Positions 1 to 64,000 of a DNA stretch of 64,000 bases are shown here, piece after piece. A program made the translations under genes and the position numbers. How positions within the stretch are numbered: the stretch's first letter is position 1; every line of letters begins with the position of its first letter. Where the stretch lies: assembly GCA_018333395.1 (NCBI GenBank), contig JAGXSQ010000117.1, positions 4,348 to 68,347 of the forward strand. Reading direction: 5' to 3'. The notes under the pieces are model-generated. The model made no database searches, had not been told where the DNA came from, and was given only the letters and a program-made list of their open reading frames with translations. The stretch is from Dethiobacter sp. Lineage in GTDB: Bacteria > Bacillota_D > Dethiobacteria > Dethiobacterales > Dethiobacteraceae.

Positions 1-1
1 T

Positions 2-2659
2 CAAGGTCTGTATACGAATGCTGTCTATGGGTTTGCCACAATGCTGCTGCGCTTGCTGGATGAGGAGAAGCCTGCCTACGTGATGGTGGTCTTCGACAAA
101 GGCGGTCCTACCTTTCGCCATCGGCTGTTTGGTGAGTATAAAGCTAAACGGGAGAAGACCCCCTCAGAGTTGGTGGAGCAGCTGCCACGGGTCAGGGAAC
201 TGCTGGCAGCACTTGGTATCCCGGCACTGGAGGCGGATGACCTGGAGGCGGACGACCTGATCGGCACTTTTTCCAGGCAAGCTGTGACACGTGGGGTCAG
301 GCCAGTCGTCGTCAGCGGCGATGCCGATGTTTTGCAGCTAGTGGACCTGCCGGCGGAAATTATTTTTACACGACGCGGCATCTCTCAGACTGAAAGATAC
401 ACGTCCAAAGAATTGAGGGCGCGCTTTGGTCTTACAGCATCCCAGTTTATTGACTACAAGGCTCTCAAAGGCGACCAGTCCGACAATATCCCCGGCGTAC
501 CCGGTGTGGGTGAAAAGACGGCCAAGGATCTGCTTGGCCGGTTTGATTCACTGGACGGTATTTACGGACACCTTGACCAGTTGCCGAGTAAAAGTTTGCG
601 GGAAAAGCTGGAAAAAAATCGGGAACAGGCCTATTTGAGCCGGCAACTGGCGACCATAGAACTTAACGCGCCGGTTCCCTTCTTTTTAGAGGACTACAGG
701 AGAACGAGCCCGGATTATACGGCTTTACATACTCTCTTTACACGGCTGGAGTTTAAAAGTATGTTGGAAAAGCTGCCGCTAGCGGATGTCGGGTGTCAAG
801 GGTTGGCCTCTTGCTCCGAAGAAGAGCCGGCAAGCCGGCATGTTTCTGCTGAGCGTATTATCGTTATTGCCGCCTCGGATGAATGGCGCTATCTGCAAAA
901 GGCAGTCGAGGCGAGCGGCCAAATCGCCGTATTGCCACAGCCGGCTACCTGTTCTTGGCGGGACAAGCCGCAAGGAATCATGATCGTCGCTCAGGAGGAG
1001 GTGTTTTATCTTCCAGTACAGGGAGACGGACCTCCAGCGGAGGCGGACATGTTTCTGGGCGAGTCTGTCTTTGCCGTAACATGTGACGCTAAGTCTTGGA
1101 TTAACCTCTGCTTCCGCTGGTTTGGCCGCGAACCTGCTGGGCAGGTCTTTGATGTGGCCTTGGCTGCCTACCTGCTTGATCCGCTGGAGAACGGCTACCC
1201 GCTCGACCGGCTAGCTAACCGCTATCTGGCAAGCGGTGGCCGGCGCGTGCCGTTTGCTTGGCCGCAGAGAGGTCGGCGGTCGGAGGGCAGGAGTCAGGGA
1301 ACGATTAAAAACGGGACGGACAGAGACGAACTTTGCGCTGCGGCACGAGCGTTGTTGGACCTTTATCCGGTGCTGCGGGATAAGCTCGGGGAGTTTTCTC
1401 TGGAAAAGCTCTACGATGAGTTGGAGCTACCGCTGTCTTATACTTTAGCCCGGATGGAAAGAGCGGGGATAGCTGTCGATTTGGCTACCCTAGCCGAACT
1501 GAAAAGGGAAATTTCCGGACGTGTGGCAGGCCTGGAGAAAGAAATTTATGACCTGGCCGGGGAGACTTTTAACCTGAACTCGCCCAAACAGCTGGCCGTT
1601 ATTTTGTTTGAAAAACTTTCCCTGCCGGTATGGAAAAAAACCAAAACAGGTTATTCCACCGATGCCGAAGTATTGGAGGAATTAGCGCCGCGCCATGAAA
1701 TCGTGGCCAAGATTCTCTCCTACCGGATGCTTACGAAACTGCTGACTACTTACCTGGAGGGGCTGGTTAAACTGGTCAACCCGGCGACCGGGCGCCTCCA
1801 CACGACTTTTAACCAGACGGTGACAGCCACTGGGCGTTTAAGCAGCGCGGAGCCTAATTTGCAAAACATCCCTATCCGCCTGGATGAAGGTCGCCGAGTT
1901 CGGCGTGCCTTTGTGCCGGGCGGGAAAGGAATTTGCCTGCTTTCTGCTGACTATTCGCAGATTGAGCTGCGCATCCTAGCGCATATTTCCGAAGACGAGG
2001 CGTTAAGGGGGTCTTTCTGCCGCGAGGAAGATATCCACCAGCGGACGGCGGCGGAGGTCTTCGGTGTAGAGCAGGAGCAGGTAACACGCCAGATGCGGGA
2101 TCAGGCCAAGGCCGTTAATTTTGGCATCATTTACGGTATCAGTGATTATGGGCTTTCCCGCCAACTCGGTATCTCCAGGGCAGAGGCGCACCTTTATATT
2201 GAGCGCTACCTAGAGCGTTATCCGGGTGTGTGCCGCTATATTCGCCGCATAGTGGATGACGCCCGCCAGGCGGGCTATGTTACCACGCTGTTTGGACGCA
2301 GACGGTATCTCCCAGGCATCAACTCCCGCAACTTTGCTGAACGCAGCTTTGCTGAACGCACCGCTCTTAATACGCCCATCCAGGGCACGGCCGCCGATAT
2401 TATCAAGCTGGCCATGCTACGCGTGGAAGAGGCGCTTAAAATGTGCGGCGCACAAGTGCGGATGCTCTTGCAGGTCCATGATGAATTGGTCTTTGAGGCA
2501 GAGGAGGCCTCCTTGCCACTGGTGGGGAGTCTGGTGCGGGAAAAGATGGAGGGAGCCTTCCCGCTCTCTGTTCCGCTGACCGTAGAAGTTAAGGCCGGGC
2601 CTAACTGGGCTGAGATGGTCAGACTGGAAGCCCGTTTAAGGAGGGGAAAAGATGCCTGA
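2..2659 (+). CDS. polA: DNA polymerase I, 5' end outside window
   Basis: Replication and repair polymerase that removes RNA primers and fills gaps. The reading frame is open from base 2, and the 13 codons before the first ATG (41) match the conserved N-terminal region of PolA, so the true start lies upstream of the window. The order is a 5'-3' exonuclease/flap domain (EADDLIGTF, then GDQSDNIPGVPGVGEKTA), a middle domain, and the family-A polymerase. Motif A (DYSQIELR, about 1949-1972), the O-helix (RDQAKAVNFGIIYG) and motif C (VHDE, about 2474-2485) are all intact. The middle domain lacks the DxE and other acidic residues of the 3'-5' exonuclease, so proofreading is probably absent, as in Bacillus and Thermus Pol I. 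The gene overlaps mutM by 8 bases. Confidence 0.97.
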   Translation, partial: QGLYTNAVYGFATMLLRLLDEEKPAYVMVVFDKGGPTFRHRLFGEYKAKREKTPSELVEQLPRVRELLAALGIPALEADDLEADDLIGTFSRQAVTRGVRPVVVSGDADVLQLVDLPAEIIFTRRGISQTERYTSKELRARFGLTASQFIDYKALKGDQSDNIPGVPGVGEKTAKDLLGRFDSLDGIYGHLDQLPSKSLREKLEKNREQAYLSRQLATIELNAPVPFFLEDYRRTSPDYTALHTLFTRLEFKSMLEKLPLADVGCQGLASCSEEEPASRHVSAERIIVIAASDEWRYLQKAVEASGQIAVLPQPATCSWRDKPQGIMIVAQEEVFYLPVQGDGPPAEADMFLGESVFAVTCDAKSWINLCFRWFGREPAGQVFDVALAAYLLDPLENGYPLDRLANRYLASGGRRVPFAWPQRGRRSEGRSQGTIKNGTDRDELCAAARALLDLYPVLRDKLGEFSLEKLYDELELPLSYTLARMERAGIAVDLATLAELKREISGRVAGLEKEIYDLAGETFNLNSPKQLAVILFEKLSLPVWKKTKTGYSTDAEVLEELAPRHEIVAKILSYRMLTKLLTTYLEGLVKLVNPATGRLHTTFNQTVTATGRLSSAEPNLQNIPIRLDEGRRVRRAFVPGGKGICLLSADYSQIELRILAHISEDEALRGSFCREEDIHQRTAAEVFGVEQEQVTRQMRDQAKAVNFGIIYGISDYGLSRQLGISRAEAHLYIERYLERYPGVCRYIRRIVDDARQAGYVTTLFGRRRYLPGINSRNFAERSFAERTALNTPIQGTAADIIKLAMLRVEEALKMCGAQVRMLLQVHDELVFEAEEASLPLVGSLVREKMEGAFPLSVPLTVEVKAGPNWAEMVRLEARLRRGKDA

Positions 2660-3476
2660 ACTACCGGAAGTGGAAACCATCCGGCGCGACTTGGACGCTG
2701 TGCTTCTAGAGCAGATTTTCAGTCGCGTGGAGATTATTTATCCAGGGCCGGTCAGGCCTCTGTCTGCGGAGCAGTTTGCCGAGAAGCTTGCCGGAAAAAA
2801 AATTATCTCTACTGGGAGGCGCGGAAAATATCTGCTGCTTAACCTCGATGATGGCAGTGTCATCGCTTTTCATCTGCGGATGACCGGCCGTCTTGTTTTT
2901 GCCCGCCAGGAGTGCGCAAGAGACAAGCACACACATTTAGTGTTTCATTTTGCCGATGGTTCCTGCTTGACTTTTTCTGATGTACGAAAATTCGGTACTA
3001 TTTGGTTATTATCTACCGGTGGTGCAGACCAAATACCAGGATTGTCGGCCCTTGGCCCCGAGCCCCTTTCGGGGGATTTCCATTTTCCTTACCTGGACAG
3101 AGCGCTGGAAAAAAGAGCTGTCAGCGTCAAGGCTTTGTTGCTGGACCAGCGGGTAGTCGCCGGTCTTGGCAATATTTACGCCGACGAAGTCCTGCACCGC
3201 GCCTGTATCCGGCCGGAACGCAAGGCGAGGTCGCTTGGTCGCGAGGAACGAATCGTGCTGTTTCTGGCTATCCGGGAAGTGTTGGAGGAGGCCATTAGCT
3301 GCCGCGGCACTACTGTGAGCGACTACCGGGACGCGTCAGGTTCGTCCGGAATGTTCCAGGAAAGACTGCGGGTATATGGGCGCCGGGGGGAGCTGTGCTC
3401 CAGGTGCGGTGAGGTTATTTGCCGCTCTTGCGTGGCCGGGAGAGGAACCTACTACTGCCCCCGCTGTCAAAAATAA
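2652..3476 (+). CDS. mutM: Formamidopyrimidine-DNA glycosylase
   Basis: Base-excision repair glycosylase/AP lyase that removes 8-oxoguanine and formamidopyrimidines. The 274-residue product starts MPELPEVET, giving the catalytic Pro2 (Schiff base) and Glu3. A GRRGKYLL segment carries the conserved lysine of the N-terminal domain. The C-terminus is the zinc finger (CSRCGEVI ... YYCPRCQK) that closes the helix-two-turn-helix domain. Its ATG overlaps the end of polA, and AGGGGAAAAG upstream gives a ribosome site, so the two repair genes are probably co-transcribed. In many Firmicutes coaE follows mutM; here the next gene is a converging regulator, so the usual neighbourhood is broken at this point. 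Confidence 0.97.
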   Translation: MPELPEVETIRRDLDAVLLEQIFSRVEIIYPGPVRPLSAEQFAEKLAGKKIISTGRRGKYLLLNLDDGSVIAFHLRMTGRLVFARQECARDKHTHLVFHFADGSCLTFSDVRKFGTIWLLSTGGADQIPGLSALGPEPLSGDFHFPYLDRALEKRAVSVKALLLDQRVVAGLGNIYADEVLHRACIRPERKARSLGREERIVLFLAIREVLEEAISCRGTTVSDYRDASGSSGMFQERLRVYGRRGELCSRCGEVICRSCVAGRGTYYCPRCQK

Positions 3477-3512
3477 CTTAGGATAAGGGCGTAAACCGGG
3501 TTCTTCTTTAGC

Positions 3513-5513
3513 TCAGGAATTCACTAATTCGTCGGAAGACCGTAAACCACATTTTTTTAATTTACGGTAGAGGGTGGTACGGGCGATATTTAATTCCTTT
3601 GCGACTTTGGATAAATTTCCGTTGTGTTTTTTTAATAGTTCAATGAGTCGTTTCTTTTCATCTCCGGCTTCGAAAGTGATTATTTCTTGCGGGCTTTGTC
3701 CTTTAGGCTGTTTACACCGCTTAATTTCGTCGGGGACCACATCAACGGTAAGAGTGTCAGTTTTTAGCGTGTTAACGATCCTTTCCATGATGTTTTGTAA
3801 TTGTCTTACGTTACCGGGCCAGTCGCAGGAAAGAAAGATGTCCATTACTTCAGGTGAAATGCGGTTGATAACTTTTTGTTGCTGATCCGCTATTTTTTGC
3901 ATGAAATACTCAGCCAATTCCATAATATCTTCTTTTCTGTCCCTCAGAGGGAGTATGTTGATAGTCAGCACGTTTAGCCTGTAAAAGAGGTCATCTCTGA
4001 AGTTGCCTCTGCTGGCTTCGTGCCATAGGTTCTTGTTGGTGGCAGAAATAATTCTAACGTCTACCGGTATGGAATCGCCGCTGCCAATGCGCATGATTCT
4101 TTTTTCTTCAAGAACCCGAAGGAGGACAGACTGCAATTCTAGAGGCATATCTCCTATTTCATCCAGGAAAAGAGTGCCTCCGTCAGCAAGCTCGAATTTT
4201 CCTGGATTACCGCCTTTTTTGGCACCAGTAAACGCGCCTTCGGCATAACCAAACAACTCGCTGCCAATTAAATCGCGTGGAATTCCGGAGCAGTTTATGG
4301 CCAGGAAGGGGCCTTCTCCCCGCTGGCTGCTATTGTGTATGGCCTGAGCAAACATTTCCTTGCCGGTACCGCTCTCGCCCAGGATTAGCACGTTGGATGA
4401 ACTTTGTGCCGCATCTCTGGCGAGTTCTATCGATTGCCGGAACTTTTCGTTTTTGCCAATTAAATTGTCAAAGGTGAAATGAGCCTGACTGCGCAAAATC
4501 TGTTGCAGTAATTTTCGGGTTCTTTTTAATTCACTAAGCAGCAGCACTTTTCCGTGATTCTCATCGTGGTCGGCTGTTATTTGGCGTGAGGTAACGGTGC
4601 ACTGGACTTTTTGGTGCGAAAAAAGGTTATAGATACTGATTTGCTGATCTGTAACTTCTTCTTTTTGCATGATTACTTTTTTTAGAAGGCTATTTTGCGG
4701 ACCAAGCACATGATGGATGTCTTGGTGAAGTGCTCTGCTTTCGCTGAAACCAAGTAAATGGCAACAAACATTGTTTACTTGAGTTATTTCACTTTTTTCG
4801 TTAACGGCAATTATTCCTTCTGCTATAGAGTCAATGATTTTTGCTTTCTGAGCGTTGGCAACCTCACAGCACATCCAGGCATTTCTGAGCGCCAATTCAT
4901 TCTCAATGGCGTACACTGCCGCATAAACCATGCCAAGCGTATGGCTGTGTACGTTCTCGTAAAGGCCGGTCAAACAGAGCACGCCGCTAATTTTATTATC
5001 AGTTGGACTAGTAATGGGTGAAGCGGAGCAAGTCCACCTGTGTGAACACTTGCAGTAATGTTCGTGGGCGAAAACTTGTAAGGGACTACCGGCTACGAGG
5101 GCAGTACCGATAGCATTAGTGCCGGCAGATCGTTCGCTCCAGTTTGCACCGGGTCTAAAGTTACCTTTCTGCGAGGCTAGGACTATTTCAGGGTCACCTA
5201 TAATTTTCAGGAGATAGCCTTCCTTATCTGCCAACGAGACGATGAAGCCGGATCCGGAAACAAAATGGTAGAGCTTTTCCATGATGGGGAGAGCAATATT
5301 TATCAATTCCTGATTTGCTGCGCCCTTTTCATCAAGCTCTTGAAAACTAATAACTTCTTCAACCTGAATCTGATGAGGGATAACCCCCCACTTTCTGCAT
5401 CTTTCCCAGGAATCCAGAATAATCTGCCTGACTTCACCGGGCAGGACTTGTTTTGTGGCAGTGTACTCTTGCCAAATTCTTTTTAACGTTTCTTGTCGGT
5501 CTGATACTAGCAT
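3513..5513 (-). CDS. Sigma-54-dependent transcriptional activator, AcoR-like
   Basis: Bacterial enhancer-binding protein of 666 residues. The N-terminal part (about 60-220) is a GAF-type sensor with the GANWSERSAGTNAIGTAL signature seen in AcoR-like regulators. A PAS-like segment follows (about 225-300). The AAA+ sigma-54 interaction domain has Walker A GESGTGKE near residue 380, the sigma-54 contact loop GAFTGA near 425, and Walker B GGTLFLDEIGD. A Fis-type helix-turn-helix (GNLSKVAKELNIARTTLYRKL) ends the protein. It diverges from the CoA-transferase operon, and a sigma-54 promoter plus tandem palindromes lie between them, so it very likely controls that operon. The ligand cannot be read from sequence; a short-chain acid or its CoA ester is a reasonable inference. 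AAAGGGG lies 6 bases before the ATG. Confidence 0.93.
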   Translation of the reverse strand: MLVSDRQETLKRIWQEYTATKQVLPGEVRQIILDSWERCRKWGVIPHQIQVEEVISFQELDEKGAANQELINIALPIMEKLYHFVSGSGFIVSLADKEGYLLKIIGDPEIVLASQKGNFRPGANWSERSAGTNAIGTALVAGSPLQVFAHEHYCKCSHRWTCSASPITSPTDNKISGVLCLTGLYENVHSHTLGMVYAAVYAIENELALRNAWMCCEVANAQKAKIIDSIAEGIIAVNEKSEITQVNNVCCHLLGFSESRALHQDIHHVLGPQNSLLKKVIMQKEEVTDQQISIYNLFSHQKVQCTVTSRQITADHDENHGKVLLLSELKRTRKLLQQILRSQAHFTFDNLIGKNEKFRQSIELARDAAQSSSNVLILGESGTGKEMFAQAIHNSSQRGEGPFLAINCSGIPRDLIGSELFGYAEGAFTGAKKGGNPGKFELADGGTLFLDEIGDMPLELQSVLLRVLEEKRIMRIGSGDSIPVDVRIISATNKNLWHEASRGNFRDDLFYRLNVLTINILPLRDRKEDIMELAEYFMQKIADQQQKVINRISPEVMDIFLSCDWPGNVRQLQNIMERIVNTLKTDTLTVDVVPDEIKRCKQPKGQSPQEIITFEAGDEKKRLIELLKKHNGNLSKVAKELNIARTTLYRKLKKCGLRSSDELVNS

Positions 5514-5528
5514 GGCAGACCCCTTTCC

Positions 5529-5570
5529 TGTAGCGCTACAGCGTAGCGATCGCTACACTGTAGCGCTACA
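5529..5570. promoter_or_regulatory. Triple palindrome, candidate enhancer for the sigma-54 activator
   Basis: Three palindromes in tandem: TGTAGCGCTACA (5529-5540), GTAGCGATCGCTAC (5543-5556) and TGTAGCGCTACA again (5559-5570). Their centres are exactly 15 bp apart, and the whole 42 bp block is itself an inverted repeat about 5549/5550 with one mismatched pair (5542/5557). It begins 16 bp upstream of the activator ATG and ends about 115 bp upstream of the -24 element of the facing operon, the usual place for an upstream activating sequence. Its closeness to the activator gene also suggests autoregulation. Binding by the AcoR-like protein is inferred. The rest of the 5514-5841 gap holds an 8-G run (5637-5644), the -24/-12 promoter and an A+T-rich leader; no gene is seen in it. 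Confidence 0.8.
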
Positions 5571-5683
5571 CATTAGGTTGAAAAGGCAAAAAGTTGTGCT
5601 CTTCAGTTAGAGGCGATGGCAAAGTAGCATTAAAAAGGGGGGGGCAGGGCGTTTTCTATGAGAATGTTTCACCGCATTAATTA

Positions 5684-5700
5684 TTGGCACGTATTTTGCA
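5684..5700 (+). promoter_or_regulatory. Sigma-54 (-24/-12) promoter of the CoA-transferase operon
   Basis: TTGGCACG-TATT-TTGCA matches the sigma-54 consensus at every key base. The invariant GG is at 5686-5687 and the GC at 5698-5699, separated by exactly 10 bases. The predicted start is near 5711, giving a leader of about 130 nt before the ATG at 5842. GAGGAGAG just before that ATG is the ribosome site. Confidence 0.9.
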
Positions 5701-5841
5701 ATAGCAATTTGTAACAAATCATAAGGTGTTGAAAACATTATAAAACACATTATCAAGAAGTGTAAAGCATAAGATTTGCGAATCGCTGCAAAACGATACA
5801 TTTTCCGGAATGGAGAAAATCTGATGTGAGGAGAGAGTGCG

Positions 5842-6762
5842 ATGCCTGATTCCCCTGGAAGAAAAAGAACAGACAAGACAATGTCATTAGCGGAAGCGTT
5901 TAATTTGTTTATTAATAAGGGTGACAGCATTGCCTTCAGCGGCATGGGAGGTTCCCAGTGTGTCGCTCATACCTATGAACTTATTCGTCTCGGGTATAGT
6001 GGTATGACGCTTTTCGGAGATAGTCCCTGTGAGGCTGGTGATATGTTAATAGGTGCCGGAATTATAGACAGGGTTGAACTAGCGTGGTGCTCTTATGCGG
6101 TGGCGGGACTTGGCCATAACTATCGCCGGGCAGTGGAAGAAAATATTCCCGCAAAGATTGAAGTAAAAGAGTTTTCGAACTATACAATGGGCCTTCGTTT
6201 TTTAGCTGGGGCTATGAATTTACCGTTTTTGCCGACTAAATCGCTGCTAGGGTCAGCTTTGCCAACCTATAATGCGGATATCAAAGAGATAAAGTGTCCT
6301 TACACAGGTGATAAACTGGCACTAGTCCCTGCTGCTACGCCTGATGTGGCCGTGATACATGTTTCACGTGCTGATAAACGTGGTAATTGCCAGAACCTTG
6401 GCTTTACATCTAATGCGGAAAACATCGGGCGGGCAGCCAAGAGAACTGTAGTCACCTGCGAAGAACTGGTAAGCACTGATGAGATTAGACGTAACGCTAA
6501 TCTGACTTTTCTGCCCGAGTATTGTGTAGATGCAGTAATAGAGTTGCCTTTTGCTTCCCACCCCTGGAATTTTCCTTACTCCTATGCTTATGATATTCCC
6601 TTTCACGCACAGCAAATGGAGGCTTTCCGGACCAGAGAAGGTTTCGTAAAATGGTTGGATGAATGGTGTTTTGAAGCTGGCAGCTGGGACGGTTACTTAA
6701 AGAAAGTAGGTTGGGAGAGGCTTTTCAAGCTGCAGAAGATAGAAAAGCGTTTTTGTAAATGA
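5842..6762 (+). CDS. CoA-transferase subunit A, glutaconate CoA-transferase-like
   Basis: First gene of the sigma-54 operon; 306 residues resembling the alpha subunit of glutaconate CoA-transferase (GctA) and related class I enzymes. The N-terminus carries the glycine-rich GDSIAFSGMGGSQ segment of the CoA-transferase fold. The middle has the PDVAVIHVSRADKRGN motif typical of this family, where the subunit helps bind the CoA ester. It pairs with the next gene, which carries the catalytic glutamate. Expected role: move CoA from a donor such as acetyl-CoA to an incoming short-chain acid. Given the dehydratase downstream, 4-hydroxybutyrate is the most attractive acceptor, but specificity cannot be read from sequence. 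GAGGAGAGAG precedes the ATG. Confidence 0.88.
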   Translation: MPDSPGRKRTDKTMSLAEAFNLFINKGDSIAFSGMGGSQCVAHTYELIRLGYSGMTLFGDSPCEAGDMLIGAGIIDRVELAWCSYAVAGLGHNYRRAVEENIPAKIEVKEFSNYTMGLRFLAGAMNLPFLPTKSLLGSALPTYNADIKEIKCPYTGDKLALVPAATPDVAVIHVSRADKRGNCQNLGFTSNAENIGRAAKRTVVTCEELVSTDEIRRNANLTFLPEYCVDAVIELPFASHPWNFPYSYAYDIPFHAQQMEAFRTREGFVKWLDEWCFEAGSWDGYLKKVGWERLFKLQKIEKRFCK

Positions 6763-6792
6763 TAGTGGAGCGATTAAGGAAGGGGGAGAAAT

Positions 6793-7683
6793 ATGGGTTA
6801 TGCCAGCGATTACACACTTGCTGAATTGTTAGTGGCCACAGCGGCTAGGGAGATAAAAGACGGCGATGTTGTTTTTGTCGGGGTGGGCATTCCCGGTTTA
6901 GGGGCCGGGTTGGCTAAGCTGACGCATGCGCCGAATATGATTATGGCCATGGAGTGTGGCAGTATTGGCTCTCAATCTTATAGGCTGGTTCTTGGCATCG
7001 GTGACAATGCTTGTGTGGAAAATGCCATCTGCAACACTTCGCTCTGGCGGCTTTTTTCAGACCAACAGAGAGGTTATTTTGATGTCGGGATGATATCAGG
7101 CGCCCAAGTAGATAAGTATGGAAACCTAAACAGCACCACAATCATCGGTAACCGTAGCTATCAGCAACCAAAGACTAGGTTGCCCGGCAGCGGTGGCGCC
7201 AACGATATTGCCAGTTCGGCACGTAAAACAATATTAATGATTAATATGCAGGCGCGCCGCTTTATGGAGAGAGTCGATTACATTACCTCGCCGGGTTATC
7301 TGGATGGCTACGAGGCGCGCGAAAAAGCTGGCCTGCTGGGAGGAGGCCCCGAGGCTATTATTACCGATAAGTGCCTTATGCGTTTTGACCCTGTTACAAA
7401 AGAAGCTTTTGTGGCAAGTGTGCATCCGGGGGCCACGATGGAAGAGATAAAGTCACTGGTGAGCTGGGACTTAAAGTTCAGCCCAGATTTGCAGGAGACA
7501 GAGCCCCCCACGGATGAACAGGTCAGAGTAACAAGGACACTTGATTCAGAAGGTATTTACTTGAGGGGTGGCCTCAAAGGATTAACCTTCGACAGATATA
7601 TGGCGATGTTGGAGAATTCCAGGGATGTTTTGTCAAAGGTGTTTATGAAGAAGTTATATAGTGGAGATGAAGACCAATGTTAA
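6793..7683 (+). CDS. CoA-transferase subunit B, catalytic
   Basis: Catalytic partner of the preceding subunit; 296 residues. MECGSIG places a glutamate at residue 54, the position of the active-site Glu54 of the glutaconate CoA-transferase beta subunit, which forms the glutamyl-CoA thioester. The VFVGVGIPGLGAG segment and the LPGSGGANDIAS oxyanion/CoA-binding motif are also present. An intact glutamate argues for true transferase activity, unlike IpdAB-type ring-cleaving relatives. The gene follows subunit A by 30 bases with AGGAAGGGGGAGAA as ribosome site, and its end overlaps the SDR gene by 7 bases, showing translational coupling. Confidence 0.9.
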   Translation: MGYASDYTLAELLVATAAREIKDGDVVFVGVGIPGLGAGLAKLTHAPNMIMAMECGSIGSQSYRLVLGIGDNACVENAICNTSLWRLFSDQQRGYFDVGMISGAQVDKYGNLNSTTIIGNRSYQQPKTRLPGSGGANDIASSARKTILMINMQARRFMERVDYITSPGYLDGYEAREKAGLLGGGPEAIITDKCLMRFDPVTKEAFVASVHPGATMEEIKSLVSWDLKFSPDLQETEPPTDEQVRVTRTLDSEGIYLRGGLKGLTFDRYMAMLENSRDVLSKVFMKKLYSGDEDQC

Positions 7684-8438
7684 CAGATTTTTCGCTAACG
7701 GGTAGGGTTGCTATAGTTACCGGCGCTACAAAAGGCCTTGGGCGAGGGATAGCCCACGGCCTGGCAGAAGCAGGGGCAAAACTTGTGGTAGTTAGCCGCA
7801 ATCAGAAAGAGTGTGACGCCGTGGCTTTGGAGTTGCAAGAAAAAGGTGTGTCGTCGCTAGCTTACGCCGCTGACCTGCGCAATCTCGCTTCTATTCAAGC
7901 TCTTGTCGAGGCAGTGGTTAAGCAATTCGGCCGCATTGATATCCTGATCAATAATGCCGGAGCTGCCGTCACAAAACCTCCCGAGGCCATGACGGAAGAG
8001 GAATGGGATTTTGTTATGGATCTAAATCTGAAGGGGGCCTTTTTCACGGCTCAACAGGTAGGCTCGCAAATGATTAAGCAGCAGTACGGAAAAATCATTA
8101 ATATCGGATCCATCTTCAGCTTTGTGGGAGATGCCAATATAGTTTCTTACTGCGCCAGCAAGGGAGGACTTGTCCAAATGACAAGGTCGCTGGCCTTAGC
8201 TTGGGCGCGCCATAATATCAGCGTAAATGCCATAGCTCCAGGCTATATCACAACTGAATTGAATAAGGAAACGCTAAACGAGGGAAAAGTATTTAACCAT
8301 CTTATGAAGAATACACCTGCCAGAAGGTTAGGGGAAGTAAAGGATGTAGTAGGAGCCGCAGTATTCCTCGCTTCATCAGCTTCTGACTATATGACTGGGC
8401 AAAGTATCGTAATTGATGGCGGTTGGTTGGCGCACTAG
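7677..8438 (+). CDS. SDR-family dehydrogenase/reductase
   Basis: Classical short-chain dehydrogenase of 253 residues. It has the nucleotide-binding motif TGATKGLGRG near the N-terminus, the structural NNAG motif, and the catalytic set Ser145, Tyr158 and Lys162 (SYCASK). The C-terminal GQSIVIDGGW is also typical. Overall likeness is to gluconate-5-dehydrogenase/FabG-type enzymes, whose substrates vary widely. In this operon it might oxidise a hydroxy acid (for example 3-hydroxybutyrate to acetoacetate, which the nearby acetoacetyl-CoA synthetase could use) or interconvert 4-hydroxybutyrate and its semialdehyde. These are inferences from context. Confidence 0.9.
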   Translation: MLTDFSLTGRVAIVTGATKGLGRGIAHGLAEAGAKLVVVSRNQKECDAVALELQEKGVSSLAYAADLRNLASIQALVEAVVKQFGRIDILINNAGAAVTKPPEAMTEEEWDFVMDLNLKGAFFTAQQVGSQMIKQQYGKIINIGSIFSFVGDANIVSYCASKGGLVQMTRSLALAWARHNISVNAIAPGYITTELNKETLNEGKVFNHLMKNTPARRLGEVKDVVGAAVFLASSASDYMTGQSIVIDGGWLAH

Positions 8439-8475
8439 CGGATGTTGTAAAAATAAATAACTGAGAGGAAGTGCT

Positions 8476-9930
8476 TTGAAAATGATGACAGGTAAGGAAT
8501 ATATTGATAGTTTGCGGCAGTTGAAAACGGTTGTTTACGCGTTCGGGGAAAAGTTGGATAATATTGTGGACCATCCATTAATCAAGCCCCATGTTAATGC
8601 GGCAGCAACTACTTATGAAATGGCGCATGACCCGGAGTTTGAAGACTTGGTAACGGCCACTTCGCATCTGACCGGAGAAAAAGTCAGTCGCTTTACCCAT
8701 ATCCATCACAGCACAGATGACCTTATCAAGAAAGTAAAAATGCTGCGGGCTATCGCACAGCGTACCGGTTCCTGCTACCAGCGCTGTGTAGGTTTTGACG
8801 GTATTAACGCCCTTTATGCTACTACTTATGAAATAGATCAGAAGTATGGCACCAACTACCATGAAAGAATGAAAGACTTCGTTAAATACCTGCAAAAGAC
8901 GGATAAAATGGTCGCTGGTTCCATGACTGATCCGAAAGGTGATAGGGGGTTATCTCCAGGTAAGCAGACTGATCCTGACATGTACGTACGTGTTGTGGAG
9001 AAGAACGAAAAAGGTATTGTCATCCGCGGAGCTAAGGCACACCAGACAGGTGTCGTTAATTCTCACGAAATGCTGATTATGCCCACCATTGCTTTGGATG
9101 AAACAGAGAAGGATTATGCTGTGGCTTGCGCTATCCCAGTGGACGCCCCTGGTGTATTGCATATCTTTGGCCGGCAGACTAATGACACTCGCAAATTTGA
9201 TGAAATGGACCAAGGCAATGCTTGCTTCGGAGCGGTAGGCGGAGAGGCGCTGACCGTACTGGAAGATGTTTTTGTACCATGGGAGCGGGTGTTTATGTGC
9301 GGTGAATACGATTTTGCCGGCATGATGGTGGAGCGTTTCGCCTGCTACCACCGTCAGAACTACGGCGGATGCAAAGGCGGTGTTAGCGATATTCTCATAG
9401 GCGCCACAGCGGCCATGGCAGAAATGAATGGAGTGGCGAAAGCTTCGCATATTAGGGATAAAATTGTCGAGATGATTCACCTGGCGGAAACAATTTACTG
9501 TGGCTCAGTAGCTTGCTCCAGCCAGGGAAGGCCGCTACCGTGTGGTTCATACTTTGTAGACCCGCTGCTCGCCAACGTCACAAAACTTAATGTCACCAGA
9601 AATATTTATGAGATCTGTCGCTTGAGTCACGATATCGCCGGAGGCCTCTTGGCTACTACGCCATCGGAACAAGATTTAAACCACCCTGAGGTTGGTAAGT
9701 ACGTGGAGAAGTACAGCAAAGGAGTGGATTCTGTGCCCGCTATCGAGCGCCTGCGCATGGCAAGGTTGCTGGAAAACATGACAGGTGGTACAGCACTTGT
9801 GGAGAGCATGCATGGAGCCGGTTCACCTCAGGCGCAACGTGTAATGATACTTCGCCAAGGTAATCTTGCGCATAAAGTTAAAATGGCCAAAAGGCTGGCC
9901 AGCCGTGATCGATCGGGCAATGAAAGATAA
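8476..9930 (+). CDS. abfD: 4-hydroxybutyryl-CoA dehydratase / vinylacetyl-CoA isomerase
   Basis: Oxygen-sensitive FAD and [4Fe-4S] enzyme that dehydrates 4-hydroxybutyryl-CoA to crotonyl-CoA; 484 residues, the usual length, in the 4-hydroxyphenylacetate 3-hydroxylase superfamily. The cluster ligands known from Clostridium aminobutyricum (Cys99, Cys103, His292, Cys299) are matched by Cys100 and Cys104 (GSCYQRCVG) and by His292 and Cys299 (YHRQNYGGCKGG). Their presence separates it from the oxygen-dependent hydroxylase relatives. The start is taken as TTG at 8476, 5 bases after GAGAGGAAG; ATG at 8482 is the alternative. This gene gives the island its strongest functional clue: use of 4-hydroxybutyrate or a close analogue. 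Confidence 0.92.
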   Translation: MKMMTGKEYIDSLRQLKTVVYAFGEKLDNIVDHPLIKPHVNAAATTYEMAHDPEFEDLVTATSHLTGEKVSRFTHIHHSTDDLIKKVKMLRAIAQRTGSCYQRCVGFDGINALYATTYEIDQKYGTNYHERMKDFVKYLQKTDKMVAGSMTDPKGDRGLSPGKQTDPDMYVRVVEKNEKGIVIRGAKAHQTGVVNSHEMLIMPTIALDETEKDYAVACAIPVDAPGVLHIFGRQTNDTRKFDEMDQGNACFGAVGGEALTVLEDVFVPWERVFMCGEYDFAGMMVERFACYHRQNYGGCKGGVSDILIGATAAMAEMNGVAKASHIRDKIVEMIHLAETIYCGSVACSSQGRPLPCGSYFVDPLLANVTKLNVTRNIYEICRLSHDIAGGLLATTPSEQDLNHPEVGKYVEKYSKGVDSVPAIERLRMARLLENMTGGTALVESMHGAGSPQAQRVMILRQGNLAHKVKMAKRLASRDRSGNER

Positions 9931-9938
9931 CCTTTTTA

Positions 9939-10271
9939 ATGATGGCTATGAAGATGCCTGCTAAAATAGCCGTCAAATTCTGCGGGAACTGCAACCCGCA
10001 AATATCCTGCGGAGAAATCTTAAAAGAGATAAAAACTAAAGCCGCGAGTAGGTTGCCGGCGGCGGAGTTTGTATCTTGGGACTCCCCGGAGACAGATGTA
10101 TTACTGGTAATCAGCGGCTGTCCTGTGGATTGTGCCGCTAGGCCTCAGGGTAGCGCTGAGGAAATTGTTGTGGCCGGCGAGTCGGTTAACACTGTTGGTT
10201 GTGGAGCAGACCAAATAAGCAAGCGCGTGCTTGATATTCTACAGCGCCTAATGGCTGGGAGGGAGAAATAA
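9939..10271 (+). CDS. Small cysteine-rich protein of unknown function
   Basis: Not recognised. The 110-residue product has six cysteines in paired motifs: Cys15 and Cys18 in FCGNCNP, Cys24, Cys61 and Cys65 in SGCPVDCA, and Cys88. The spacing does not match a ferredoxin CxxCxxCxxxCP. An alternating strand/helix pattern suggests a small thioredoxin-like or [2Fe-2S]-like fold, but that is inference. There is no signal peptide or membrane segment. It lies 8 bases after the dehydratase stop and directly abuts the thiolase, so it is co-expressed with them. A role as redox carrier, metal-cluster donor or subunit for the iron-sulfur dehydratase is possible. The ATG at 9939 has a weak ribosome site; ATGs at 9942, 9948 and 9954 are alternatives. 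Confidence 0.75.
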   Translation: MMAMKMPAKIAVKFCGNCNPQISCGEILKEIKTKAASRLPAAEFVSWDSPETDVLLVISGCPVDCAARPQGSAEEIVVAGESVNTVGCGADQISKRVLDILQRLMAGREK

Positions 10272-11453
10272 TTGGGTAAAGAGATTGTGATTATTGACGG
10301 TTGCCGTTCACCTATCGGCGATTTTGGCGGGGCGTTCAAAGAGTTCTTGCCGTCTAATCTTGCTGTTCCCGTGGTGCAGGCCTTAATGGAGAAAACAGGC
10401 GTGGATAAAGCGCTGGTTGAAGAAATAATACTCGGCCAGTGCCTCCAGCGGACTGACGACGCCAATACTGCCCGGGTGGTGGCGCTGAAGGCTGGGTTCC
10501 CCAAAGAAACTACCGGAGTTACTGTGCAGAGGCAGTGCAGTTCTGCGATGCAGGCCATTATTCAAGGATATCATGAGTTATATCACGGTGATGTAGACAT
10601 GGTTATCGCAGGCGGTGTGGAAGTAATGAGTTCTTCGCCTTATGTGCTAAAAGCCGCTCGTTGGGGACAGCGCCTGCAGCACGGCGGCATGCATGACACC
10701 GTCTGGGAAATACTGACTGACCCGGTGGCTAACATTATGATGGGTGTGACTGCAGAAAATCTGGCGGAGAAATATGGGATTACCCGGGATGAACAGGATG
10801 AAGTAGCTTTCCAGAGCCATGCTAAGGCCATAAAAGCTGCCAAAGAGGGACTTTTCAGCGAAGAAATTGTGCCCATTTCTGTGCCTAGAGGCAAAAAAGC
10901 GCCGCTAGTAGTTGATAAGGATGAGCACCCGCGTGAAGATATTGACAGGGAAAAGCTGGCCCAGTTGCCGGCCGCTTTTCGCAAAGACGGTACAGTTACC
11001 GCGGGTAATGCTTCCGGAATTAATGACGGAGCGGCAGCGGTACTGATGACGACGGCGGAACGCGCCCGGCAACTCGGGTTAGAGCCCATGGGCAGGATAA
11101 TATCTTTTGCCTGGGCGGGTGTGGAGCCGGAGTTAATGGGCTACGGCCCTGTGCCGGCGACGAAAAAAGCCTTGCAAAGAGCAGGATTAACCATTGATGA
11201 TATGGAGCTGATCGAGGTTAACGAAGCCTTTGCCGCTCAATACCTGGCCTGTGAAAAGTTATTGGGGTTGAACAGGCAAATAACTAATGTTAATGGCAGC
11301 GGTATAGGCTTGGGACATCCAGTCGGCTGCACAGGAACGCGTATTGTGGTTACATTATTGCACGAAATGGCTAGGCGCAGTCTCCGCTACGGCCTAGCTA
11401 CTCTCTGTGTCGGCGGCGGGATGGGAGTGTCTTTGATTGTGGAAAGAACTTAA
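10272..11453 (+). CDS. Acetyl-CoA acetyltransferase (thiolase)
   Basis: Biosynthetic/degradative thiolase of 393 residues that interconverts acetoacetyl-CoA plus CoA with two acetyl-CoA. The acylated cysteine is Cys89 (RQCSSAM). The NEAFAAQ loop, His349 (GLGHPVG) and the proton-donor Cys379 (LCVGGGMG) complete the active site. The start is TTG at 10272, directly after the TAA of the small cysteine-rich gene, with GGGAGGGAG as ribosome site. In the pathway it would release two acetyl-CoA as the final step. Confidence 0.95.
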   Translation: MGKEIVIIDGCRSPIGDFGGAFKEFLPSNLAVPVVQALMEKTGVDKALVEEIILGQCLQRTDDANTARVVALKAGFPKETTGVTVQRQCSSAMQAIIQGYHELYHGDVDMVIAGGVEVMSSSPYVLKAARWGQRLQHGGMHDTVWEILTDPVANIMMGVTAENLAEKYGITRDEQDEVAFQSHAKAIKAAKEGLFSEEIVPISVPRGKKAPLVVDKDEHPREDIDREKLAQLPAAFRKDGTVTAGNASGINDGAAAVLMTTAERARQLGLEPMGRIISFAWAGVEPELMGYGPVPATKKALQRAGLTIDDMELIEVNEAFAAQYLACEKLLGLNRQITNVNGSGIGLGHPVGCTGTRIVVTLLHEMARRSLRYGLATLCVGGGMGVSLIVERT

Positions 11454-11477
11454 AAGTAGGCACGGGAGGGGATTAGT

Positions 11478-12338
11478 ATGGAGATAAAAACTATTGGGGT
11501 TGTCGGTAGCGGTTTGATGGGCAGTGGTATTGCGCAGGTAGCCTTGCAGGCCGGATACAAAGTGATTCTAAATGATGTTAAAGAAGAATTTATTAGCAAG
11601 GGCATTAGTATAATGCGGAATAATTTGCACCGGGACATAAAAAAAGGCCGGAAAACTGCTGAGGAAATGGAGCAGATGCTATCCTGCCTAGCCACAACCA
11701 CGGAGCTTTCTGATCTGTCAATCGCGGACTTGGTTATTGAAGCTGTATTTGAGCGGATGGAGGTCAAAAAACAGCTCTTTGCCGCTCTTTGTAAAATCTG
11801 CAAGTCCGATACCTGCCTTATTTCGAACACCTCTGGACTTAGTATTACGGAAATCGCTTCCGCGACAAAAAGGTCTGATAAGGTGGTGGGGTTGCACTTT
11901 TTTAACCCGGTCCCCTTAATGAAGCTTGTAGAGGTCATCAGAGCTTATGACACCTCAGATGAAACGTTTGACATGGCTTGGGACCTTTCCATCAAACTTG
12001 GCAAGGAACCGATAGCCGTGCAGGACGCTCCTCTCTTCGCTGTCAACAGGATACTGGTTCCCATGATTAATGAAGCAATCCTTGTTTTGTCGGAAGGTAT
12101 AGCCACCGCCGAGGATATCGATAAAGGGCTGAGGCTTGGCGCAAGCCACCCCATGGGCCCCTTGGCGTTAGCCGATTTAATCGGGCTCGATACTCTGCTC
12201 ATGGTTCAGGAGACGCTCTATAAAGAAACCGCAGACTCCAAATACCGCCCCGCATTGCTGTTAAAACAACTAGTAAGAGCAGGTCATTACGGCCGCAAGA
12301 CGGGACGAGGCTTTTACAACTATGAAGTGATTATGTAG
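11478..12338 (+). CDS. 3-hydroxybutyryl-CoA dehydrogenase
   Basis: NAD(P)-dependent 3-hydroxyacyl-CoA dehydrogenase of 286 residues, the monofunctional clostridial Hbd/MmgB type. The N-terminal Rossmann motif is [14 protein letters not shown]. The [14 protein letters not shown] motif holds the catalytic His140, and the C-terminal all-helical dimerisation domain ends [11 protein letters not shown]. It would oxidise 3-hydroxybutyryl-CoA to acetoacetyl-CoA for the thiolase encoded just upstream. The enoyl-CoA hydratase that would make its substrate from crotonyl-CoA is not in the window. GGGAGGGGA lies about 6 bases before the ATG. Confidence 0.95.
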
Positions 12339-12501
12339 CCTAGGGAAGCCATACTCTGATTGGAGCATATACAAGTCAAGAGCAGAAAGGGGGTGGAATT
12401 ATAAGAATTATAAATAGACTGAATATTTCGCCAGAAGGTTGTGGTGCTTTTGGGGTTTGAGGAGGATTGTTGCCGGCTCAGTAAACGCCAAACAAATTAC
12501 T

Positions 12502-12536
12502 AGGGGAGGTGAAAGCAGGCTTTTGCCTGCGGCACA
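12502..12536 (+). promoter_or_regulatory. Ribosome site separated from the start codon by a hairpin
   Basis: The only good Shine-Dalgarno for the permease is AGGGGAGGT (12502-12510), 26 bases before the ATG at 12537 and so too far for normal initiation. Between them is a perfect small stem, GCAGGC (12515-12520) and GCCTGC (12525-12530), with a TTTT loop. Folding this 16-base hairpin leaves about 10 bases of effective spacing. An in-frame TGA (12510-12512) rules out a more upstream start. Phage T4 gene 38 is a known case of such bridging. The 12339-12501 stretch before it holds no gene I can support. Confidence 0.6.
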
Positions 12537-13886
12537 ATGATCAATTCATTAGCTAAACCATTTGTTCGTTTTGTGGAAAGGTATTATCCAGACCCGTACA
12601 TTTTTGCGTTACTGCTTACTTTCCTAGCGTATATCATGGCTTTTCTCTTTACAGATACTACGTTTATTGGTGCTGTTACGGCCTGGGGCGGCGGTTTTGC
12701 CGGTTTAATGGCCTTTATCGCCCAAGTGGGTTTTACTTTGCTTTCCAGCTCGGCTCTTGCTAATACGCGTCCTGTTAAAAGGTTCTTGCAAAAAATTGCG
12801 GGCCTGCCTAACAGTGCGGCGACCTCTTATGCTTTGGCAGCCTTTGTGACGGCTATTGCCAGCTTGATTGCCTGGGCGCTGGGATTAATCGCGGGGGGCA
12901 TTTTGGCGCGTCACATCCAGTACCAAGCTCAAAAGAAGGGGATTAAGGTTCACTATCCCCTGCTCGTAGCGGCAGCTTATTCCGGCTTTGTGATCTGGCA
13001 TATGGGCTACTCCGGCAGTGCCCAATTAATGGTGGCCACGCCAGGTCATGCCATGGAAGCCTTGATCGGCATCATCCCTGTCTCCGCTACTCTTTTCGCG
13101 GGTTATAATTTGTTAGGAATAGTTTTCCTGGTCATCACACTCCCGATATTGGCGGCTTTAATGAAACCCAAGGACTCGGACAGGATTGTCGAGCTTTCTG
13201 ATGAGGTGATGGCTCAAATTACGGAAGAAGGTCACGCCGCTACAGCCAAAGAAGCTCCACCCGCAACTTTTGGCGAAAAACTGGAGAGAATGCGGTGGAT
13301 TAACATTGTTGCCGGCGCCCTGATGGCCATATTTCTGTTCAACCATTTCTCTAATAGGGGAATGGACTTGAATTTGAACATCGTGAACTGGTCATTTCTG
13401 ACCCTCGGGCTGCTCCTGTCGAATTCACCTATTCACTATGTGGGATTGATCAATGCAGCCGCAAAAAACGTCGGACCGATACTGCTGCAGTATCCTTTTT
13501 ATGCGGGCTTGATGGGCCTGATGGGAGGCACCGGCTTGGTCAAGGTCTTGTCGGAGTGGTTTATAGTCGTGGCCAACGCGGAAACGCTGCCGGTCTTTGC
13601 GTTCTGGTCAGCAGGCATATTGAATATGTTTATTCCCTCCGGCGGTGGTCAGTGGGCGGTCCAGGGCCCGATAATGCTTGGGGCGGCAAGCTCCTTAGGG
13701 GTAAGTCCGGCCGTTATTGTCAATGCTGTGGCTTACGGTGACCAGTGGACAAACATGATTCAACCTTTTTGGTCCATTCCCCTCCTGGCAGTTGCGGGTC
13801 TTAAAATGCGTGACATGATGGGGTACTGTTTTATTACGCTGATCTATACCGGTGTGGTTTTTTCAGTATTGTTGCTCATAGCTTGA
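12537..13886 (+). CDS. atoE: Short-chain fatty acid permease, AtoE family
   Basis: Polytopic inner-membrane transporter of 449 residues with roughly a dozen hydrophobic segments; resembles AtoE, which carries short-chain fatty acids such as acetoacetate and butyrate. Characteristic stretches include FVERYYPDPYIFALLLTF at the N-terminus, GYSGSAQLMVATPGH in the middle and IPSGGGQWAVQGP near the C-terminus. As last gene of the sigma-54 operon it is the expected entry route for the acid that the CoA-transferase or acetoacetyl-CoA synthetase activates. Its translation start is unusual because a hairpin separates it from the ribosome site. Confidence 0.93.
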   Translation: MINSLAKPFVRFVERYYPDPYIFALLLTFLAYIMAFLFTDTTFIGAVTAWGGGFAGLMAFIAQVGFTLLSSSALANTRPVKRFLQKIAGLPNSAATSYALAAFVTAIASLIAWALGLIAGGILARHIQYQAQKKGIKVHYPLLVAAAYSGFVIWHMGYSGSAQLMVATPGHAMEALIGIIPVSATLFAGYNLLGIVFLVITLPILAALMKPKDSDRIVELSDEVMAQITEEGHAATAKEAPPATFGEKLERMRWINIVAGALMAIFLFNHFSNRGMDLNLNIVNWSFLTLGLLLSNSPIHYVGLINAAAKNVGPILLQYPFYAGLMGLMGGTGLVKVLSEWFIVVANAETLPVFAFWSAGILNMFIPSGGGQWAVQGPIMLGAASSLGVSPAVIVNAVAYGDQWTNMIQPFWSIPLLAVAGLKMRDMMGYCFITLIYTGVVFSVLLLIA

Positions 13887-13905
13887 GAGTTGTGTCTCTA
13901 AGTCA

Positions 13906-13946
13906 GGACGACGGCGGACCTTTCATGAAAAGCTCCGCCGTCGTCC
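13906..13946 (+). terminator. Strong hairpin after the permease gene
   Basis: A perfect 13 bp G+C-rich stem (13906-13918 with 13934-13946) closes a 15-base loop that itself contains the palindrome TTTCATGAAA. The T-run after it is weak (GGTTTATTTT), so it may end the operon inefficiently or protect the 3' end. The sigma-54 promoter for the next gene begins about 25 bases later. Confidence 0.6.
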
Positions 13947-13972
13947 CATATGGGGGTTTATTTTAAGTTTTT

Positions 13973-13988
13973 TGGCATAAATATTGCA
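13973..13988 (+). promoter_or_regulatory. Second sigma-54 promoter, for acetoacetyl-CoA synthetase
   Basis: TGGCA-TAAATA-TTGCA has the invariant GG at 13974-13975 and GC at 13986-13987, separated by exactly 10 bases. The predicted start near 13999 gives a short leader with AGGAGGT at 14011-14017. No copy of the TGTAGCGCTACA element was found just upstream, so the enhancer used here is unclear. Confidence 0.8.
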
Positions 13989-14025
13989 AAAAAGAGGGTG
14001 AAACATCACAAGGAGGTTTTAGCCT

Positions 14026-15978
14026 TTGAAAAAGCCGCTTTGGACGCCTAATGCCGAGCGTAAGTCCCGGGCCAACATGACCGGCTTCATCAGCTTGGTC
14101 AATGAAAAGTTCAGCAAAAATTTTGCGGACTATGACGAGCTTTACAACTGGTCTGTTGACCATAGCGCTGATTTCTGGCCGCTGATGTGGCAGTTTGGGG
14201 AAATAATCGCTTCCCGTCCTTACACTAGTGTGGTCAAAAATTTCGCTGATATGTTTAACAGCGAATGGTTTGAAGGGGCGAGGCTGAATTTTGCCGAAAA
14301 CCTGCTGCGTTACCGGGACGAACGGACGGCCCTGGTCTTTAAAGGAGAAGCTGCGCCGCCCAGACGAATGACTTACCGCGAGCTGTATAACGAAGTAGCG
14401 CGCTTGAGCCGCGCTTTACGTGCCGCCGGTGTGACGGCAGGAGACCGGGTGGCGGGCTTTATGCCCAATATGATTGAGACGGTGGCGGCGATGCTCGCTA
14501 CAGCCAGTATTGGCGCGATCTGGTCGTCGTGTTCTCCTGATTTCGGGTTCCAGGGAGTGATGGATCGTTTCGGGCAGATCCAGCCCAAAGTGTTGTTCTG
14601 TGCCAACGGCTACTCTTACAATGGCAAAAATTTTGACTCACTCGCTAAGGCACGGCAAATTACGGAGGAAATTCCTGCTATTGAAAAGGTCGTGGTGGTC
14701 CCTTACACTGAAGCAGCACCGGACCTGGGCGGCATCAGAGGAGCGCTCATGTACAGTGATTTTTTGGGGAAAGAGAACGCGCCGGAAATAGAATTTGCTC
14801 AGCTTCCTTTCGAGCATCCTTTGTATATTATGTACTCGTCAGGCACCACGGGCGTGCCAAAGTGCATCGTCCACGGTGCCGGCGGAACACTAATTCAGCA
14901 TCTCAAAGAACTAATCCTGCACTCCGACCTGACGCGGCAAGATACCATTTTCTACTTTACTACCTGCGGCTGGATGATGTGGAACTGGCTCGTCAGCTCT
15001 CTGGCGGTAGGTGCCACGATTGTTCTCTTTGACGGATCTCCTTTTTACCCTGATGCGGGGGCGCTTTTACAACTGGCGCAGGATGAAAGAATCACCGTTT
15101 TTGGTACCAGCGCTAGGTATCTCGCTTCGGCAGAACAAGCCGGAGTCAGGGCAAAGGATAAGTATGATCTAACGCCGCTGAAGACCATCCTTTCTACCGG
15201 TTCACCGCTGACGGTAGAAAGTTTCCGCTATGTCTACCGTGAGATTAAAGAGGACGTCTGTCTTTCGTCTATCTCCGGCGGCACAGATATTATCTCCTGT
15301 TTTGCCCTGGGGAATCCTATTGCTCCCGTTTATGAGGGCGAGCTACAGTGCCGCGGCCTAGGGATGAAAGTGCAGGCGTTTGACTTGGCAGGACGGCCGG
15401 TTGTCGGTGAGAAAGGTGAGCTGGTTTGCTCAGAACCCTTCCCGTCTATGCCGATTTATTTCTGGAATGACCCGGAGGACAAGAAATACCTAGGCGCCTA
15501 TTTTGAGACTTTCAAAAATGTCTGGCACCATGGCGATTATGTAGAATTGACCGACACAGGGGGCATGATTATTTACGGGCGATCTGATGCTACACTGAAC
15601 CCCGGCGGGGTCAGAATCGGCACATCAGAAATCTATCGCCAGTTGGAAGCTGTTCCGGAGGTGCTTGATAGCCTCGTAATAGGTCAGGAGTGGCGCACTG
15701 ACGAGCGCGTCATTCTCTTTGTCAAACTAGCACCTGGCCTTGAACTGACCGAAGAGTTGAAAAGCAGCATTAAGGCTACCATCAGGAAGCACACCACACC
15801 CCGTCATGTGCCGGAAAAAATTCTGGCCATTGACGATATTCCCTATACTATCAACGGCAAGAAAGTGGAGATGGCGGTAAAGAAAGTTATCCACGGGCAG
15901 GAGGTCCTCAACAGAGACGCGTTAGCCAATCCTCAGGCACTGGAACTTTACCGGGATCTGCCGGAGCTGAGCACATAA
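14026..15978 (+). CDS. Acetoacetyl-CoA synthetase
   Basis: ATP-dependent ligase of 650 residues (acetoacetate + ATP + CoA to acetoacetyl-CoA + AMP + PPi). The length and the WFEGARLNFAENLL segment are typical of AacS rather than acetyl-CoA synthetase. The adenylate-forming core has YSSGTTGVPKCIVH, the GGTDI motif, and the hinge region YGRSDATLNPGGVRIG. The catalytic lysine lies in TINGKKVE near the C-terminus. It starts with TTG at 14026, 8 bases after AGGAGGT. It has its own sigma-54 promoter, so acetoacetate activation can be added to the upstream CoA-transfer pathway, sharing its permease and thiolase. Confidence 0.93.
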   Translation: MKKPLWTPNAERKSRANMTGFISLVNEKFSKNFADYDELYNWSVDHSADFWPLMWQFGEIIASRPYTSVVKNFADMFNSEWFEGARLNFAENLLRYRDERTALVFKGEAAPPRRMTYRELYNEVARLSRALRAAGVTAGDRVAGFMPNMIETVAAMLATASIGAIWSSCSPDFGFQGVMDRFGQIQPKVLFCANGYSYNGKNFDSLAKARQITEEIPAIEKVVVVPYTEAAPDLGGIRGALMYSDFLGKENAPEIEFAQLPFEHPLYIMYSSGTTGVPKCIVHGAGGTLIQHLKELILHSDLTRQDTIFYFTTCGWMMWNWLVSSLAVGATIVLFDGSPFYPDAGALLQLAQDERITVFGTSARYLASAEQAGVRAKDKYDLTPLKTILSTGSPLTVESFRYVYREIKEDVCLSSISGGTDIISCFALGNPIAPVYEGELQCRGLGMKVQAFDLAGRPVVGEKGELVCSEPFPSMPIYFWNDPEDKKYLGAYFETFKNVWHHGDYVELTDTGGMIIYGRSDATLNPGGVRIGTSEIYRQLEAVPEVLDSLVIGQEWRTDERVILFVKLAPGLELTEELKSSIKATIRKHTTPRHVPEKILAIDDIPYTINGKKVEMAVKKVIHGQEVLNRDALANPQALELYRDLPELST

Positions 15979-16044
15979 GACTGATGCAGTCACTCATCGC
16001 TCTTTGTGCATAAGTGCATCTTTTTGACGGTTCAGAGGTTTGCG

Positions 16045-16075
16045 AAAGACAGCTAGATTCCTGGCTGTCTTTTTT
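16045..16075 (+). terminator. Rho-independent terminator after acetoacetyl-CoA synthetase
   Basis: The stem AAAGACAGC / GCTGTCTTT (16045-16053 with 16064-16072) has a 10-base loop and is followed by a run of T to 16075. It separates the catabolic island from the ABC transporter operon. Confidence 0.88.
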
Positions 16076-16137
16076 GTCGGCATTAAGACATTTTCAAAGC
16101 AACGGCCGAGTAAAGATATTTGATAGGAGGGGGTGTT

Positions 16138-17730
16138 GTGTGGTTCAAGGCCATGACTGTCGTTTTGTGTCTCATTCTGCTGGCACTTTGCGGGTGTAGC
16201 GCAAAGGATGAACAAGCGGAGCGGCAGAGCCTGCATGTGGCGGCGCTGAGTAACCCGTTGACGCTGAACCCTCTGTTTGTGCGGGAGGCCGCTTCTGCGG
16301 AGGTGAGCTACCTGTTGCACTCGCCGCTTTTATTTACCGACCCGGAGACATTGGATGTTAGGCCGGGAATCGTTTCTGCTTGGGAAATCGGAAATGACGG
16401 CCGTACTTATACCCTGACTATGCGGGAAGACGTTTTCTGGTCGGATGGAGAGCCTGTTACGGCAGAGGATGTGGCCTTTACGTTACGGGTCATTTGTCAC
16501 CCTGACTACACGGGCTGGATGTTTCTTTTCGCCAGTAGTATAGAGGGAGCGTCAGCCTACCGGGATGGACACCGCTCTCCCTTTGCTGACGGGGAAATCG
16601 CCGGCCTGCGGGTGCTTGGCGACTATGCCCTGGAAATTAGGCTGGCAGAAACATTTGCGCCATTTTTATCGCATCTTGCTTTAGCGCCTCTGCCTTTCCA
16701 CCTGCTTGGCAGTGTTCCCGTGACAGAACTTGAAGGTCATGCCTATTCTCGTGAGGCTCACGTAGTAAACGGACCTTTCCGATTAGCAAATTGGCGGCCG
16801 GAAGAGTACCTGCATTTCCAGGCCAACCTGTACTATTTTCTGGGCCAGCCCAAAATCAGGGATATCTTCTACCGCATTATTCCGAGCCAGGAAACGCAGA
16901 TGATGGAGTTTTTGGCGGGCAGGCTGGATTTGTTGCCTACTGTGGTCAGGGTGGAGGATGTTGCTCTGCTACAGGCCGATCCGGATGTTGCCGTTTATCA
17001 AAACAGGCGGCTGGCTTACGATTACCTGGGTTTTAATCTGAGAAACGGCCATACTGCCTTGTCTGATCGTCGGGTAAGGCAGGCGCTTTCTCTGGTGCTT
17101 GACCGGCAGAAAATTGTGGAGAACCTGCTCTTGGGGCACGGGCAAGTAGCCAGCGGCCCGCTGCTACCGCTGCACTTTGCTTATGAACCCGGTCAGCTTG
17201 AGCTGCAACCTGACCGGGTGAAGGCCGGAAAATTGCTCCGGGAGGCCGACGTTTTGCCGCTTAATCTAAAACTTATTTACAATGCCGGCAACGCTGTGCG
17301 TGAAAATGTGGCCCTGTTCTTTAAGGACCAGGCGGCCACTGTTGGGGTGACTGTGCAAGTGGTGGTGCTGGAGTGGGAGGCTTTTCTTTCCGCACTGCGT
17401 GATGGTGCATACGACCTAGTTATTTTGGGGCGCGGTGCAGATCCTGACCCGGACCTTTCTTATCACTGGCATTCGCGGGGTCCGGGGAACCGGTTGGGGT
17501 ACGTCAACCGGCAGGTAGATGCGCTGCTGGAGGCTGGAAACGCTACTTTAGACCGCCGGGAAAGGACGCGCCTCTATCGGGAGGCACAGCGGCTGATTCT
17601 GGAAGATGTGCCCATGATCTGGCTGTATTCCCGGCCGGCCATCCATGCTGCTACGTCTAGGCTGAAAAATTTTCTTCCGCACCCGGAGACGCCTTTTTAT
17701 CATGTCCACCTGTGGGAGCTTGGCGATTAA
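16138..17730 (+). CDS. ABC transporter substrate-binding lipoprotein (family 5)
   Basis: Extracytoplasmic solute receptor of the peptide/nickel family (SBP_bac_5), 530 residues. A short basic start, hydrophobic core and the lipobox L-C-G-C give a lipoprotein signal, so the mature protein is anchored by the cysteine on the outer face of the membrane. Family features include the early ALSNPLTLNPLF segment and SDGEPVTAEDVAFTL. The start is set at GTG 16138, 4-5 bases after AGGAGGGGG; an earlier in-frame TTG lies before that ribosome site. It heads a complete five-gene importer. The ligand (oligopeptide, dipeptide, nickel or other) cannot be decided from sequence. Confidence 0.92.
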   Translation: MWFKAMTVVLCLILLALCGCSAKDEQAERQSLHVAALSNPLTLNPLFVREAASAEVSYLLHSPLLFTDPETLDVRPGIVSAWEIGNDGRTYTLTMREDVFWSDGEPVTAEDVAFTLRVICHPDYTGWMFLFASSIEGASAYRDGHRSPFADGEIAGLRVLGDYALEIRLAETFAPFLSHLALAPLPFHLLGSVPVTELEGHAYSREAHVVNGPFRLANWRPEEYLHFQANLYYFLGQPKIRDIFYRIIPSQETQMMEFLAGRLDLLPTVVRVEDVALLQADPDVAVYQNRRLAYDYLGFNLRNGHTALSDRRVRQALSLVLDRQKIVENLLLGHGQVASGPLLPLHFAYEPGQLELQPDRVKAGKLLREADVLPLNLKLIYNAGNAVRENVALFFKDQAATVGVTVQVVVLEWEAFLSALRDGAYDLVILGRGADPDPDLSYHWHSRGPGNRLGYVNRQVDALLEAGNATLDRRERTRLYREAQRLILEDVPMIWLYSRPAIHAATSRLKNFLPHPETPFYHVHLWELGD

Positions 17731-17742
17731 GGGGAGAAAGCC

Positions 17743-18687
17743 GTGTGCATGCTAATCTTGCGACGTATTACCCAAACAGGGGTTGTTCTTCTTGGGGTGA
17801 CCGTGGCTACTTTCTTGCTGATGCATTTGGCTCCCGGCCGCCCACTCCAGGCCAACCCGGAGCTGCGCGCTGACCCGACGGCGGTAGAGCGCTGGCTGCA
17901 GCTAAGAGAGTTGGATAAACCGCTGCCTGCCCAGTTTTTTTCCTGGCTGAGCCGCTTGTGGCGCGGCGATTTCGGCGTTTCTCTCATCTACAATCGTCCG
18001 GTCGCTGAACTGGTAGTGGAGCGGCTACCGGCTACCATTCTGCTTAGCGGTAGCGCGTTTATTCTTGCCCTGTCGCTGGCTATGTTGTACGGTGCTTTGT
18101 GCGCAGTAAATCGCGGGTCGCGGCTTGATCGTACGCTGAATTTCTTGTCGCTTTGCGGCATCTCTATCCCTAGCTTTTGGGCAGGGATGTTGCTTTTGAT
18201 TTTGTTTTCTTATCACTTGCCGTGGTTGCCGGCGGCAGGTATGCGGACGCCGGGGGACGGCAGCATTTTGGATGTGTCGCGCCATATGGTTCTGCCTGTA
18301 TTAGTCCTGTCTACGGGCATTTTTGCCTATTATTTTCGGTACATACGTCAGGCGGTATTAGATGTTCTGGAACAAGACTATATCCGGACGGCCAGAGCCA
18401 AAGGGTTGCCGATGCAGCGTATCTTTTACCGTCATGTCCTCCCTAATGTGGCTCTGCCTCTGGTTACTCTGGCGGCCCTTTCGCTACCAGTGCTGTTTAC
18501 GGGAACGGTAGTGGTGGAAACAGTTTTCGCTTGGCCGGGGTTGGGTCGTTTCGTTGTTTTTTCCGCCATGGCCCGCGATTACCCGGCTATCATGTTTGTC
18601 AATCTGTACACGGCTCTGCTGGTCGCCTTGGCCAGTCTTTTGGCTGAATTACTGTGTCTTGTTTTTGATCCTCGACTAAAGCCATGA
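17743..18687 (+). CDS. ABC transporter permease, DppB/NikB type
   Basis: Inner-membrane permease of 314 residues, first of a pair. It has the N-terminal membrane segment and the MHLAPGRPLQ motif typical of DppB/GsiC permeases, then about five more hydrophobic segments. The coupling loop that contacts the ATPases is DYIRTARAKGLPMQRIFYRH. The start is GTG at 17743 after GGGGAG; ATG at 17749 is possible. It follows the binding protein by 12 bases. Confidence 0.93.
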   Translation: MCMLILRRITQTGVVLLGVTVATFLLMHLAPGRPLQANPELRADPTAVERWLQLRELDKPLPAQFFSWLSRLWRGDFGVSLIYNRPVAELVVERLPATILLSGSAFILALSLAMLYGALCAVNRGSRLDRTLNFLSLCGISIPSFWAGMLLLILFSYHLPWLPAAGMRTPGDGSILDVSRHMVLPVLVLSTGIFAYYFRYIRQAVLDVLEQDYIRTARAKGLPMQRIFYRHVLPNVALPLVTLAALSLPVLFTGTVVVETVFAWPGLGRFVVFSAMARDYPAIMFVNLYTALLVALASLLAELLCLVFDPRLKP

Positions 18688-18708
18688 CCTGCTTGGGGAG
18701 GCGAGAAA

Positions 18709-19536
18709 ATGTCTACGAGAAGCGCACCCACTATTCTAGGGCTTTGTTTTGTTTTTTTCCTTTTTGGGTTAGCTATTTTTGCTCCCTTGTTAGCCGCATA
18801 CTGTCCTTATAGTGTGGAGCTGGAAAGGGCTTTACGTCCGCCTTGTCGGGAGCATTTTTTTGGCACCGACAGGCTTGGCCGTGATATTTTCAGCCGTGTT
18901 CTGTTCGGTGCCCGTGTTTCTCTGGCGGTGGGGGTGCTTTCTATGCTGCTGGCTATAGGTATCGGGACAAGTATCGGGGCGGTAGCAGGCTATTACCGCG
19001 GGATAACAGAGGCAGCGTTGATGCGTCTGACCGACATCGTGCTGGCTTTCCCGACATTCTTTTTAATCTTGTTGTTGGTAGCTTTTTTTGAACCGGGCTT
19101 TTGGCTCGTTATCGCGGTAATAGGGGGAACAGGCTGGCCGGCCACAGCCCGGCTTGTCCGCGCGGAGTTCCTGCGCCTACGGGAGGCAGATTTCGTAGCA
19201 GCGGCACGTCTGCTAAGCGCTTCCGACGCCCGCATTATCCTGCGTCATTTGTTGCCAAATGCGCTTGGTCCGGTGCTGGTGTCGGCTACGCTTTCTGTCC
19301 CGGCGGCTATCCTTACCGAGGCGGGGCTTGGTTATTTTGGCTTGGGAGTGCAGCCTGCTGTTCCTACCTGGGGGAATATGTTGCGGGAGGCCCAAAACTA
19401 TTTCCGCCATGCTTGGTGGTATGCTACTTTCCCGGGAGTATTTATTTTTTTGACGGTCTTTTCTTTCCACCTTTTGGCCGACGGGCTACGGCAACAGTTG
19501 AACCCTGGCCGTTGGCGGGGGCGTCTCCTTGCTTAA
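18709..19536 (+). CDS. ABC transporter permease, DppC/NikC type
   Basis: Second permease of the importer, 275 residues. HFFGTDRLGRDIFSRVLFGARVSL is the signature region of DppC/OppC proteins (read here in part: FGTDRLGRDIFSR). The ATPase-coupling loop reads READFVAAARLLSASDARII. About six membrane segments are visible. GGGGAGGCGAG lies before the ATG. Its end overlaps the next ATPase gene by 8 bases. Confidence 0.93.
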   Translation: MSTRSAPTILGLCFVFFLFGLAIFAPLLAAYCPYSVELERALRPPCREHFFGTDRLGRDIFSRVLFGARVSLAVGVLSMLLAIGIGTSIGAVAGYYRGITEAALMRLTDIVLAFPTFFLILLLVAFFEPGFWLVIAVIGGTGWPATARLVRAEFLRLREADFVAAARLLSASDARIILRHLLPNALGPVLVSATLSVPAAILTEAGLGYFGLGVQPAVPTWGNMLREAQNYFRHAWWYATFPGVFIFLTVFSFHLLADGLRQQLNPGRWRGRLLA

Positions 19537-20488
19537 GGTAAAAAATCTTTCTGTTGGGTTCCATAATGGCAGGACGAATTTTTATGTTGTCAAGTCTCTT
19601 TCCTTTGGCGTGAGGCAAGGTGAAATACTGGCCGTTGTGGGCGAGAGCGGTAGTGGCAAAACTATGACGGCGCTGGCTATCATGGGTCTGCTCCCCGGGG
19701 GTGCTTGGGTACGGGGAGCAGTATGGTTGCAGGGACGTCTCCTTACTGTTGGTCGGCAGGAGGCTTGGTCCGGCTGGCGTGGCAAGTCTATGGCGATGGT
19801 TTTCCAGAATCCTTCTGCCTCGCTTAATCCGGTGGTGAAAGTGGGATGGCAAGTCTCTGAAATGTTGCAGGTACACCGCCAGATGAACAAAGCCAGTGCT
19901 GTTCAGGTAACCTGGCGTCTTTTCAGTAGTCTTGGGCTTGTGCCACCAAAGCGTCGCTTTCATCAATACCCGCACCAGCTAAGCGGCGGACTGCAGCAGC
20001 GTGTCATGCTGGCTATCGCTTTGTCCTGTTCCCCCCTGCTACTTATTGCCGATGAGCCTACTTCCGCACTAGATTTAACTGTCCAGGCACAGATCCTTGA
20101 GCTTCTCCAGGCAAACGTCAGGGGGCAGGAAAAGTCGCTTCTTTTGGTTACTCATGACCTGGGGGTGGTGGCACAGGCGGCTGACCGGGTGCTGGTTATG
20201 TGCGGCGGGGTGATGGTGGAGGAGGCGACTGTGACGGAGCTTTTTGGGCGGCCGCAGCATCCTTATACTAAAATGTTGCTCGACTCTGTACCTAGGCTGG
20301 ACGGTAGTGGTAGCCTAGGTACAGGGGGGGCATTTTTTCAGGACCAGTTCAGGCCTGCTGGAGGTTGTCCGTTTTTGCCCCGCTGCCGGCAGGGCGGGGC
20401 GCTATGCCGCCAGATGCCGTCACTTATCATTCTTTCACCGACACACCGGGTCTTCTGCCATCGCGCCGGAGGAGGGCGGCATGTCTGA
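19529..20488 (+). CDS. ABC transporter ATP-binding protein, DppD/OppD type
   Basis: Cytoplasmic ATPase of 319 residues. Walker A is GESGSGKT, the Q-loop is MVFQNP, the signature LSGGLQQRV and Walker [13 protein letters not shown]. The C-terminus carries the oligopeptide-transporter extension with clustered cysteines (GCPFLPRC), typical of OppD/DppD. The start is TTG at 19529, inside the end of the permease gene, so translation is coupled. Confidence 0.92.
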
Positions 20489-21446
20489 ATTATTGCTTGA
20501 AGCGAAGAAAATCAGCGTTTTTTATCAACCTACCTGCGGAATTTTGCCTAGCACCGCCACAGCGCTACAGGCACTCGAGGAGGTCACGGTCAGTGTTGGC
20601 ACAGGTGAGGCGCTCGCCCTGGTGGGTGAAAGCGGCTCAGGCAAAACTACGTTGGCAAAGGTTGTAGCCGGTTTGCTGAAGCCGTCTGCGGGCGAGGTTT
20701 TTTACGAAGGCCAAAAACATGACTTTTTGGGCTGCCAGCCTTGGGTGCAGATGGTCTTTCAAAACCCTTATGGTTCTCTGAATCCTCGCCTTGATGTGCA
20801 AAGCCTTGTGGCAGAGGGATTGCAAGTCCGTAAAATAGGTGATAACGCTGCCAGGAGACGAAAGGTGCTGGAAACTCTGGATGTTGTCGGTCTGTCCCGT
20901 AATATGCTTGGCCGTTATCCGCATCAGCTTAGTGGCGGACAACAGCAGCGGGTAGCGCTGGCCCGTACCTTGGCCGTCAGTCCCCGGCTGCTGGTGCTTG
21001 ACGAGCCCCTTGCGGCACTGGATGTTTCCGCTCAGGCCCACCTGCTGCTCCTGCTTGCCGAACTTAAAACGCAGTTTAACCTTTCTTACCTGTTCATTAC
21101 TCATAACTTAGCTGCTGTTCGTCAGTTCTGTGAGCGGATCGCTGTCATGTATCTCGGCAGAATTGTGGAAAACGGTCCTGTTTCGACAGTGTTGTCTGAT
21201 CCTGGTCATCAATACACGGCCATGCTGCTTGAGGCCTACCTGTGGCCTGACCCGGCCAGAAAAAAAAGGACTTCCAGCTTTTGGGGGGAGATTCCTGACC
21301 CTTTTGCCGTTCCAGACGGCTGCCGTTTCCATCCGCGCTGCTCCCGGGCCTCTTCGCGTTGCCGGAAAGTGCCGCCCTTGTTACTGGCCAGCGGACCGGA
21401 GCGTTTCGTGGCCTGTCATCTGCCAGTGACGAATGCTGGTAGGTGA
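20481..21446 (+). CDS. ABC transporter ATP-binding protein, DppF/OppF type
   Basis: Second ATPase of the importer, 321 residues, with Walker [10 protein letters not shown]-loop MVFQNPYGSLNP, signature LSGGQQQRV and Walker B LLVLDEPLAALD. The C-terminal extension again has cysteines (GCRFHPRC). GGAGGAGGGCGGC precedes the ATG, which overlaps the previous gene by 8 bases. The set of binding protein, two permeases and two ATPases is complete, with no accessory enzyme to hint at the ligand. Confidence 0.92.
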   Translation: MSELLLEAKKISVFYQPTCGILPSTATALQALEEVTVSVGTGEALALVGESGSGKTTLAKVVAGLLKPSAGEVFYEGQKHDFLGCQPWVQMVFQNPYGSLNPRLDVQSLVAEGLQVRKIGDNAARRRKVLETLDVVGLSRNMLGRYPHQLSGGQQQRVALARTLAVSPRLLVLDEPLAALDVSAQAHLLLLLAELKTQFNLSYLFITHNLAAVRQFCERIAVMYLGRIVENGPVSTVLSDPGHQYTAMLLEAYLWPDPARKKRTSSFWGEIPDPFAVPDGCRFHPRCSRASSRCRKVPPLLLASGPERFVACHLPVTNAGR

Positions 21447-21511
21447 GAAAATGTGGGCAGGATTCCTGGTTGTGGCGTAGAATAAAATGGAAAAGCACGG
21501 GGGGGACAGCT

Positions 21512-22585
21512 ATGAGCGATACTAGGTACTGGGTTGCTCTTTGCCGGATCTCGGAGTTTGGCGCCCGCAGAATCCGTTTGCTTTGGGAATACTTCGGTTC
21601 GGCTAAAGACGCTTTTACAGCTACAGAGGCCAGCCTCTCACGGACCGGTCTGTCGGCACGGGCGGTAGCGGCGCTGCTGGCGGAGCGGGAGAAGATTAAT
21701 CCTGACGCTGAGTGGATAAATTTGCTGGAGCAGGGCTTTCGGGTGACTACTTTAGCTGACCCGGATTATCCTCGGCTTTTGCAGCAGATTTACGATCCGC
21801 CGGCGTTGCTTTTTTACCGCGGGGATTTGTCTGTGCTGGCCGCACCGTGTGTGGCTGTGGTAGGGTCACGTAAGGCTACAGCATATGGTCGCGCAGCTGC
21901 TACTAGGCTGGCGGCTGATTTGGCGCGTGCCGGTGTGGTGGTAGTAAGTGGGATGGCCCGTGGTATTGATACCTGTGCCCACTTGGGAGCGCTGCAGGGC
22001 GGCGGGCGGACAGCTGCTGTCCTCGGCTGTGGGCTTGATATCTGCTATCCGCAGGAGAACCGGCCTCTGCGGGAAAAAATAGTCCAGGCCGGGGTGCTGC
22101 TAAGTGAATTTCCGCCGGGGACGGAGCCGAAGGCACCGCACTTTCCGCAGCGCAACCGGATTATTAGCGGCCTGTCTCTGGCCACGGTAGTGGTGGAAGC
22201 GGCGGAAAAAAGCGGCGCGCTCATCACGGCCGACTGTGCCCTAGAGCAGGGGCGCGAGGTGTTTGCCATTCCGGGCAGTATTAACAGTCCCTACAGCCGC
22301 GGTTGCCACAAGCTGCTGAAGGAAGGAGCAGCAATGCTGGAAGAGGCAGGAGACGTTTTGCTGGAGCTCGGCTTGGCACCGCCCGCCCGGGAAAGGCAGT
22401 TGGCGTCAGAATTGATGCCGCAACAGCAGGTAGTGTTAGCAGTTCTTGAGTTTGAACCGGTCCATTTTGACGTGTTGCTGGAACGCTGTAGCCTAGATGT
22501 GCAGGTACTGGCGGCCATACTGGTGGAACTGGAGCTGCTGCTGCTTGTCAAAAAGCTGCCGGGGAATTATTACTTACGCGTATAG
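21512..22585 (+). CDS. dprA: DNA-processing protein DprA/Smf
   Basis: Single-stranded DNA-binding protein that loads RecA in natural transformation and is also widespread outside competent species; 357 residues. An N-terminal helix-hairpin-helix/SAM-like region (EFGARRIRLLWEYFG) precedes the Rossmann core with GSRKATAYGR, SGMARGIDTCAH, AVLGCGLD and PQRNRIISGLS. A winged-helix-like C-terminal domain follows (FDVLLERCSLDVQVLAAIL). The start is ATG at 21512, 6 bases after a G-rich site. It heads the conserved dprA-topA-trmFO-xerC-hslVU-codY block of Firmicutes. Confidence 0.95.
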   Translation: MSDTRYWVALCRISEFGARRIRLLWEYFGSAKDAFTATEASLSRTGLSARAVAALLAEREKINPDAEWINLLEQGFRVTTLADPDYPRLLQQIYDPPALLFYRGDLSVLAAPCVAVVGSRKATAYGRAAATRLAADLARAGVVVVSGMARGIDTCAHLGALQGGGRTAAVLGCGLDICYPQENRPLREKIVQAGVLLSEFPPGTEPKAPHFPQRNRIISGLSLATVVVEAAEKSGALITADCALEQGREVFAIPGSINSPYSRGCHKLLKEGAAMLEEAGDVLLELGLAPPARERQLASELMPQQQVVLAVLEFEPVHFDVLLERCSLDVQVLAAILVELELLLLVKKLPGNYYLRV

Positions 22586-22662
22586 CCAAGATAAAATAGT
22601 ACATAAGTTAAGTTAAGCAAAGAAATCGACAGACGGTCTAAAAAACGGGGGGTGTCCTACTA

Positions 22663-24816
22663 TTGTCTGATTACCTCGTCATTGTTGAATCACCCGCTAA
22701 AGCGAAGACGATCAAAAAATATCTGGGAAAAAAATATCAGGTTTTGGCTTCCATAGGCCATTGTATAGATCTGCCCAAAAGTCAGTTCGGCATCGATCTT
22801 AAGAATAACTTTGCGCCTAAATACATTACTATTCGCGGCAAAGGCACTATTCTTAAAGAAATGAAAGAGGCCACAAAAGAAGCAGAAAAGGTTTTTCTGG
22901 CTGCTGACCCCGACAGAGAAGGAGAAGCGATCTGCTGGCATTTAGCTAAGGCGCTTGGCGTCGATGAGGAAGAACCATGCCGTGTGGAATTTCATGAGAT
23001 TACCGAGGCAGCCATTAAACAGGCGTTCAAAAAACCGCGCCTCATAAATCAGCCACGGGTGGATGCGCAGCAGGCCCGCCGGGTATTGGATCGCTTGGTC
23101 GGTTATAAAATTTCACCGCTGTTATGGAAGAAGATTAGAAAAGGCCTTTCTGCCGGCCGGGTTCAGTCGGTGGCGCTACGCCTCATTGTAGACAGGGAAA
23201 AAGAGATTGATAATTTCAAGAAAGAAGAATATTGGACACTCGAAGCGCTCCTGCGGACAGGCAGCTTTGAGTTTACCGCCCGCTACTTCGGCCGCAAAGG
23301 CAAAAAGCATGTTCCTGCTTCCCGTGCGGAGATTGACGCGTTGCTTGGCGAATTGCAGGAGAAGGTTTTTGTGGTCACAGGTGTGAAGCAGAAAGAACGC
23401 CGCCGCCACCCGGCACCCCCATTTATCACCAGCAGCTTGCAGCAGGAGGCTTCCCGCAAACTAGGCTTTACCTCGCGCCGGACAATGATGCTGGCTCAGC
23501 AGCTCTATGAAGGACTCTCCCTGGGAGAAGGAGGCCTGGTCGGACTAGTGACGTATATCCGTACCGATGCCTCGCGGATTGCAGAGGCCGCCCAAACGGA
23601 AGCGCGTCTTTTTATAGAAAAAGAGTTTGGCAAAACATATCTTCCCGATAAACCTCCCGTCTATAAAGCGAGAAGAGGGGCCGAAGCTGCCCATGAAGCG
23701 ATTCGCCCCACTGCGGTAAGCCGCACCCCGCAGCAGGTTAAGGATAAATTATCGAGGGATCAGTACCGGCTATACCGGCTGATTTGGGAACGCTTTCTGG
23801 CTAGCCAAATGAGTTCGGCCATCTATGATACAGTCACAGCGGAAATAACGGCTGGAGACTGCCAGTTCCGCGCTACCGGTTCACAAGTTCGGTTTGACGG
23901 TTTTATGAGGCTTTACCTTGAGGGACAGGACGTAGAAGAAAAAGAGGACAGCGGCCCCCTGCCCGAACTTGTGGCAGGTCTTGAACTGCAAAAGCGGGAA
24001 TTAAAGCCTTCGCAACACTTTACCGAGCCTCCTCCACGCTACAGTGAGGCCATGCTGGTTAAGGTTCTGGAGGAAAAAGGGATTGGCCGCCCGAGCACCT
24101 ATGCTCCCATCGTGGAGACACTGCAGGCTCGTGGTTATGTTACGCGGGAGAAGAAGCTTTTTTTCTCCACGGAACTGGGACGGGTAGTCCTTGAACAGCT
24201 CCTGGAATTTTTTGCGGAGATTCTTAATGTCGACTTTACGGCGCAAATGGAGCAAAAATTGGATCAAGTCGCTGCCGGGGAAATGGCTTGGGTCGAGGTA
24301 ATCCGTGATTTTTATGATAGCTTTGCCAAGGACCTTCAGGTGGCGGAAGAGCGGATGGAAAAGGTGGAATTGACACCTGACGTCACAGATGAGCCCTGCC
24401 CCAACTGTGGCAGGTTGCTCGTTCGTAAAATGGGACGCTTCGGACTGTTTTTAGCTTGCCCGGGGTTTCCTGAGTGCCGTTTTGCCAAGCCTATCGTGCG
24501 GGAGATCGAGGTGGATTGTCCGGAGTGCGGGAAATCTTTAGTAGAAAGGAAGACCAAGCGGGGCCGAAAATTTTATGGGTGCGCCGGGTACCCGGAGTGC
24601 CAGGTAACAACTTGGGATCTTCCGGAGAAAGAAAAATGTCCTCTTTGCCGTTATCTGACTGTTAAAAAAGGAGACGTGTGGCGTTGCGCCAGGAAAGAAT
24701 GCGGCCACCTTCTGCAGGATACACAAGCCGTACTACCGACAGCCAAAAAAGTTGAAAAAAGAAAAGCGTCCGGGAAGGCCTCAAAAATAAAGACTGGAGA
24801 AAGCACAGATGATTGA
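22663..24816 (+). CDS. topA: DNA topoisomerase I
   Basis: Type IA topoisomerase of 717 residues that relaxes negative supercoils. The TOPRIM domain comes first ([33 protein letters not shown]). The active-site tyrosine is Tyr298 in [12 protein letters not shown], and [11 protein letters not shown] is a conserved core motif. The C-terminus has three cysteine-rich zinc-ribbon repeats (CPNCGRLL..., CPECGKSL..., CPLCRYLT...) that bind single-stranded DNA. The start is TTG at 22663 after a run of G. The last codons overlap trmFO by 8 bases. Confidence 0.96.
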
Positions 24817-26128
24817 GGTAACCATTATCGGAGGCGGGTTGGCTGGAGCAGAAGCGGCCTGGCAGGTCGCAAAGGCTGGGGTGCGCGTGCGCCTGTATGA
24901 GATGCGGCCAGGTAAAATGACGCCGGCACATCATACCGGCGAACTGGCAGAATTGGTTTGCAGTAATTCGCTGGGTGCGGCTGGTTTGGGAAATGCAGCA
25001 GGTCTGCTGAAAGAAGAAATGCGCTTATGCGGCTCACTCATCATTGCCCTAGCCGACAAGCACGCCGTTCCCGCAGGAGGAGCTCTCGCTGTGGATCGGG
25101 ATGGATTTGCCCGCGCTGTGAGTAGTGTTCTTGCCGAGCATCCGCTGGTGACGAGAATTGAGCAAGAGGTTACGGCAATACCTGAAAACCCTGCCGAGCC
25201 GATTATTCTGGCCACAGGGCCGCTGACTTCGCCACCCCTGGCGGAGGCGATTGCCCGGCTGACCGGACAGCAGTCGCTGTATTTTTATGATGCTGCCGCT
25301 CCGATTGTCACTGCGGAATCGCTGGATATGGATAAAATATTCCGCGCTTCCCGCTACGATAAAGGGGAGGCCGCCTACCTTAACTGCCCTCTGGATGAGG
25401 AGCAGTACCGGCGCTTTTACCAGGCCTTGACAACAGCAGCAGTCCACCAGGGCCACTGTGACGGCGAAGTGAGCAAATACTTCGAAGGCTGCTTGCCCAT
25501 CGAAGTCCTAGCTTCCCGAGGGTTTGAGACGCTGCTTTTTGGCCCTCTCAAACCGGTAGGGCTGACAGACCCCCGCACCGGCAGCCGCCCCTTCGCCGTG
25601 GTGCAGCTACGCCAGGATAATGCTGCTGCTTCCCTTTATAACCTGGTAGGCTTTCAGACGCGTTTGCTCTGGTCAGAACAACGGCGGGTTCTACACTTAA
25701 TTCCGGGGTTGGAACAGGCCGAGTTTGTGCGCTTTGGTGTGATGCACCGCAATACTTACCTCAATTCACCCCGCATGTTGCTGCCGACGCTGCAGTTTAA
25801 GGATGTCGGATCAAGACTTTTTTTTGCCGGGCAGATCACAGGAGTGGAGGGTTATGTGGAGTCTGCCGCAATGGGGTTGGTGGCGGGTAGCAATGCCGCC
25901 CGCCTGGCACGGGGGCTGTCACCGCTTGTCTGTCCGCCGGAAACGGCGCATGGTGCTCTCTGCCGCTATATCACCACGGCTGACCCAGGAAATTTTCAGC
26001 CGATGAATTTCAACTTTGGCCTTCTTCCTCCGCTGCCTGGCCGGGTAGCGAAAAAAGAGCGTCGGCGTGCTTTGGCCGACATTGCTCTGGAAAAGCTTGA
26101 TGAATGGCGCGTCAATAGTCAAAATTAA
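24809..26128 (+). CDS. trmFO: tRNA m5U54 methyltransferase, folate/FAD-dependent
   Basis: Flavoprotein of 439 residues that makes 5-methyluridine at position 54 of tRNA, with methylenetetrahydrofolate as methyl donor. The FAD-binding N-terminus is [14 protein letters not shown], followed by LYEMRP and the conserved [20 protein letters not shown] and [15 protein letters not shown] motifs (read here as [11 protein letters not shown] and [12 protein letters not shown]) confirm the family. It lies in its usual place between topA and xerC. Confidence 0.96.
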
Positions 26129-26181
26129 CTTGCAAAGCCATTTTTGATATGTTAAGATTTTGGGCAGGAGGAAGGCGGAAA

Positions 26182-27081
26182 ATGGTTGATTTCTTGGATA
26201 GTTTTACTGCTTTTTTGAGAGCAGAGAAAAACGCCTCCCGACACACGGTCAGAAATTATGCCGAGGACATTGGCCGATTCCTTTACTTTCTCGATGAGCG
26301 GGGAATGATTTTCCCGCAGGAATTAGATTATCTGGCGCTCAGGCATTACTTAGCTCACTTGCAGGCCAAAGGCTACGAACGTCGCACGGTGGCACGTAAA
26401 CTTTCAGCCATTCGCTCTTTCTTACGCTTTTTGGCCCGGGAGGGAGTGCTTAGTGCTACGTGCTGGGCCGCTGTTGCTACTCCTCGCTTAGGGAAAAAAT
26501 TGCCTAAATTCCTGTACTTGGAGGAAATGCTGCGTTTGCTTTCTGCCCCCGACACGGCTATGCCTGCTGGGTTGCGCGACGCGGCTTTGCTGGAGGTGCT
26601 TTATGCTTCCGGCCTCCGTGTCGGCGAGTTGGTTAGCCTAAACACCGGTGATCTGGAATTGCAAAGCGGCCAAGGCGTTGTCCTTGGCAAAGGAGCCAGA
26701 GAGAGAATTTTTTACTTGGGTCGCTTTGCGCGGCGCACCGTCCAAGCTTACTTGGACCAGAGCCGACCGCATCTCCTCCGCAAGAATAATGCCGGCGAAA
26801 AAGAAAAGGCCCTCTGGCTGAATAAATACGGCTGCCGTCTCACAGACAGGGGTGTGCGCCGCGTCGTGGAGAAGTATGTCTTGCAAGCCGGCTTGGCGGC
26901 ACGAGTCAGTCCGCACAGCATCCGGCATAGTTTCGCTACCCACCTGCTAAATGACGGCGCCGATTTGCGGGCTGTGCAGGAGTTGCTGGGTCATGTAAAT
27001 GTCTCTACAACGCAACTTTATACCCATATTACCAGGGAGAAGCTGAAAAAGGTTTACGCAGACGCTCATCCCCGGGCCTAA
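26182..27081 (+). CDS. xerC: Tyrosine recombinase XerC
   Basis: Site-specific recombinase of 299 residues that resolves chromosome dimers at dif. It has the N-terminal SAM-like domain and a C-terminal catalytic domain with the first Arg in SGLRVGEL, the [12 protein letters not shown] box, the [14 protein letters not shown] box and nucleophile Tyr280. The ATG at 26182 is used because AGGAGGAAGG lies just upstream; an earlier in-frame ATG (26149) has no ribosome site. Confidence 0.94.
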
Positions 27082-27092
27082 GAGGAGCACGC

Positions 27093-27623
27093 ATGTTTCA
27101 CTCGACTACCATTGTAGCGGTGTTAAAGGACGGCCGTTGCGCTTTGGCTGGAGACGGCCAGGTAACGTTTGGCGGCAGTACAGTTATGAAGCATCAAGCT
27201 AAAAAGGTCAGGACGATTTACCAGGGACGGGTGCTGGCCGGGTTTGCCGGCTCGGTAGCCGACTCGTTTACTTTATTTGAGAAGTTTGAGGAGCAACTGG
27301 AGAAGTACCGTGGCAACTTGCGGCGTGCTGCGGTGGAACTAGCCAGGGAATGGCGCACAGATAAAGTGTTGCGCCGCCTCGAAGCGCTCTTGCTTGTGGG
27401 CAACACCGATGGCCTGTTGATTTTATCCGGCAGCGGTGAGGTGATTGAGCCTGACGATGGCGTAGCGGCCATCGGTTCCGGTGGACCGTACGCCTTGGCC
27501 GCCGCTAGGGCACTTTTCCGCAGCACCGACCTTTCCGCCGGAGAAATAGCGCGGCAGGCTCTACATATTGCCAGTGAAATATGTGTTTTTACTAATAATA
27601 ATATTATTCTGGAAGAAATCTGA
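27093..27623 (+). CDS. hslV: ATP-dependent protease HslV (ClpQ) peptidase subunit
   Basis: Proteasome-like peptidase of 176 residues forming the proteolytic core of the HslVU protease. The sequence reads [10 protein letters not shown], so after processing the Thr5 or Thr6 of TTIVAV would be the N-terminal nucleophile. [14 protein letters not shown] and [14 protein letters not shown] are typical. GAGGAGC precedes the ATG. It is followed 18 bases later by its ATPase partner. Confidence 0.95.
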
Positions 27624-27641
27624 GTTTGGCGGAGGACCCGA

Positions 27642-29042
27642 ATGAATAGAGCAGAGTTGACACCGAAAGAAGTTGTCGCTGAACTAGATAAATATATCGT
27701 CGGACAGCAGGAAGCCAAAAAATGCGTGGCGGTTGCCCTGCGCAACCGCTATCGGCGGAAGCGCCTGCCGGAGGAACTCCGCGAGGAGGTTTACCCCAAA
27801 AATATTATTATGATCGGTCCGACAGGTGTTGGCAAAACGGAAATTGCCCGCCGCCTGGCCAAACTTGTTAAGGCGCCCTTTGTTAAGGTAGAGGCTACCA
27901 AGTTTACGGAAGTAGGTTACGTGGGTCGCGATGTCGAAACAATGGTTCGTGACCTAGTGGAAACGGCCATCCGTATTGTCCAGTCAGAGAAAATGGCCGG
28001 TGTAGAGGCCAAGGCTAAGGTGTTGGCCGAGGAACGGCTCCTGGATCTTCTGGCGCCTCCCCTGCAGCGGGAACGGATGGCCCCTTTGAGCATGTTTTTC
28101 CCAGGTACCGCTACCAGCGACAACCCGGAAGACAATGATGACTTTCGCGAGAAACAGCAAAGTAATGAATTAATCCGGAACCAACTACGCCTCAGGCTGC
28201 TGGAAGGCGAGCTCGAAAATGAAGCGACGGAAGTTGAAGTTGACGAACGCCCTCCAGTTCTGGAGTTTTTTTCTGGCTCCGGAATGGAGGAGCTGGGTGT
28301 TAATTTCCAAGATGTCTTGGGCCATATTTTCCCACGCAAAAAAAAGCAGCGTCGTCTGCCCGTCAGCCAAGTGCGAAAGATACTGCAGCAGGAGGAAGCT
28401 CAGAAGCTTATTGATATGGATGAAGTAACGGCAGATGCTGTGGCGCGCGCGGAGCAGGCGGGAATTATTTTTCTAGATGAGATTGATAAGGTAGCCGGCA
28501 GAGGTTACCAGGGAGGCCCAGACGTTTCGCGGGAGGGTGTGCAGAGAGATATTCTCCCAATTGTCGAGGGCTCCACGGTAATGACCAAATACGGCCCTGT
28601 CCGGACTGATTTTATGCTCTTTATTGCTGCCGGCGCTTTCCACGTGTCCAAGCCCTCCGATCTGATTCCGGAACTACAGGGTCGTTTTCCCATCCGGGTG
28701 GAACTGCACAGCCTAAGTGAAGATGATTTTAAGCAGATCCTGACAGAGCCGGCCAATGCGTTGATTAAACAGTATACGGCTCTCCTCTCTACTGAGGGGG
28801 TAGTAGTGGAGTTTGGTGACGATGCCATTGCCGAAATCGCTGCTATGGCACGGCAGCTGAACGAGGAGATGGAAAATATCGGAGCGCGACGCCTGCACAC
28901 CATCTTGGAAAAAATTCTGGAAGACCTCTCGTTTAATGCCCCCGAAATTTCCGGACAGACCGTCAGGATTACTGATTTCTACGTCCGCGATAAGTTGCAG
29001 GATATTGTCAGGAACAGAGATTTAAGCCGGTATATTTTGTAA
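27642..29042 (+). CDS. hslU: ATP-dependent protease HslU (ClpY) ATPase subunit
   Basis: AAA+ unfoldase of 466 residues that feeds substrates to HslV. N-terminal [15 protein letters not shown] is the family start, Walker A is [11 protein letters not shown] and Walker [11 protein letters not shown]. The intervening I-domain is present, followed by the sensor region. The extreme C-terminus, DLSRYIL, is the tail that inserts into HslV pockets and activates it, so the pair should be functional. Confidence 0.96.
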
Positions 29043-29066
29043 ATAAGCCAAGAGAGGACGATCCTT

Positions 29067-29864
29067 ATGCTAATGATGCCATTACTCGAAAAAACTCGCC
29101 GGATTAATAAGATCTTACAAAAAACGGCCGGACAGCATGTGGACTTTGAAGAAGTAGCCGATGTTTTAAGCACTGTTATCCATGCCAATATCTATATTGC
29201 CGACCGCGCCGGTAAAATCCTAGGCTACGCGCTCGTTGATGAATTTGAGTGTGAGCTGATGGTCAACGAAGTGCTAAAAACTGGTATCTTCCCCGAACAA
29301 TACAATGAGCTGTTGCTTGGCCACGATGAGTCTCGTGTAAACCTAAGGCAAAAATGCAATGCCTGTGTCTTTATTGAAAAGATGGCCTGCTTGTTTACCA
29401 GTAAGATTACGACCATTGTACCGATTGTCGGCGGTGCTAAAAGACTGGGTACGCTTTTATTGGCCCGCTTTAACGAGGAGTTTGTTCCGGAAGACCTGAT
29501 TCTCGCTGAATACGGTGCTACGGTGGTAGGTATGGAAATCCTGCGTTCCAAGGCGGAAAAGATTGAGGAGGAAGCACGCAATAAGGCCATTGTCCAATTG
29601 GCCATCGGTACGCTTTCCTACTCAGAGATGGAGGCCGTAGAGCACATCTTCGAGGAACTGAGCGGCGACGAAGGGTTGCTGGTGGCCAGCAAAATTGCTG
29701 ACCAGCTTGGTATTACCCGCTCCGTTATTGTCAACGCACTGCGCAAGTTTGAAAGTGCCGGAGTTATAGAGTCTCGCTCTCTCGGCATGAAAGGGACGTA
29801 CATAAAAGTAAAAAATCCCTACTTGCTCGACCAGCTGGCAAAGCGCAAAGGAGCCCGGAGTTAA
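29067..29864 (+). CDS. codY: GTP-sensing pleiotropic repressor CodY
   Basis: Global regulator of 265 residues that senses branched-chain amino acids and GTP and represses nutrient-stress genes. The N-terminal GAF domain (to about 155) binds the amino acid. The C-terminal winged helix-turn-helix ([21 protein letters not shown]) is the strongly conserved DNA-binding part. AGAGGAC lies 8 bases before the ATG. It ends the hslVU-codY block as in Bacillus. A CodY binding site cannot be assigned here with confidence. Confidence 0.96.
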
Positions 29865-29921
29865 ACGCTGCTACTTTCGCTTTTCCTCAAGTCATAAAAG
29901 GTCGCCGAAATGACATAATAT

Positions 29922-30470
29922 ATGGCAGGGGTGAAGCCTGTGCAACAGAGGCGAAGAGCTCATCTTCCGTCCTTCCTGGCCGGGTTCGCCAGTGCTTTGT
30001 TTTTGTTTCTTTTGCTGTTCGGCGGAGTTGTTTTGCTGCTTACTTACCACGGTGTGACAGTCACATTGAATAGCGGTGAGATTGCCCGGATGGTGAGGGA
30101 GCGGGTTGTGATCCAGGCCAGAGAGGACTTGCCTCGCCTGATTGACACAGCCAAGACGAAGATTCCCAGCATTGTCGAGGCACAGATGCGCGAGCAGCTT
30201 ATTTCAGACAGGATGGAAATAGCTGGCTTTGTCTTTCGCGTCCCGGAAGAGTTGCTTGGCCAGCTACGCCAAAGTATTCGGGAAAGCGCGGAACAGGCGG
30301 CCACGAAAATTCTAGAAGGAGTCGATACCTCAGCGTTAGCCGAAAACATGGGCGATAACGTCTACTTGACAGTGCAGGAAACCTTGAGTCAGGAGTTGCA
30401 CGGCAAGATCTTTGAAGTTCTGGCTTATGGACGGCTACCTTTGCGAGTGCGCCTGCAGATAAGCAATTAA
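29922..30470 (+). CDS. Hypothetical single-pass membrane protein
   Basis: Not recognised. The 182-residue product has a basic N-terminal tail, one long hydrophobic segment (residues about 17-42, rich in Leu and Phe) and a soluble part that is mostly helical and charged. This suggests an N-in membrane anchor with an extracellular helical domain. It fills the place between codY and rpsB where Bacillus carries its flagellar operon. ATG at 29922 has little ribosome site; GTG at 29940, 6 bases after AGGGGTG, may be the real start. Confidence 0.7.
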   Translation: MAGVKPVQQRRRAHLPSFLAGFASALFLFLLLFGGVVLLLTYHGVTVTLNSGEIARMVRERVVIQAREDLPRLIDTAKTKIPSIVEAQMREQLISDRMEIAGFVFRVPEELLGQLRQSIRESAEQAATKILEGVDTSALAENMGDNVYLTVQETLSQELHGKIFEVLAYGRLPLRVRLQISN

Positions 30471-30530
30471 GGAAAAGACGACGCAGGCGCAACAAAGAAA
30501 GTAGCCGTAAGTTTTTTCCGTCAGAGCTGA

Positions 30531-30559
30531 TTGTCAAATCTGACAAGGTATGCTATAGT
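30531..30559 (+). promoter_or_regulatory. Sigma-A promoter of rpsB-tsf
   Basis: TTGTCA (30531-30536), a 17-base spacer and TATAGT (30554-30559), with TGC just before the -10. The predicted start near 30566 leaves a leader of about 105 nt before rpsB. The leader can form a hairpin with CACAC and GTGTG arms around a G+C-rich loop, and might be a ribosomal-protein control element, but I cannot match it to a known family. Confidence 0.75.
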
Positions 30560-30671
30560 AGGTGCTGTGCAAAAATCACACGCTGCTCGATTTGCGCGGG
30601 TGTGCCTGGACAACCTGGTGCCGCGGAAAAGTGAAGGCAGCGGAGGAAAAACTAAAGAGGAGGTTTGATAA

Positions 30672-31421
30672 GTGTCGGTTGTTTCCATGAAGCAATTGCT
30701 GGAAGCTGGTGTTCACTTCGGACATCAGACACGCCGCTGGAACCCAAAAATGAAGCCCTATATTTTTACGGAACGGAACGGCATTTACATCATTGATCTG
30801 CAGAAGACGGTCAGGATGATTGATGAAGTTTACGGTTACGTCAGGGCTCTTGCTGGTAACGGCGGCAGGATTATGTTTGTCGGCACAAAGAAACAGGCTC
30901 AGGAGTCTATTCAGGTTGAGGCTGAGCGTTGTGGTATGCCCTATGTCAACCAACGTTGGCTCGGGGGGATGCTTACAAATTTTAGGACCATTCGTAACCG
31001 GGTAAACCGCCTGCTGCAGCTTGAGAAAATGGAAGCAGACGGTGTTTTTGATGTACTGACCAAGAAGGAAGTGCTGCGCTTGCGCCATGAGCATGAGAAA
31101 CTGAACAAGTTTCTGGCCGGCGTGAGGAACATGCGCCAGCTTCCTGAAGCGCTGTTTATTGTCGACCCACGCAAGGAAAAAATTGCTGTTGCCGAAGCCA
31201 GGAAACTGGGGATTCCTATTGTCAGTATTGTGGATACAAACTGTGACCCTGATGAAATTGACCACATCATCCCCGGCAATGATGATGCCATCCGGGCAGT
31301 AAAACTGATTTCCTCTCGCCTAGCCGATGCTGTCCTGGAAGGACTCGAAGGGCGCCAAGACCATATTGTGCTTGATGACAGACAAACCGGGCCTGTGGCG
31401 GTTCTTGCTGAGGCTGAGTAA
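30672..31421 (+). CDS. rpsB: 30S ribosomal protein S2
   Basis: Small-subunit ribosomal protein of 249 residues. [22 protein letters not shown] at the N-terminus is the family signature (read here as [19 protein letters not shown]), with PDALF-type [12 protein letters not shown] and [14 protein letters not shown] further on. GTG start at 30672 with AGAGGAGG upstream. Paired with tsf, as in most bacteria. Confidence 0.97.
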
Positions 31422-31468
31422 TTGGCTGGGCGTTCGGCTATCTTAAAAGATAGATAAGGAGGGAAAAG

Positions 31469-32116
31469 ATGATTTCCGCTACCTTGGTCAAGGAACTCCG
31501 TGAAAAAACGGGGGCGGGAATGATGGACTGTAAAAGGGCGCTCACCGAGACGGGTGGCGAATTTGACAAAGCCATCGAGTTGCTACGCCAGAAAGGTTTG
31601 TCAGCGGCGTCCAAAAAATCAGGCCGCATCGCTGCCGAAGGTGTAGTAGACGCCTATATCCATCTAGGCGGAAGGATTGGCGTGTTGGTGGAGGTCAACT
31701 GCGAAACTGATTTTGTAGCCCGTACCGATGAGTTCCGCTCTTTTGTCCGGGATATTGCTATGCAGGTTGCGGCGACAAACCCATCTTACCTTTCCCGGGA
31801 AGACGTCCCGGCAGAAGTAATCGAAAAAGAGAAAGAAATTCTGAAGATACAGGCGCTTCACGAAGGGAAACCGGAAAAGATTGTTGATAAGATCGTGGCT
31901 GGTCGTGTAGAGAAATTTTACACCGAAAACTGCTTGCTGGACCAGGCGTTTATCCGCGATCCAGACATTACTGTTACTGACCTGCTAAAGGGGAAAATTT
32001 CTAAAACTGGCGAGAACATCAACATCCGCCGTTTTATGCGTTATGAGATGGGCGAAGGACTGGCTAAGAAGGCCTGCGACTTGGCTGCAGAGGTCGCACA
32101 GATGACCTCACGGTAA
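31469..32116 (+). CDS. tsf: Translation elongation factor Ts (short form)
   Basis: Guanine-nucleotide exchange factor for EF-Tu; 215 residues. The N-terminal UBA-like domain contains [19 protein letters not shown], and the exchange core has the conserved TDFVAR ([13 protein letters not shown]). At 215 residues it is the short type, with one core subdomain reduced compared with the roughly 290-residue Bacillus or E. coli protein. AAGGAGGGAAAAG precedes the ATG. Confidence 0.96.
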
Positions 32117-32136
32117 GCATAAGCGCATGACAATAC

Positions 32137-32166
32137 AAAAAAAGAGCACTTCGGTGTTCTTTTTTT
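32137..32166 (+). terminator. Rho-independent terminator after tsf
   Basis: An A-run, GAGCAC (32144-32149), TTCG loop, GTGTTC (32154-32159) and a 7-base T-run. The A and T runs can extend the stem, so it may work in both directions. It separates rpsB-tsf from pyrH-frr. Confidence 0.9.
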
Positions 32167-32210
32167 ACAGGAAAATGACAGGCTGTGTAGAATATCTGAC
32201 GGGAGGTTAG

Positions 32211-32939
<729 letters not shown>

Positions 32940-32942
32940 GGA

Positions 32943-33500
32943 ATGGTTCAGGAAATTAAAAGCATGGCCGAAAGCAAAATGGAAAAGACGGTTGCTACTT
33001 TGCGCCGGGAACTCGCCACACTCCGTGCGGGGCGGGCTACCCCTGCGTTGCTCGACAAAATTACTGTGGAATACTACGGCTCCGCTACGCCGGTTAGCCA
33101 GCTGGCCAATATTTCTGTGCCGGAGCCGCGCCTCCTCGTTATCCAGCCCTGGGATAAAAAGACCATGGCTGAGATAGAACGCGCCATACTAAAGTCTGAT
33201 CTGGGGCTGACGCCAAACAACGACGGCTCTGTTATCCGCTTGGCCATTCCTCAGCTAACAGAGGAACGGCGCCGGGAACTGGTCAAGGTAGTCAAAAAAA
33301 AATCGGAGGAAACTCGCGTGGCTGTTCGTAATATTCGTCGCGACGTCAACGAGGAACTGAAAAAAAGTGAAAAGAACGGTGAGCTGACGGAGGACGAATT
33401 GCGGAAGCTACAGGAGAGCATGCAAAAACTGACTGATAAATATATTGAAGAGATAGAAAAAGTATTAGTAACCAAAGAAAAGGAGATTATGGAGGTTTGA
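32943..33500 (+). CDS. frr: Ribosome recycling factor
   Basis: Splits post-termination ribosomes together with EF-G; 185 residues, the standard length. It has the coiled N- and C-terminal helices and the [17 protein letters not shown] and [19 protein letters not shown] motifs. The ATG follows pyrH by 3 bases, giving the usual pyrH-frr pair. Confidence 0.97.
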
Positions 33501-33514
33501 AAGGAGGTGTAACT

Positions 33515-33679
33515 GTGGCCTATAAGATTACCGAAGAGTGCCTAGCCTGCGGCAACTGCCTTGAGGCCTGTCCGAGCGAGGCCATCGAAGAGGGCGATGT
33601 GTACCGGATTACTGGCGATTGCGTTGAATGTGGCTTATGCGTCGAGGATTGCCCACATGGAGCTATTGTCGAGGAATGA
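33515..33679 (+). CDS. Small 2[4Fe-4S] ferredoxin
   Basis: A 54-residue clostridial-type ferredoxin with two CxxCxxCxxxCP cluster motifs (CLACGNCLEACP and CVECGLCVEDCP). It is a soluble low-potential electron carrier. The GTG at 33515 is chosen because AAGGAGGTG lies 6 bases before it and residue 2 onward fits the family; an in-frame ATG further upstream lies before that ribosome site. It sits inside a translation/lipid gene string, 14 bases after frr, and is followed by a hairpin, so it is probably expressed with pyrH-frr. A partner enzyme cannot be inferred from the neighbours. Confidence 0.9.
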   Translation: MAYKITEECLACGNCLEACPSEAIEEGDVYRITGDCVECGLCVEDCPHGAIVEE

Positions 33680-33684
33680 TGCGC

Positions 33685-33718
33685 TAAAAGCCCCCTCTCA
33701 CGAGGGGGTCCGCTTTTA
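33685..33718 (+). terminator. Hairpin between ferredoxin and uppS genes
   Basis: CCCCCTC-TCAC-GAGGGGG flanked by pairing TAAAAG and CTTTTA arms. The T-run is only four bases, so it may attenuate rather than fully stop transcription into uppS. Confidence 0.65.
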
Positions 33719-33738
33719 CCAACGAAGAGGTGAATAAC

Positions 33739-34509
33739 TTGACGCAACGCCTGAGGGCATTTCTGCGTACGCGACCAGATCTGTCTGCAGCAAAGTCGGA
33801 GGGGCCTAATATTCCGGCCCATATCGCTATCATTATGGATGGTAATGGGCGCTGGGCCCGGCGTCGTGGCCTGCCGCGCTCGGCAGGTCATTACGCCGGG
33901 ATGCAGGCACTGCGGCGGACCATCCGCGCCGCCGGAGATATAGGAGTCAGATTTCTGACGGTGTATGCCTTTTCGACAGAAAACTGGCGTCGTCCCAAGG
34001 AGGAGATAGACTTTTTGCTGCGTCTGCCCAGCGAATTTCTTCGGTCAGATTTGCCGGAATTAAAAGCCAGGAATGCGCGGATCTGTTTTATCGGCGCTCT
34101 GGATGAATTGCCGGCGTCTACCCGGGAGGCGGCTAGGCAGGCATTGGCAGAGACGGCAGATAATACGGGGATGGTTTTAACCTTTGCCGTCAACTATGGC
34201 AGCCGGGCTGAGATTGTCAGGGCTGTGCAGGAAATCTCCCGCCAGAGCGCGGCAGGCGAATTGGACCCGGCGGAAGTTGACGAGGAAACAGTAGAAGGGC
34301 ATCTTTTTACGGCCGGACTTCCCGATCCTGATCTGCTGATCCGCCCAAGCGGCGAATTCCGCCTGAGCAATTTCTTGCTTTGGCAGCTGGCATATGCGGA
34401 ATTTTGGTTTCCCAAAGTTTGCTGGCCAGATTTTAACCGGCGGCACCTGTTGGAAGCCATTGATGCTTATCAAAAAAGAAGCCGCCGCTACGGCGGGATT
34501 AAGCTGTAG
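33739..34509 (+). CDS. uppS: Undecaprenyl diphosphate synthase
   Basis: cis-Prenyltransferase of 256 residues making the C55 carrier lipid for the cell wall. IAIIMDGNGRWARRRGLPR holds the catalytic Asp, and the C-terminal LLIRPSGEFRLSNFLLWQ (region V) binds isopentenyl diphosphate. TTG at 33739 is preferred, 6 bases after GAGGTG; the GTG at 33730 overlaps that ribosome site. First gene of the uppS-cdsA-dxr-rseP-ispG string. Confidence 0.95.
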   Translation: MTQRLRAFLRTRPDLSAAKSEGPNIPAHIAIIMDGNGRWARRRGLPRSAGHYAGMQALRRTIRAAGDIGVRFLTVYAFSTENWRRPKEEIDFLLRLPSEFLRSDLPELKARNARICFIGALDELPASTREAARQALAETADNTGMVLTFAVNYGSRAEIVRAVQEISRQSAAGELDPAEVDEETVEGHLFTAGLPDPDLLIRPSGEFRLSNFLLWQLAYAEFWFPKVCWPDFNRRHLLEAIDAYQKRSRRYGGIKL

Positions 34510-34521
34510 GGTGATGATGGC

Positions 34522-35313
34522 ATGCTGAGGCAGCGACTTGTCAGTGCTTTGGTGATGATTCCTCTTGTGCTGACAACGACATATTTTGGCGGGCTGCCGT
34601 TTTTTCTACTGGTAGCTCTGGTAGCAGCGCTGGCACTCCGGGAACTTTATAAGCTTGGCGGCTTGCGGGCCAAACCGCTGCTGGCGCTTGGCCACTTGGC
34701 TAATGTAGCTATGCTCATGGCGTTGCTTAGCTTTGGCCCCGGAACATTTTTTCATCTGTTCATTGCGTTCTTCCTGTTGTTGAACATCTTCTGGGTGTTA
34801 AGCTTCCCTCTAGATTTTCGTTCCCTAGCTATTCTCCTGTGGGGTAAAGTTTATATTACCACCCTGCTTGGTTTTTTGTTGCTGCTGCGCGAGACGCCGG
34901 GAGGCTTCCTGTCGGTGCTAACTCTTTTTCTGGCTGTGTGGGTCAGTGATGCTGGCGCCTATTTTTTTGGTAGATTCTGGGGCAAGAGACGGTTGCTAGT
35001 CACGGTCAGCCCGAAAAAAACATGGGCCGGAGCGTTTGGCGCTTTGTTTTGTACCGCGATGCTTCTTTTCCTTTTGGCTCCGCAACTTGGCTTTTCCCGC
35101 CCGTCAGGATTGTTGATGGGGCTCTTGCTTTCCTTGGCTGGTCAGTGTGGCGACCTTGCTGAATCAGTCCTGAAACGCTGGGCGCAAATCAAGGATTCGG
35201 GGACATTGTTGCCGGGACACGGTGGGGTACTGGACCGCTTGGACAGCCTGCTCTTTGCCGCCCCGGTAGCGTACTTACTTTTTTCCTATCTTTTCGGAGC
35301 TCAAGGCAGATGA
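34522..35313 (+). CDS. cdsA: Phosphatidate cytidylyltransferase
   Basis: Integral membrane enzyme of 263 residues that makes CDP-diacylglycerol from phosphatidic acid and CTP. It has about seven or eight hydrophobic segments. The C-terminal signature is present as SLAGQCGDLAESVLKRWAQIKDSG...LPGHGGVLDRLDS. The stop codon overlaps the dxr ATG (ATGA). Confidence 0.96.
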   Translation: MLRQRLVSALVMIPLVLTTTYFGGLPFFLLVALVAALALRELYKLGGLRAKPLLALGHLANVAMLMALLSFGPGTFFHLFIAFFLLLNIFWVLSFPLDFRSLAILLWGKVYITTLLGFLLLLRETPGGFLSVLTLFLAVWVSDAGAYFFGRFWGKRRLLVTVSPKKTWAGAFGALFCTAMLLFLLAPQLGFSRPSGLLMGLLLSLAGQCGDLAESVLKRWAQIKDSGTLLPGHGGVLDRLDSLLFAAPVAYLLFSYLFGAQGR

Positions 35314-36470
35314 AGAAAAAGATAGCGGTGCTAGGTTCCACCGGGTCCATTGGCCGCCAAGCGCTGCGAGTTATGGCCTCTTACCCAGAACGGTTTCGTG
35401 TCGTGGCCCTTTCCGCTAACCGAGAAGTGAAGCTGCTGGCTGAACAGGTACGACGCTTTAAGCCGGCGCTGGTAGCCATCGGCGACCACTCGTTTTATCG
35501 TGAACTACGGGCAGGACTCCGTGACCTGAATCTGGAAATTATAGCAGGGGAAGAGGGACTTTGCCGGCTGGCGGGGCAAAGTGGCGCAGATTTGGTCTTA
35601 AACGCTTTAGTAGGGTTTGCCGGGCTGAAGCCTACGCTGTCTGCTCTGGACTCAGGTACGGGCGTAGCGCTGGCCAACAAGGAATCGTTGGTGGCCGGAG
35701 GGCATCTGGTCATGCCTTTGGCAGCGCGGGTAGGTGTGCCTGTTATCCCGGTAGACAGTGAGCATTCAGCTATTTTCCAGTGTTTGCAGGGCCAGGACAG
35801 CTCTGTAGTGGAAAGAATCATCCTTACTGCTTCCGGTGGTCCGTTTTTTGGTCTGTCCGGCTCTGAGCTGGCCGCCGTTACTCCGGAGCAAGCGCTCCTC
35901 CACCCTAACTGGCAGATGGGCACAAAAATTACTGTGGACTCTGCTACGCTGATGAACAAGGGACTAGAGGTAATCGAGGCCCGCTGGCTTTTCGACCTGC
36001 CTTACGAGCGGATCAGAGTGGTGGTCCACAGGGAGAGCATTATCCATTCGCTGGTAGAATTTCGTGATGGCGCTGCACTGGCCCAGCTTGGCGCTCCCGA
36101 CATGCGTGTGCCCATTCAGTTCGCCCTGACTTTTCCTGAGCGGCTGGCCGGGGAAGCGCCGCGTGTAGATTGGTCTAGTCTTGGTGCTTTGCATTTTAGC
36201 GACCCTGACACGGAAAGTTTTCCTTGCCTGAGCCTAGCTTACCGCGCTGGCCTTGCAGCGGGCAGTATGCCGGCCGTCCTCAATGCCGCCAACGAAGAGG
36301 CTGTCACGCTTTTTCTGAAACGCCGCATCGGCTTTCTGGCCATTCCCCGTATAATTGAAGCGGTGATGAATAAACATAAGGTAGTTTTAGCCCCCACGCT
36401 GGGAGACTTAGTGGATGCTGACCGCGAGGCCAGGGAAGCAGCCAGGGCATTCTCGGCCATGAAAGGGTGA
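35310..36470 (+). CDS. dxr: 1-deoxy-D-xylulose 5-phosphate reductoisomerase
   Basis: Second enzyme of the MEP isoprenoid pathway, making 2-C-methylerythritol 4-phosphate with NADPH; 386 residues. NADPH-binding LGSTGSIGRQALRV, the metal/substrate motif VDSEHSAIFQCLQG, and the flexible loop HPNWQMGTKITVDSATLMNKG are intact. It is translationally coupled to cdsA. Together with ispG two genes later it shows isoprenoids are made by the MEP route, feeding uppS. Confidence 0.97.
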   Translation: MKKKIAVLGSTGSIGRQALRVMASYPERFRVVALSANREVKLLAEQVRRFKPALVAIGDHSFYRELRAGLRDLNLEIIAGEEGLCRLAGQSGADLVLNALVGFAGLKPTLSALDSGTGVALANKESLVAGGHLVMPLAARVGVPVIPVDSEHSAIFQCLQGQDSSVVERIILTASGGPFFGLSGSELAAVTPEQALLHPNWQMGTKITVDSATLMNKGLEVIEARWLFDLPYERIRVVVHRESIIHSLVEFRDGAALAQLGAPDMRVPIQFALTFPERLAGEAPRVDWSSLGALHFSDPDTESFPCLSLAYRAGLAAGSMPAVLNAANEEAVTLFLKRRIGFLAIPRIIEAVMNKHKVVLAPTLGDLVDADREAREAARAFSAMKG

Positions 36471-36474
36471 GAAA

Positions 36475-37500
36475 ATGCAGACATTTGTCGCTTCAGTAGT
36501 TATTTTTGGTCTGCTGATTTTTGTTCACGAACTAGGCCACTTTTTGGTGGCCAAAAAAGCAGGAATCGGCGTCACAGAATTCGCCATTGGCTTTGGGCCG
36601 CGCCTGCTCGGCTGGCAGTCAGGGGAGACGTCTTACTCCCTGCGCCTTTTTCCACTTGGTGGTTTTGTTCGCCTAGTAGGCCAAGATCCCGAAGAGAGCG
36701 AACTGGAAGGAAGCTTCCAGCGACAACCTGTCTGGCGTCGTTTTGCCGTTATTATCTCAGGTCCGCTAATGAACTTTGCCTTGGCCATATTGCTTTTTTC
36801 ACTCATCTATTTTGCTTTCACCGGCATTCCGTACCATCAGTCAACGGCTATCGGGGGCCTGCTGCCTGGAGGGCGCGCGATTGATGTTGGCCTGCAGCCT
36901 GGCGATATACTGCAAAACATCGCGGGGGAACAGGTTAATGATTGGCCGGAAGTAGTAAAGCAGATTAACGCCAACCCCGAGAAGCAAATCACCATTGATT
37001 TTGAACGGGATGGACGCCGCCAGACGGTGCAGGTGACGCCGCGGCGCGACCCGCAGACTGGTTTAGGATTAATCGGTATTTCACCGCAAACGAGGCTTTA
37101 TGCCTTTTTCCCTTCCCTGCAGATGGGCTTCTCCAATACGGTCCGGTTTCTGGAGTTTATCGGGGCCAGTATCCTGCAGATGCTTACGGGGCGTATCGCG
37201 CCTGATGTGGTAGGACCGGTGGGCATTGTTCAGATTGTGGGTGAAGCTGCCCGCACCGGTGTGGTTAATCTGCTATCGCTAGCGGCGATTATCAGCGTGA
37301 ACTTAGGATTGCTTAATCTCCTGCCGATTCCGGCGCTTGATGGCAGCAGATTGCTGTTTCTTCTCCTGGAGGCGGTGCGCGGCCGGCCGGTTGATCCACG
37401 CAAAGAGTCTTTTGTCCACTTTGTCGGCTTTACCGTCCTGATTTTATTAATGATTGTTGTGGCTTACCGGGACTTAGTGCGTCTCGATATCTTCTTTTAG
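36475..37500 (+). CDS. rseP: Site-2 intramembrane metalloprotease RseP/RasP
   Basis: Zinc protease of 341 residues that cleaves membrane-bound anti-sigma factors and signal peptide remnants within the membrane. HELGH (His18, Glu19, His22) lies in the first membrane segment, and the third ligand motif is NLLPIPALDG near the C-terminus. A PDZ domain lies between (about residues 125-200). Only one PDZ is seen, as in other Gram-positive members. Confidence 0.95.
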   Translation: MQTFVASVVIFGLLIFVHELGHFLVAKKAGIGVTEFAIGFGPRLLGWQSGETSYSLRLFPLGGFVRLVGQDPEESELEGSFQRQPVWRRFAVIISGPLMNFALAILLFSLIYFAFTGIPYHQSTAIGGLLPGGRAIDVGLQPGDILQNIAGEQVNDWPEVVKQINANPEKQITIDFERDGRRQTVQVTPRRDPQTGLGLIGISPQTRLYAFFPSLQMGFSNTVRFLEFIGASILQMLTGRIAPDVVGPVGIVQIVGEAARTGVVNLLSLAAIISVNLGLLNLLPIPALDGSRLLFLLLEAVRGRPVDPRKESFVHFVGFTVLILLMIVVAYRDLVRLDIFF

Positions 37501-37510
37501 GAGCATTAAT

Positions 37511-38593
37511 GTGTTCAGACGCGAATCAACGAGACCGGTAAAGGTGGGCCCGCTCATAATCGGCGGCGGTGCACCGGTCGTTATCGAGTCGATGACAAAC
37601 ACCTCCACCGTCGACCTGCAAGCTACGCTTGCCCAGATTCACGAACTATCTGTTGCCGGTTGTGAGCTGGTGCGTGTGGCTGTTCCTGATAAGGATGCTG
37701 CTTCTGTTTTGCCAGAGTTGGTTCAGAGTTCGCCGCTTCCCGTGATCGCCGATATTCATTTCCATCACCGCCTAGCACTTTTGGCACTGGAAGCGGGAGT
37801 GGCGATGTTGCGTGTCAACCCGGGCAACATTGGCGGAGAAGAGAGGCTTGCGGAGGTCCTGGCCCTGGCAGCCCGCAGAGGTATCCCTATCCGCATCGGG
37901 GTCAATGCCGGCTCTCTGGAGAAGAGGCTTCTGACCAAATACGGCTCCGTCACAGCCGAGGCCATGGTGGAATCGGCGCTAGATAACATCAATTTGGCAG
38001 AAAAGCTGAATTTCCGCGACTTGATCGTTTCTCTTAAGTCTTCCTCCGTGCCGGTTACCGTGCGAGCCTGTCGTCTGCTGGCGGAAAAGGTAAACTACCC
38101 CCTCCACATCGGCGTGACGGAGGCGGGCACATCTTTTGCCGGTACTGTCTACTCAGCGGTGGGAATTGGTGCGCTGCTGCTGGACGGGCTTGGTGATACA
38201 CTGCGCGTTTCCCTGACGGCCCCACCCGCAGAAGAGATTAAAGTAGCCAAAAAGATCCTTTCCGCAGTGGAGTTGCGTCGTTTTGGCCCGCGTGTTATCT
38301 CCTGCCCCACCTGCGGTCGCTGCCAGATTGATTTGGCTTCGCTGGCGGCAGAGGTGGAACGGCGCGTAGCCGCTATCACCGCCCCGCTGACACTGGCCGT
38401 GATGGGTTGCGTGGTCAACGGGCCTGGCGAGGCGCGGGAAGCCGATCTTGGTATCGCTGGCGGGAAAAAGCAGGGCCTGATTTTCTGTGCCGGGAAAATC
38501 GTTGGCCGGGTCCCTGCGGAGCGTCTGCTGGACGAATTTATGCACCATCTTCAGCTCTATTTACAAAGAAAGATAACGGGGGAAAAGCCGTGA
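37511..38593 (+). CDS. ispG: 4-hydroxy-3-methylbut-2-enyl diphosphate synthase
   Basis: Iron-sulfur enzyme of the MEP pathway (GcpE), 360 residues. The N-terminal TIM barrel starts with GGGAPVVIESMTNT. The [4Fe-4S] cysteines are in CPTCGRC and the conserved GCVVNGPGEA region follows. GTG start at 37511, just after rseP. It needs a reductant such as ferredoxin or flavodoxin. Its end overlaps the glycosyltransferase gene by 4 bases. Confidence 0.96.
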   Translation: MFRRESTRPVKVGPLIIGGGAPVVIESMTNTSTVDLQATLAQIHELSVAGCELVRVAVPDKDAASVLPELVQSSPLPVIADIHFHHRLALLALEAGVAMLRVNPGNIGGEERLAEVLALAARRGIPIRIGVNAGSLEKRLLTKYGSVTAEAMVESALDNINLAEKLNFRDLIVSLKSSSVPVTVRACRLLAEKVNYPLHIGVTEAGTSFAGTVYSAVGIGALLLDGLGDTLRVSLTAPPAEEIKVAKKILSAVELRRFGPRVISCPTCGRCQIDLASLAAEVERRVAAITAPLTLAVMGCVVNGPGEAREADLGIAGGKKQGLIFCAGKIVGRVPAERLLDEFMHHLQLYLQRKITGEKP

Positions 38594-39222
38594 GAATAGT
38601 ATCCATCGTCCCAGCTTTTAATGAGGAAAAAACGATCGGTGATGTCCTTACTGTACTGATTAAGTTGCCTGAAATTGCCGAGATAATCGTTGTTGACGAT
38701 GCCTCTACGGATCGCACGGGCCAGGTAGCGGCAAGCTTTGGCGTGACGCTTGTTTCCTTGCCGGAAAATCGCGGCAAAGGGGGGGCGGTTAAGGCCGGTT
38801 TGGATCGCAGTCAGGCTGAGGTGATTCTTTTTCTTGACGCTGACTTGGTCGGTTTGCACGCCGGGCATGTCAGACAACTGCTGGCACCAGTTGTATCTGG
38901 ACGGGCGACCATGAGTATTGGTCTCTTTGAATGCGGCAGAATGGCTACCGACTTGGCGCAGAGGGTAGCACCCTACCTGACAGGGCAGCGGGCTGTCAGG
39001 CGGGAGGCGCTAGAACACGTTAACGACCTGGACATTACCCGTTTTGGCTTTGAGATAGCTTTAACCAGACAGATAGAGGCGCAGCGCCTGCCTGTCGCGG
39101 AGGTCCAGCTGCATAATCTTACGCATGTGACCAAAGAGGAGAAGATGGGATTGCTGAGGGGGTTTGCCGCTCGCCTACGGATGTACTGGGAGATTGTCCG
39201 CTGCTACGCTAAAAGCAGCTGA
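38590..39222 (+). CDS. Family 2 glycosyltransferase
   Basis: GT-A-fold transferase of 210 residues. SIVPAFNEEKTIGDV opens the domain, VVDDASTDRTG and LFLDADLVG give the nucleotide-sugar and metal-binding acidic residues. No membrane segments are evident, so it is a soluble or peripheral enzyme; the acceptor (polyprenol phosphate or other) is unknown. The start is GTG at 38590, overlapping the ispG stop as GTGA; the frame is open further upstream, but that part lies inside ispG. Confidence 0.85.
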   Translation: MRIVSIVPAFNEEKTIGDVLTVLIKLPEIAEIIVVDDASTDRTGQVAASFGVTLVSLPENRGKGGAVKAGLDRSQAEVILFLDADLVGLHAGHVRQLLAPVVSGRATMSIGLFECGRMATDLAQRVAPYLTGQRAVRREALEHVNDLDITRFGFEIALTRQIEAQRLPVAEVQLHNLTHVTKEEKMGLLRGFAARLRMYWEIVRCYAKSS

Positions 39223-39252
39223 GGCTGTGCCTACCGCTCATTTCGCCGCTAC

Positions 39253-39281
39253 TTGCGAACTGTCGTCAGATATGTTAAGAT
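39253..39281 (+). promoter_or_regulatory. Sigma-A promoter of the rimP-nusA-infB operon
   Basis: TTGCGA (39253-39258), a 17-base spacer and TAAGAT (39276-39281). The predicted start near 39288 lies just before a long perfect hairpin, so the leader RNA begins with that structure. Confidence 0.65.
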
Positions 39282-39309
39282 GGCAATGGTTGGTCGGACA
39301 TGACAGCGG

Positions 39310-39345
39310 CGCCAGAAGAGTGGGACTATCCCCACTCTTCTGGCG
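39310..39345 (+). promoter_or_regulatory. Perfect 15 bp leader hairpin before rimP
   Basis: CGCCAGAAGAGTGGG (39310-39324) pairs without mismatch to CCCACTCTTCTGGCG (39331-39345) around the loop ACTATC. No T-run follows, so it is not a simple terminator. It lies 60 bases before the rimP ATG in the leader RNA and may be an RNase target, an mRNA stabiliser or a binding site for an operon product (NusA, IF2). Confidence 0.6.
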
Positions 39346-39404
39346 TATCAGACTTGATTGGCGAAAATGTGCCACCAGCAAGGGAAGACGAGGGGAAGAA
39401 AGAG

Positions 39405-39896
39405 ATGGCTAAACTGCCTGTGACGGAAGTCGTCGCCTCCCTAGCCGCCCCGCATGCGGTACGCGTGGGGTTGGAAGTGGTTGACGTGGAGTTTGTCAGG
39501 GAAGGCGGCCAGAAAATTTTAAGAGTACTTATTGACCGCGAGGGCGGTATTTCTTTGGAAGATTGCGAAGCCATGAGTAAGGCGCTGGGAGAGGATCTGG
39601 ACCGTACTGATCCTATCCCCTTCAGCTATTGTTTGGAAGTATCTTCGCCGGGGATTGAGCGACCGCTAAAAAAGGAGCAGGATTTCAGACGTTTTGCCGG
39701 CCGTCTGGTGCACTGCCGTCTTTACAGCCCGCTGGACGGGAAGAAGAATTTCAGCGGGGTGCTGCTCGGTTTGGAGGGGCAGGAAATTTTGCTGGAAGAC
39801 GAAGAAGCTGGCTTGGTGCGTTTCCCGTTTGCCGAAGTTGCGGGAGCCAAGCTTGTTTTTGCGGAAAAGGGCAGGAAAGGAGGAAAACACAGATGA
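39405..39896 (+). CDS. rimP: Ribosome maturation factor RimP
   Basis: Assists 30S subunit maturation; 163 residues. The N-terminal alpha/beta domain ends at SYCLEVSSPGIERPLK, the family motif, and the C-terminal SH3-like domain follows. ATG 39405 is used, with GAGGGGAAG upstream; the longer open frame would start inside the leader hairpin region. It overlaps nusA by 4 bases. Confidence 0.95.
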   Translation: MAKLPVTEVVASLAAPHAVRVGLEVVDVEFVREGGQKILRVLIDREGGISLEDCEAMSKALGEDLDRTDPIPFSYCLEVSSPGIERPLKKEQDFRRFAGRLVHCRLYSPLDGKKNFSGVLLGLEGQEILLEDEEAGLVRFPFAEVAGAKLVFAEKGRKGGKHR

Positions 39897-41038
39897 ACGA
39901 GGATTTTTTATCGGCCCTGTCAGCCATCGAGAGGGAAAAGGGTGTAAAAAAAGAGATCTTGTTTGAAGCCATTGAGGCAGCCCTCGTTTCGGCTTATAAG
40001 CGCAACTTCAATACGGCGGCCAACGTCCGCGTCCAACTGGACAAAGAAACAGGTGAGATCAAAGTTTACATGCGTCTTGTGGTAGTGGATGAGGCCACCC
40101 ATCCGCAACTGGAAATTTCTCTGAGTGAGGCGAGTCAGCTAAACCGTTCTTACCGGAACGGAGATATAGTGGAGAAGGAAGTAACTCCCAAAAATTTTGG
40201 GCGCATTGCGGCGCAAACGGCTAAGCAGGTTGTTATTCAGCGCATCCGGGAGGCGGAGCGGGAGCTTGTCTTTGAAGAGTATATTGACCGGGAGGATGAT
40301 ATCATCACCGGCATTGTGCAGAGGACGGAGCAGAAAAATGTGATTATCGATCTCGGCAAAACTGAAGCGGTACTCGCACCTGCAGAGCAGATGCCAGCCG
40401 ATGAGTACCGGCAGGGAGAACGAGTCAAAGCCTATATTACAGAGGTACGAAAGACGACAAAAGGTCCGCAGATCTTTGTTTCCAGGACACACCCGGGACT
40501 GCTGAAGCGTTTGTTTGAGCTGGAGGTGCCAGAAATCTTTGACGGCACGGTAGAGATTAAGTCGGTGGCCCGCGAAGCCGGCTATCGTTCTAAGCTGGCT
40601 GTTCATTCCCGCAATAAGGATGTTGACCCGGTCGGTGCCTGCGTAGGCCATAAAGGTGCCCGGGTGCAGGCGATTGTAAGCGAACTGCGCGGTGAGAAGA
40701 TTGATGTGGTTAAGTGGGATGAGAATCCGGATGTTTTTGTCGCTAATGCCCTTTCGCCGGCCAAAGTTGTCTTAGTCAACTTGCAGGAGGAGCAAAAAAT
40801 AGCCGGCGTCGTTGTTCCTGACTATCAGCTTTCCCTGGCCATCGGCCGGGAAGGACAGAATGCCCGCCTAGCGGCTAAACTGACCGGCTGGAAAATAGAT
40901 ATTGCCAGTGAAAGCCAAGCGTCGCAGCGTGCCCGTCCGACCGCAGGAAGCTCTACGACCGTTGCTGGTCAGGAGGAGGGCGTTAGCATTCTGGCAGGCG
41001 CAGTGCCCGAACCAGAGGAAAGGAGCGGGGACAGTTGA
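39893..41038 (+). CDS. nusA: Transcription termination/antitermination factor NusA
   Basis: RNA polymerase-associated pausing and termination factor, 381 residues. The order is N-terminal polymerase-binding domain, S1 domain, and two KH domains (DPVGACVGHKGARVQAI; LAIGREGQNARLAAKLTGW). It lacks the C-terminal acidic repeats of the E. coli protein, as usual in Firmicutes. The stop codon overlaps the next start (TTGA). Confidence 0.96.
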   Translation: MNEDFLSALSAIEREKGVKKEILFEAIEAALVSAYKRNFNTAANVRVQLDKETGEIKVYMRLVVVDEATHPQLEISLSEASQLNRSYRNGDIVEKEVTPKNFGRIAAQTAKQVVIQRIREAERELVFEEYIDREDDIITGIVQRTEQKNVIIDLGKTEAVLAPAEQMPADEYRQGERVKAYITEVRKTTKGPQIFVSRTHPGLLKRLFELEVPEIFDGTVEIKSVAREAGYRSKLAVHSRNKDVDPVGACVGHKGARVQAIVSELRGEKIDVVKWDENPDVFVANALSPAKVVLVNLQEEQKIAGVVVPDYQLSLAIGREGQNARLAAKLTGWKIDIASESQASQRARPTAGSSTTVAGQEEGVSILAGAVPEPEERSGDS

Positions 41039-41316
41039 AAAAGCGCAAACTTCCCTTGCGGGTCTGCATTGGCTGCCAGCAGCAAAAAACTAAACGCGAG
41101 TTGATCCGTCTGGTAAGAACGCCTGAGGGTCATGTAGAAGTGGACCCTACCGGGAAAAAGGCGGGTCGGGGTACTTATCTCTGCCGCCAGCTCGCTTGCC
41201 TGGAGGCGGCGGTTAAGGCCAAACGCATTGAACGCAGCCTTAAACACCCGGTTTCCCCGGCTGTGGTGGAGGCACTGGCTGGACAGTTGTCTGCCGGCGA
41301 TGAGGATGACGTCTAA
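41035..41316 (+). CDS. rnpM: YlxR-family RNA-binding protein (RnpM)
   Basis: A 93-residue basic protein of the YlxR family (DUF448). RVCIGCQQQKTKRELIRLVR and GRGTYLC are the family marks. The Bacillus protein was recently described as a modulator of RNase P; that role is taken from the family. TTG start overlapping the nusA stop. Lies between nusA and infB with ylxQ, as in most Firmicutes. Confidence 0.92.
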   Translation: MKKRKLPLRVCIGCQQQKTKRELIRLVRTPEGHVEVDPTGKKAGRGTYLCRQLACLEAAVKAKRIERSLKHPVSPAVVEALAGQLSAGDEDDV

Positions 41317-41632
41317 AATTCTTTTACATCTGGGTCTGGCTAGAAGGGCAGGTAAGCTATCCTGGCGAGAGGATGACAACCTGGCGGCCATTCGCGCCGG
41401 GCGCGCCCGACTACTGGTGCTGGCCTACGATGCCGGTCCTGCCACGGCTAAAAGATATCGAGACAAATGCCGGACATTTACCGTTCCCCTGTTAAGCTAT
41501 GCTACCAGTGCTGAACTTGGATGGGCCGCCGGTCTTTCTCCCCGCCCGGCGCTTGTCTTACTGGACGATGGTTTTGCGTCACGATTGCGGGAGCTGGCCC
41601 GGGAAGAAGGCCTGAACCATCTTGGGACTTGA
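41300..41632 (+). CDS. ylxQ: L7Ae-family ribosomal protein YlxQ
   Basis: A 110-residue kink-turn RNA-binding protein of the L7Ae/L30e fold. SKILLHLGLARRAGKLSWRED at the start and VLAYDAGPATAKRYRDKC are typical (the latter normally DASxnTxkkl). It overlaps the end of rnpM. ATG at 41300 or 41306; neither has a strong ribosome site, consistent with coupling. Confidence 0.88.
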   Translation: MRMTSKILLHLGLARRAGKLSWREDDNLAAIRAGRARLLVLAYDAGPATAKRYRDKCRTFTVPLLSYATSAELGWAAGLSPRPALVLLDDGFASRLRELAREEGLNHLGT

Positions 41633-41659
41633 GGAGGCCAAACTAATGGAGGTGTAACA

Positions 41660-43912
41660 ATGGGCAAGGTCCGTGTTCACGAGTTGGCAAAAGAACTGGA
41701 CGTGCCGAGCAGGCGAATTATTGACCTGCTGGCGGATATTGGTTTTGTCGTGAAAAATCATATGAGTGTGTTGGAAGATGAGGCTGTGCGGCGCATTACT
41801 TACCAACTGACTGGTAAAGGTGAACCGCCCGCAGTTTCAGTTCCCCAAAAAGCAGAAAGTGAGAAGCCTGCAGTTAGCCCCGCCACCGCTGCCAAGGTTG
41901 CTAAAGGTAATACCCCCGGAGTTTCAGTTGCCCCAAGAGTAGGGAATGAGAAGCCTATAGTTAAGCCAGGTACGGTAGCAACAGTGGCTAAGGTCAACAA
42001 AGGAAGTACTCCGGCGAGGCCACAGGTCAGAGCCCCGCAGGCAAAAACGGCTTCTGTGACTCCCTTGCCGGAGAAAAGAAAAGAAAGGCGCCGTGGCCGT
42101 GCCGACCGTTTGGAGCGCAAAGCGCGGCGCGAAACACGCAACCGTGACGAGCAGCAAAAAAGAGAATCGACCGTTGTCCTGGAAGGCCGCGTTACTGTGG
42201 GAGAGTTGGCTGACCGACTCGGAGTCTCCGTCGGTGAGATTATCGCCAAGCTTATGAATATGGGCATAATGGCCACCATCAATCAGTTTATCGACGTGGA
42301 CGTCTCCCAGGTGCTGGCGGAAGAGTACGGGTTTAGGGTAGAAGTCAAATTAGATCCGGTCGAAGCGGGGTTGGTGGAGACGGTGCAAGACCGCGAGGAG
42401 GACTTGCGCGGGCGACCTCCCGTTGTCACTGTTCTTGGACATGTTGATCATGGCAAAACTTCGCTGCTCGATGCCATCCGCATGACTAATGTCACGGCGC
42501 GGGAGGCGGGCGGCATTACGCAACATATCGGCGCCTACCAGGCGGAGGTAGCTGGTAAAAAAGTCGTTTTCCTCGATACACCCGGCCACGAAGCTTTTAC
42601 CGCTATGCGAGCACGGGGTGCCCAAGTCACCGATATAGCTATTGTGGTGGTGGCTGCCGATGATGGAGTTATGCCGCAGACGGTAGAAGCCATTAACCAT
42701 GTTAAAGCGGCGGGGGTGCCCATTATCGTGGCTGTTAACAAGATTGACAAGGCCGGCGCCAATCCTGACCGAGTTAAACAACAGCTAGCAGAATATGGTC
42801 TGGTGTCCGAGGAATGGGGTGGCGACACAGTCTTTGTCCATGTGTCGGCACTGAAACGACAGGGTATGGAAACACTGTTAGAAATGATCCTGTTAGTCGC
42901 AGAAATGGCCGAACTTAAAGCTAATCCGACCAAGCCTGCCAGCGGTACCGTGGTGGAGGCTCGGCTAGACAAAGGTCGCGGCCCGGTGGCGACTGTCTTA
43001 ATTCAGGACGGCACACTGTATGTGGGAGATCCGGTTATTGCCGGCAGTATTTCCGGGAAGGTCCGGGCCATGGTTGATGATAAAGGAAAGCGTCTGAAAA
43101 AGGCCGGTCCCTCTACGCCAGTGGAGGTGCTGGGTCTGACGGATCTGCCGCAGGCGGGAGATGTGCTTCAGGTGGTCAACGACGAACGGGCCGCCCGACA
43201 GATCGCGGAAAGAAGACAGGAAAAGCGACGGGAAATATCGCTGAAGAAAACGGCTAAAGTGTCTTTGGAGGACCTCTTTAAGCAAATTCAGGAGGGGGAA
43301 GTCAAAGACCTGAACTTGATCCTCAAGGCAGATGTCCAGGGTTCAGTAGAGGCCATGCGTGAAGCGTTGCTGAAACTGGAAAGCGATGAGGTTCGTCTGC
43401 AGGTGTTGCATGGGGGCGTGGGGGTCATTACCGAATCGGATGTGATGTTGGCATCTGCCTCCAATGCGATCATTATAGGCTTTAACGTACGTCCCGAGCC
43501 GAGTTCCCGCAAGATGGCCGAGCGGGAACTCGTCGATATCCGTCTGTACAGGGTAATCTACGAGGCTATTGAAGACATCAGAGCTGCCATGACCGGGATG
43601 CTGGCGCCACGCTTTAAGGAAGTGGTGCTGGGGCAAGCCGAAGTGAGGCAAATATTTAAGGTTTCCCGACTTGGTACTATTGCCGGTTGTCATGTGATCG
43701 AAGGCAAGATCACCCGAAATGCCGGTATTCGTATTGTTCGCGATGGGGTTGTGGTGCATGAAGGGAAAATTGAGACGTTGAAACGTTTCAAGGAGGACAC
43801 CAAAGAAGTGGTGGCAGGCTACGAATGTGGCATTCTGCTGGAAAAGTTTCATGATTTCCAGGAAGGTGACTTGGTCGAATCCTACACCATGCAGCAGCTT
43901 AACCCTGTCTAA
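41660..43912 (+). CDS. infB: Translation initiation factor IF-2
   Basis: GTPase of 750 residues that places initiator tRNA on the ribosome. The N-terminal IF2_N domain ([19 protein letters not shown]) is followed by a Lys/Pro/Ala-rich linker that contains a tandem duplication of about 87 bp per unit. The G domain has [15 protein letters not shown] near residue 260, [15 protein letters not shown] and NKIDKA, then domains II-IV. GGAGGTGTAACA precedes the ATG. Confidence 0.97.
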
Positions 43913-43923
43913 GCGGTGTCTCT

Positions 43924-44205
43924 ATGGTGATCGGTCTTTGCGAAATCACTTTGCGCCTTCCTGGTGTTTTGTCGCTGAAAGCGAAGCGATCCCTGCTGAA
44001 ATCGCTGATCGCGAGACTCCGGCAAAGATTTAATGTTTCGGTAGCTGAAGTTGACGAGCATGATAAATGGCAGTTGTCGGTTATCGCTGTAGCTTGCGTG
44101 TCGACAGACAGTGCCCAAGCTCACCGACTATTGGAACAAGTCCTGCATTTTGCAGAGAGAGATACCCAGATACAGGTTATCCAGAGCTCCAGCCAGATTT
44201 TCTAA
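43924..44205 (+). CDS. ylxP: YlxP-family protein (DUF503)
   Basis: A 93-residue small alpha/beta protein of the DUF503/YlxP family, found between infB and rbfA across Firmicutes. PGVLSLKAKRSLLKSLIARLRQRF and NVSVAEVDEHDKWQ are the conserved parts. Function is not established; location suggests a role in ribosome assembly or initiation. Confidence 0.9.
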   Translation: MVIGLCEITLRLPGVLSLKAKRSLLKSLIARLRQRFNVSVAEVDEHDKWQLSVIAVACVSTDSAQAHRLLEQVLHFAERDTQIQVIQSSSQIF

Positions 44206-44258
44206 CGGCGCATGATAACCCAGATTTTATGTAGTACTGACTAGGTGGAGGGATATCT

Positions 44259-44627
44259 ATGTCTGAACAGCGTGCGCAAAGAGTTGCGGAGGAAATAAAG
44301 AGAGAGCTTAGCCAGATCCTGAGAAACGAGCTGAAAGACCCGCGCATCAGCAGCTTTATTAGTGTGACCAGTGTCGATGTCACCCGCGATCTGCGGCATG
44401 CCAAGGTTTTCATCAGCGTTTTTGGCAGTGAGGAAGAACAGCAACTAACTCTGCAAGCTTTAACAAAAGCAGTAGGGTTTATCCGCACGGAGATCGGCCG
44501 GCGGATTCGGTTGCGGCACACACCCGCAGTTTCCATCCACCTCGACCACTCCATAGCTTATGGTGCCCACATCAATCAGTTGCTGCGCGGCCTGAATAAA
44601 GACGGGGGAGAAGGACCAATTGAATAG
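44259..44627 (+). CDS. rbfA: Ribosome-binding factor A
   Basis: Cold-shock-associated 30S maturation factor of 122 residues with a KH-like fold. RAQRVAEEIKRELSQIL at the N-terminus and DLRHAKVFISV in the core are typical. GGTGGAGGGA precedes the ATG. Its last bases overlap nrnA by 8. Confidence 0.95.
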   Translation: MSEQRAQRVAEEIKRELSQILRNELKDPRISSFISVTSVDVTRDLRHAKVFISVFGSEEEQQLTLQALTKAVGFIRTEIGRRIRLRHTPAVSIHLDHSIAYGAHINQLLRGLNKDGGEGPIE

Positions 44628-45588
44628 TCTGAAGGAAATCGCCGCTGAGCTGAGAAAACCTGGTGAAACACTGCTAACAACGCACATCCTGCCGGACGGA
44701 GACAGCATCGGTTCTTTGCTCGGGCTGGGTCTGTCCATGAGGGAGGCTGGCTTGCCTGTCACGATGCATTCTGCGGACGGAGTGCCGTTTCGCTATCGTT
44801 TTCTGCGGGGGGCAGAACACGTGGTGTCTGGGGAGGTGCCAGACGTAGCCTTCGCCCGTGTTGTGACACTGGACTGCAGCGATCCCTTGCGCCTCCGTCC
44901 TGTCTGGGCGGCTGTCAAAGACAGGCTGATTATCAACATTGACCACCATACTACCAACCAGCGCTTTGGCACCTTAAATTTTGTCGATCCGGCCGCCGCT
45001 GCCACTGGAGAAATCATCTTTGACCTGTTATCTGAAATGGGGCTGCCTCTGAAAGCAGAAGTAGCCGCTGCTCTTTTTATCGCTATCAGCACGGATACAG
45101 GTTCATTTAAGTATGAAAATACTACACCCCGCACCTATCGCCTTGCCGCTCAATTGCTGGAGGCTGGCGCTAAGCCGCAGGAGCTTTCGCTGCCGGTTTT
45201 TGACCTGCGCACTAGGGCAGCCACGTTCATTCTACGATTAGCTTTGGAGTCACTAAAGTTTTCGGCAGACGGACGCATAGCCTGGATGGTCCTTACGGAG
45301 GAAGAAATGGAGCGAGCAGGCGCTAAGGACGAGGATTTAGAAGGAATTGTTAATTTTGCCAAAAACATTGAAAATGTAGAAATCGGCCTGATTTTCCGCG
45401 CCAAAAAGGAGGGGTCAGTTAAGGTAGCCTTCCGTTCCCGAAATATTGATGTGAGCAAAGTAGCTGAAGTTTTCGGTGGTGGAGGACATCCACGGGCCTC
45501 CGGCTGTTCGCTGGAGTCTGATCTGGATAGTGCCGTAACTCTGATACTGTCCGCACTTCAGAATATCCTGCCCCGGACTAAGGATTGA
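44620..45588 (+). CDS. nrnA: DHH-family nanoRNase / pAp phosphatase
   Basis: Degrades 2-5 nt RNAs and 3'-phosphoadenosine 5'-phosphate; 322 residues. The DHH domain has LPDGDSIGSLL, TLDCSD and the eponymous NIDHHTTNQRFG. The C-terminal DHHA1 domain ends with GGGGHPRASG. TTG start at 44620 inside the end of rbfA. Conserved between rbfA and truB. Confidence 0.95.
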   Translation: MNSLKEIAAELRKPGETLLTTHILPDGDSIGSLLGLGLSMREAGLPVTMHSADGVPFRYRFLRGAEHVVSGEVPDVAFARVVTLDCSDPLRLRPVWAAVKDRLIINIDHHTTNQRFGTLNFVDPAAAATGEIIFDLLSEMGLPLKAEVAAALFIAISTDTGSFKYENTTPRTYRLAAQLLEAGAKPQELSLPVFDLRTRAATFILRLALESLKFSADGRIAWMVLTEEEMERAGAKDEDLEGIVNFAKNIENVEIGLIFRAKKEGSVKVAFRSRNIDVSKVAEVFGGGGHPRASGCSLESDLDSAVTLILSALQNILPRTKD

Positions 45589-45599
45589 GCAGCGAAGCT

Positions 45600-46481
45600 A
45601 TGGAAGGAATTCTGAATGTTTTAAAGCCCTCCGGCATGACCTCCCACGACGTGGTTAGCTGCGTGCGGCGCCTAACCGGACAGAAGCGGGTAGGGCATAC
45701 CGGGACGCTCGACCCCGGCGCGGCTGGCGTGCTGCCAGTGTGTGTTGGTCGCGCCACGCGGGCGGCTGAGTACGTCTTGGAGATGGACAAGTCGTATCGG
45801 GCCGAACTTACTTTGGGGGTCGCCACTGATACTGAAGACGCTTCCGGCCGTATTGTGGCAGAAAAGAGTGTCCCCATCCTAGATGAAGAGACGGTCCGTG
45901 CTGTACTCGTTCAGTTTCTCGGTCTTGGTGCCCAAGTCCCGCCGATGTACTCAGCAGTCCGTAAAAAGGGAGTAAGGCTTTATGAGCTTGCCAGACGCGG
46001 CGAGACTGTGGAGCGAGAGGCGCGGTCAATCAATATTTACCGCCTGGAACTGGTTGAACTGGGGCGGAACACAGTTATGTTTGATGTGACCTGTTCGCGT
46101 GGCACCTATGTGCGCACCCTTTGTACGGCGATTGCAGAAAAGCTCGGCACATACGGCCATATGTCGTTTCTCTTGCGCACGGCAGTGGGGCCGTATCTCT
46201 TGCCAGAAGCCCAAACGCTGGCCTATTTGGCAGAACTTGCGGCCGTCGGACGTCTGCATGAAGTTTTCCTGCCCGTTGAGACAGCTCTGCAGAAAATACC
46301 GGCTCTCCGACTGCCGGCTGAGCAGGCGGAGAGGGTGAAACACGGCGGCACTGTTTCCTGCGAGGGGCTGCTGGAAAATGCCTTGTTTCAGCTCTGTAGC
46401 GAAAGCGGGGAGCTCTTGGCGGTGGCCCGTTTTTCCGGTGACAAGTTGCAACCGCAAAAAGTTTTTTGGACTGCTGACTAA
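45600..46481 (+). CDS. truB: tRNA pseudouridine(55) synthase
   Basis: Makes pseudouridine 55 in the T-loop of tRNA; 293 residues. The start GILNVLKPSGMTSHDVV and the catalytic aspartate in HTGTLDPGAAGVLP are intact, and a PUA-like C-terminal part follows. Start placed at ATG 45600 by family fit; TTG 45585, overlapping the nrnA stop, is the alternative. Neither has a good ribosome site. Confidence 0.95.
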   Translation: MEGILNVLKPSGMTSHDVVSCVRRLTGQKRVGHTGTLDPGAAGVLPVCVGRATRAAEYVLEMDKSYRAELTLGVATDTEDASGRIVAEKSVPILDEETVRAVLVQFLGLGAQVPPMYSAVRKKGVRLYELARRGETVEREARSINIYRLELVELGRNTVMFDVTCSRGTYVRTLCTAIAEKLGTYGHMSFLLRTAVGPYLLPEAQTLAYLAELAAVGRLHEVFLPVETALQKIPALRLPAEQAERVKHGGTVSCEGLLENALFQLCSESGELLAVARFSGDKLQPQKVFWTAD

Positions 46482-46496
46482 ATGTAGGTGAAGAAA

Positions 46497-47426
46497 ATGG
46501 AAATAGTTAATGGAATCTCATTTTTCAGGCAAGCATGCCGTGAACCACATGTGCTTTCTCTTGGTAATTTTGACGGTGTACACCTGGGGCATCGTGCTAT
46601 TCTCCAGGCAACCGTTGACGCAGCTAAAGAGCGTGGCGGCAAGAGCTCTGTCCTGATTTTCACACCCCACCCGCTGCAGGTTCTGGCGCCGGAAAGGTTC
46701 CCCGCTCTCCTGATTAGTATGGAGGATCGCATGCGTCTGCTTGCTGCCGCTGGTATTGACTATGCTATTGTTCACCGATTTACCAAAGAATTTGCCGCTA
46801 TTACTCCGGAGAAGTTTGCCAAAGAAATTTTAAAAGGGCAGCTTGACGTCAGCGGCGTGGTTGTAGGCTTTGACTACACGTTCGGTTGTTATGGATCCGG
46901 CAGTACTGAAGACATGCAAAATTTCGGAAAAATATGCCAGTTTACGGTAAAAGTTATTGATCCGGTTGCCGTCAACGGCGAGCCGGCAGGTAGTTCCAGA
47001 ATTCGCACCCTTCTTTTGATGGGCAGGGTGGAGGAAGCGGCCGAGATGCTGGGCTATACGTTTTATCTGCGTGGCACGGTGGTACCTGGCGACGGCCGAG
47101 GACGCAAGCTTGGCTTTCCAACGGCTAATGTGCTGAGCTCGTGTGATGTTATCCAGCCGGGTCATGGCGTCTATCTGACACGTGCCTTGGTGGCAGGTCG
47201 GTCGTTTTGGGGAGTGACTAACGTCGGCAGGAGACCTACTTTTTGTAAGGGGGAGACAGCCGTGGAAGTTTACCTGCTAGATGTTGCTGGAAACTTTTAC
47301 GGACAGGAATTAACTGTAGAGTTTTGGCGAAAAATCAGAGATGAAAAGACTTTTGCGAGCTCCACCGAGCTAGTAGAGCAGATTAGCCAAGATGTAGCTG
47401 GCGCCCGCCAATGGATTGCCACATAA
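46497..47426 (+). CDS. ribF: Bifunctional riboflavin kinase / FAD synthetase
   Basis: Makes FMN then FAD from riboflavin; 309 residues. N-terminal nucleotidyltransferase domain with LGNFDGVHLGHRAIL, and C-terminal flavokinase domain with GRGRKLGFPTANV and GVTNVGRRPTF. The ATG at 46497 lies 6 bases after AGGTG; the in-frame GTG at 46488 is inside that ribosome site. Confidence 0.95.
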   Translation: MEIVNGISFFRQACREPHVLSLGNFDGVHLGHRAILQATVDAAKERGGKSSVLIFTPHPLQVLAPERFPALLISMEDRMRLLAAAGIDYAIVHRFTKEFAAITPEKFAKEILKGQLDVSGVVVGFDYTFGCYGSGSTEDMQNFGKICQFTVKVIDPVAVNGEPAGSSRIRTLLLMGRVEEAAEMLGYTFYLRGTVVPGDGRGRKLGFPTANVLSSCDVIQPGHGVYLTRALVAGRSFWGVTNVGRRPTFCKGETAVEVYLLDVAGNFYGQELTVEFWRKIRDEKTFASSTELVEQISQDVAGARQWIAT

Positions 47427-47429
47427 TCC

Positions 47430-47458
47430 TTGCCGTTCCCTCTGTAGTATGATAGAAT
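47430..47458 (+). promoter_or_regulatory. Sigma-A promoter of rpsO-pnp
   Basis: TTGCCG (47430-47435), a 17-base spacer and TAGAAT (47453-47458), predicting a start near 47465. It lies just after the end of ribF. Confidence 0.65.
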
Positions 47459-47464
47459 GTCGAT

Positions 47465-47550
47465 GTTAAACCTTAGGCTAGGGTAGTTGCTTCTCCGGAC
47501 CGTGAGACGGTCTGCATTTACCTTGGCTTAGTGGGGATCTGAAAAAAGGA
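47465..47550 (+). promoter_or_regulatory. Candidate S15 autoregulatory leader of rpsO
   Basis: The leader holds two similar blocks, CCTTAGGCTAGGG (47471-47483) and CCTTGGCTTAGTGGGG (47521-47536), around a perfect GACCGT-GAG-ACGGTC hairpin (47498-47512). Structured leaders bound by S15 are known upstream of rpsO in Firmicutes; assignment to that class is inferred from position and structure. Confidence 0.55.
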
Positions 47551-47560
47551 GGTGAAAGCG

Positions 47561-47830
47561 GTGGCTTTGGATACTACCCGTAAACAGGGGTTGATTGCCA
47601 AGTTCCGCCTGCACGAGACGGACACCGGTTCCCCCGAAGTCCAAATCGCTCTGCTGACGGAGCGCATCAACTACTTGACGGAGCATTTGCAGATGCACAA
47701 AAAGGATCATCATTCGCGTCGCGGGTTGCTGAAAATGGTCGGCCAACGCCGGGCTTTGCTCAATTATGTGAAGAAAATTGATGCCGAGCGCTATCGCAGC
47801 ATTTTAGGGAAACTGAATCTGCGCAAATAG
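47561..47830 (+). CDS. rpsO: 30S ribosomal protein S15
   Basis: Primary 16S rRNA-binding protein of 89 residues, the standard length. [18 protein letters not shown] and [19 protein letters not shown] are family signatures. GTG at 47561 is used, 6 bases after AGGAGGTG; an earlier in-frame GTG (47552) is part of that ribosome site. Confidence 0.97.
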
Positions 47831-47846
47831 TTTGCGGGCAACAAAC

Positions 47847-47877
47847 ACAACAAGCGGGGGGAAACCCCGCTTGTTGT
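47847..47877 (+). terminator. Long hairpin between rpsO and pnp
   Basis: A perfect 13 bp stem, ACAACAAGCGGGG (47847-47859) with CCCCGCTTGTTGT (47865-47877), and a GGAAA loop. No T-run follows, so it may be a processing or stability element rather than a true terminator; RNase III cuts at the equivalent place in E. coli. Confidence 0.6.
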
Positions 47878-47910
47878 CAAGACATTAGTTCGCAAGGAGG
47901 GATGTTACTT

Positions 47911-50082
47911 TTGAAAACATTTAAGCTAGAACTTGCCGGTCGGGAAATGAGTTTTGAAACCGGCAGAGTAGCCAAGCAAGCTAGCGGTGCGGTCCTGGTG
48001 CGTTATGGGGATACGGTGGCGCTGGTGACGGCTACAGTTTCGCCTGAGCCGCGCGAAGGCATTGATTTTTTTCCGTTGACGGTTGATTATGAGGAAAGAC
48101 TTTATGCGGTAGGCAAAATTCCAGGAGGCTTCATTAAGCGCGAAGGACGTCCTACGGAAAAAGCGATTCTGGCATCTCGGCTGACAGACCGGCCCTGCAG
48201 ACCGCTTTTCCCAAAGGGTTTTCGTAATTCTGTACATATTGTGGCTACAGTGCTTTCTGTTGATCAGGACTGTGCCCCGGAAATACTTGCTATCTGCGGT
48301 GCTTCGGCGGCGCTATCCATTTCTGATATTCCTTTCGCTGGCCCTATTGCCGCCTCCTTCGTAGGCTGGGTAGAGGGACATCCGGTCATTAATCCTACGC
48401 AGGCGCAGGCCGAACACTCTCGCTTGCACCTGGTGGTGGCCAGCACGAGTGAGGCCATTATGATGGTGGAGGCCAGCGCTTCTGAGCTGACTGAGGAAGA
48501 GATTCTGGAAGCGATTATGGCCGGATACGAAGCCAATAAGAAAGTAGTGGCGTTGCAGGAACAGATGGTTCAGGAGCTTGGTGCTGAAAAAATGACGGTG
48601 TCCGCTTTTACGCCTGATGCGGCCATCACTGCCCAGGTACGTGAGTTTTGCAGAGACCGCGTGGAACTGGCGTTGCGCCTCCATGAGAAGCAGGAACGGG
48701 AGTCCGCAATCAGTAGCGCTAAGAAAGAAGCGCTCGCCCAGCTTCTTCCTCTTTATGCCGAAAAAGATAAGGACATCCGCTTCATCTTCGATAATCTCGT
48801 AAAAGAAACGATGCGCGCCATGATCCTGCAGGAAAGCACCCGGCCCGACGGCCGTCGTCCCTCTGAAATCAGGCCCATCGGCTCGGAGGTGGGTGTCTTA
48901 CCCAGGACACACGGTTCAGGCTTGTTTACGCGTGGACAGACTCAGGTTCTGACTATCTGCACACTGGGACCGCCTGGTGATGAACAGCGGTTGGATGGCC
49001 TGACGCTGGAGGAGACGAAGCGCTACATGCACCATTATAATTTCCCACCCTATAGCGTAGGTGAAGCTGGCTTCATGCGCGGCCCCGGTCGCCGGGATGT
49101 GGGGCACGGTGCTCTGGCGGAGCGGGCGCTGGTTCCAGCGATTCCCTCGCGAGAGGATTTTCCTTACACTATCCGCTTGGTTTCCGAAGTGCTGGAGTCG
49201 AACGGTTCCACATCCATGGGTAGTGTCTGTGGCTCTACGCTGGCCTTGATGGATGCTGGTGTGCCAATTAAAAAACCAGTTTCCGGCATCGCCATGGGCT
49301 TGATTAAAGAAGGCGATGAGGTAGCTATTTTAAGTGACATCCAGGGTATGGAAGACTTTCTGGGCGATATGGACTTTAAGGTTGCCGGGACACGGGATGG
49401 CATTACGGCATTACAGATGGATATCAAAATCAAGGGACTTTCCCGGGAGATTCTTGCCCTAGCGTTGGCGCAGGCTAAAGCTGGTTATCTGCATATCTTG
49501 GACAAGATGCTGATGGTCATTCCTCGGCCGCGCGAGGAAATGTCTCCTTACGCGCCGCGCATCATCACCGTGCAGATTCATCCTGATAAAATACGTGATA
49601 TTATCGGACCTGGCGGCAAGATGATTAACAAAATCACTACTGAAACTAACACTGAGATAGATATTGAGGATGACGGTACCGTCTATATTTCGGCGGTCAA
49701 TCAGGAAATGGGCCAACTGGCCCAAAAGATGATTGAGGCGCTAACAAGGGAAGTGGCCCCTGGAGAGGTCTACCTGGGGAAGGTGACGCGTGTGGAGAAG
49801 TATGGCGCTTTTGTGGAAATATTCCCCGGCAAAGACGGGTTGGTGCACATTTCACGCCTAGCCCATGAACGGGTGGAAAAGACGGAGGACGTCGTCAAGG
49901 TTGGTGATGAAACGCCCGTCAAGGTTATCGGCATTGACGAGCGCGGCCGCATCGACCTCTCCCGCCGGGCTGCTATCCCCAACGAGCTTGGTCTGATGAT
50001 AGAGGAAGAAGTGCCCAAAAGAGAAGATCGCCGAGAGCGACGACCTTTTGACGGGCGCCGCAGAGAAGGGCCTAAACGCTAA
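47911..50082 (+). CDS. pnp: Polyribonucleotide nucleotidyltransferase (PNPase)
   Basis: Phosphorolytic 3'-5' exoribonuclease of the RNA-decay machinery, 723 residues. Two RNase PH domains flank a helical domain, then a KH domain ([14 protein letters not shown]) and an S1 domain ([21 protein letters not shown]). [18 protein letters not shown] and [19 protein letters not shown] lie in the second catalytic domain. TTG at 47911 is chosen, 10 bases after AAGGAGG; the ATG at 47902 is too close to it. The basic C-terminal tail ends inside the terminator hairpin. Confidence 0.97.
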
Positions 50083-50098
50083 CCGTTTAGGCTTTTTT
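50070..50098 (+). terminator. Rho-independent terminator of pnp
   Basis: GCCTAAACG (50070-50078) pairs with CGTTTAGGC (50084-50092), followed by TTTTTT. The stem overlaps the pnp stop codon. The bases from here to 50228 hold nothing I can support. Confidence 0.92.
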
Positions 50099-50228
50099 GT
50101 TTGCCCCGCATAAGGGCTACTTGGCGGCGCTGGCTTTTGCGCCCCGGGCCGTCTGGTAGTCGTACAACAAACAGCGGAGACTTCGAAGGGCCTACGTTTG
50201 TCTTATGTGTAGCACGGCTGCAAGGGCA

Positions 50229-51023
50229 TTAACTACCGCTTTCGTGACGCAACGTCCCTTTTGCTTTATCCATCCAGTAGGTGTACCGCTTCTTACCCTT
50301 GGTGGAGCGGCCGAACTCAATCGCTGCCTCCGGACAGAAATTTACACAGCACATGCAGTGCTCGCACCCAGCCTTCCAGCGGGGGCGGGCATCGCTGTCT
50401 AGCGCAATGCACTGCGTCGGGCACATGGTAACGCAGGCTCCGCAGCCCGTGCACGCGTCGTTGGCACGGTAGAAGCGCCCCATGTAGTTGAGGCCGAATA
50501 GGAACATGCGATGCGCAAGGGCGAGGGGGCCAAAGCGGCTATAGTGCGGCAATGTAGATGCCGCGTCGCCTAGCGCTGCCAGCAACTCGGCCACCTTTGC
50601 TCTGCCTGCCGCGACGATTTCTGCCGCTTTGCTGTCCGCATCTGCCTCGCTAAAGACAATGTAGTTGTTGGGCATACGCACCCAATCCGCCAACTTAACA
50701 TGGTAGCCCTTTTGGCTCAAGGCCCGGGCTACAGCAGCAGGCGCGGGCCCCGCCGTACCTGCTGCGTTGGCGACGACAATCGCCGCCTTTCCTTCCCCCG
50801 GTGGTAACGACCGCACGAAGTTGACGATAATGCGCGGGGCGCCAAAACAGTAAACCGGGAAGAAGACTCCTATCAGGTCGGCCGGACAGAGCTCGCGATG
50901 GCTAGCAACATCGCGTAGGGTTATCGCGGTGCCCTGCTGCGAGATAGTCTCGCCTGCAGCTTCGGCTAAAGCCTTGGTGTTGCCAGTGCCAGAGAAATAG
51001 TAGAATGTAGCAGTACGATACAT
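50229..51023 (-). CDS. EFR1-type flavodoxin/ferredoxin fusion protein
   Basis: A 264-residue soluble redox protein. The N-terminus is a flavodoxin-like domain with the FMN phosphate loop FSGTGNTKALAEA. The C-terminus holds two 4Fe-4S motifs (CTGCGACVTMCP and CEHCMCCVNFCP). Proteins of this EFR1 type occur widely in anaerobes with unknown partners. ATG at 51023 has GTGAGG six bases upstream on its strand. The frame stays open back to 51137, into the neighbouring IS remnant, but that extension is not conserved-looking. It is the only minus-strand gene after the sigma-54 activator and breaks an otherwise co-directional housekeeping region, suggesting acquisition or insertion. Confidence 0.85.
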   Translation of the reverse strand: MYRTATFYYFSGTGNTKALAEAAGETISQQGTAITLRDVASHRELCPADLIGVFFPVYCFGAPRIIVNFVRSLPPGEGKAAIVVANAAGTAGPAPAAVARALSQKGYHVKLADWVRMPNNYIVFSEADADSKAAEIVAAGRAKVAELLAALGDAASTLPHYSRFGPLALAHRMFLFGLNYMGRFYRANDACTGCGACVTMCPTQCIALDSDARPRWKAGCEHCMCCVNFCPEAAIEFGRSTKGKKRYTYWMDKAKGTLRHESGS

Positions 51024-51083
51024 GAGCAACCTCACTTTCTTAGTCCCGGTTTGGGCTCGCTTGCACGGGTAGGGCAAAAGCTG

Positions 51084-51331
51084 TGTCCATGGCGCTTCAA
51101 AGTTGACCCTTTTCGGCACTTGAATTTTGACCCCCAAAAGATGAACTGACTCTTCTATGACATCGACATCGGTAGTTCCGCGTCACCTCCTGAGGTCATG
51201 GCCATCTCCAACGGCCTCCGAACTAACCCGGCTCGTTGTTTTTCTTTCAGGCGGCATGATTCGCCTTTGCTGTTGATGACCGTACTGTGGTGGAGCCTGA
51301 TAACCTTCGCGGCAACCGCGACAAATCCTGC
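51084..51331 (-). mobile_element. Decayed IS21-family remnant: 3' end of istB and one terminus
   Basis: On the minus strand 51331-51155 reads, without a stop until a terminal TAG, as about 58 residues resembling the C-terminus of IstB, the IS21 ATP-binding helper protein (key stretch LHHSTVINSKGESCRLKEKQ). The frame is broken by TGA at 51334-51332, and no upstream istB or istA was found. The 70 bases beyond the stop, ending near TGTCC at 51084-51088, look like the non-coding end of such an element. No matching left terminus or target duplication was seen. The rest of the 51024-51469 gap holds no gene. Confidence 0.6.
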
Positions 51332-51469
51332 TCAATAATCTTTTAGGAGTCATATTCGGGAATCGTGGCCAGGAATATCTTGTAGCTGGCGGTAAGGTCA
51401 GGGCTCGATACATTTTTACTCTTGTTTTTGCATAACAATGAGCTGGGAGTTACTGTGCCGGAGGAAAGG

Positions 51470-52207
51470 GTGGAGGGCATGTCCCGGGAAGCGCGCCGAC
51501 GCCAGCGTCGGCTGGGGCTGTTTATAGCCTTACTTGTGACGGTTGCCGTCTTGTCTGTCTTGTTGCACGGCCAGATTCTTGACGATATTTTTTCTCCGCT
51601 CGTCAGGGGAGCAATTTACCGCGTCGAGACAGAAAGAAAGGCGGTGGCACTTACCTTCGACGTGGTCTGGATGCCGGCGGAGACAGGGGTACTTTTAGAT
51701 ATTCTGGACCGTTATCAGGTCAGAGTCACGTTTTTTTTAACTGGCCAGTGGGTACGTAATAACCCGGACTTGGCGCGGGAAATAATCCTGCGCGGCCATG
51801 AAATCGGGCAACACAGCTTTTCTCATCAGCGGCTGCCAGAGCTAGGCGATAAAGAGTTGGCTAGCGAGTTTGACCTGTTGGAGAAAGCGCTGCGCGAAGA
51901 GCTAAATGTTACGACAAAGCTTTTCCGACCGCCTTATGGTGATCTTGATCAGCGAGTGCAGGATTTTGCTGCGGAGAGAGGGTACACTACCGTACTCTGG
52001 AGCATCAACCCGCACGACTGGCTTAACCCCGGCGTGGACCTGATTGCCCGTCGTGTCCTGCAAAATATACATCAGGGGGCCATTGTTCTCTTCCATTCGA
52101 GTTCCAGCCAGTTGCCAGAAGCACTGCCGTTAATCATCGAGGGATTAAGAGCAAAAGAATACGAGATGTTGACGGTCTCTGCTTTGCTTGGGCTGGCAGG
52201 CAAATAG
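51470..52207 (+). CDS. Polysaccharide deacetylase (NodB family), membrane-anchored
   Basis: A 245-residue protein with a short basic N-terminus, one membrane segment (FIALLVTVAVLSVLL) and a NodB domain, close to the PdaB/sporulation type. Motif 1 reads TFDVVW instead of TFDD, so the second aspartate is replaced; the metal-binding HSFSH motif and the RPPYGD and HSS-containing C-terminal motifs are kept. It may deacetylate peptidoglycan or another cell-surface glycan during sporulation. GTG at 51470 follows GGAGGA by 5 bases; ATG at 51479 is possible. Confidence 0.82.
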   Translation: MEGMSREARRRQRRLGLFIALLVTVAVLSVLLHGQILDDIFSPLVRGAIYRVETERKAVALTFDVVWMPAETGVLLDILDRYQVRVTFFLTGQWVRNNPDLAREIILRGHEIGQHSFSHQRLPELGDKELASEFDLLEKALREELNVTTKLFRPPYGDLDQRVQDFAAERGYTTVLWSINPHDWLNPGVDLIARRVLQNIHQGAIVLFHSSSSQLPEALPLIIEGLRAKEYEMLTVSALLGLAGK

Positions 52208-52219
52208 GGGGCGAAGGTA

Positions 52220-53242
52220 ATGCGTTTCCGTTACTTCAGAGCTCTAGACGGCCTTAAGGTGTGCAGTATTTTCTTGGTCCTCTGTATTATACCCGCAATT
52301 TTGGACGGCTGCCGTGGAAGCTGGCGACAAGGATTGGTGGCCGCTAGGCCAAACGTCACTTTTCAGGGCCAAGCGCTGGGGGGACTTTTGCCTCAGGAGG
52401 TATACGTTGTGGTGGAGCGCCTGGCTGCTGACCTGCAGATGGCGCCGCTGGAAGCAACGCTGGACCAGGAGACGGGCGGCGTCATCCCGGAGCTAAACGG
52501 CTATCAGGTTAATGTGGAAGAGACAGTTAGCGCGATTCTGGCGGCTAGGTCGGGCACGCAGGTGGCCCCGGTTTTTCGCGAAGTAACCTCCGCCGTAACT
52601 TTAGCCGCTTTTCCGGAACGGGCTATTTACAGAGGGCGTCCGGAAAGAGGTCAGGTGGCTTTTCTTGTTAATGTGGCCTGGGGGAATGAGTACCTGCCGG
52701 AGCTTTTGCAGGCGTTGCGTGAAGTGGAGGCAGGCGCCACCTTTTTTCTCGTTGGCCGCTGGGTGCGGCAGTACCCTGACCTTGCAGTAGCCATTCGCGA
52801 GGCAGGCTTTGAACTGGCCAACCATGGGTATTCGGACGCCGTATCCTTGGGCCGGGTCGGGGTCAGTGATGTCAGGGAAGAGATAGCGAAAGGTGCGGCA
52901 ACTATCAAGGACGTGTGTGGCATTTATCCGACCTACTTTAGCCCCCACAGAGGGGAACTGACGGAAAAGGTCCTGCAGGCTGCGTCCCTGGAAAACAGCC
53001 GGGTAATCATGTGGACTGTTGATACGGTCGATTGGAAGCTGCCGGGTGTGGAAAAAATGGTGCAAAAAGTCTTGGCCAAAGCGGAGGGCGGCAGCATGGT
53101 TCTGATGCATCCTACCGCCCAGACGGCGGAGTTTGTGCGGCTGACAGTCCCAGCCTTGCGGAAAAGCGGACTACATCCAGTTTCAGTTTCAGAGCTACTT
53201 TGCCCTTCCCGTATGCCAAGAAGCGCTGGTGCTATGCGGTGA
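52220..53242 (+). CDS. PG_binding_4 plus degenerate NodB domain protein
   Basis: A 340-residue exported or anchored protein. A hydrophobic segment (residues about 14-30) ends in LDGC, possibly a lipobox. Next comes a PG_binding_4-like domain (VTFQGQALGGLLPQEV ... GGVIPELNGYQVNVEET), then a NodB-like domain. Motif 1 reads LVNVAWG, without the catalytic and metal aspartates, and the HxxxH motif reads NHGYSDA, lacking the second histidine. It is therefore probably not an active deacetylase but a binding or regulatory paralogue of the gene just before it. The last bases overlap the next gene by 4. Confidence 0.78.
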   Translation: MRFRYFRALDGLKVCSIFLVLCIIPAILDGCRGSWRQGLVAARPNVTFQGQALGGLLPQEVYVVVERLAADLQMAPLEATLDQETGGVIPELNGYQVNVEETVSAILAARSGTQVAPVFREVTSAVTLAAFPERAIYRGRPERGQVAFLVNVAWGNEYLPELLQALREVEAGATFFLVGRWVRQYPDLAVAIREAGFELANHGYSDAVSLGRVGVSDVREEIAKGAATIKDVCGIYPTYFSPHRGELTEKVLQAASLENSRVIMWTVDTVDWKLPGVEKMVQKVLAKAEGGSMVLMHPTAQTAEFVRLTVPALRKSGLHPVSVSELLCPSRMPRSAGAMR

Positions 53243-54066
53243 AGAGGTGGCTTAAGCCCTGGCGAGCCACGATTTTGCTATTGCTATCAGTCATAGCGGC
53301 CCTCTTTTTCTTGTTTAACATCGGTGAGCGCTCCTATCGCTACTTCTTTGGGGTTAAGCCTGGCGTTACACTAGATGGTGTACCCGTGGAGCGAATGCTG
53401 GCTGATGAAGTACGATCCAGGTTGGAGAAAATAGCTTTAGCTTTGGAACGTGCCCCGCGCAACGCACGATATGATCCGCAGACGGGCAACATTTTCAGCG
53501 AGGTGCCGGGGATAGCGGTGGATGTTCAGGGCACACTCCAGGCTGTCATGGAGGCCGATCGGGACGAAAAAATAGCGATATTCCTCCTCCGACTCGAGCC
53601 GGAACTGACTGTAGAGCATTTTCAGAGTATTACCCGGAAGATTACTTCTTTTTCCACCAGTGGCGGTGGCAGCGCCGGGAGGACAGACAATCTGTACATT
53701 GCTGCCAGATACATGGACGGTACAGTACTGGCTCCCGGTGACGTCTTTTCTTTTAACAAGACGACAGGCCCCTTTGACCTTGAGCGGGGTTACAGCATGG
53801 CGCCGATAGTAGGCGGTGGCGGTATGGGCATCGGCGGCGGAGTCTGTCAAGTAGCTACTACGCTATACAATGCGGCTTTACAGGCACGCCTGGAAATCAT
53901 GGAAAGGCACCAGCATAGTGTCAGTGTCAGGTATGTGCCACCAGGCAAGGATGCCACAGTCACAAACTATATTGACCTGAAACTCCGCAATTCTACGGAT
54001 AGCTTTATCAAAATACGTTCCGGCGCCAGTGGAGGATACGTCTGGGTGCAAATCTGGAGCCAGTGA
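53239..54066 (+). CDS. VanW-family protein with PG_binding_4 domain
   Basis: A 275-residue protein with a basic N-terminus and one membrane segment. It has a PG_binding_4-like domain (GVTLDGVPVERMLADEV ... EVPGIAVDVQGT) and a VanW domain (APGDVFSFNKTTGPFDLERGY; GGGVCQVATTLYNAAL). The location is extracytoplasmic, with a likely cell-wall role; the biochemical activity of VanW is not established. GTG start overlapping the previous stop (GTGA). It shares the PG_binding_4 module with the preceding protein, so the two may bind the same wall structure. Confidence 0.85.
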   Translation: MKRWLKPWRATILLLLSVIAALFFLFNIGERSYRYFFGVKPGVTLDGVPVERMLADEVRSRLEKIALALERAPRNARYDPQTGNIFSEVPGIAVDVQGTLQAVMEADRDEKIAIFLLRLEPELTVEHFQSITRKITSFSTSGGGSAGRTDNLYIAARYMDGTVLAPGDVFSFNKTTGPFDLERGYSMAPIVGGGGMGIGGGVCQVATTLYNAALQARLEIMERHQHSVSVRYVPPGKDATVTNYIDLKLRNSTDSFIKIRSGASGGYVWVQIWSQ

Positions 54067-54126
54067 CTTGACAAAGGCGCGCGCCAGAAAGTAAGCTGGG
54101 GAAGAAATAATGAAAGGGAGCGCACA

Positions 54127-54576
54127 ATGCCACACATACAAGTTTTTGTTAACAAGCTTCCCCATGCCCACGACCTGCCACTGCCCAGCTACATGACCAA
54201 GGGGTCGGCGGGTATGGATCTGCTGGCCGCAATCACCGAGCCTCTTGTTCTACTGCCCGGTACCCGCGCCCTGATTCCAGCAGGACTGCAGATCGCCTTG
54301 CCGGCTGGGTTTGAGGCGCAAGTGCGGCCGCGCAGCGGCCTGGCGTTCCGGCACGGTATCACCGTGCTGAACAGCCCTGGAACCATTGATGCCGATTACC
54401 GCGGAGAAATCAAAGTGGTCTTGGCTAATTTGGGGGAGGAGCCTTTTGTCGTTAACAGAGGAGACCGTATCGCCCAACTGGTGCTGGGCAGGGTGGTGCA
54501 GGCTTCTTTCTGCGAATGTGAAACCCTGCCGGAATCAGGGCGTGGGGAGGGAGGCTTCGGACATACCGGCCTTTAG
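54127..54576 (+). CDS. dut: dUTP diphosphatase
   Basis: Trimeric dUTPase of 149 residues that removes dUTP and supplies dUMP. All five family motifs can be read: [37 protein letters not shown] and the C-terminal [19 protein letters not shown] precedes the ATG. Confidence 0.96.
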
Positions 54577-54609
54577 CCGGTGCTCGCATATAAAAGTGGA
54601 GGGATGGGC

Positions 54610-54933
54610 ATGCCTGTTTTTTTGCTCCTGCTTACTGCCGTTGCTGCTTCACTGGCATTACGTGTACGAGAAAAGAGCAGAGCACAGAAGTACGAAGTGC
54701 CTGAGCATGCACAATCGTCGCCATTGTCACAGGCGTTGCAGGAGTTGGTATCTACAGCTGGGGGCATCTATTTGTCCCTTGTCCTGCTGACAGCTTTTTT
54801 GCAGATAGATATGAGCAAAAAAACCTTGATAAGCGGTAAGGAAATAGATACGCTGGCCTTTATAGCACTTGCGCTGGCTGTTGCACAGCCGTTTTTACTG
54901 CGTTTCTACCGCTGGTTTAAAGGAGTGTTGTAA
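54610..54933 (+). CDS. Hypothetical small membrane protein
   Basis: Not recognised. A 107-residue protein with three hydrophobic segments: one at the N-terminus (PVFLLLLTAVAASLAL), one in the middle (GGIYLSLVLLTAFLQI) and one near the C-terminus (LAFIALALAVAQPFLL). The start is ATG 54610, about 6 bases after GGAGGG; the ATG at 54604 is too close to that site. It is followed 2 bases later by the YlmC-like gene, so they are probably co-expressed. Confidence 0.7.
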   Translation: MPVFLLLLTAVAASLALRVREKSRAQKYEVPEHAQSSPLSQALQELVSTAGGIYLSLVLLTAFLQIDMSKKTLISGKEIDTLAFIALALAVAQPFLLRFYRWFKGVL

Positions 54934-54935
54934 TT

Positions 54936-55199
54936 TTGGAGCTTTCCAGACTCTCACGCAGGGAGATTATCAATCTTTACGACGGGGCTAGGCTGGGCTT
55001 TATCGGTGAAGCTGACTTGGTAATTGACGAGAAAAGCGGGGAAATTAAGGCTATTATTGTCGCTCCCAGGGGATTGTCTCTGAAATTTAGTCGCAGCAAA
55101 GAGATGTTCATTCCCTGGACAGCGGTAAAAAAAATCGGCGATGAAGTGATGATTATTGATCTCTCACCAGCGGCTGCCTCTTCCCCTAGGCTGTCTTGA
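54936..55199 (+). CDS. YlmC/YmxH-family PRC-barrel protein
   Basis: An 87-residue PRC-barrel protein of the YlmC/YmxH family, which is linked to sporulation in Firmicutes. RLSRREIINLYDGARLG, the DEKSGEIKAIIV strand pair and FIPWTAVKKIGDEVMII are typical. TTG start, about 10 bases after AAAGGAG. Function is not known in detail. It lies just upstream of the spore-linked dpaAB genes. Confidence 0.85.
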   Translation: MELSRLSRREIINLYDGARLGFIGEADLVIDEKSGEIKAIIVAPRGLSLKFSRSKEMFIPWTAVKKIGDEVMIIDLSPAAASSPRLS

Positions 55200-55268
55200 A
55201 TAAGATGTTTTCTGTCGGCTGATACTAAGCGGGGAGACCTAATCAGTCGTAAGGAGGCATCTTAAAAG

Positions 55269-55754
55269 TTGCAGAAGGTCCTTGCATTGTTCCGTTCCGG
55301 TGGGCAGGCTGAAGAAGCAATCAGAGAGCTAAAAGCCAGGGATTTTGCCGTTCAGGACATCTCTGTCGTGGCGAGTAGTGATGATGTTGGCGGCCAGGGT
55401 AACGACCTAACGGGCCGTGACCATCAGAATCTGGCTAACGGTACGGTTGCAGGAGGCGCGATTGGCGGGTTGACTGGGTTGCTGGCAGGAGTCGGAGCCC
55501 TGTTAATCCCTGGCCTTGGCCCGATCATAGCGGCCGGTCCCTTGGCCGGAGCGCTGACTGGTATCGTGACCGGCGGTATTGCCGGAGGACTTATTGACTA
55601 TGGCCTTCCCGAAGCAGAGGGCCGGCGCTATGAGGAGGAGATCAGCCGCGGCAATGTCCTAGTAGCGGTAGAAACGGATGATGAAAATCTATCCCGGGAA
55701 GTGATCGCCGTTTTTCGGGAAAACGGTGCCCAGGAAGTAAAAACTCATCTATAA
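55269..55754 (+). CDS. YflT/general stress protein 17M-like glycine-rich protein
   Basis: A 161-residue protein. The N-terminus (KVLALFRSGGQAEEAIRELK) resembles the YflT/general-stress 17M domain. The middle is a long Gly/Ala/Leu-rich segment (about residues 58-110) of the type that forms hairpin membrane insertions. The C-terminus repeats a small alpha/beta motif (NVLVAVETDDENLSREV). A stress or envelope role is inferred from family only. TTG start 11 bases after AAGGAGG. Confidence 0.75.
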   Translation: MQKVLALFRSGGQAEEAIRELKARDFAVQDISVVASSDDVGGQGNDLTGRDHQNLANGTVAGGAIGGLTGLLAGVGALLIPGLGPIIAAGPLAGALTGIVTGGIAGGLIDYGLPEAEGRRYEEEISRGNVLVAVETDDENLSREVIAVFRENGAQEVKTHL

Positions 55755-55771
55755 CAGGTAACGTTCGGGTA

Positions 55772-55799
55772 ACCCGGCGCCACAAGCGCCGGGTTTTTT
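55772..55799 (+). terminator. Rho-independent terminator
   Basis: ACCCGGCGC (55772-55780), CACAA loop, GCGCCGGGT (55786-55794) and a T-run to 55799. It isolates the dpaA promoter region from the upstream genes. Confidence 0.93.
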
Positions 55800-55853
55800 C
55801 GTGCGCGCTGGAAATTATATTGGGCTTTCCTGCGCCGCAGGATGGAGGGATGC

Positions 55854-55882
55854 ACCCAATACTACCCGTAGCTCATATACTA
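55854..55882 (+). promoter_or_regulatory. Candidate sigma-K promoter of dpaAB
   Basis: CATATACTA (55874-55882) matches the sigma-K -10 consensus CATAnnnTA exactly, with an AC at 55854-55855 at 18 bases, one more than the usual spacing. The predicted start near 55890 lies just before the dpaA ribosome site. dpaA (spoVFA) is sigma-K-controlled in Bacillus, which supports the call. Confidence 0.6.
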
Positions 55883-55909
55883 ATTCACCAGCGGGAGGAG
55901 AGGTTGCTG

Positions 55910-56797
55910 TTGAGAAATAATGGACTGCAGGGGTGGAAAGTCCTCATTGCCGGAGGTGACAGGCGGGAAATCTTCCTGGCTGCTGACCTGGCGAAAAAGG
56001 GGGCAGATGTCTGGTTATACGGTTTTGAAAAATGTCTGCTGCCGTCAGAAATGTTGCTCCGTACCGGTTTGCCGGAACAGGCAGATGTCATCGTTTGTCC
56101 GCTACCGGGGATGGACGGGGAAGGCAAAATCTTTGCCCCCTTTGCGGAACAGCCCTGTACCCTTGATAGCTTACAGCGGTTTTTTTTGCCCGAGGTGCTG
56201 CTGATTTGCGGCAGGATGCCGGCGCACTGTCAACAAGCGTTGGAGAAGGCAGGGGTACATGTCTTCCTGAGTGGGGAAGACGATGAGTTGGCCATTTTAA
56301 ACGCGATTCCTACTGCTGAGGGGGCGGTGGAAATAGCCATGCGGGAAAGTTCCATCACCATCCACGGCAGTGAAAGTTTGGTCATTGGTTTCGGCCGCTG
56401 CGGACTGCCACTAGCTAGAACTTTGCAAGGGATTGGGGCGTCTGTCACGGTAGCGGTGCGGCGCCGGGAAGCGCAGGCCTTAGCTCTGGCACTGGGATTT
56501 ACCGCAGCGGGGATGGAGGAACTGGGGCGTCTGGTAAAAACATGCGACTTTATTTTTAATACGGTACCGGCCTTAATCCTGACGGCAGATGTTTTGGCGG
56601 CGACCAACCGCAACGCCCTTATAGTTGATATAGCCTCAAGGCCAGGAGGAACTGATTTTGACAACGCGGCAAAACTTGGCATTAAAAGCTTTTTAGCACC
56701 TGGTCTTCCCGGCCAAGTAGCGCCGGTGACGGCGGGGAAGATTCTTGGACGTGTTTACTTACCACTGATTCATACGTTGGGGAGAAGGAGGGATTAA
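55910..56797 (+). CDS. dpaA: Dipicolinate synthase subunit A
   Basis: Makes dipicolinic acid, the calcium chelator of the spore core, from a lysine-pathway intermediate in the mother cell; 295 residues, as for SpoVFA. The N-terminal GWKVLIAGGDRREIFLA and the Rossmann motif VIGFGRCGLPLARTL are characteristic. The start is TTG at 55910, about 6 bases after GGAGGAGAGG; an earlier in-frame ATG lies before the promoter candidate. Confidence 0.94.
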   Translation: MRNNGLQGWKVLIAGGDRREIFLAADLAKKGADVWLYGFEKCLLPSEMLLRTGLPEQADVIVCPLPGMDGEGKIFAPFAEQPCTLDSLQRFFLPEVLLICGRMPAHCQQALEKAGVHVFLSGEDDELAILNAIPTAEGAVEIAMRESSITIHGSESLVIGFGRCGLPLARTLQGIGASVTVAVRRREAQALALALGFTAAGMEELGRLVKTCDFIFNTVPALILTADVLAATNRNALIVDIASRPGGTDFDNAAKLGIKSFLAPGLPGQVAPVTAGKILGRVYLPLIHTLGRRRD

Positions 56798-56798
56798 T

Positions 56799-57398
56799 GT
56801 GCGGCTTAAAGGCCTCAAAATCGGGTTTGCCCTGACGGGCTCTCATTGTACGCTAGAAAAAGTTTTCCCTGAATTGGAGAAGCTCCTGGCTGAAGGGGCA
56901 GAAATCTATCCGGTTATTTCTCCGGCCATTGACCATACCGATACCCGTTTTGGCGAGGCTGCGGAATGGAAAACCAGGTTTGTACAGACGACGGGGCACC
57001 GGCTGATTAACAGCATTGCCAGTGCCGAGCCCATCGGTCCCCAAGCATTGCTTGATGCCTATATTATCGCTCCTTGCACCGGTAATACACTGGCTAAACT
57101 GGCCAGCGGCATTACAGACACGGCTGTACTTATGGGAGCTAAGGCGCAGTTACGCAACCAAAAACCAGTGATTTTAGCCATCGCCACCAATGACGGCCTG
57201 GGTATGAATGCCAAAAACGTGAGCACTTTGCTGAATACCAAAAACATATATATGGTGCCGTTTGGTCAGGACAGTCCGTTCGGCAAGCCTAATTCCCTGG
57301 GAGCAAAGCTGGATTTGCTCCTGCCGACAGTGTTACAGGCGCTGGCTGGGAAACAGCTGCAACCGCTATTGGTTAACGTGTCGGTGGAAAGTGTTTGA
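56799..57398 (+). CDS. dpaB: Dipicolinate synthase subunit B
   Basis: Flavoprotein partner of DpaA, 199 residues, related to flavin decarboxylase/phosphopantothenoylcysteine enzymes. GFALTGSHCTLEKV at the start and APCTGNTLAKLASGITDTAV are typical of SpoVFB. GTG start, one base after the dpaA stop, with AAGGAGGGA upstream. Its last codons overlap the dapA promoter. Confidence 0.95.
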   Translation: MRLKGLKIGFALTGSHCTLEKVFPELEKLLAEGAEIYPVISPAIDHTDTRFGEAAEWKTRFVQTTGHRLINSIASAEPIGPQALLDAYIIAPCTGNTLAKLASGITDTAVLMGAKAQLRNQKPVILAIATNDGLGMNAKNVSTLLNTKNIYMVPFGQDSPFGKPNSLGAKLDLLLPTVLQALAGKQLQPLLVNVSVESV

Positions 57399-57423
57399 AA
57401 AAAAAGCGCCGCTTTGTTATAAT
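57395..57423 (+). promoter_or_regulatory. Sigma-A promoter of dapA
   Basis: TTGAAA (57395-57400), a 17-base spacer and a perfect TATAAT (57418-57423) preceded by TG. The -35 overlaps the dpaB stop codon. It would give dapA vegetative expression independent of the sporulation genes in front of it. Confidence 0.85.
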
Positions 57424-57460
57424 TGGACGAAAACTCAAGGAGAGCTTGGAGGTGTTCGTA

Positions 57461-58342
57461 TTGTTCGCGCCTTTTGGAGAGGTGCTTACCGCGATGGTGA
57501 CACCGTTTTTGCCAAACGGGGAAGTAAATTACAGGAAAGCGGCGGAGCTTGCTCTTTATTTAGCGGAAAATGGTTCTGACGGCCTTGTATTGTCTGGGAC
57601 TACCGGAGAGTCCCCGACCCTTACCAAAGAGGAAAAACTGGAGCTTTTTCATGTCGTAGTGGCAGCTGTCAGGGGCAAAGCCAAGGTGGTGGCCGGAACC
57701 GGCTCAAACGACACGAAACAGACAGTTCAGTTTACCAGGCAAGCAGCGGGGTGTGGCGTGGATGGGATTATGCTGGTTACCCCGTACTATAACAAACCAT
57801 CCCAGGAAGGCCTGTATCAGCATTTTGCCGCTGTGGCCGGGGCGGTCTCCCTCCCGGTGATGCTCTACAATGTCCCGGGACGGACCGGGGTCAATATGCT
57901 GACGGAAACTACCTTGCGTCTGGCGGAGCTGTCTAATGTGGTGGCAGTTAAGGAGGCCAGCGGAGACCTAGAACAAATTGCCCGCCTCTGCGCTGGTGCG
58001 CCTGCCGGGTTTGCCGTCTACAGCGGCGATGACGGCATGACTTTTCCTGTCCTAGCCATCGGTGGTTGTGGTGTGGTCTCCGTGGCGGGGCATGTGGCAG
58101 GTAGGGAGATAAAAGAAATGATCAGAGCTTTCAGCGTCGGTGATATGGAGCGGGCGCGCTTTATGCACCACCGCCTCCTTCCTCTGTTTAAGGTTTTGTT
58201 TATTGCCAGTAATCCAGTTCCTGTGAAGGCAGCTATGAACTTGCTTGGACACAACCTGGGGCCCGTTCGCCTGCCGCTGGTAGCTCTTGGCGAAGCGCAT
58301 CTGAAAGAAGTGCAAAAAGTCTTAGCTGCGTTGGGGTATTGA
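57461..58342 (+). CDS. dapA: 4-hydroxy-tetrahydrodipicolinate synthase
   Basis: Condenses pyruvate with aspartate semialdehyde, first step of the diaminopimelate/lysine branch and source of the dipicolinate precursor; 293 residues. GEVLTAMVTPF, LSGTTGESPTLT, the YNVPGRTG loop with the conserved tyrosine, and the Schiff-base lysine in NVVAVKEASGD are all present. TTG 57461, 6 bases after GGAGGTG, is the likely start; the frame is open from 57395 but that part contains the promoter. The usual asd and dapG genes of this cluster are absent. Confidence 0.95.
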   Translation: MFAPFGEVLTAMVTPFLPNGEVNYRKAAELALYLAENGSDGLVLSGTTGESPTLTKEEKLELFHVVVAAVRGKAKVVAGTGSNDTKQTVQFTRQAAGCGVDGIMLVTPYYNKPSQEGLYQHFAAVAGAVSLPVMLYNVPGRTGVNMLTETTLRLAELSNVVAVKEASGDLEQIARLCAGAPAGFAVYSGDDGMTFPVLAIGGCGVVSVAGHVAGREIKEMIRAFSVGDMERARFMHHRLLPLFKVLFIASNPVPVKAAMNLLGHNLGPVRLPLVALGEAHLKEVQKVLAALGY

Positions 58343-58383
58343 TTAGTGATAAACGTCTTGGGCAAATGTGTCTGGCGTTCATC

Positions 58384-58412
58384 TTGACATAATTAGATAA
58401 AGACGATACAAT
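58384..58412 (+). promoter_or_regulatory. Sigma-A promoter upstream of rny
   Basis: TTGACA (58384-58389), 17 bases, TACAAT (58407-58412): near-perfect. The predicted start near 58419 lies about 190 nt before the rny start, with an intrinsic terminator in between. Confidence 0.85.
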
Positions 58413-58540
58413 TTATGCAGGCAGAAAGATGTGTGGGTCTGATAAAGAGGATACGGCCAGTTGGCCTGATCATATGAATCTTTTACTGGTTAAAACGTAA
58501 CAGCAGTACTTTCCCAGTTAAGATAGATATGGTGTCCCTT

Positions 58541-58572
58541 TATAGCTGTGCGCCCGCACAGCTATATTTTTT
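58541..58572 (+). terminator. Intrinsic terminator inside the rny leader
   Basis: A perfect 11 bp stem, TATAGCTGTGC (58541-58551) with GCACAGCTATA (58556-58566), GCCC loop and a six-base T-run. It lies after the promoter and 35 bases before the rny start, so it should stop or attenuate transcription into rny or end a short leader RNA of about 150 nt. Confidence 0.85.
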
Positions 58573-58606
58573 GGGGATTTCTACTACTACACGGGAGGTA
58601 AAAACT

Positions 58607-60148
58607 TTGAATACCGGAGCAGTATTCCTTATTGCCATTGTTACCGGCCTGATCGGTGCTGCTGCAGGCTATCTGTTCAGAAAGCTGGCGGCGGAGAAGA
58701 AAATCCGCTCAGCGGAAGAATCGGCCAAAACTATCCTAGACGATGCCGAAAAGCAGGCGCAGTCTCTGAAGCGGGAAAAACTTGTTGAAGCCAAAGAAGA
58801 AGTACACCGCATGCGTAAAGAGCTGGAGGTGGAAAGCCGGGAGCGGAGGTCAGAAATCCAGCGCTTAGAACGCCGCATCATCCAGAAGGAAGAGACACTC
58901 GACAAGAAGCTGCTGCAGATAGAGAAGAAGGAAGAGGATGTCCGTAGCAGGGAAAGTGAAATTACAGAAGCTCAGGAAAAAATCGGCCATGCGCTGAAGC
59001 AGCAGTTGGCAGAATTGGAACGAATTTCCGGACTGACGACGGAGCAAGCTAAAGAAACCATCCTTTCCCGAGTGCGCGACGAGGTCAGGCATGAAATGGC
59101 CCTGATGATCAAGGAATTGGAAGGCGAGGCTAGGGAAGAAGCTGAAAAGCGGGCGCGGAATATTATCACCTACGCTATTCAGAAGTTTGCCGCCGACCAT
59201 GTTTCTGAGTCAACCGTATCGGTAGTTTCGTTGCCTAATGATGAAATGAAAGGCCGGATTATTGGCCGTGAGGGACGCAACATACGTACACTGGAGACGT
59301 TGACCGGTATTGATCTGATTATTGATGATACTCCGGAAGCAGTTATCCTTTCCGGTTTCGATCCGATTCGCCGCGAAGTTGCCCGCATTGCGCTGGAGAA
59401 GCTGGTAGCTGATGGCCGTATACATCCGGCCCGCATCGAAGAGATGGTGGAGAAGGCGCGCCAAGAGGTGGACCTTCGCATCCGTGAGGAGGGCGAACAG
59501 GCCGTTTTTACGTCCGGTGTCCACGGGTTGCACCCGGAAATAGTTAAGCTGCTTGGCAGGCTACGTTTTCGCACTAGCTACGGTCAGAATGTACTCAAGC
59601 ACTCTATTGAGGTGGCCCATCTGGCTGGGGCTATGGCTGCCGAGCTCGGACTGGATATCCAGTTTGCCAAAAGAGCCGGGCTGTTGCATGACATTGGTAA
59701 GGCTGTCGATCACGAGGTAGAAGGACCGCATGTAGCTATTGGCGCTGATCTAGCTCGGAAATATCGGGAAACGCGGGATACTATTAACGCTATCGCGGCT
59801 CATCATGGAGATGAGGAATTTTTAACGCTGGAGGCTGTCCTGATTCAGGCGGCTGATGCCGTCTCTGCCGCCCGGCCGGGGGCGCGGCGGGAAACCCTTG
59901 ATGCTTACATTAAAAGATTGGAAAAACTAGAGGGAATTGCCGATGCTCATGAGGGTGTTGAGAAGTCATACGCTATCCAAGCCGGCCGAGAAATCCGTAT
60001 CATGGTTAAGCCAGATAAAGTGGGCGACTTGGCCAGCGTACAGCTGGCCCGGGATATCGTTAAAAAAATTGAACAGGAACTGGAATATCCGGGGCAGATC
60101 AAGGTGACGGTTATTCGCGAGACAAGAGCAGTTGATTACGCTAAATAG
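58607..60148 (+). CDS. rny: Ribonuclease Y
   Basis: Membrane-bound endoribonuclease that starts mRNA decay in Firmicutes; 513 residues. One N-terminal membrane segment, a long charged coiled coil (about residues 30-200), a KH domain ([19 protein letters not shown]), and an HD domain ([24 protein letters not shown]). TTG at 58607 is used, 7 bases after GGGAGGT; the frame upstream runs through the terminator hairpin and is not coding. Confidence 0.96.
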
Positions 60149-60225
60149 CCAGCAGGATTTTTTTTGGTACTGCGGAATAAAGATTGCTAGGCGTAGGGTA
60201 ACTGATAAGTGAAGGGTGTGCTGTT

Positions 60226-60744
60226 ATGGCTAAGATGAAGCAACATGGCAAACGGGATGCTTATACAGCTAATTTGCTAATCTCGCTCTTGATCCGTTTT
60301 TCGGAGATTCTATCGCTCAATTTTGACATGCCGCAGGATCGCTGCAAATTTACTTTTATGCTGGCTGGCAAGCAAAACAGGGACGAGGCGACCCGTTTTC
60401 GCAAGGCGCTCCATGACTCCCTGGACACTTATGCTGAGTTGACAGGGGAAGCCTTTTCCGTCGAGGTGGCGCTGACTACCTCGCGCAGGCTTAACTTGTT
60501 GGAACTAACAAGCGATACTACGCAGCTGTCGCTGGAAGCTATCCAGCTGATCTGCGGCTTGGTGGGCGAATTTTTTGGGGACGCTTTGCTCAAAGATGCT
60601 GAAAGCTCCGATAGCACCCGTGACGAAGACTTCGGCCGTCACGAAGAAATTATTGACTACCTGCTTACTCACAGCGCCGGCATGAGACAGGACAACCTGA
60701 TTGCCTTCCGGGAAGCCGGCCGGGTATACGTTTTTGATAAATAA
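60226..60744 (+). CDS. Conserved-looking hypothetical protein between rny and ymdB
   Basis: Not recognised. A soluble 172-residue protein without signal or membrane segments. The N-terminal half is helical (YTANLLISLLIRFSEILSLN), with a likely strand-rich middle and a C-terminal IIDYLLTHSAGMRQDNLIAF segment. It lies 2 bases before the ymdB start and is probably co-translated. Its place between two genes of RNA decay and cyclic-nucleotide metabolism suggests a related role, but nothing in the sequence proves it. Confidence 0.75.
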   Translation: MAKMKQHGKRDAYTANLLISLLIRFSEILSLNFDMPQDRCKFTFMLAGKQNRDEATRFRKALHDSLDTYAELTGEAFSVEVALTTSRRLNLLELTSDTTQLSLEAIQLICGLVGEFFGDALLKDAESSDSTRDEDFGRHEEIIDYLLTHSAGMRQDNLIAFREAGRVYVFDK

Positions 60745-60764
60745 CGATGGCTGGGGGTTATGTG

Positions 60765-61550
60765 TTGCGAGTTTTAATGATCGGGGATGTGGTTGGTAGT
60801 CCCGGGCGCCTGTGCGTCAGGGATATGTTGCCCCGCATTAGGAAGAACTACCGCATAGATCTGGCTGTTGCTAATGGCGAGAATCTGGCTGGCGGAACGG
60901 GGATTAATGAGAAGACGGCTAACGAGCTTTTTGCCTATGGTGTGGATATTCTGACTACGGGAAATCATGTCTGGGACAAGAAAGAGGCCTTGCCTCTCCT
61001 AGCCAGGGAAGCGAGAATTCTACGACCGGCCAATTATCCTCCGGGAACTCCGGGAAAGGGGTCGGTTGTTTTTGATGTTGGTAAATTAAAGGTTGCGGTG
61101 CTCAATTTAAACGGCCGCGTGTTTATGCAACCCCTGGATTGTCCTTTTCGCCTGGCACAACAGGAGACAGCACGTCTGCGGGAGATTACACCGTTAATCA
61201 TGGTCGACTTCCATGCCGAAGCTTCTTCTGAGAAAATAGCTTTAGGACGTTTTCTTGATGGTCACGTTTCTGCCGTACTGGGGACGCACACCCATGTACA
61301 GACGGCTGACGCCAGAATCTTTCCCGGGGGCACGGCATATATAACTGATGTGGGCATGACCGGACCTTTTGAATCAGTCTTGGGGGTGGAGGCGGACGCT
61401 GTAGTACGAAAATTCGTGCGGCAACTGCCCGAGCGCTTCGAGGTGTCTAAGTCGCCTGTTTGCCAGTTTAACGCTGCTGTAGTGGAGATTAATCCAGATA
61501 ACGGTCAGGCGCTGTCAGTAGAAACAATCTTTGATTTGCATGAATTTTAA
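60765..61550 (+). CDS. ymdB: YmdB-type metallophosphoesterase
   Basis: Calcineurin-like phosphodiesterase of 261 residues (TIGR00282 type). The Bacillus homologue hydrolyses cyclic nucleotides and affects biofilm and motility decisions. Metal-binding motifs are MIGDVVGSPGR, VANGENLAGG, TTGNHVWDKKE, VDFHAEASSEK and GTHTHVQTAD. TTG at 60765, 6 bases after GGGGGT, fits the family start; ATG at 60747 is also in frame. Confidence 0.94.
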   Translation: MRVLMIGDVVGSPGRLCVRDMLPRIRKNYRIDLAVANGENLAGGTGINEKTANELFAYGVDILTTGNHVWDKKEALPLLAREARILRPANYPPGTPGKGSVVFDVGKLKVAVLNLNGRVFMQPLDCPFRLAQQETARLREITPLIMVDFHAEASSEKIALGRFLDGHVSAVLGTHTHVQTADARIFPGGTAYITDVGMTGPFESVLGVEADAVVRKFVRQLPERFEVSKSPVCQFNAAVVEINPDNGQALSVETIFDLHEF

Positions 61551-61570
61551 AAGCAATTTTTTTTACACAG

Positions 61571-61599
61571 GCAGGGTTTCTATCCAAGGCAGGGAATAT
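61571..61599 (+). promoter_or_regulatory. Candidate sigma-H promoter of spoVS
   Basis: GCAGGGTTT (61571-61579), 11 bases and AGGGAATAT (61591-61599) match the sigma-H pattern (RnAGGAwww, RnnGAATww) with one mismatch in the -35. spoVS is sigma-H-dependent in Bacillus. Confidence 0.6.
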
Positions 61600-61640
61600 T
61601 CTAGCAAGTTGTCAGAAAAGTCAAAAAACAGGAGGTCGCC

Positions 61641-61901
61641 ATGGAAGTATTAAAGGTTTCAGCAAAATCCAATCCAAATTCTGTGGCCGGTGCACTGGCC
61701 GGAGTATTAAGGGAACGTGGCGGTGCGGAAATGCAGGCTGTTGGTGCTGGCGCTTTGAACCAGGCTGTTAAAGCGGTGGCCATTGCCAGAGGTTTTGTGG
61801 CGCCAAACGGGATGGATTTGATTTGTATTCCAGCCTTTACAGACATTATCATTGATGGGGAAGAGCGAACGGCGATAAAATTAATCGTGCAGCCGCGCTA
61901 A
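61641..61901 (+). CDS. spoVS: Stage V sporulation protein S
   Basis: An 86-residue Alba-like nucleic-acid-binding protein needed for spore coat assembly and dipicolinate-stage progress in Bacillus; 86 residues is the exact family length. EVLKVSAKSNPNSVAGALAGVLRE and GAGALNQAVKAVAIARGF are near-invariant. AGGAGGTCGCC precedes the ATG. Confidence 0.97.
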   Translation: MEVLKVSAKSNPNSVAGALAGVLRERGGAEMQAVGAGALNQAVKAVAIARGFVAPNGMDLICIPAFTDIIIDGEERTAIKLIVQPR

Positions 61902-61917
61902 AGCAGCGGGCGTAACC

Positions 61918-61942
61918 ACACCCAGGCGCAAGGGTGTTTTTT
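61918..61942 (+). terminator. Rho-independent terminator of spoVS
   Basis: ACACCC (61918-61923), 8-base loop, GGGTGT (61932-61937) and a T-run to 61942. Confidence 0.85.
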
Positions 61943-61959
61943 GGAAAGGAGGCGGTCTG

Positions 61960-62961
61960 GTGGATACAGGGGTCACGGCCCAGGAGCTGCATCAGCAGGC
62001 CGTGGTGGTAGATGGGCATTGCGACACTGTGCACCTGTTTTGCGGGTCACGTGGTCCGTATCATTTTAAGCAAAGGAATAGCATCGGGCATATTGACTTG
62101 CCGCGATTACGACAAGGCGGTGTTGATGTGCAGTTATTTGCTTTGTGTGTTGCTCCGAACTCTGCGCCGTGCGGAGCACTTAGCCGCGCCTTAGTGCTAC
62201 TGGAACATTTTCACCGCGAGCTTGGCGAGAACCAGGAGGAGGTGGCGCTGGTGCTTGACCAGGCAGGGTTAGCTGACAGCGTAGCTCATGGAAAGCTGGC
62301 TGCTTTGCTGACTATGGAAGGAGGCGAGGCTCTGGAAGGACGGGTGGATGTTCTGCACATTATGCACCGTCTGGGAGTGCGGGGATTTGGACTAACCTGG
62401 AATGACAGAAACCTTCTGGCCGACGGCGTCGGTGTAGGCGATTCTGCCGGAGGGCTTACCGAATTTGGGCGTACAGTGTTGCGGGAAGTTAACCGCCTTG
62501 GAATGATTGTTGACGCGGCTCATCTGGCTCGGAGAGCCTTTTATGAACTGCTGGACACCTCGGCAAGCCCTGTCATTGTTTCTCACGCCAATGCCGGCGG
62601 CGTCTGCAATCACCGGCGGAACTTGGATGATAGCCAGCTAAAGGCGCTCCGTGACCAGGGAGGGGTAATTGGGCTAACCTTTTATCCCCCTTTTGTGACC
62701 GGACAGGGAGAAGCCGGTCTAGATGACTTGCTGGACCATTTTTGTTATATTGCCGACCTCTTCGGAGTAGAAGTGCTGGGGCTGGGCTCTGATTACGACG
62801 GTATCTCTTCCACCGTTGCAGAGCTGGCAGACGTTTCGTGTTTGCCCGCGCTTACAGCCGGACTCCTGGCGCGCGGATTTACCGGAGAGGAAATAAAAAT
62901 GATCCTCGGCGGAAACTTTTGGCGTGTTTTTTCAAAATCGTTGGGAAAATCTAATGTTTAA
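61960..62961 (+). CDS. Membrane dipeptidase family protein (peptidase M19)
   Basis: Zinc-dependent dipeptidase of the renal-dipeptidase type, 333 residues. VDGHCDTV gives the HxD metal motif at the start, EGGEALEG supplies the bridging glutamate, and SHANAGGVCNHRRNL the third histidine region; GLGSDYDGI is the C-terminal motif. No signal peptide is visible, so it is probably cytoplasmic despite the family name. It would hydrolyse dipeptides, including some with D-residues. GTG start after AAGGAGG. Confidence 0.92.
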   Translation: MDTGVTAQELHQQAVVVDGHCDTVHLFCGSRGPYHFKQRNSIGHIDLPRLRQGGVDVQLFALCVAPNSAPCGALSRALVLLEHFHRELGENQEEVALVLDQAGLADSVAHGKLAALLTMEGGEALEGRVDVLHIMHRLGVRGFGLTWNDRNLLADGVGVGDSAGGLTEFGRTVLREVNRLGMIVDAAHLARRAFYELLDTSASPVIVSHANAGGVCNHRRNLDDSQLKALRDQGGVIGLTFYPPFVTGQGEAGLDDLLDHFCYIADLFGVEVLGLGSDYDGISSTVAELADVSCLPALTAGLLARGFTGEEIKMILGGNFWRVFSKSLGKSNV

Positions 62962-63790
62962 GATGAGTGATGCTGTTGACTTACATGTGCACACTTCTTT
63001 TAGTGATGGGCTGCTGACCCCCGCAAAGACGGTGGAGCTGGCCGAATCTCTGCTTTTGGCGGCAGTGGCCATCACCGACCACGATACGGTGGAGGGAATT
63101 GAGGGAGCGCTGCAGGCAGCAGCCAAACTGTCTGTCGAAGTTGTGCCGGGTGTGGAGTTAAGTACGGAGTATGATAACCGGGAAGTCCATATTCTTGGTT
63201 ATTACATAGACCACACGCATCCCGGCCTGAGCGTTTTGCTCGAAAAATTAAGGCGAAGCCGACACGGACGTGCCCAAAAAATAGTTGATAAACTGCGTCA
63301 CCTAGGTTTGGTGGTTGACTATCAGGAGGTGATGCGCCTAGCGGGGGAAGCGGCTCCAGGCAGAGCTCATATTGCCAGAGCGCTAGTTAATAATGGTCAT
63401 GTGGAGAGCGTGCGGGACGCTTTTGAACAGTTGATTGGTTACAGGCGGCCGGCCTACGTGGAGAGGCTTAAACTATCACCAGGGGACGCTATTTCAGCCA
63501 TTCGTGCCGCAGGAGGAGTAGCTGTTTGGGCACATCCTGGCTTGACAGGAAAAGATAGTCTGTTAGAAAGATTTTTGCCTTGGGGGTTAAAGGGCTTGGA
63601 GGTCTATCACCCGGATCATAGCTGTCTGCAATCAGCGCGTTACAGAAAAATGGCGCACAGAATAAACCTATGTATCACAGGAGGTTCAGATTTCCATGGG
63701 TCTGACGCCAGCAGAGCGCGAGGCCTTGGCTCCTGCGGTGTGACGGTAAAGGAACTGCTGGAGCTCAAAAAACTAGAAGGAGCTAAATAA
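62954..63790 (+). CDS. PHP-domain phosphoesterase (TrpH/YciV type)
   Basis: A 278-residue PHP-domain hydrolase. Metal-binding motifs are DLHVHTSFSDG, ITDHDTVEG, VVPGVELS, VWAHPG and TGGSDFHG. Related proteins (E. coli RNase AM/YciV) act as 5'-3' exonucleases or on 3',5'-nucleoside bisphosphates. The ATG at 62954 overlaps the dipeptidase stop by 8 bases. Confidence 0.9.
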   Translation: MFKMSDAVDLHVHTSFSDGLLTPAKTVELAESLLLAAVAITDHDTVEGIEGALQAAAKLSVEVVPGVELSTEYDNREVHILGYYIDHTHPGLSVLLEKLRRSRHGRAQKIVDKLRHLGLVVDYQEVMRLAGEAAPGRAHIARALVNNGHVESVRDAFEQLIGYRRPAYVERLKLSPGDAISAIRAAGGVAVWAHPGLTGKDSLLERFLPWGLKGLEVYHPDHSCLQSARYRKMAHRINLCITGGSDFHGSDASRARGLGSCGVTVKELLELKKLEGAK

Positions 63791-63842
63791 TTTGCCAGCC
63801 CGATTAAAAGGATTTATAACTCTGGTCTAGAATAGAACCCTA

Positions 63843-63871
63843 TTGCTTCGTTTTATGAACTGGCGTATCAT
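63843..63871 (+). promoter_or_regulatory. Possible sigma-A promoter before the last gene
   Basis: TTGCTT (63843-63848), 17 bases, TATCAT (63866-63871). Weak but correctly spaced, about 28 bases before the ATG at 63899. Confidence 0.4.
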
Positions 63872-63898
63872 ATGATGTTTGCGGGAAGGAGAGTGCTG

Positions 63899-64000
63899 AT
63901 GAGCAACATGTTGGAGTCTGCAGACCTTTCGTTGCTGGCAGTTATCTCTGCGGCTGTCACCGCCTATCTTGATCAAGAACAGACCGGAGAGCTAGCGGTA
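63899..64000 (+). CDS. Small protein of unknown function, 3' end outside window
   Basis: ATG at 63899 with GGAAGGAGAG upstream opens a frame that runs to the window edge (34 residues seen). The LAVISAAVTAYL segment resembles the N-terminus of small proteins found next to carboxyltransferase/decarboxylase genes in Clostridia, but the piece is too short to name. Confidence 0.6.
   Translation, partial: MSNMLESADLSLLAVISAAVTAYLDQEQTGELAV

What the first reader, a model, noticed from the sequence alone, without database searches (positions are those of the whole stretch)
3513..15978. Sigma-54-controlled island combining 4-hydroxybutyrate and acetoacetate catabolism
Sequence shows an AcoR-like activator facing CoA-transferase AB, SDR, 4-hydroxybutyryl-CoA dehydratase, a cysteine-rich protein, thiolase, 3-hydroxybutyryl-CoA dehydrogenase and AtoE, plus a separate acetoacetyl-CoA synthetase, with two canonical -24/-12 promoters. 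Each family is known. The combination of both entry routes under one sigma-54 regulator, packed between repair and recombination genes, is not an arrangement I know as described. It predicts growth on hydroxybutyrate isomers or acetoacetate.
Basis: partly seen in the sequence, partly recalled or inferred. Interest (0 to 1): 0.75.

Follow-up and report, generated by a model that had tools for sequence, protein, structure and literature searches.

The report
Switchable gamma-acid degradation gene module
An anaerobic Bacillota bacterium carries a switch-controlled set of genes that probably turns a small gamma-oxo or gamma-hydroxy acid (best guess: levulinate) into acetyl-CoA with an oxygen-sensitive dehydratase and a small unstudied partner protein, and the acetoacetate gene beside it is probably just a neighbour.

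Summary
The interpretation changes in three ways.

(1) Acetoacetyl-CoA synthetase is probably not part of the module. In the closest relative (dehydratase 89% identical), mutM, this synthetase and dprA-topA lie on one contig with hydrogenase genes in the slot; the module lies on another contig. The synthetase keeps its own sigma-54 promoter there and lacks the module's upstream palindromes.

(2) The rest is a recurring module: AcoR/DhaR-like activator, CoA activation, short-chain dehydrogenase (SDR), a 4-hydroxybutyryl-CoA-dehydratase homologue of a separate clade, small cysteine protein, thiolase. A TGTAGCG half-site lies between activator and operon in 5 of 26 activator loci, the window included.

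(3) In the loci read, the small protein (PF27236) sits only inside dehydratase modules; eight database proteins fuse it to the CoA-transferase.

The conserved SDR is not needed for plain 4-hydroxybutyrate. I therefore favour reduction of a 4-oxoacyl-CoA before dehydration, with levulinate as the likeliest substrate: a sequence-based prediction, untested. Plain 4-hydroxybutyrate use is the main rival, nearly as likely. Sigma-54 control of this dehydratase family in Clostridia is already in print.

The parts
3513..5513 (-). sigma-54 activator, AcoR/DhaR-like (GAF, PAS, AAA+ with GAFTGA, Fis-type HTH)
   Evidence: its 9-row tree group lies beside clade-X dehydratases
5529..5570 (.). putative upstream activating sequence: two perfect TGTAGCGCTACA palindromes and a related one between them (five TGTAGCG half-sites)
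   Evidence: half-site in 5 of 26 distinct activator loci, window included
5685..5700 (+). -24/-12 promoter TGGCACGTATTTTGCA
   Evidence: exact match to consensus; sites with 1-2 mismatches 150-170 bases from the activator gene in L001, L093, L096, L100
5842..6762 (+). CoA-transferase subunit A, glutaconate CoA-transferase-like
   Evidence: 1poi_A 132.7 bits
6793..7683 (+). CoA-transferase subunit B, glutaconate CoA-transferase-like
   Evidence: 1poi_B 156.5 bits
7677..8438 (+). short-chain dehydrogenase/reductase, gluconate-5-dehydrogenase/KduD branch, SRN cofactor motif; overlaps the CoA-transferase B gene by 7 bases
8476..9930 (+). 4-hydroxybutyryl-CoA dehydratase/vinylacetyl-CoA isomerase family enzyme, separate clade ('clade X')
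   Evidence: 1u8v 609 bits
9939..10271 (+). small protein with four invariant cysteines (PF27236)
   Evidence: fused to CoA-transferase A in other proteins
10272..11453 (+). thiolase
11478..12338 (+). 3-hydroxybutyryl-CoA dehydrogenase
   Evidence: above cut-off NF004474
12537..13886 (+). AtoE-type short-chain fatty acid transporter
   Evidence: also in the modules of L001, L091 and L093
13906..13946 (.). inverted repeat with perfect 13-base G+C-rich arms between the transporter gene and the synthetase promoter (possible end of the module transcript)
   Evidence: not on the terminator list, which asks for a T run
13973..13988 (+). second -24/-12 site, of the neighbouring synthetase; not counted as part of the module
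   Evidence: 2 mismatches; TGGCACAAATATTGCA at the same place in the nearest relative (read)
14026..15978 (+). acetoacetyl-CoA synthetase, neighbour belonging to the mutM-synthetase-dprA frame, probably not a module member

Best explanation
The stretch from 3513 to 13886 is one catabolic module. An AcoR/DhaR-like activator (its ligand is probably the substrate acid; inferred) binds the TGTAGCGCTACA sites and switches on the -24/-12 promoter at 5685 (inferred from sequence and conservation). AtoE brings in a short-chain acid. The GctAB-like CoA-transferase makes its CoA thioester. The SDR reduces a 4-oxoacyl-CoA to the 4-hydroxyacyl-CoA (inferred from its conservation with the dehydratase, its gene overlap with the CoA-transferase and its NADPH-type motif). 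The clade-X radical [4Fe-4S]/FAD dehydratase removes water to give the enoyl-CoA. A hydratase encoded outside the window, 3-hydroxyacyl-CoA dehydrogenase and thiolase then complete the cleavage. The likeliest substrate is levulinate (4-oxopentanoate), giving acetyl-CoA plus propionyl-CoA, overall redox-neutral: one reduction by the SDR, one oxidation by the 3-hydroxyacyl-CoA dehydrogenase. The small four-cysteine protein is probably a dedicated iron-sulfur or redox helper of the dehydratase and CoA-transferase. Acetoacetyl-CoA synthetase is an adjacent, separately promoted gene. Shown here: gene content, recurrence, conserved sites. Inferred: every catalytic step and the substrate.
For: Module recurrence: L001 (transporter, activator, CoA-T A and B, SDR, dehydratase, Cys protein, thiolase, dehydrogenase) and L093 (activator, dehydratase, Cys protein, CoA-T A and B, SDR, AtoE, thiolase); L096 and L100 with a different ligase and an ABC transporter; L091 with a MaoC hydratase and another CoA-transferase type. 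SDR rows at 51-79% identity are in the modules of L001, L002, L093, L096, L100 and L102, above the 47% that the best of 30 listed plasmid SDRs reach. An SDR of the same linkage family lies within nine genes of 17 of 28 clade-X rows (L091 counted twice) and of 1 of 26 rows of other groups. All seven close rows, window included, carry SR after strand 2; its NADPH meaning is recalled knowledge (tropinone reductases). TGTAGCG half-sites lie within 300 bp of the activator gene in 5 of 26 distinct loci, with a -24/-12 site of 0-2 mismatches 150-172 bases from that gene in all five. Dehydratase residues C100/C104, H292, Y296, C299 and K300 align with 1u8v. Precedent: in Pseudomonas, LvaD is an SDR that reduces levulinyl-CoA to 4-hydroxyvaleryl-CoA and LvaR is a sigma-54 activator (passages of PMC6692424 and PMC9399607).
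Against: No sequence evidence names the substrate. The SDR could instead act on a 3-hydroxyacyl-CoA; in the stretches of L096 and L100 no 3-hydroxyacyl-CoA dehydrogenase is labelled. The SDR group has support 92/95, below the program's star. The SR motif is not special to the group: most more distant SDRs in the same alignment have it too. In L091 the SDR is at background identity (46%) and the activator belongs to another tree group without the half-site. Three other members of the window activator's group (L098, L107, L109) lack the half-site. The thiolase is not diagnostic. No dehydratase column separates the eight SDR-type rows from twelve other clade-X rows at the thresholds used. No enoyl-CoA hydratase match better than E 0.45 in the window. 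I could not obtain LvaD to compare. Full-text searches combining the dehydratase, 4-hydroxyvaleryl-CoA or 4-hydroxyvalerate with levulinate or anaerobes gave no supporting paper as far as titles and abstract starts show.
Confidence: 0.4

Rival explanations
1. Plain 4-hydroxybutyrate (or gamma-butyrolactone) catabolism: CoA-transferase, 4-hydroxybutyryl-CoA dehydratase, crotonyl-CoA, acetoacetyl-CoA, two acetyl-CoA. The SDR would be a (R)-3-hydroxyacyl-CoA or semialdehyde dehydrogenase used beside the 3-hydroxybutyryl-CoA dehydrogenase.
For: The dehydratase is 609 bits from the solved 4-hydroxybutyryl-CoA dehydratase, with the aligned active-site residues. C4-type 3-hydroxybutyryl-CoA dehydrogenase and a thiolase whose best solved relative is an acetyl-CoA acetyltransferase. 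In L096 the SDR gene is next but for the small protein to thiolase, with no such dehydrogenase labelled nearby.
Against: The window has a 3-hydroxybutyryl-CoA dehydrogenase already, so the SDR would be redundant. The SDR does not reach the 3-hydroxybutyrate dehydrogenase cut-off (204.4 against 307.05). Clade X has fixed differences from the other group, for example N295 for S beside Y296 (27 against 23 rows). The AbfT-type transferase and iron alcohol dehydrogenase are absent from the window cluster; this is weak, as the former is labelled in 9 of 26 rows of other groups and in 6 of 28 clade-X rows, the latter in 4 of 26.
Confidence: 0.35
2. One reading: one island with two entries (4-hydroxybutyrate and 3-hydroxybutyrate/acetoacetate) under one activator; the SDR would be 3-hydroxybutyrate dehydrogenase and the synthetase would activate acetoacetate.
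For: Genes adjacent and co-directional; AtoE and thiolase fit acetoacetate; both units have sigma-54 promoter sites.
Against: In G001 the synthetase lies between mutM and dprA on a contig without the module. It has no TGTAGCG half-site in its upstream gap in the window or in L130-L132. Seven of ten related genomes searched, some perhaps incomplete, have no synthetase match at E<=1e-100. The SDR is below the PHB_DH cut-off.
Confidence: 0.12
3. The clade-X dehydratase acts on another 4-substituted acyl-CoA (for example one made from a 5-hydroxy- or 5-amino-2-oxo acid by the 2-oxoacid:ferredoxin oxidoreductase found beside it elsewhere), and this module feeds the same intermediate from an external acid.
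For: 2-oxoacid oxidoreductase subunits lie within nine genes of 10 of 28 clade-X rows and of 3 of 26 rows of other groups (families of two subunits). No residue separates the two kinds of clade-X dehydratase at the thresholds used.
Against: No substrate-specific enzyme in the window supports it; the lead is from other genomes only.
Confidence: 0.13

Closest known systems
4-hydroxybutyryl-CoA dehydratase / vinylacetyl-CoA isomerase (AbfD; PDB 1u8v) and the classical AbfD-AbfT 4-hydroxybutyrate route (route recalled)
   Same: Full-length similarity and the aligned cluster-binding and catalytic residues; followed by beta-oxidation enzymes to acetyl-CoA.
   Different: Separate clade with fixed residues; GctAB-type transferase in place of AbfT; SDR and the four-cysteine protein added; no iron alcohol dehydrogenase in the cluster.
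Pseudomonas lva operon (levulinate catabolism; PMC6692424 and PMC9399607, passages read)
   Same: CoA activation, SDR step, sigma-54 activator, then 3-hydroxyacyl-CoA and thiolysis.
   Different: The Pseudomonas route phosphorylates 4-hydroxyvaleryl-CoA (LvaAB) and uses LvaC; here a radical dehydratase would do this, and CoA comes from a transferase, not a ligase.
sigma-54 regulons of Clostridia (PMC12316311, two passages read; PMC6615313, term search only)
   Same: COG2368, the dehydratase family, is listed as sigma-54-regulated primarily in Clostridia; CoA-transferase and thiolase COGs are also listed, the class not shown in the passage.
   Different: In the passages read, no module, operator or partner protein is described; the Clostridiales reconstruction had no hit for the six terms I searched.
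Glutaconate CoA-transferase GctAB (PDB 1poi)
   Same: Best solved relative of both subunits by sequence.
   Different: 156.5 and 132.7 bits only; eight of 120 listed relatives of subunit A are fused to PF27236.

Membership tests
4-hydroxybutyryl-CoA dehydratase family (AbfD) | full-length similarity and conserved [4Fe-4S] ligands and catalytic residues (two Cys of CxxxC, H292, C299, Y296, K300; residue roles recalled) | tested here: met
   alignment to 1u8v, motif positions
4-hydroxybutyryl-CoA dehydratase family (AbfD) | dehydration of 4-hydroxybutyryl-CoA | not testable with these tools
   needs enzyme assay
Classical AbfD-AbfT 4-hydroxybutyrate module | AbfT-type (AcetylCoA_hydro) CoA-transferase and iron alcohol dehydrogenase beside the dehydratase (recalled) | tested here: not met
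   neither among the ten genes of the cluster
3-oxoacid CoA-transferase (PcaIJ/ScoAB) | NCBIfam cut-offs TIGR02429 and TIGR02428 | tested here: not met
   19.8 against 128.5 and 34.8 against 243.55
Glutaconate CoA-transferase-like (GctAB) | closest solved relative and the aligned glutamate of GctB (catalytic role recalled) | tested here: met
sigma-54 enhancer-binding protein, AcoR/DhaR type | GAF, PAS, Sigma54_activat, Fis-type HTH and the GAFTGA loop | tested here: met
DhaR or PrdR equivalog | NCBIfam cut-off | tested here: not met
   412.2 against 551 and 414.7 against 795
Levulinate (lva) operon of Pseudomonas | LvaA/LvaB kinase part and LvaC | tested here: not met
   no phosphotransferase or acyl-CoA dehydrogenase family among the ten genes of the cluster; similarity of function only
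Levulinate (lva) operon of Pseudomonas | SDR orthologous to LvaD | not tested
   LvaD sequence not obtained
3-hydroxybutyrate dehydrogenase (SDR) | NCBIfam TIGR01963 cut-off | tested here: not met
   204.4 against 307.05
Acetoacetyl-CoA synthetase | NCBIfam TIGR01217 cut-off | tested here: met
   931.6 against 520.9

The most novel reading that the evidence does not exclude
An undescribed anaerobic route for levulinate and similar 4-oxo acids: CoA transfer, NADPH-dependent reduction to 4-hydroxyvaleryl-CoA, radical dehydration by a distinct dehydratase clade, then beta-oxidation to acetyl-CoA and propionyl-CoA; with PF27236 as a new class of iron-sulfur helper dedicated to this dehydratase and fused at times to its CoA-transferase.
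Probability: 0.3. Interest if true: 0.75.

Novelty: new variant of a known kind. Interest (0 to 1): 0.5.

Why it matters
If right, it would give anaerobes a route for 4-oxo acids that replaces the ATP-costly phosphorylation route of Pseudomonas by a radical dehydratase, in a redox-neutral fermentation. It would also attach a testable role to a small protein family (PF27236) that, in the loci read, sits only in such modules, and give a conserved operator for an AcoR-like activator. All parts can be expressed and assayed one by one.
Full report
Observation. The ten genes are present at the stated coordinates. From the first CoA-transferase gene to the 3-hydroxyacyl-CoA dehydrogenase gene the gaps are -7 to 37 bases, so this looks like one transcript; AtoE follows after 198 bases and the synthetase after another 139, with a perfect 13-base-arm inverted repeat in that last gap. 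The first -24/-12 site is perfect; the second has two mismatches. With GG and GC required, 6 sites of up to two mismatches exist in the window, and two of them lie in 665 intergenic bases of the cluster, against 0.03 expected at that rate (the bases were picked knowing the sites). The CoA-transferase subunits are nearest to glutaconate CoA-transferase 1poi among solved structures and far below the 3-oxoacid CoA-transferase cut-offs. The dehydratase aligns over its length with 4-hydroxybutyryl-CoA dehydratase 1u8v at 609 bits and with vinylacetyl-CoA isomerase 6vjr at 549.5 bits.

The synthetase is a neighbour. In G001, the genome of L001 with the closest dehydratase (89%), mutM lies at C102:38240-39058 and the synthetase at C102:51764-53710, followed by dprA, topA, xerC, hslV, hslU and codY as in the window; the trmFO gene and the two peptide transporter genes that I tested gave no match there. 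The slot between mutM and the synthetase holds, in the part fetched, an NADH-linked iron hydrogenase set (2Fe-2S_thioredx, Complex1_51K and Fe_hyd_lg_C proteins). The module of G001 is on contig C1. The synthetase keeps a -24/-12 site in G001 (read). No TGTAGCG half-site was found in the roughly 5-kb loci L130-L132 of the synthetases of G001, G125 and G003, nor in the gap before the window's synthetase. Of ten related genomes searched, three have a synthetase match at E<=1e-100.

The module recurs. A tblastn-confirmed scan brought 51 loci. A sample of 398 genomes of the phylum of G001 gave 58 genomes with a dehydratase match at E<=1e-100. I fetched 40 regions (20 and 20), one of them a repeat of L001; lower-ranked places of that table were not fetched. 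My simple gene caller found 92 dehydratase rows; those of L021, L022, L028, L032 and L048 were missed and one of 298 aa was left out. In the tree of 91 rows (89 different) the window dehydratase falls in a group of 29 rows, 28 of them different, which I call clade X. That fork has support 94, just under the star; the 24-row fork inside it has 98; the outermost row, L092_9, is a long branch. Neighbour tables were read for these 28 rows and for 26 rows of other groups; the remaining rows, mostly Desulfobacterota, Chloroflexota and archaea, were not tabulated. An SDR of one linkage family is within nine genes of 17 of the 28 (L091 twice) and of 1 of the 26. SDR rows at 51-79% identity to the window's are in L001, L002, L093, L096, L100 and L102; plasmid KduD-type proteins reach 47.4%, so rows at or about that level (for example L008, L091, L094, L104, L107) are no evidence of orthology. 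L093 joins activator, dehydratase, Cys protein, CoA-transferase A and B, SDR, AtoE and thiolase in another order. L091 does so with an AcetylCoA_hydro-type transferase, a background-level SDR and an activator of another tree group. L096 and L100 use an AMP ligase with the AMP-binding_C_2 domain (tested in L096) and an ABC transporter.

Control sequence. Between activator and operon the window has five TGTAGCG half-sites at 5529-5570. At least one half-site lies within 300 bases of the activator gene in L001 (same as L129), L093, L096 and L100, making 5 of 26 distinct loci with an activator over 400 aa; the other 21 have none. The 21 include three further members of the window activator's 9-row tree group (L098, L107, L109), so the operator is not shared by the whole group. 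In all five a -24/-12 site (0, 2, 1, 1, 1 mismatches) starts 150-172 bases from the near end of the activator gene. In L096 and L100 it falls inside the longest-frame call of the dehydratase gene, whose true start is probably further down.

The small protein. The search returned 26 proteins at E<=0.001, the window's own included, all with precomputed PF27236; the Pfam copy used for scans gave no match. Nine columns are invariant in 31 aligned sequences, four of them cysteines (C15, C18, C61, C65). A profile search of 92 loci, 1,462,984 bases, gave 32 hits in 31 loci, L001 and L129 being the same place. In 29 loci the hit lies on the same strand within 400 bases behind a dehydratase gene, and in two (L096, L100) behind the SDR gene. 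The loci were chosen for the dehydratase, so what this shows is that no copy sits elsewhere within them. 19 of 28 clade-X rows and 10 of 64 other rows (one of these the L001 duplicate) have an adjacent copy. Eight of the 120 listed relatives of CoA-transferase subunit A (of 414 found) carry PF27236 and CoA_trans in one protein; the six that I read begin with the CGxCNP motif. A NifU-domain protein lies next to the dehydratase in L111 (same linkage family in L116 and L119), which makes an iron-sulfur role for the neighbouring small protein plausible. That is inference.

Enzyme steps. 27 clade-X rows (L092_9 left out) differ from 23 of the 26 rows of the other groups at fixed positions (H39/S, N295/S and S344/G at 100% in both sets, and others). 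N295 stands between ligand H292 and Y296 of the 1u8v numbering. The SDR shows SR after the second strand in all seven close rows, but so do most of the more distant rows aligned; the Y-x-x-x-K catalytic pair is present. Among the 25 of 235 NCBIfam matches shown, it passes only the loose glucose 1-dehydrogenase subfamily cut-off; gluconate 5-dehydrogenase scores highest (273.3 against 279) and the 3-hydroxybutyrate dehydrogenase model is not reached. Enoyl-CoA hydratase was not found in the window (four queries, best E 0.45), though crotonase or MaoC genes occur in sister modules (L002, L091, L104).

Interpretation. The SDR is conserved with the dehydratase and coupled to the CoA-transferase gene, and the module has its own 3-hydroxyacyl-CoA dehydrogenase. 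A reductase step before dehydration explains this best. A 4-oxoacyl-CoA is then the intermediate, and levulinate is the simplest external acid that gives one. The passages read on Pseudomonas show the same logic with other dehydration chemistry. Reduction and oxidation cancel in number (NADPH in, NADH out), so levulinate plus water would give acetate and propionate. This arithmetic is mine. Plain 4-hydroxybutyrate use remains nearly as likely.

Literature. The searches showed no paper that links this dehydratase family to levulinate or describes such a module; for all but the four papers named above only listings (titles and abstract starts, at times not all hits) were seen. PMC12316311 (two passages) states that COG2368 is sigma-54-regulated primarily in Clostridia, so that part is not new. 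PMC6615313 was only searched for six terms, none of which occurs. The library lacks most subscription papers.

Noticed in passing
L003, L007, L008, L041, L097, L098, L103, L104, L105, L108: Subunits of a 2-oxoacid:ferredoxin oxidoreductase lie within nine genes of the clade-X dehydratase in 10 of 28 rows (3 of 26 in other groups), in none of the ten with a labelled CoA-transferase. This suggests a route in which a 5-hydroxy- (or 5-amino-) 2-oxo acid is decarboxylated straight to the 4-substituted butyryl-CoA. L098 adds an FAA_hydrolase-family and an enolase-superfamily protein, as in sugar-acid dehydration.
   Followed up: partly
P0042, P0052, P0057, P0058, P0059, P0066, P0073, P0113: Natural fusions of the small cysteine protein (PF27236) to CoA-transferase subunit A.
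   Followed up: partly
L111:10798-11112: NifU-domain protein directly behind a dehydratase of another group; same linkage family in L116 and L119.
   Followed up: partly
window 16120-21446: A peptide-type ABC transporter set (read from translations) lies between the synthetase and dprA in the window; in G001 dprA follows the synthetase directly.
   Followed up: partly
L105:1-11048: polA and mutM also lie upstream of a clade-X dehydratase module in another genome (G042), with other genes between; chance or a shared insertion region.
   Followed up: no
L002:396-1898: A second, more distant dehydratase homologue (500 aa, 52% identical) two genes upstream of the clade-X one; L091 also has two.
   Followed up: no
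L003:7099-8217: Glu/Leu/Phe/Val-type amino acid dehydrogenase between the 2-oxoacid oxidoreductase and the dehydratase, hinting at an amino acid substrate there.
   Followed up: no
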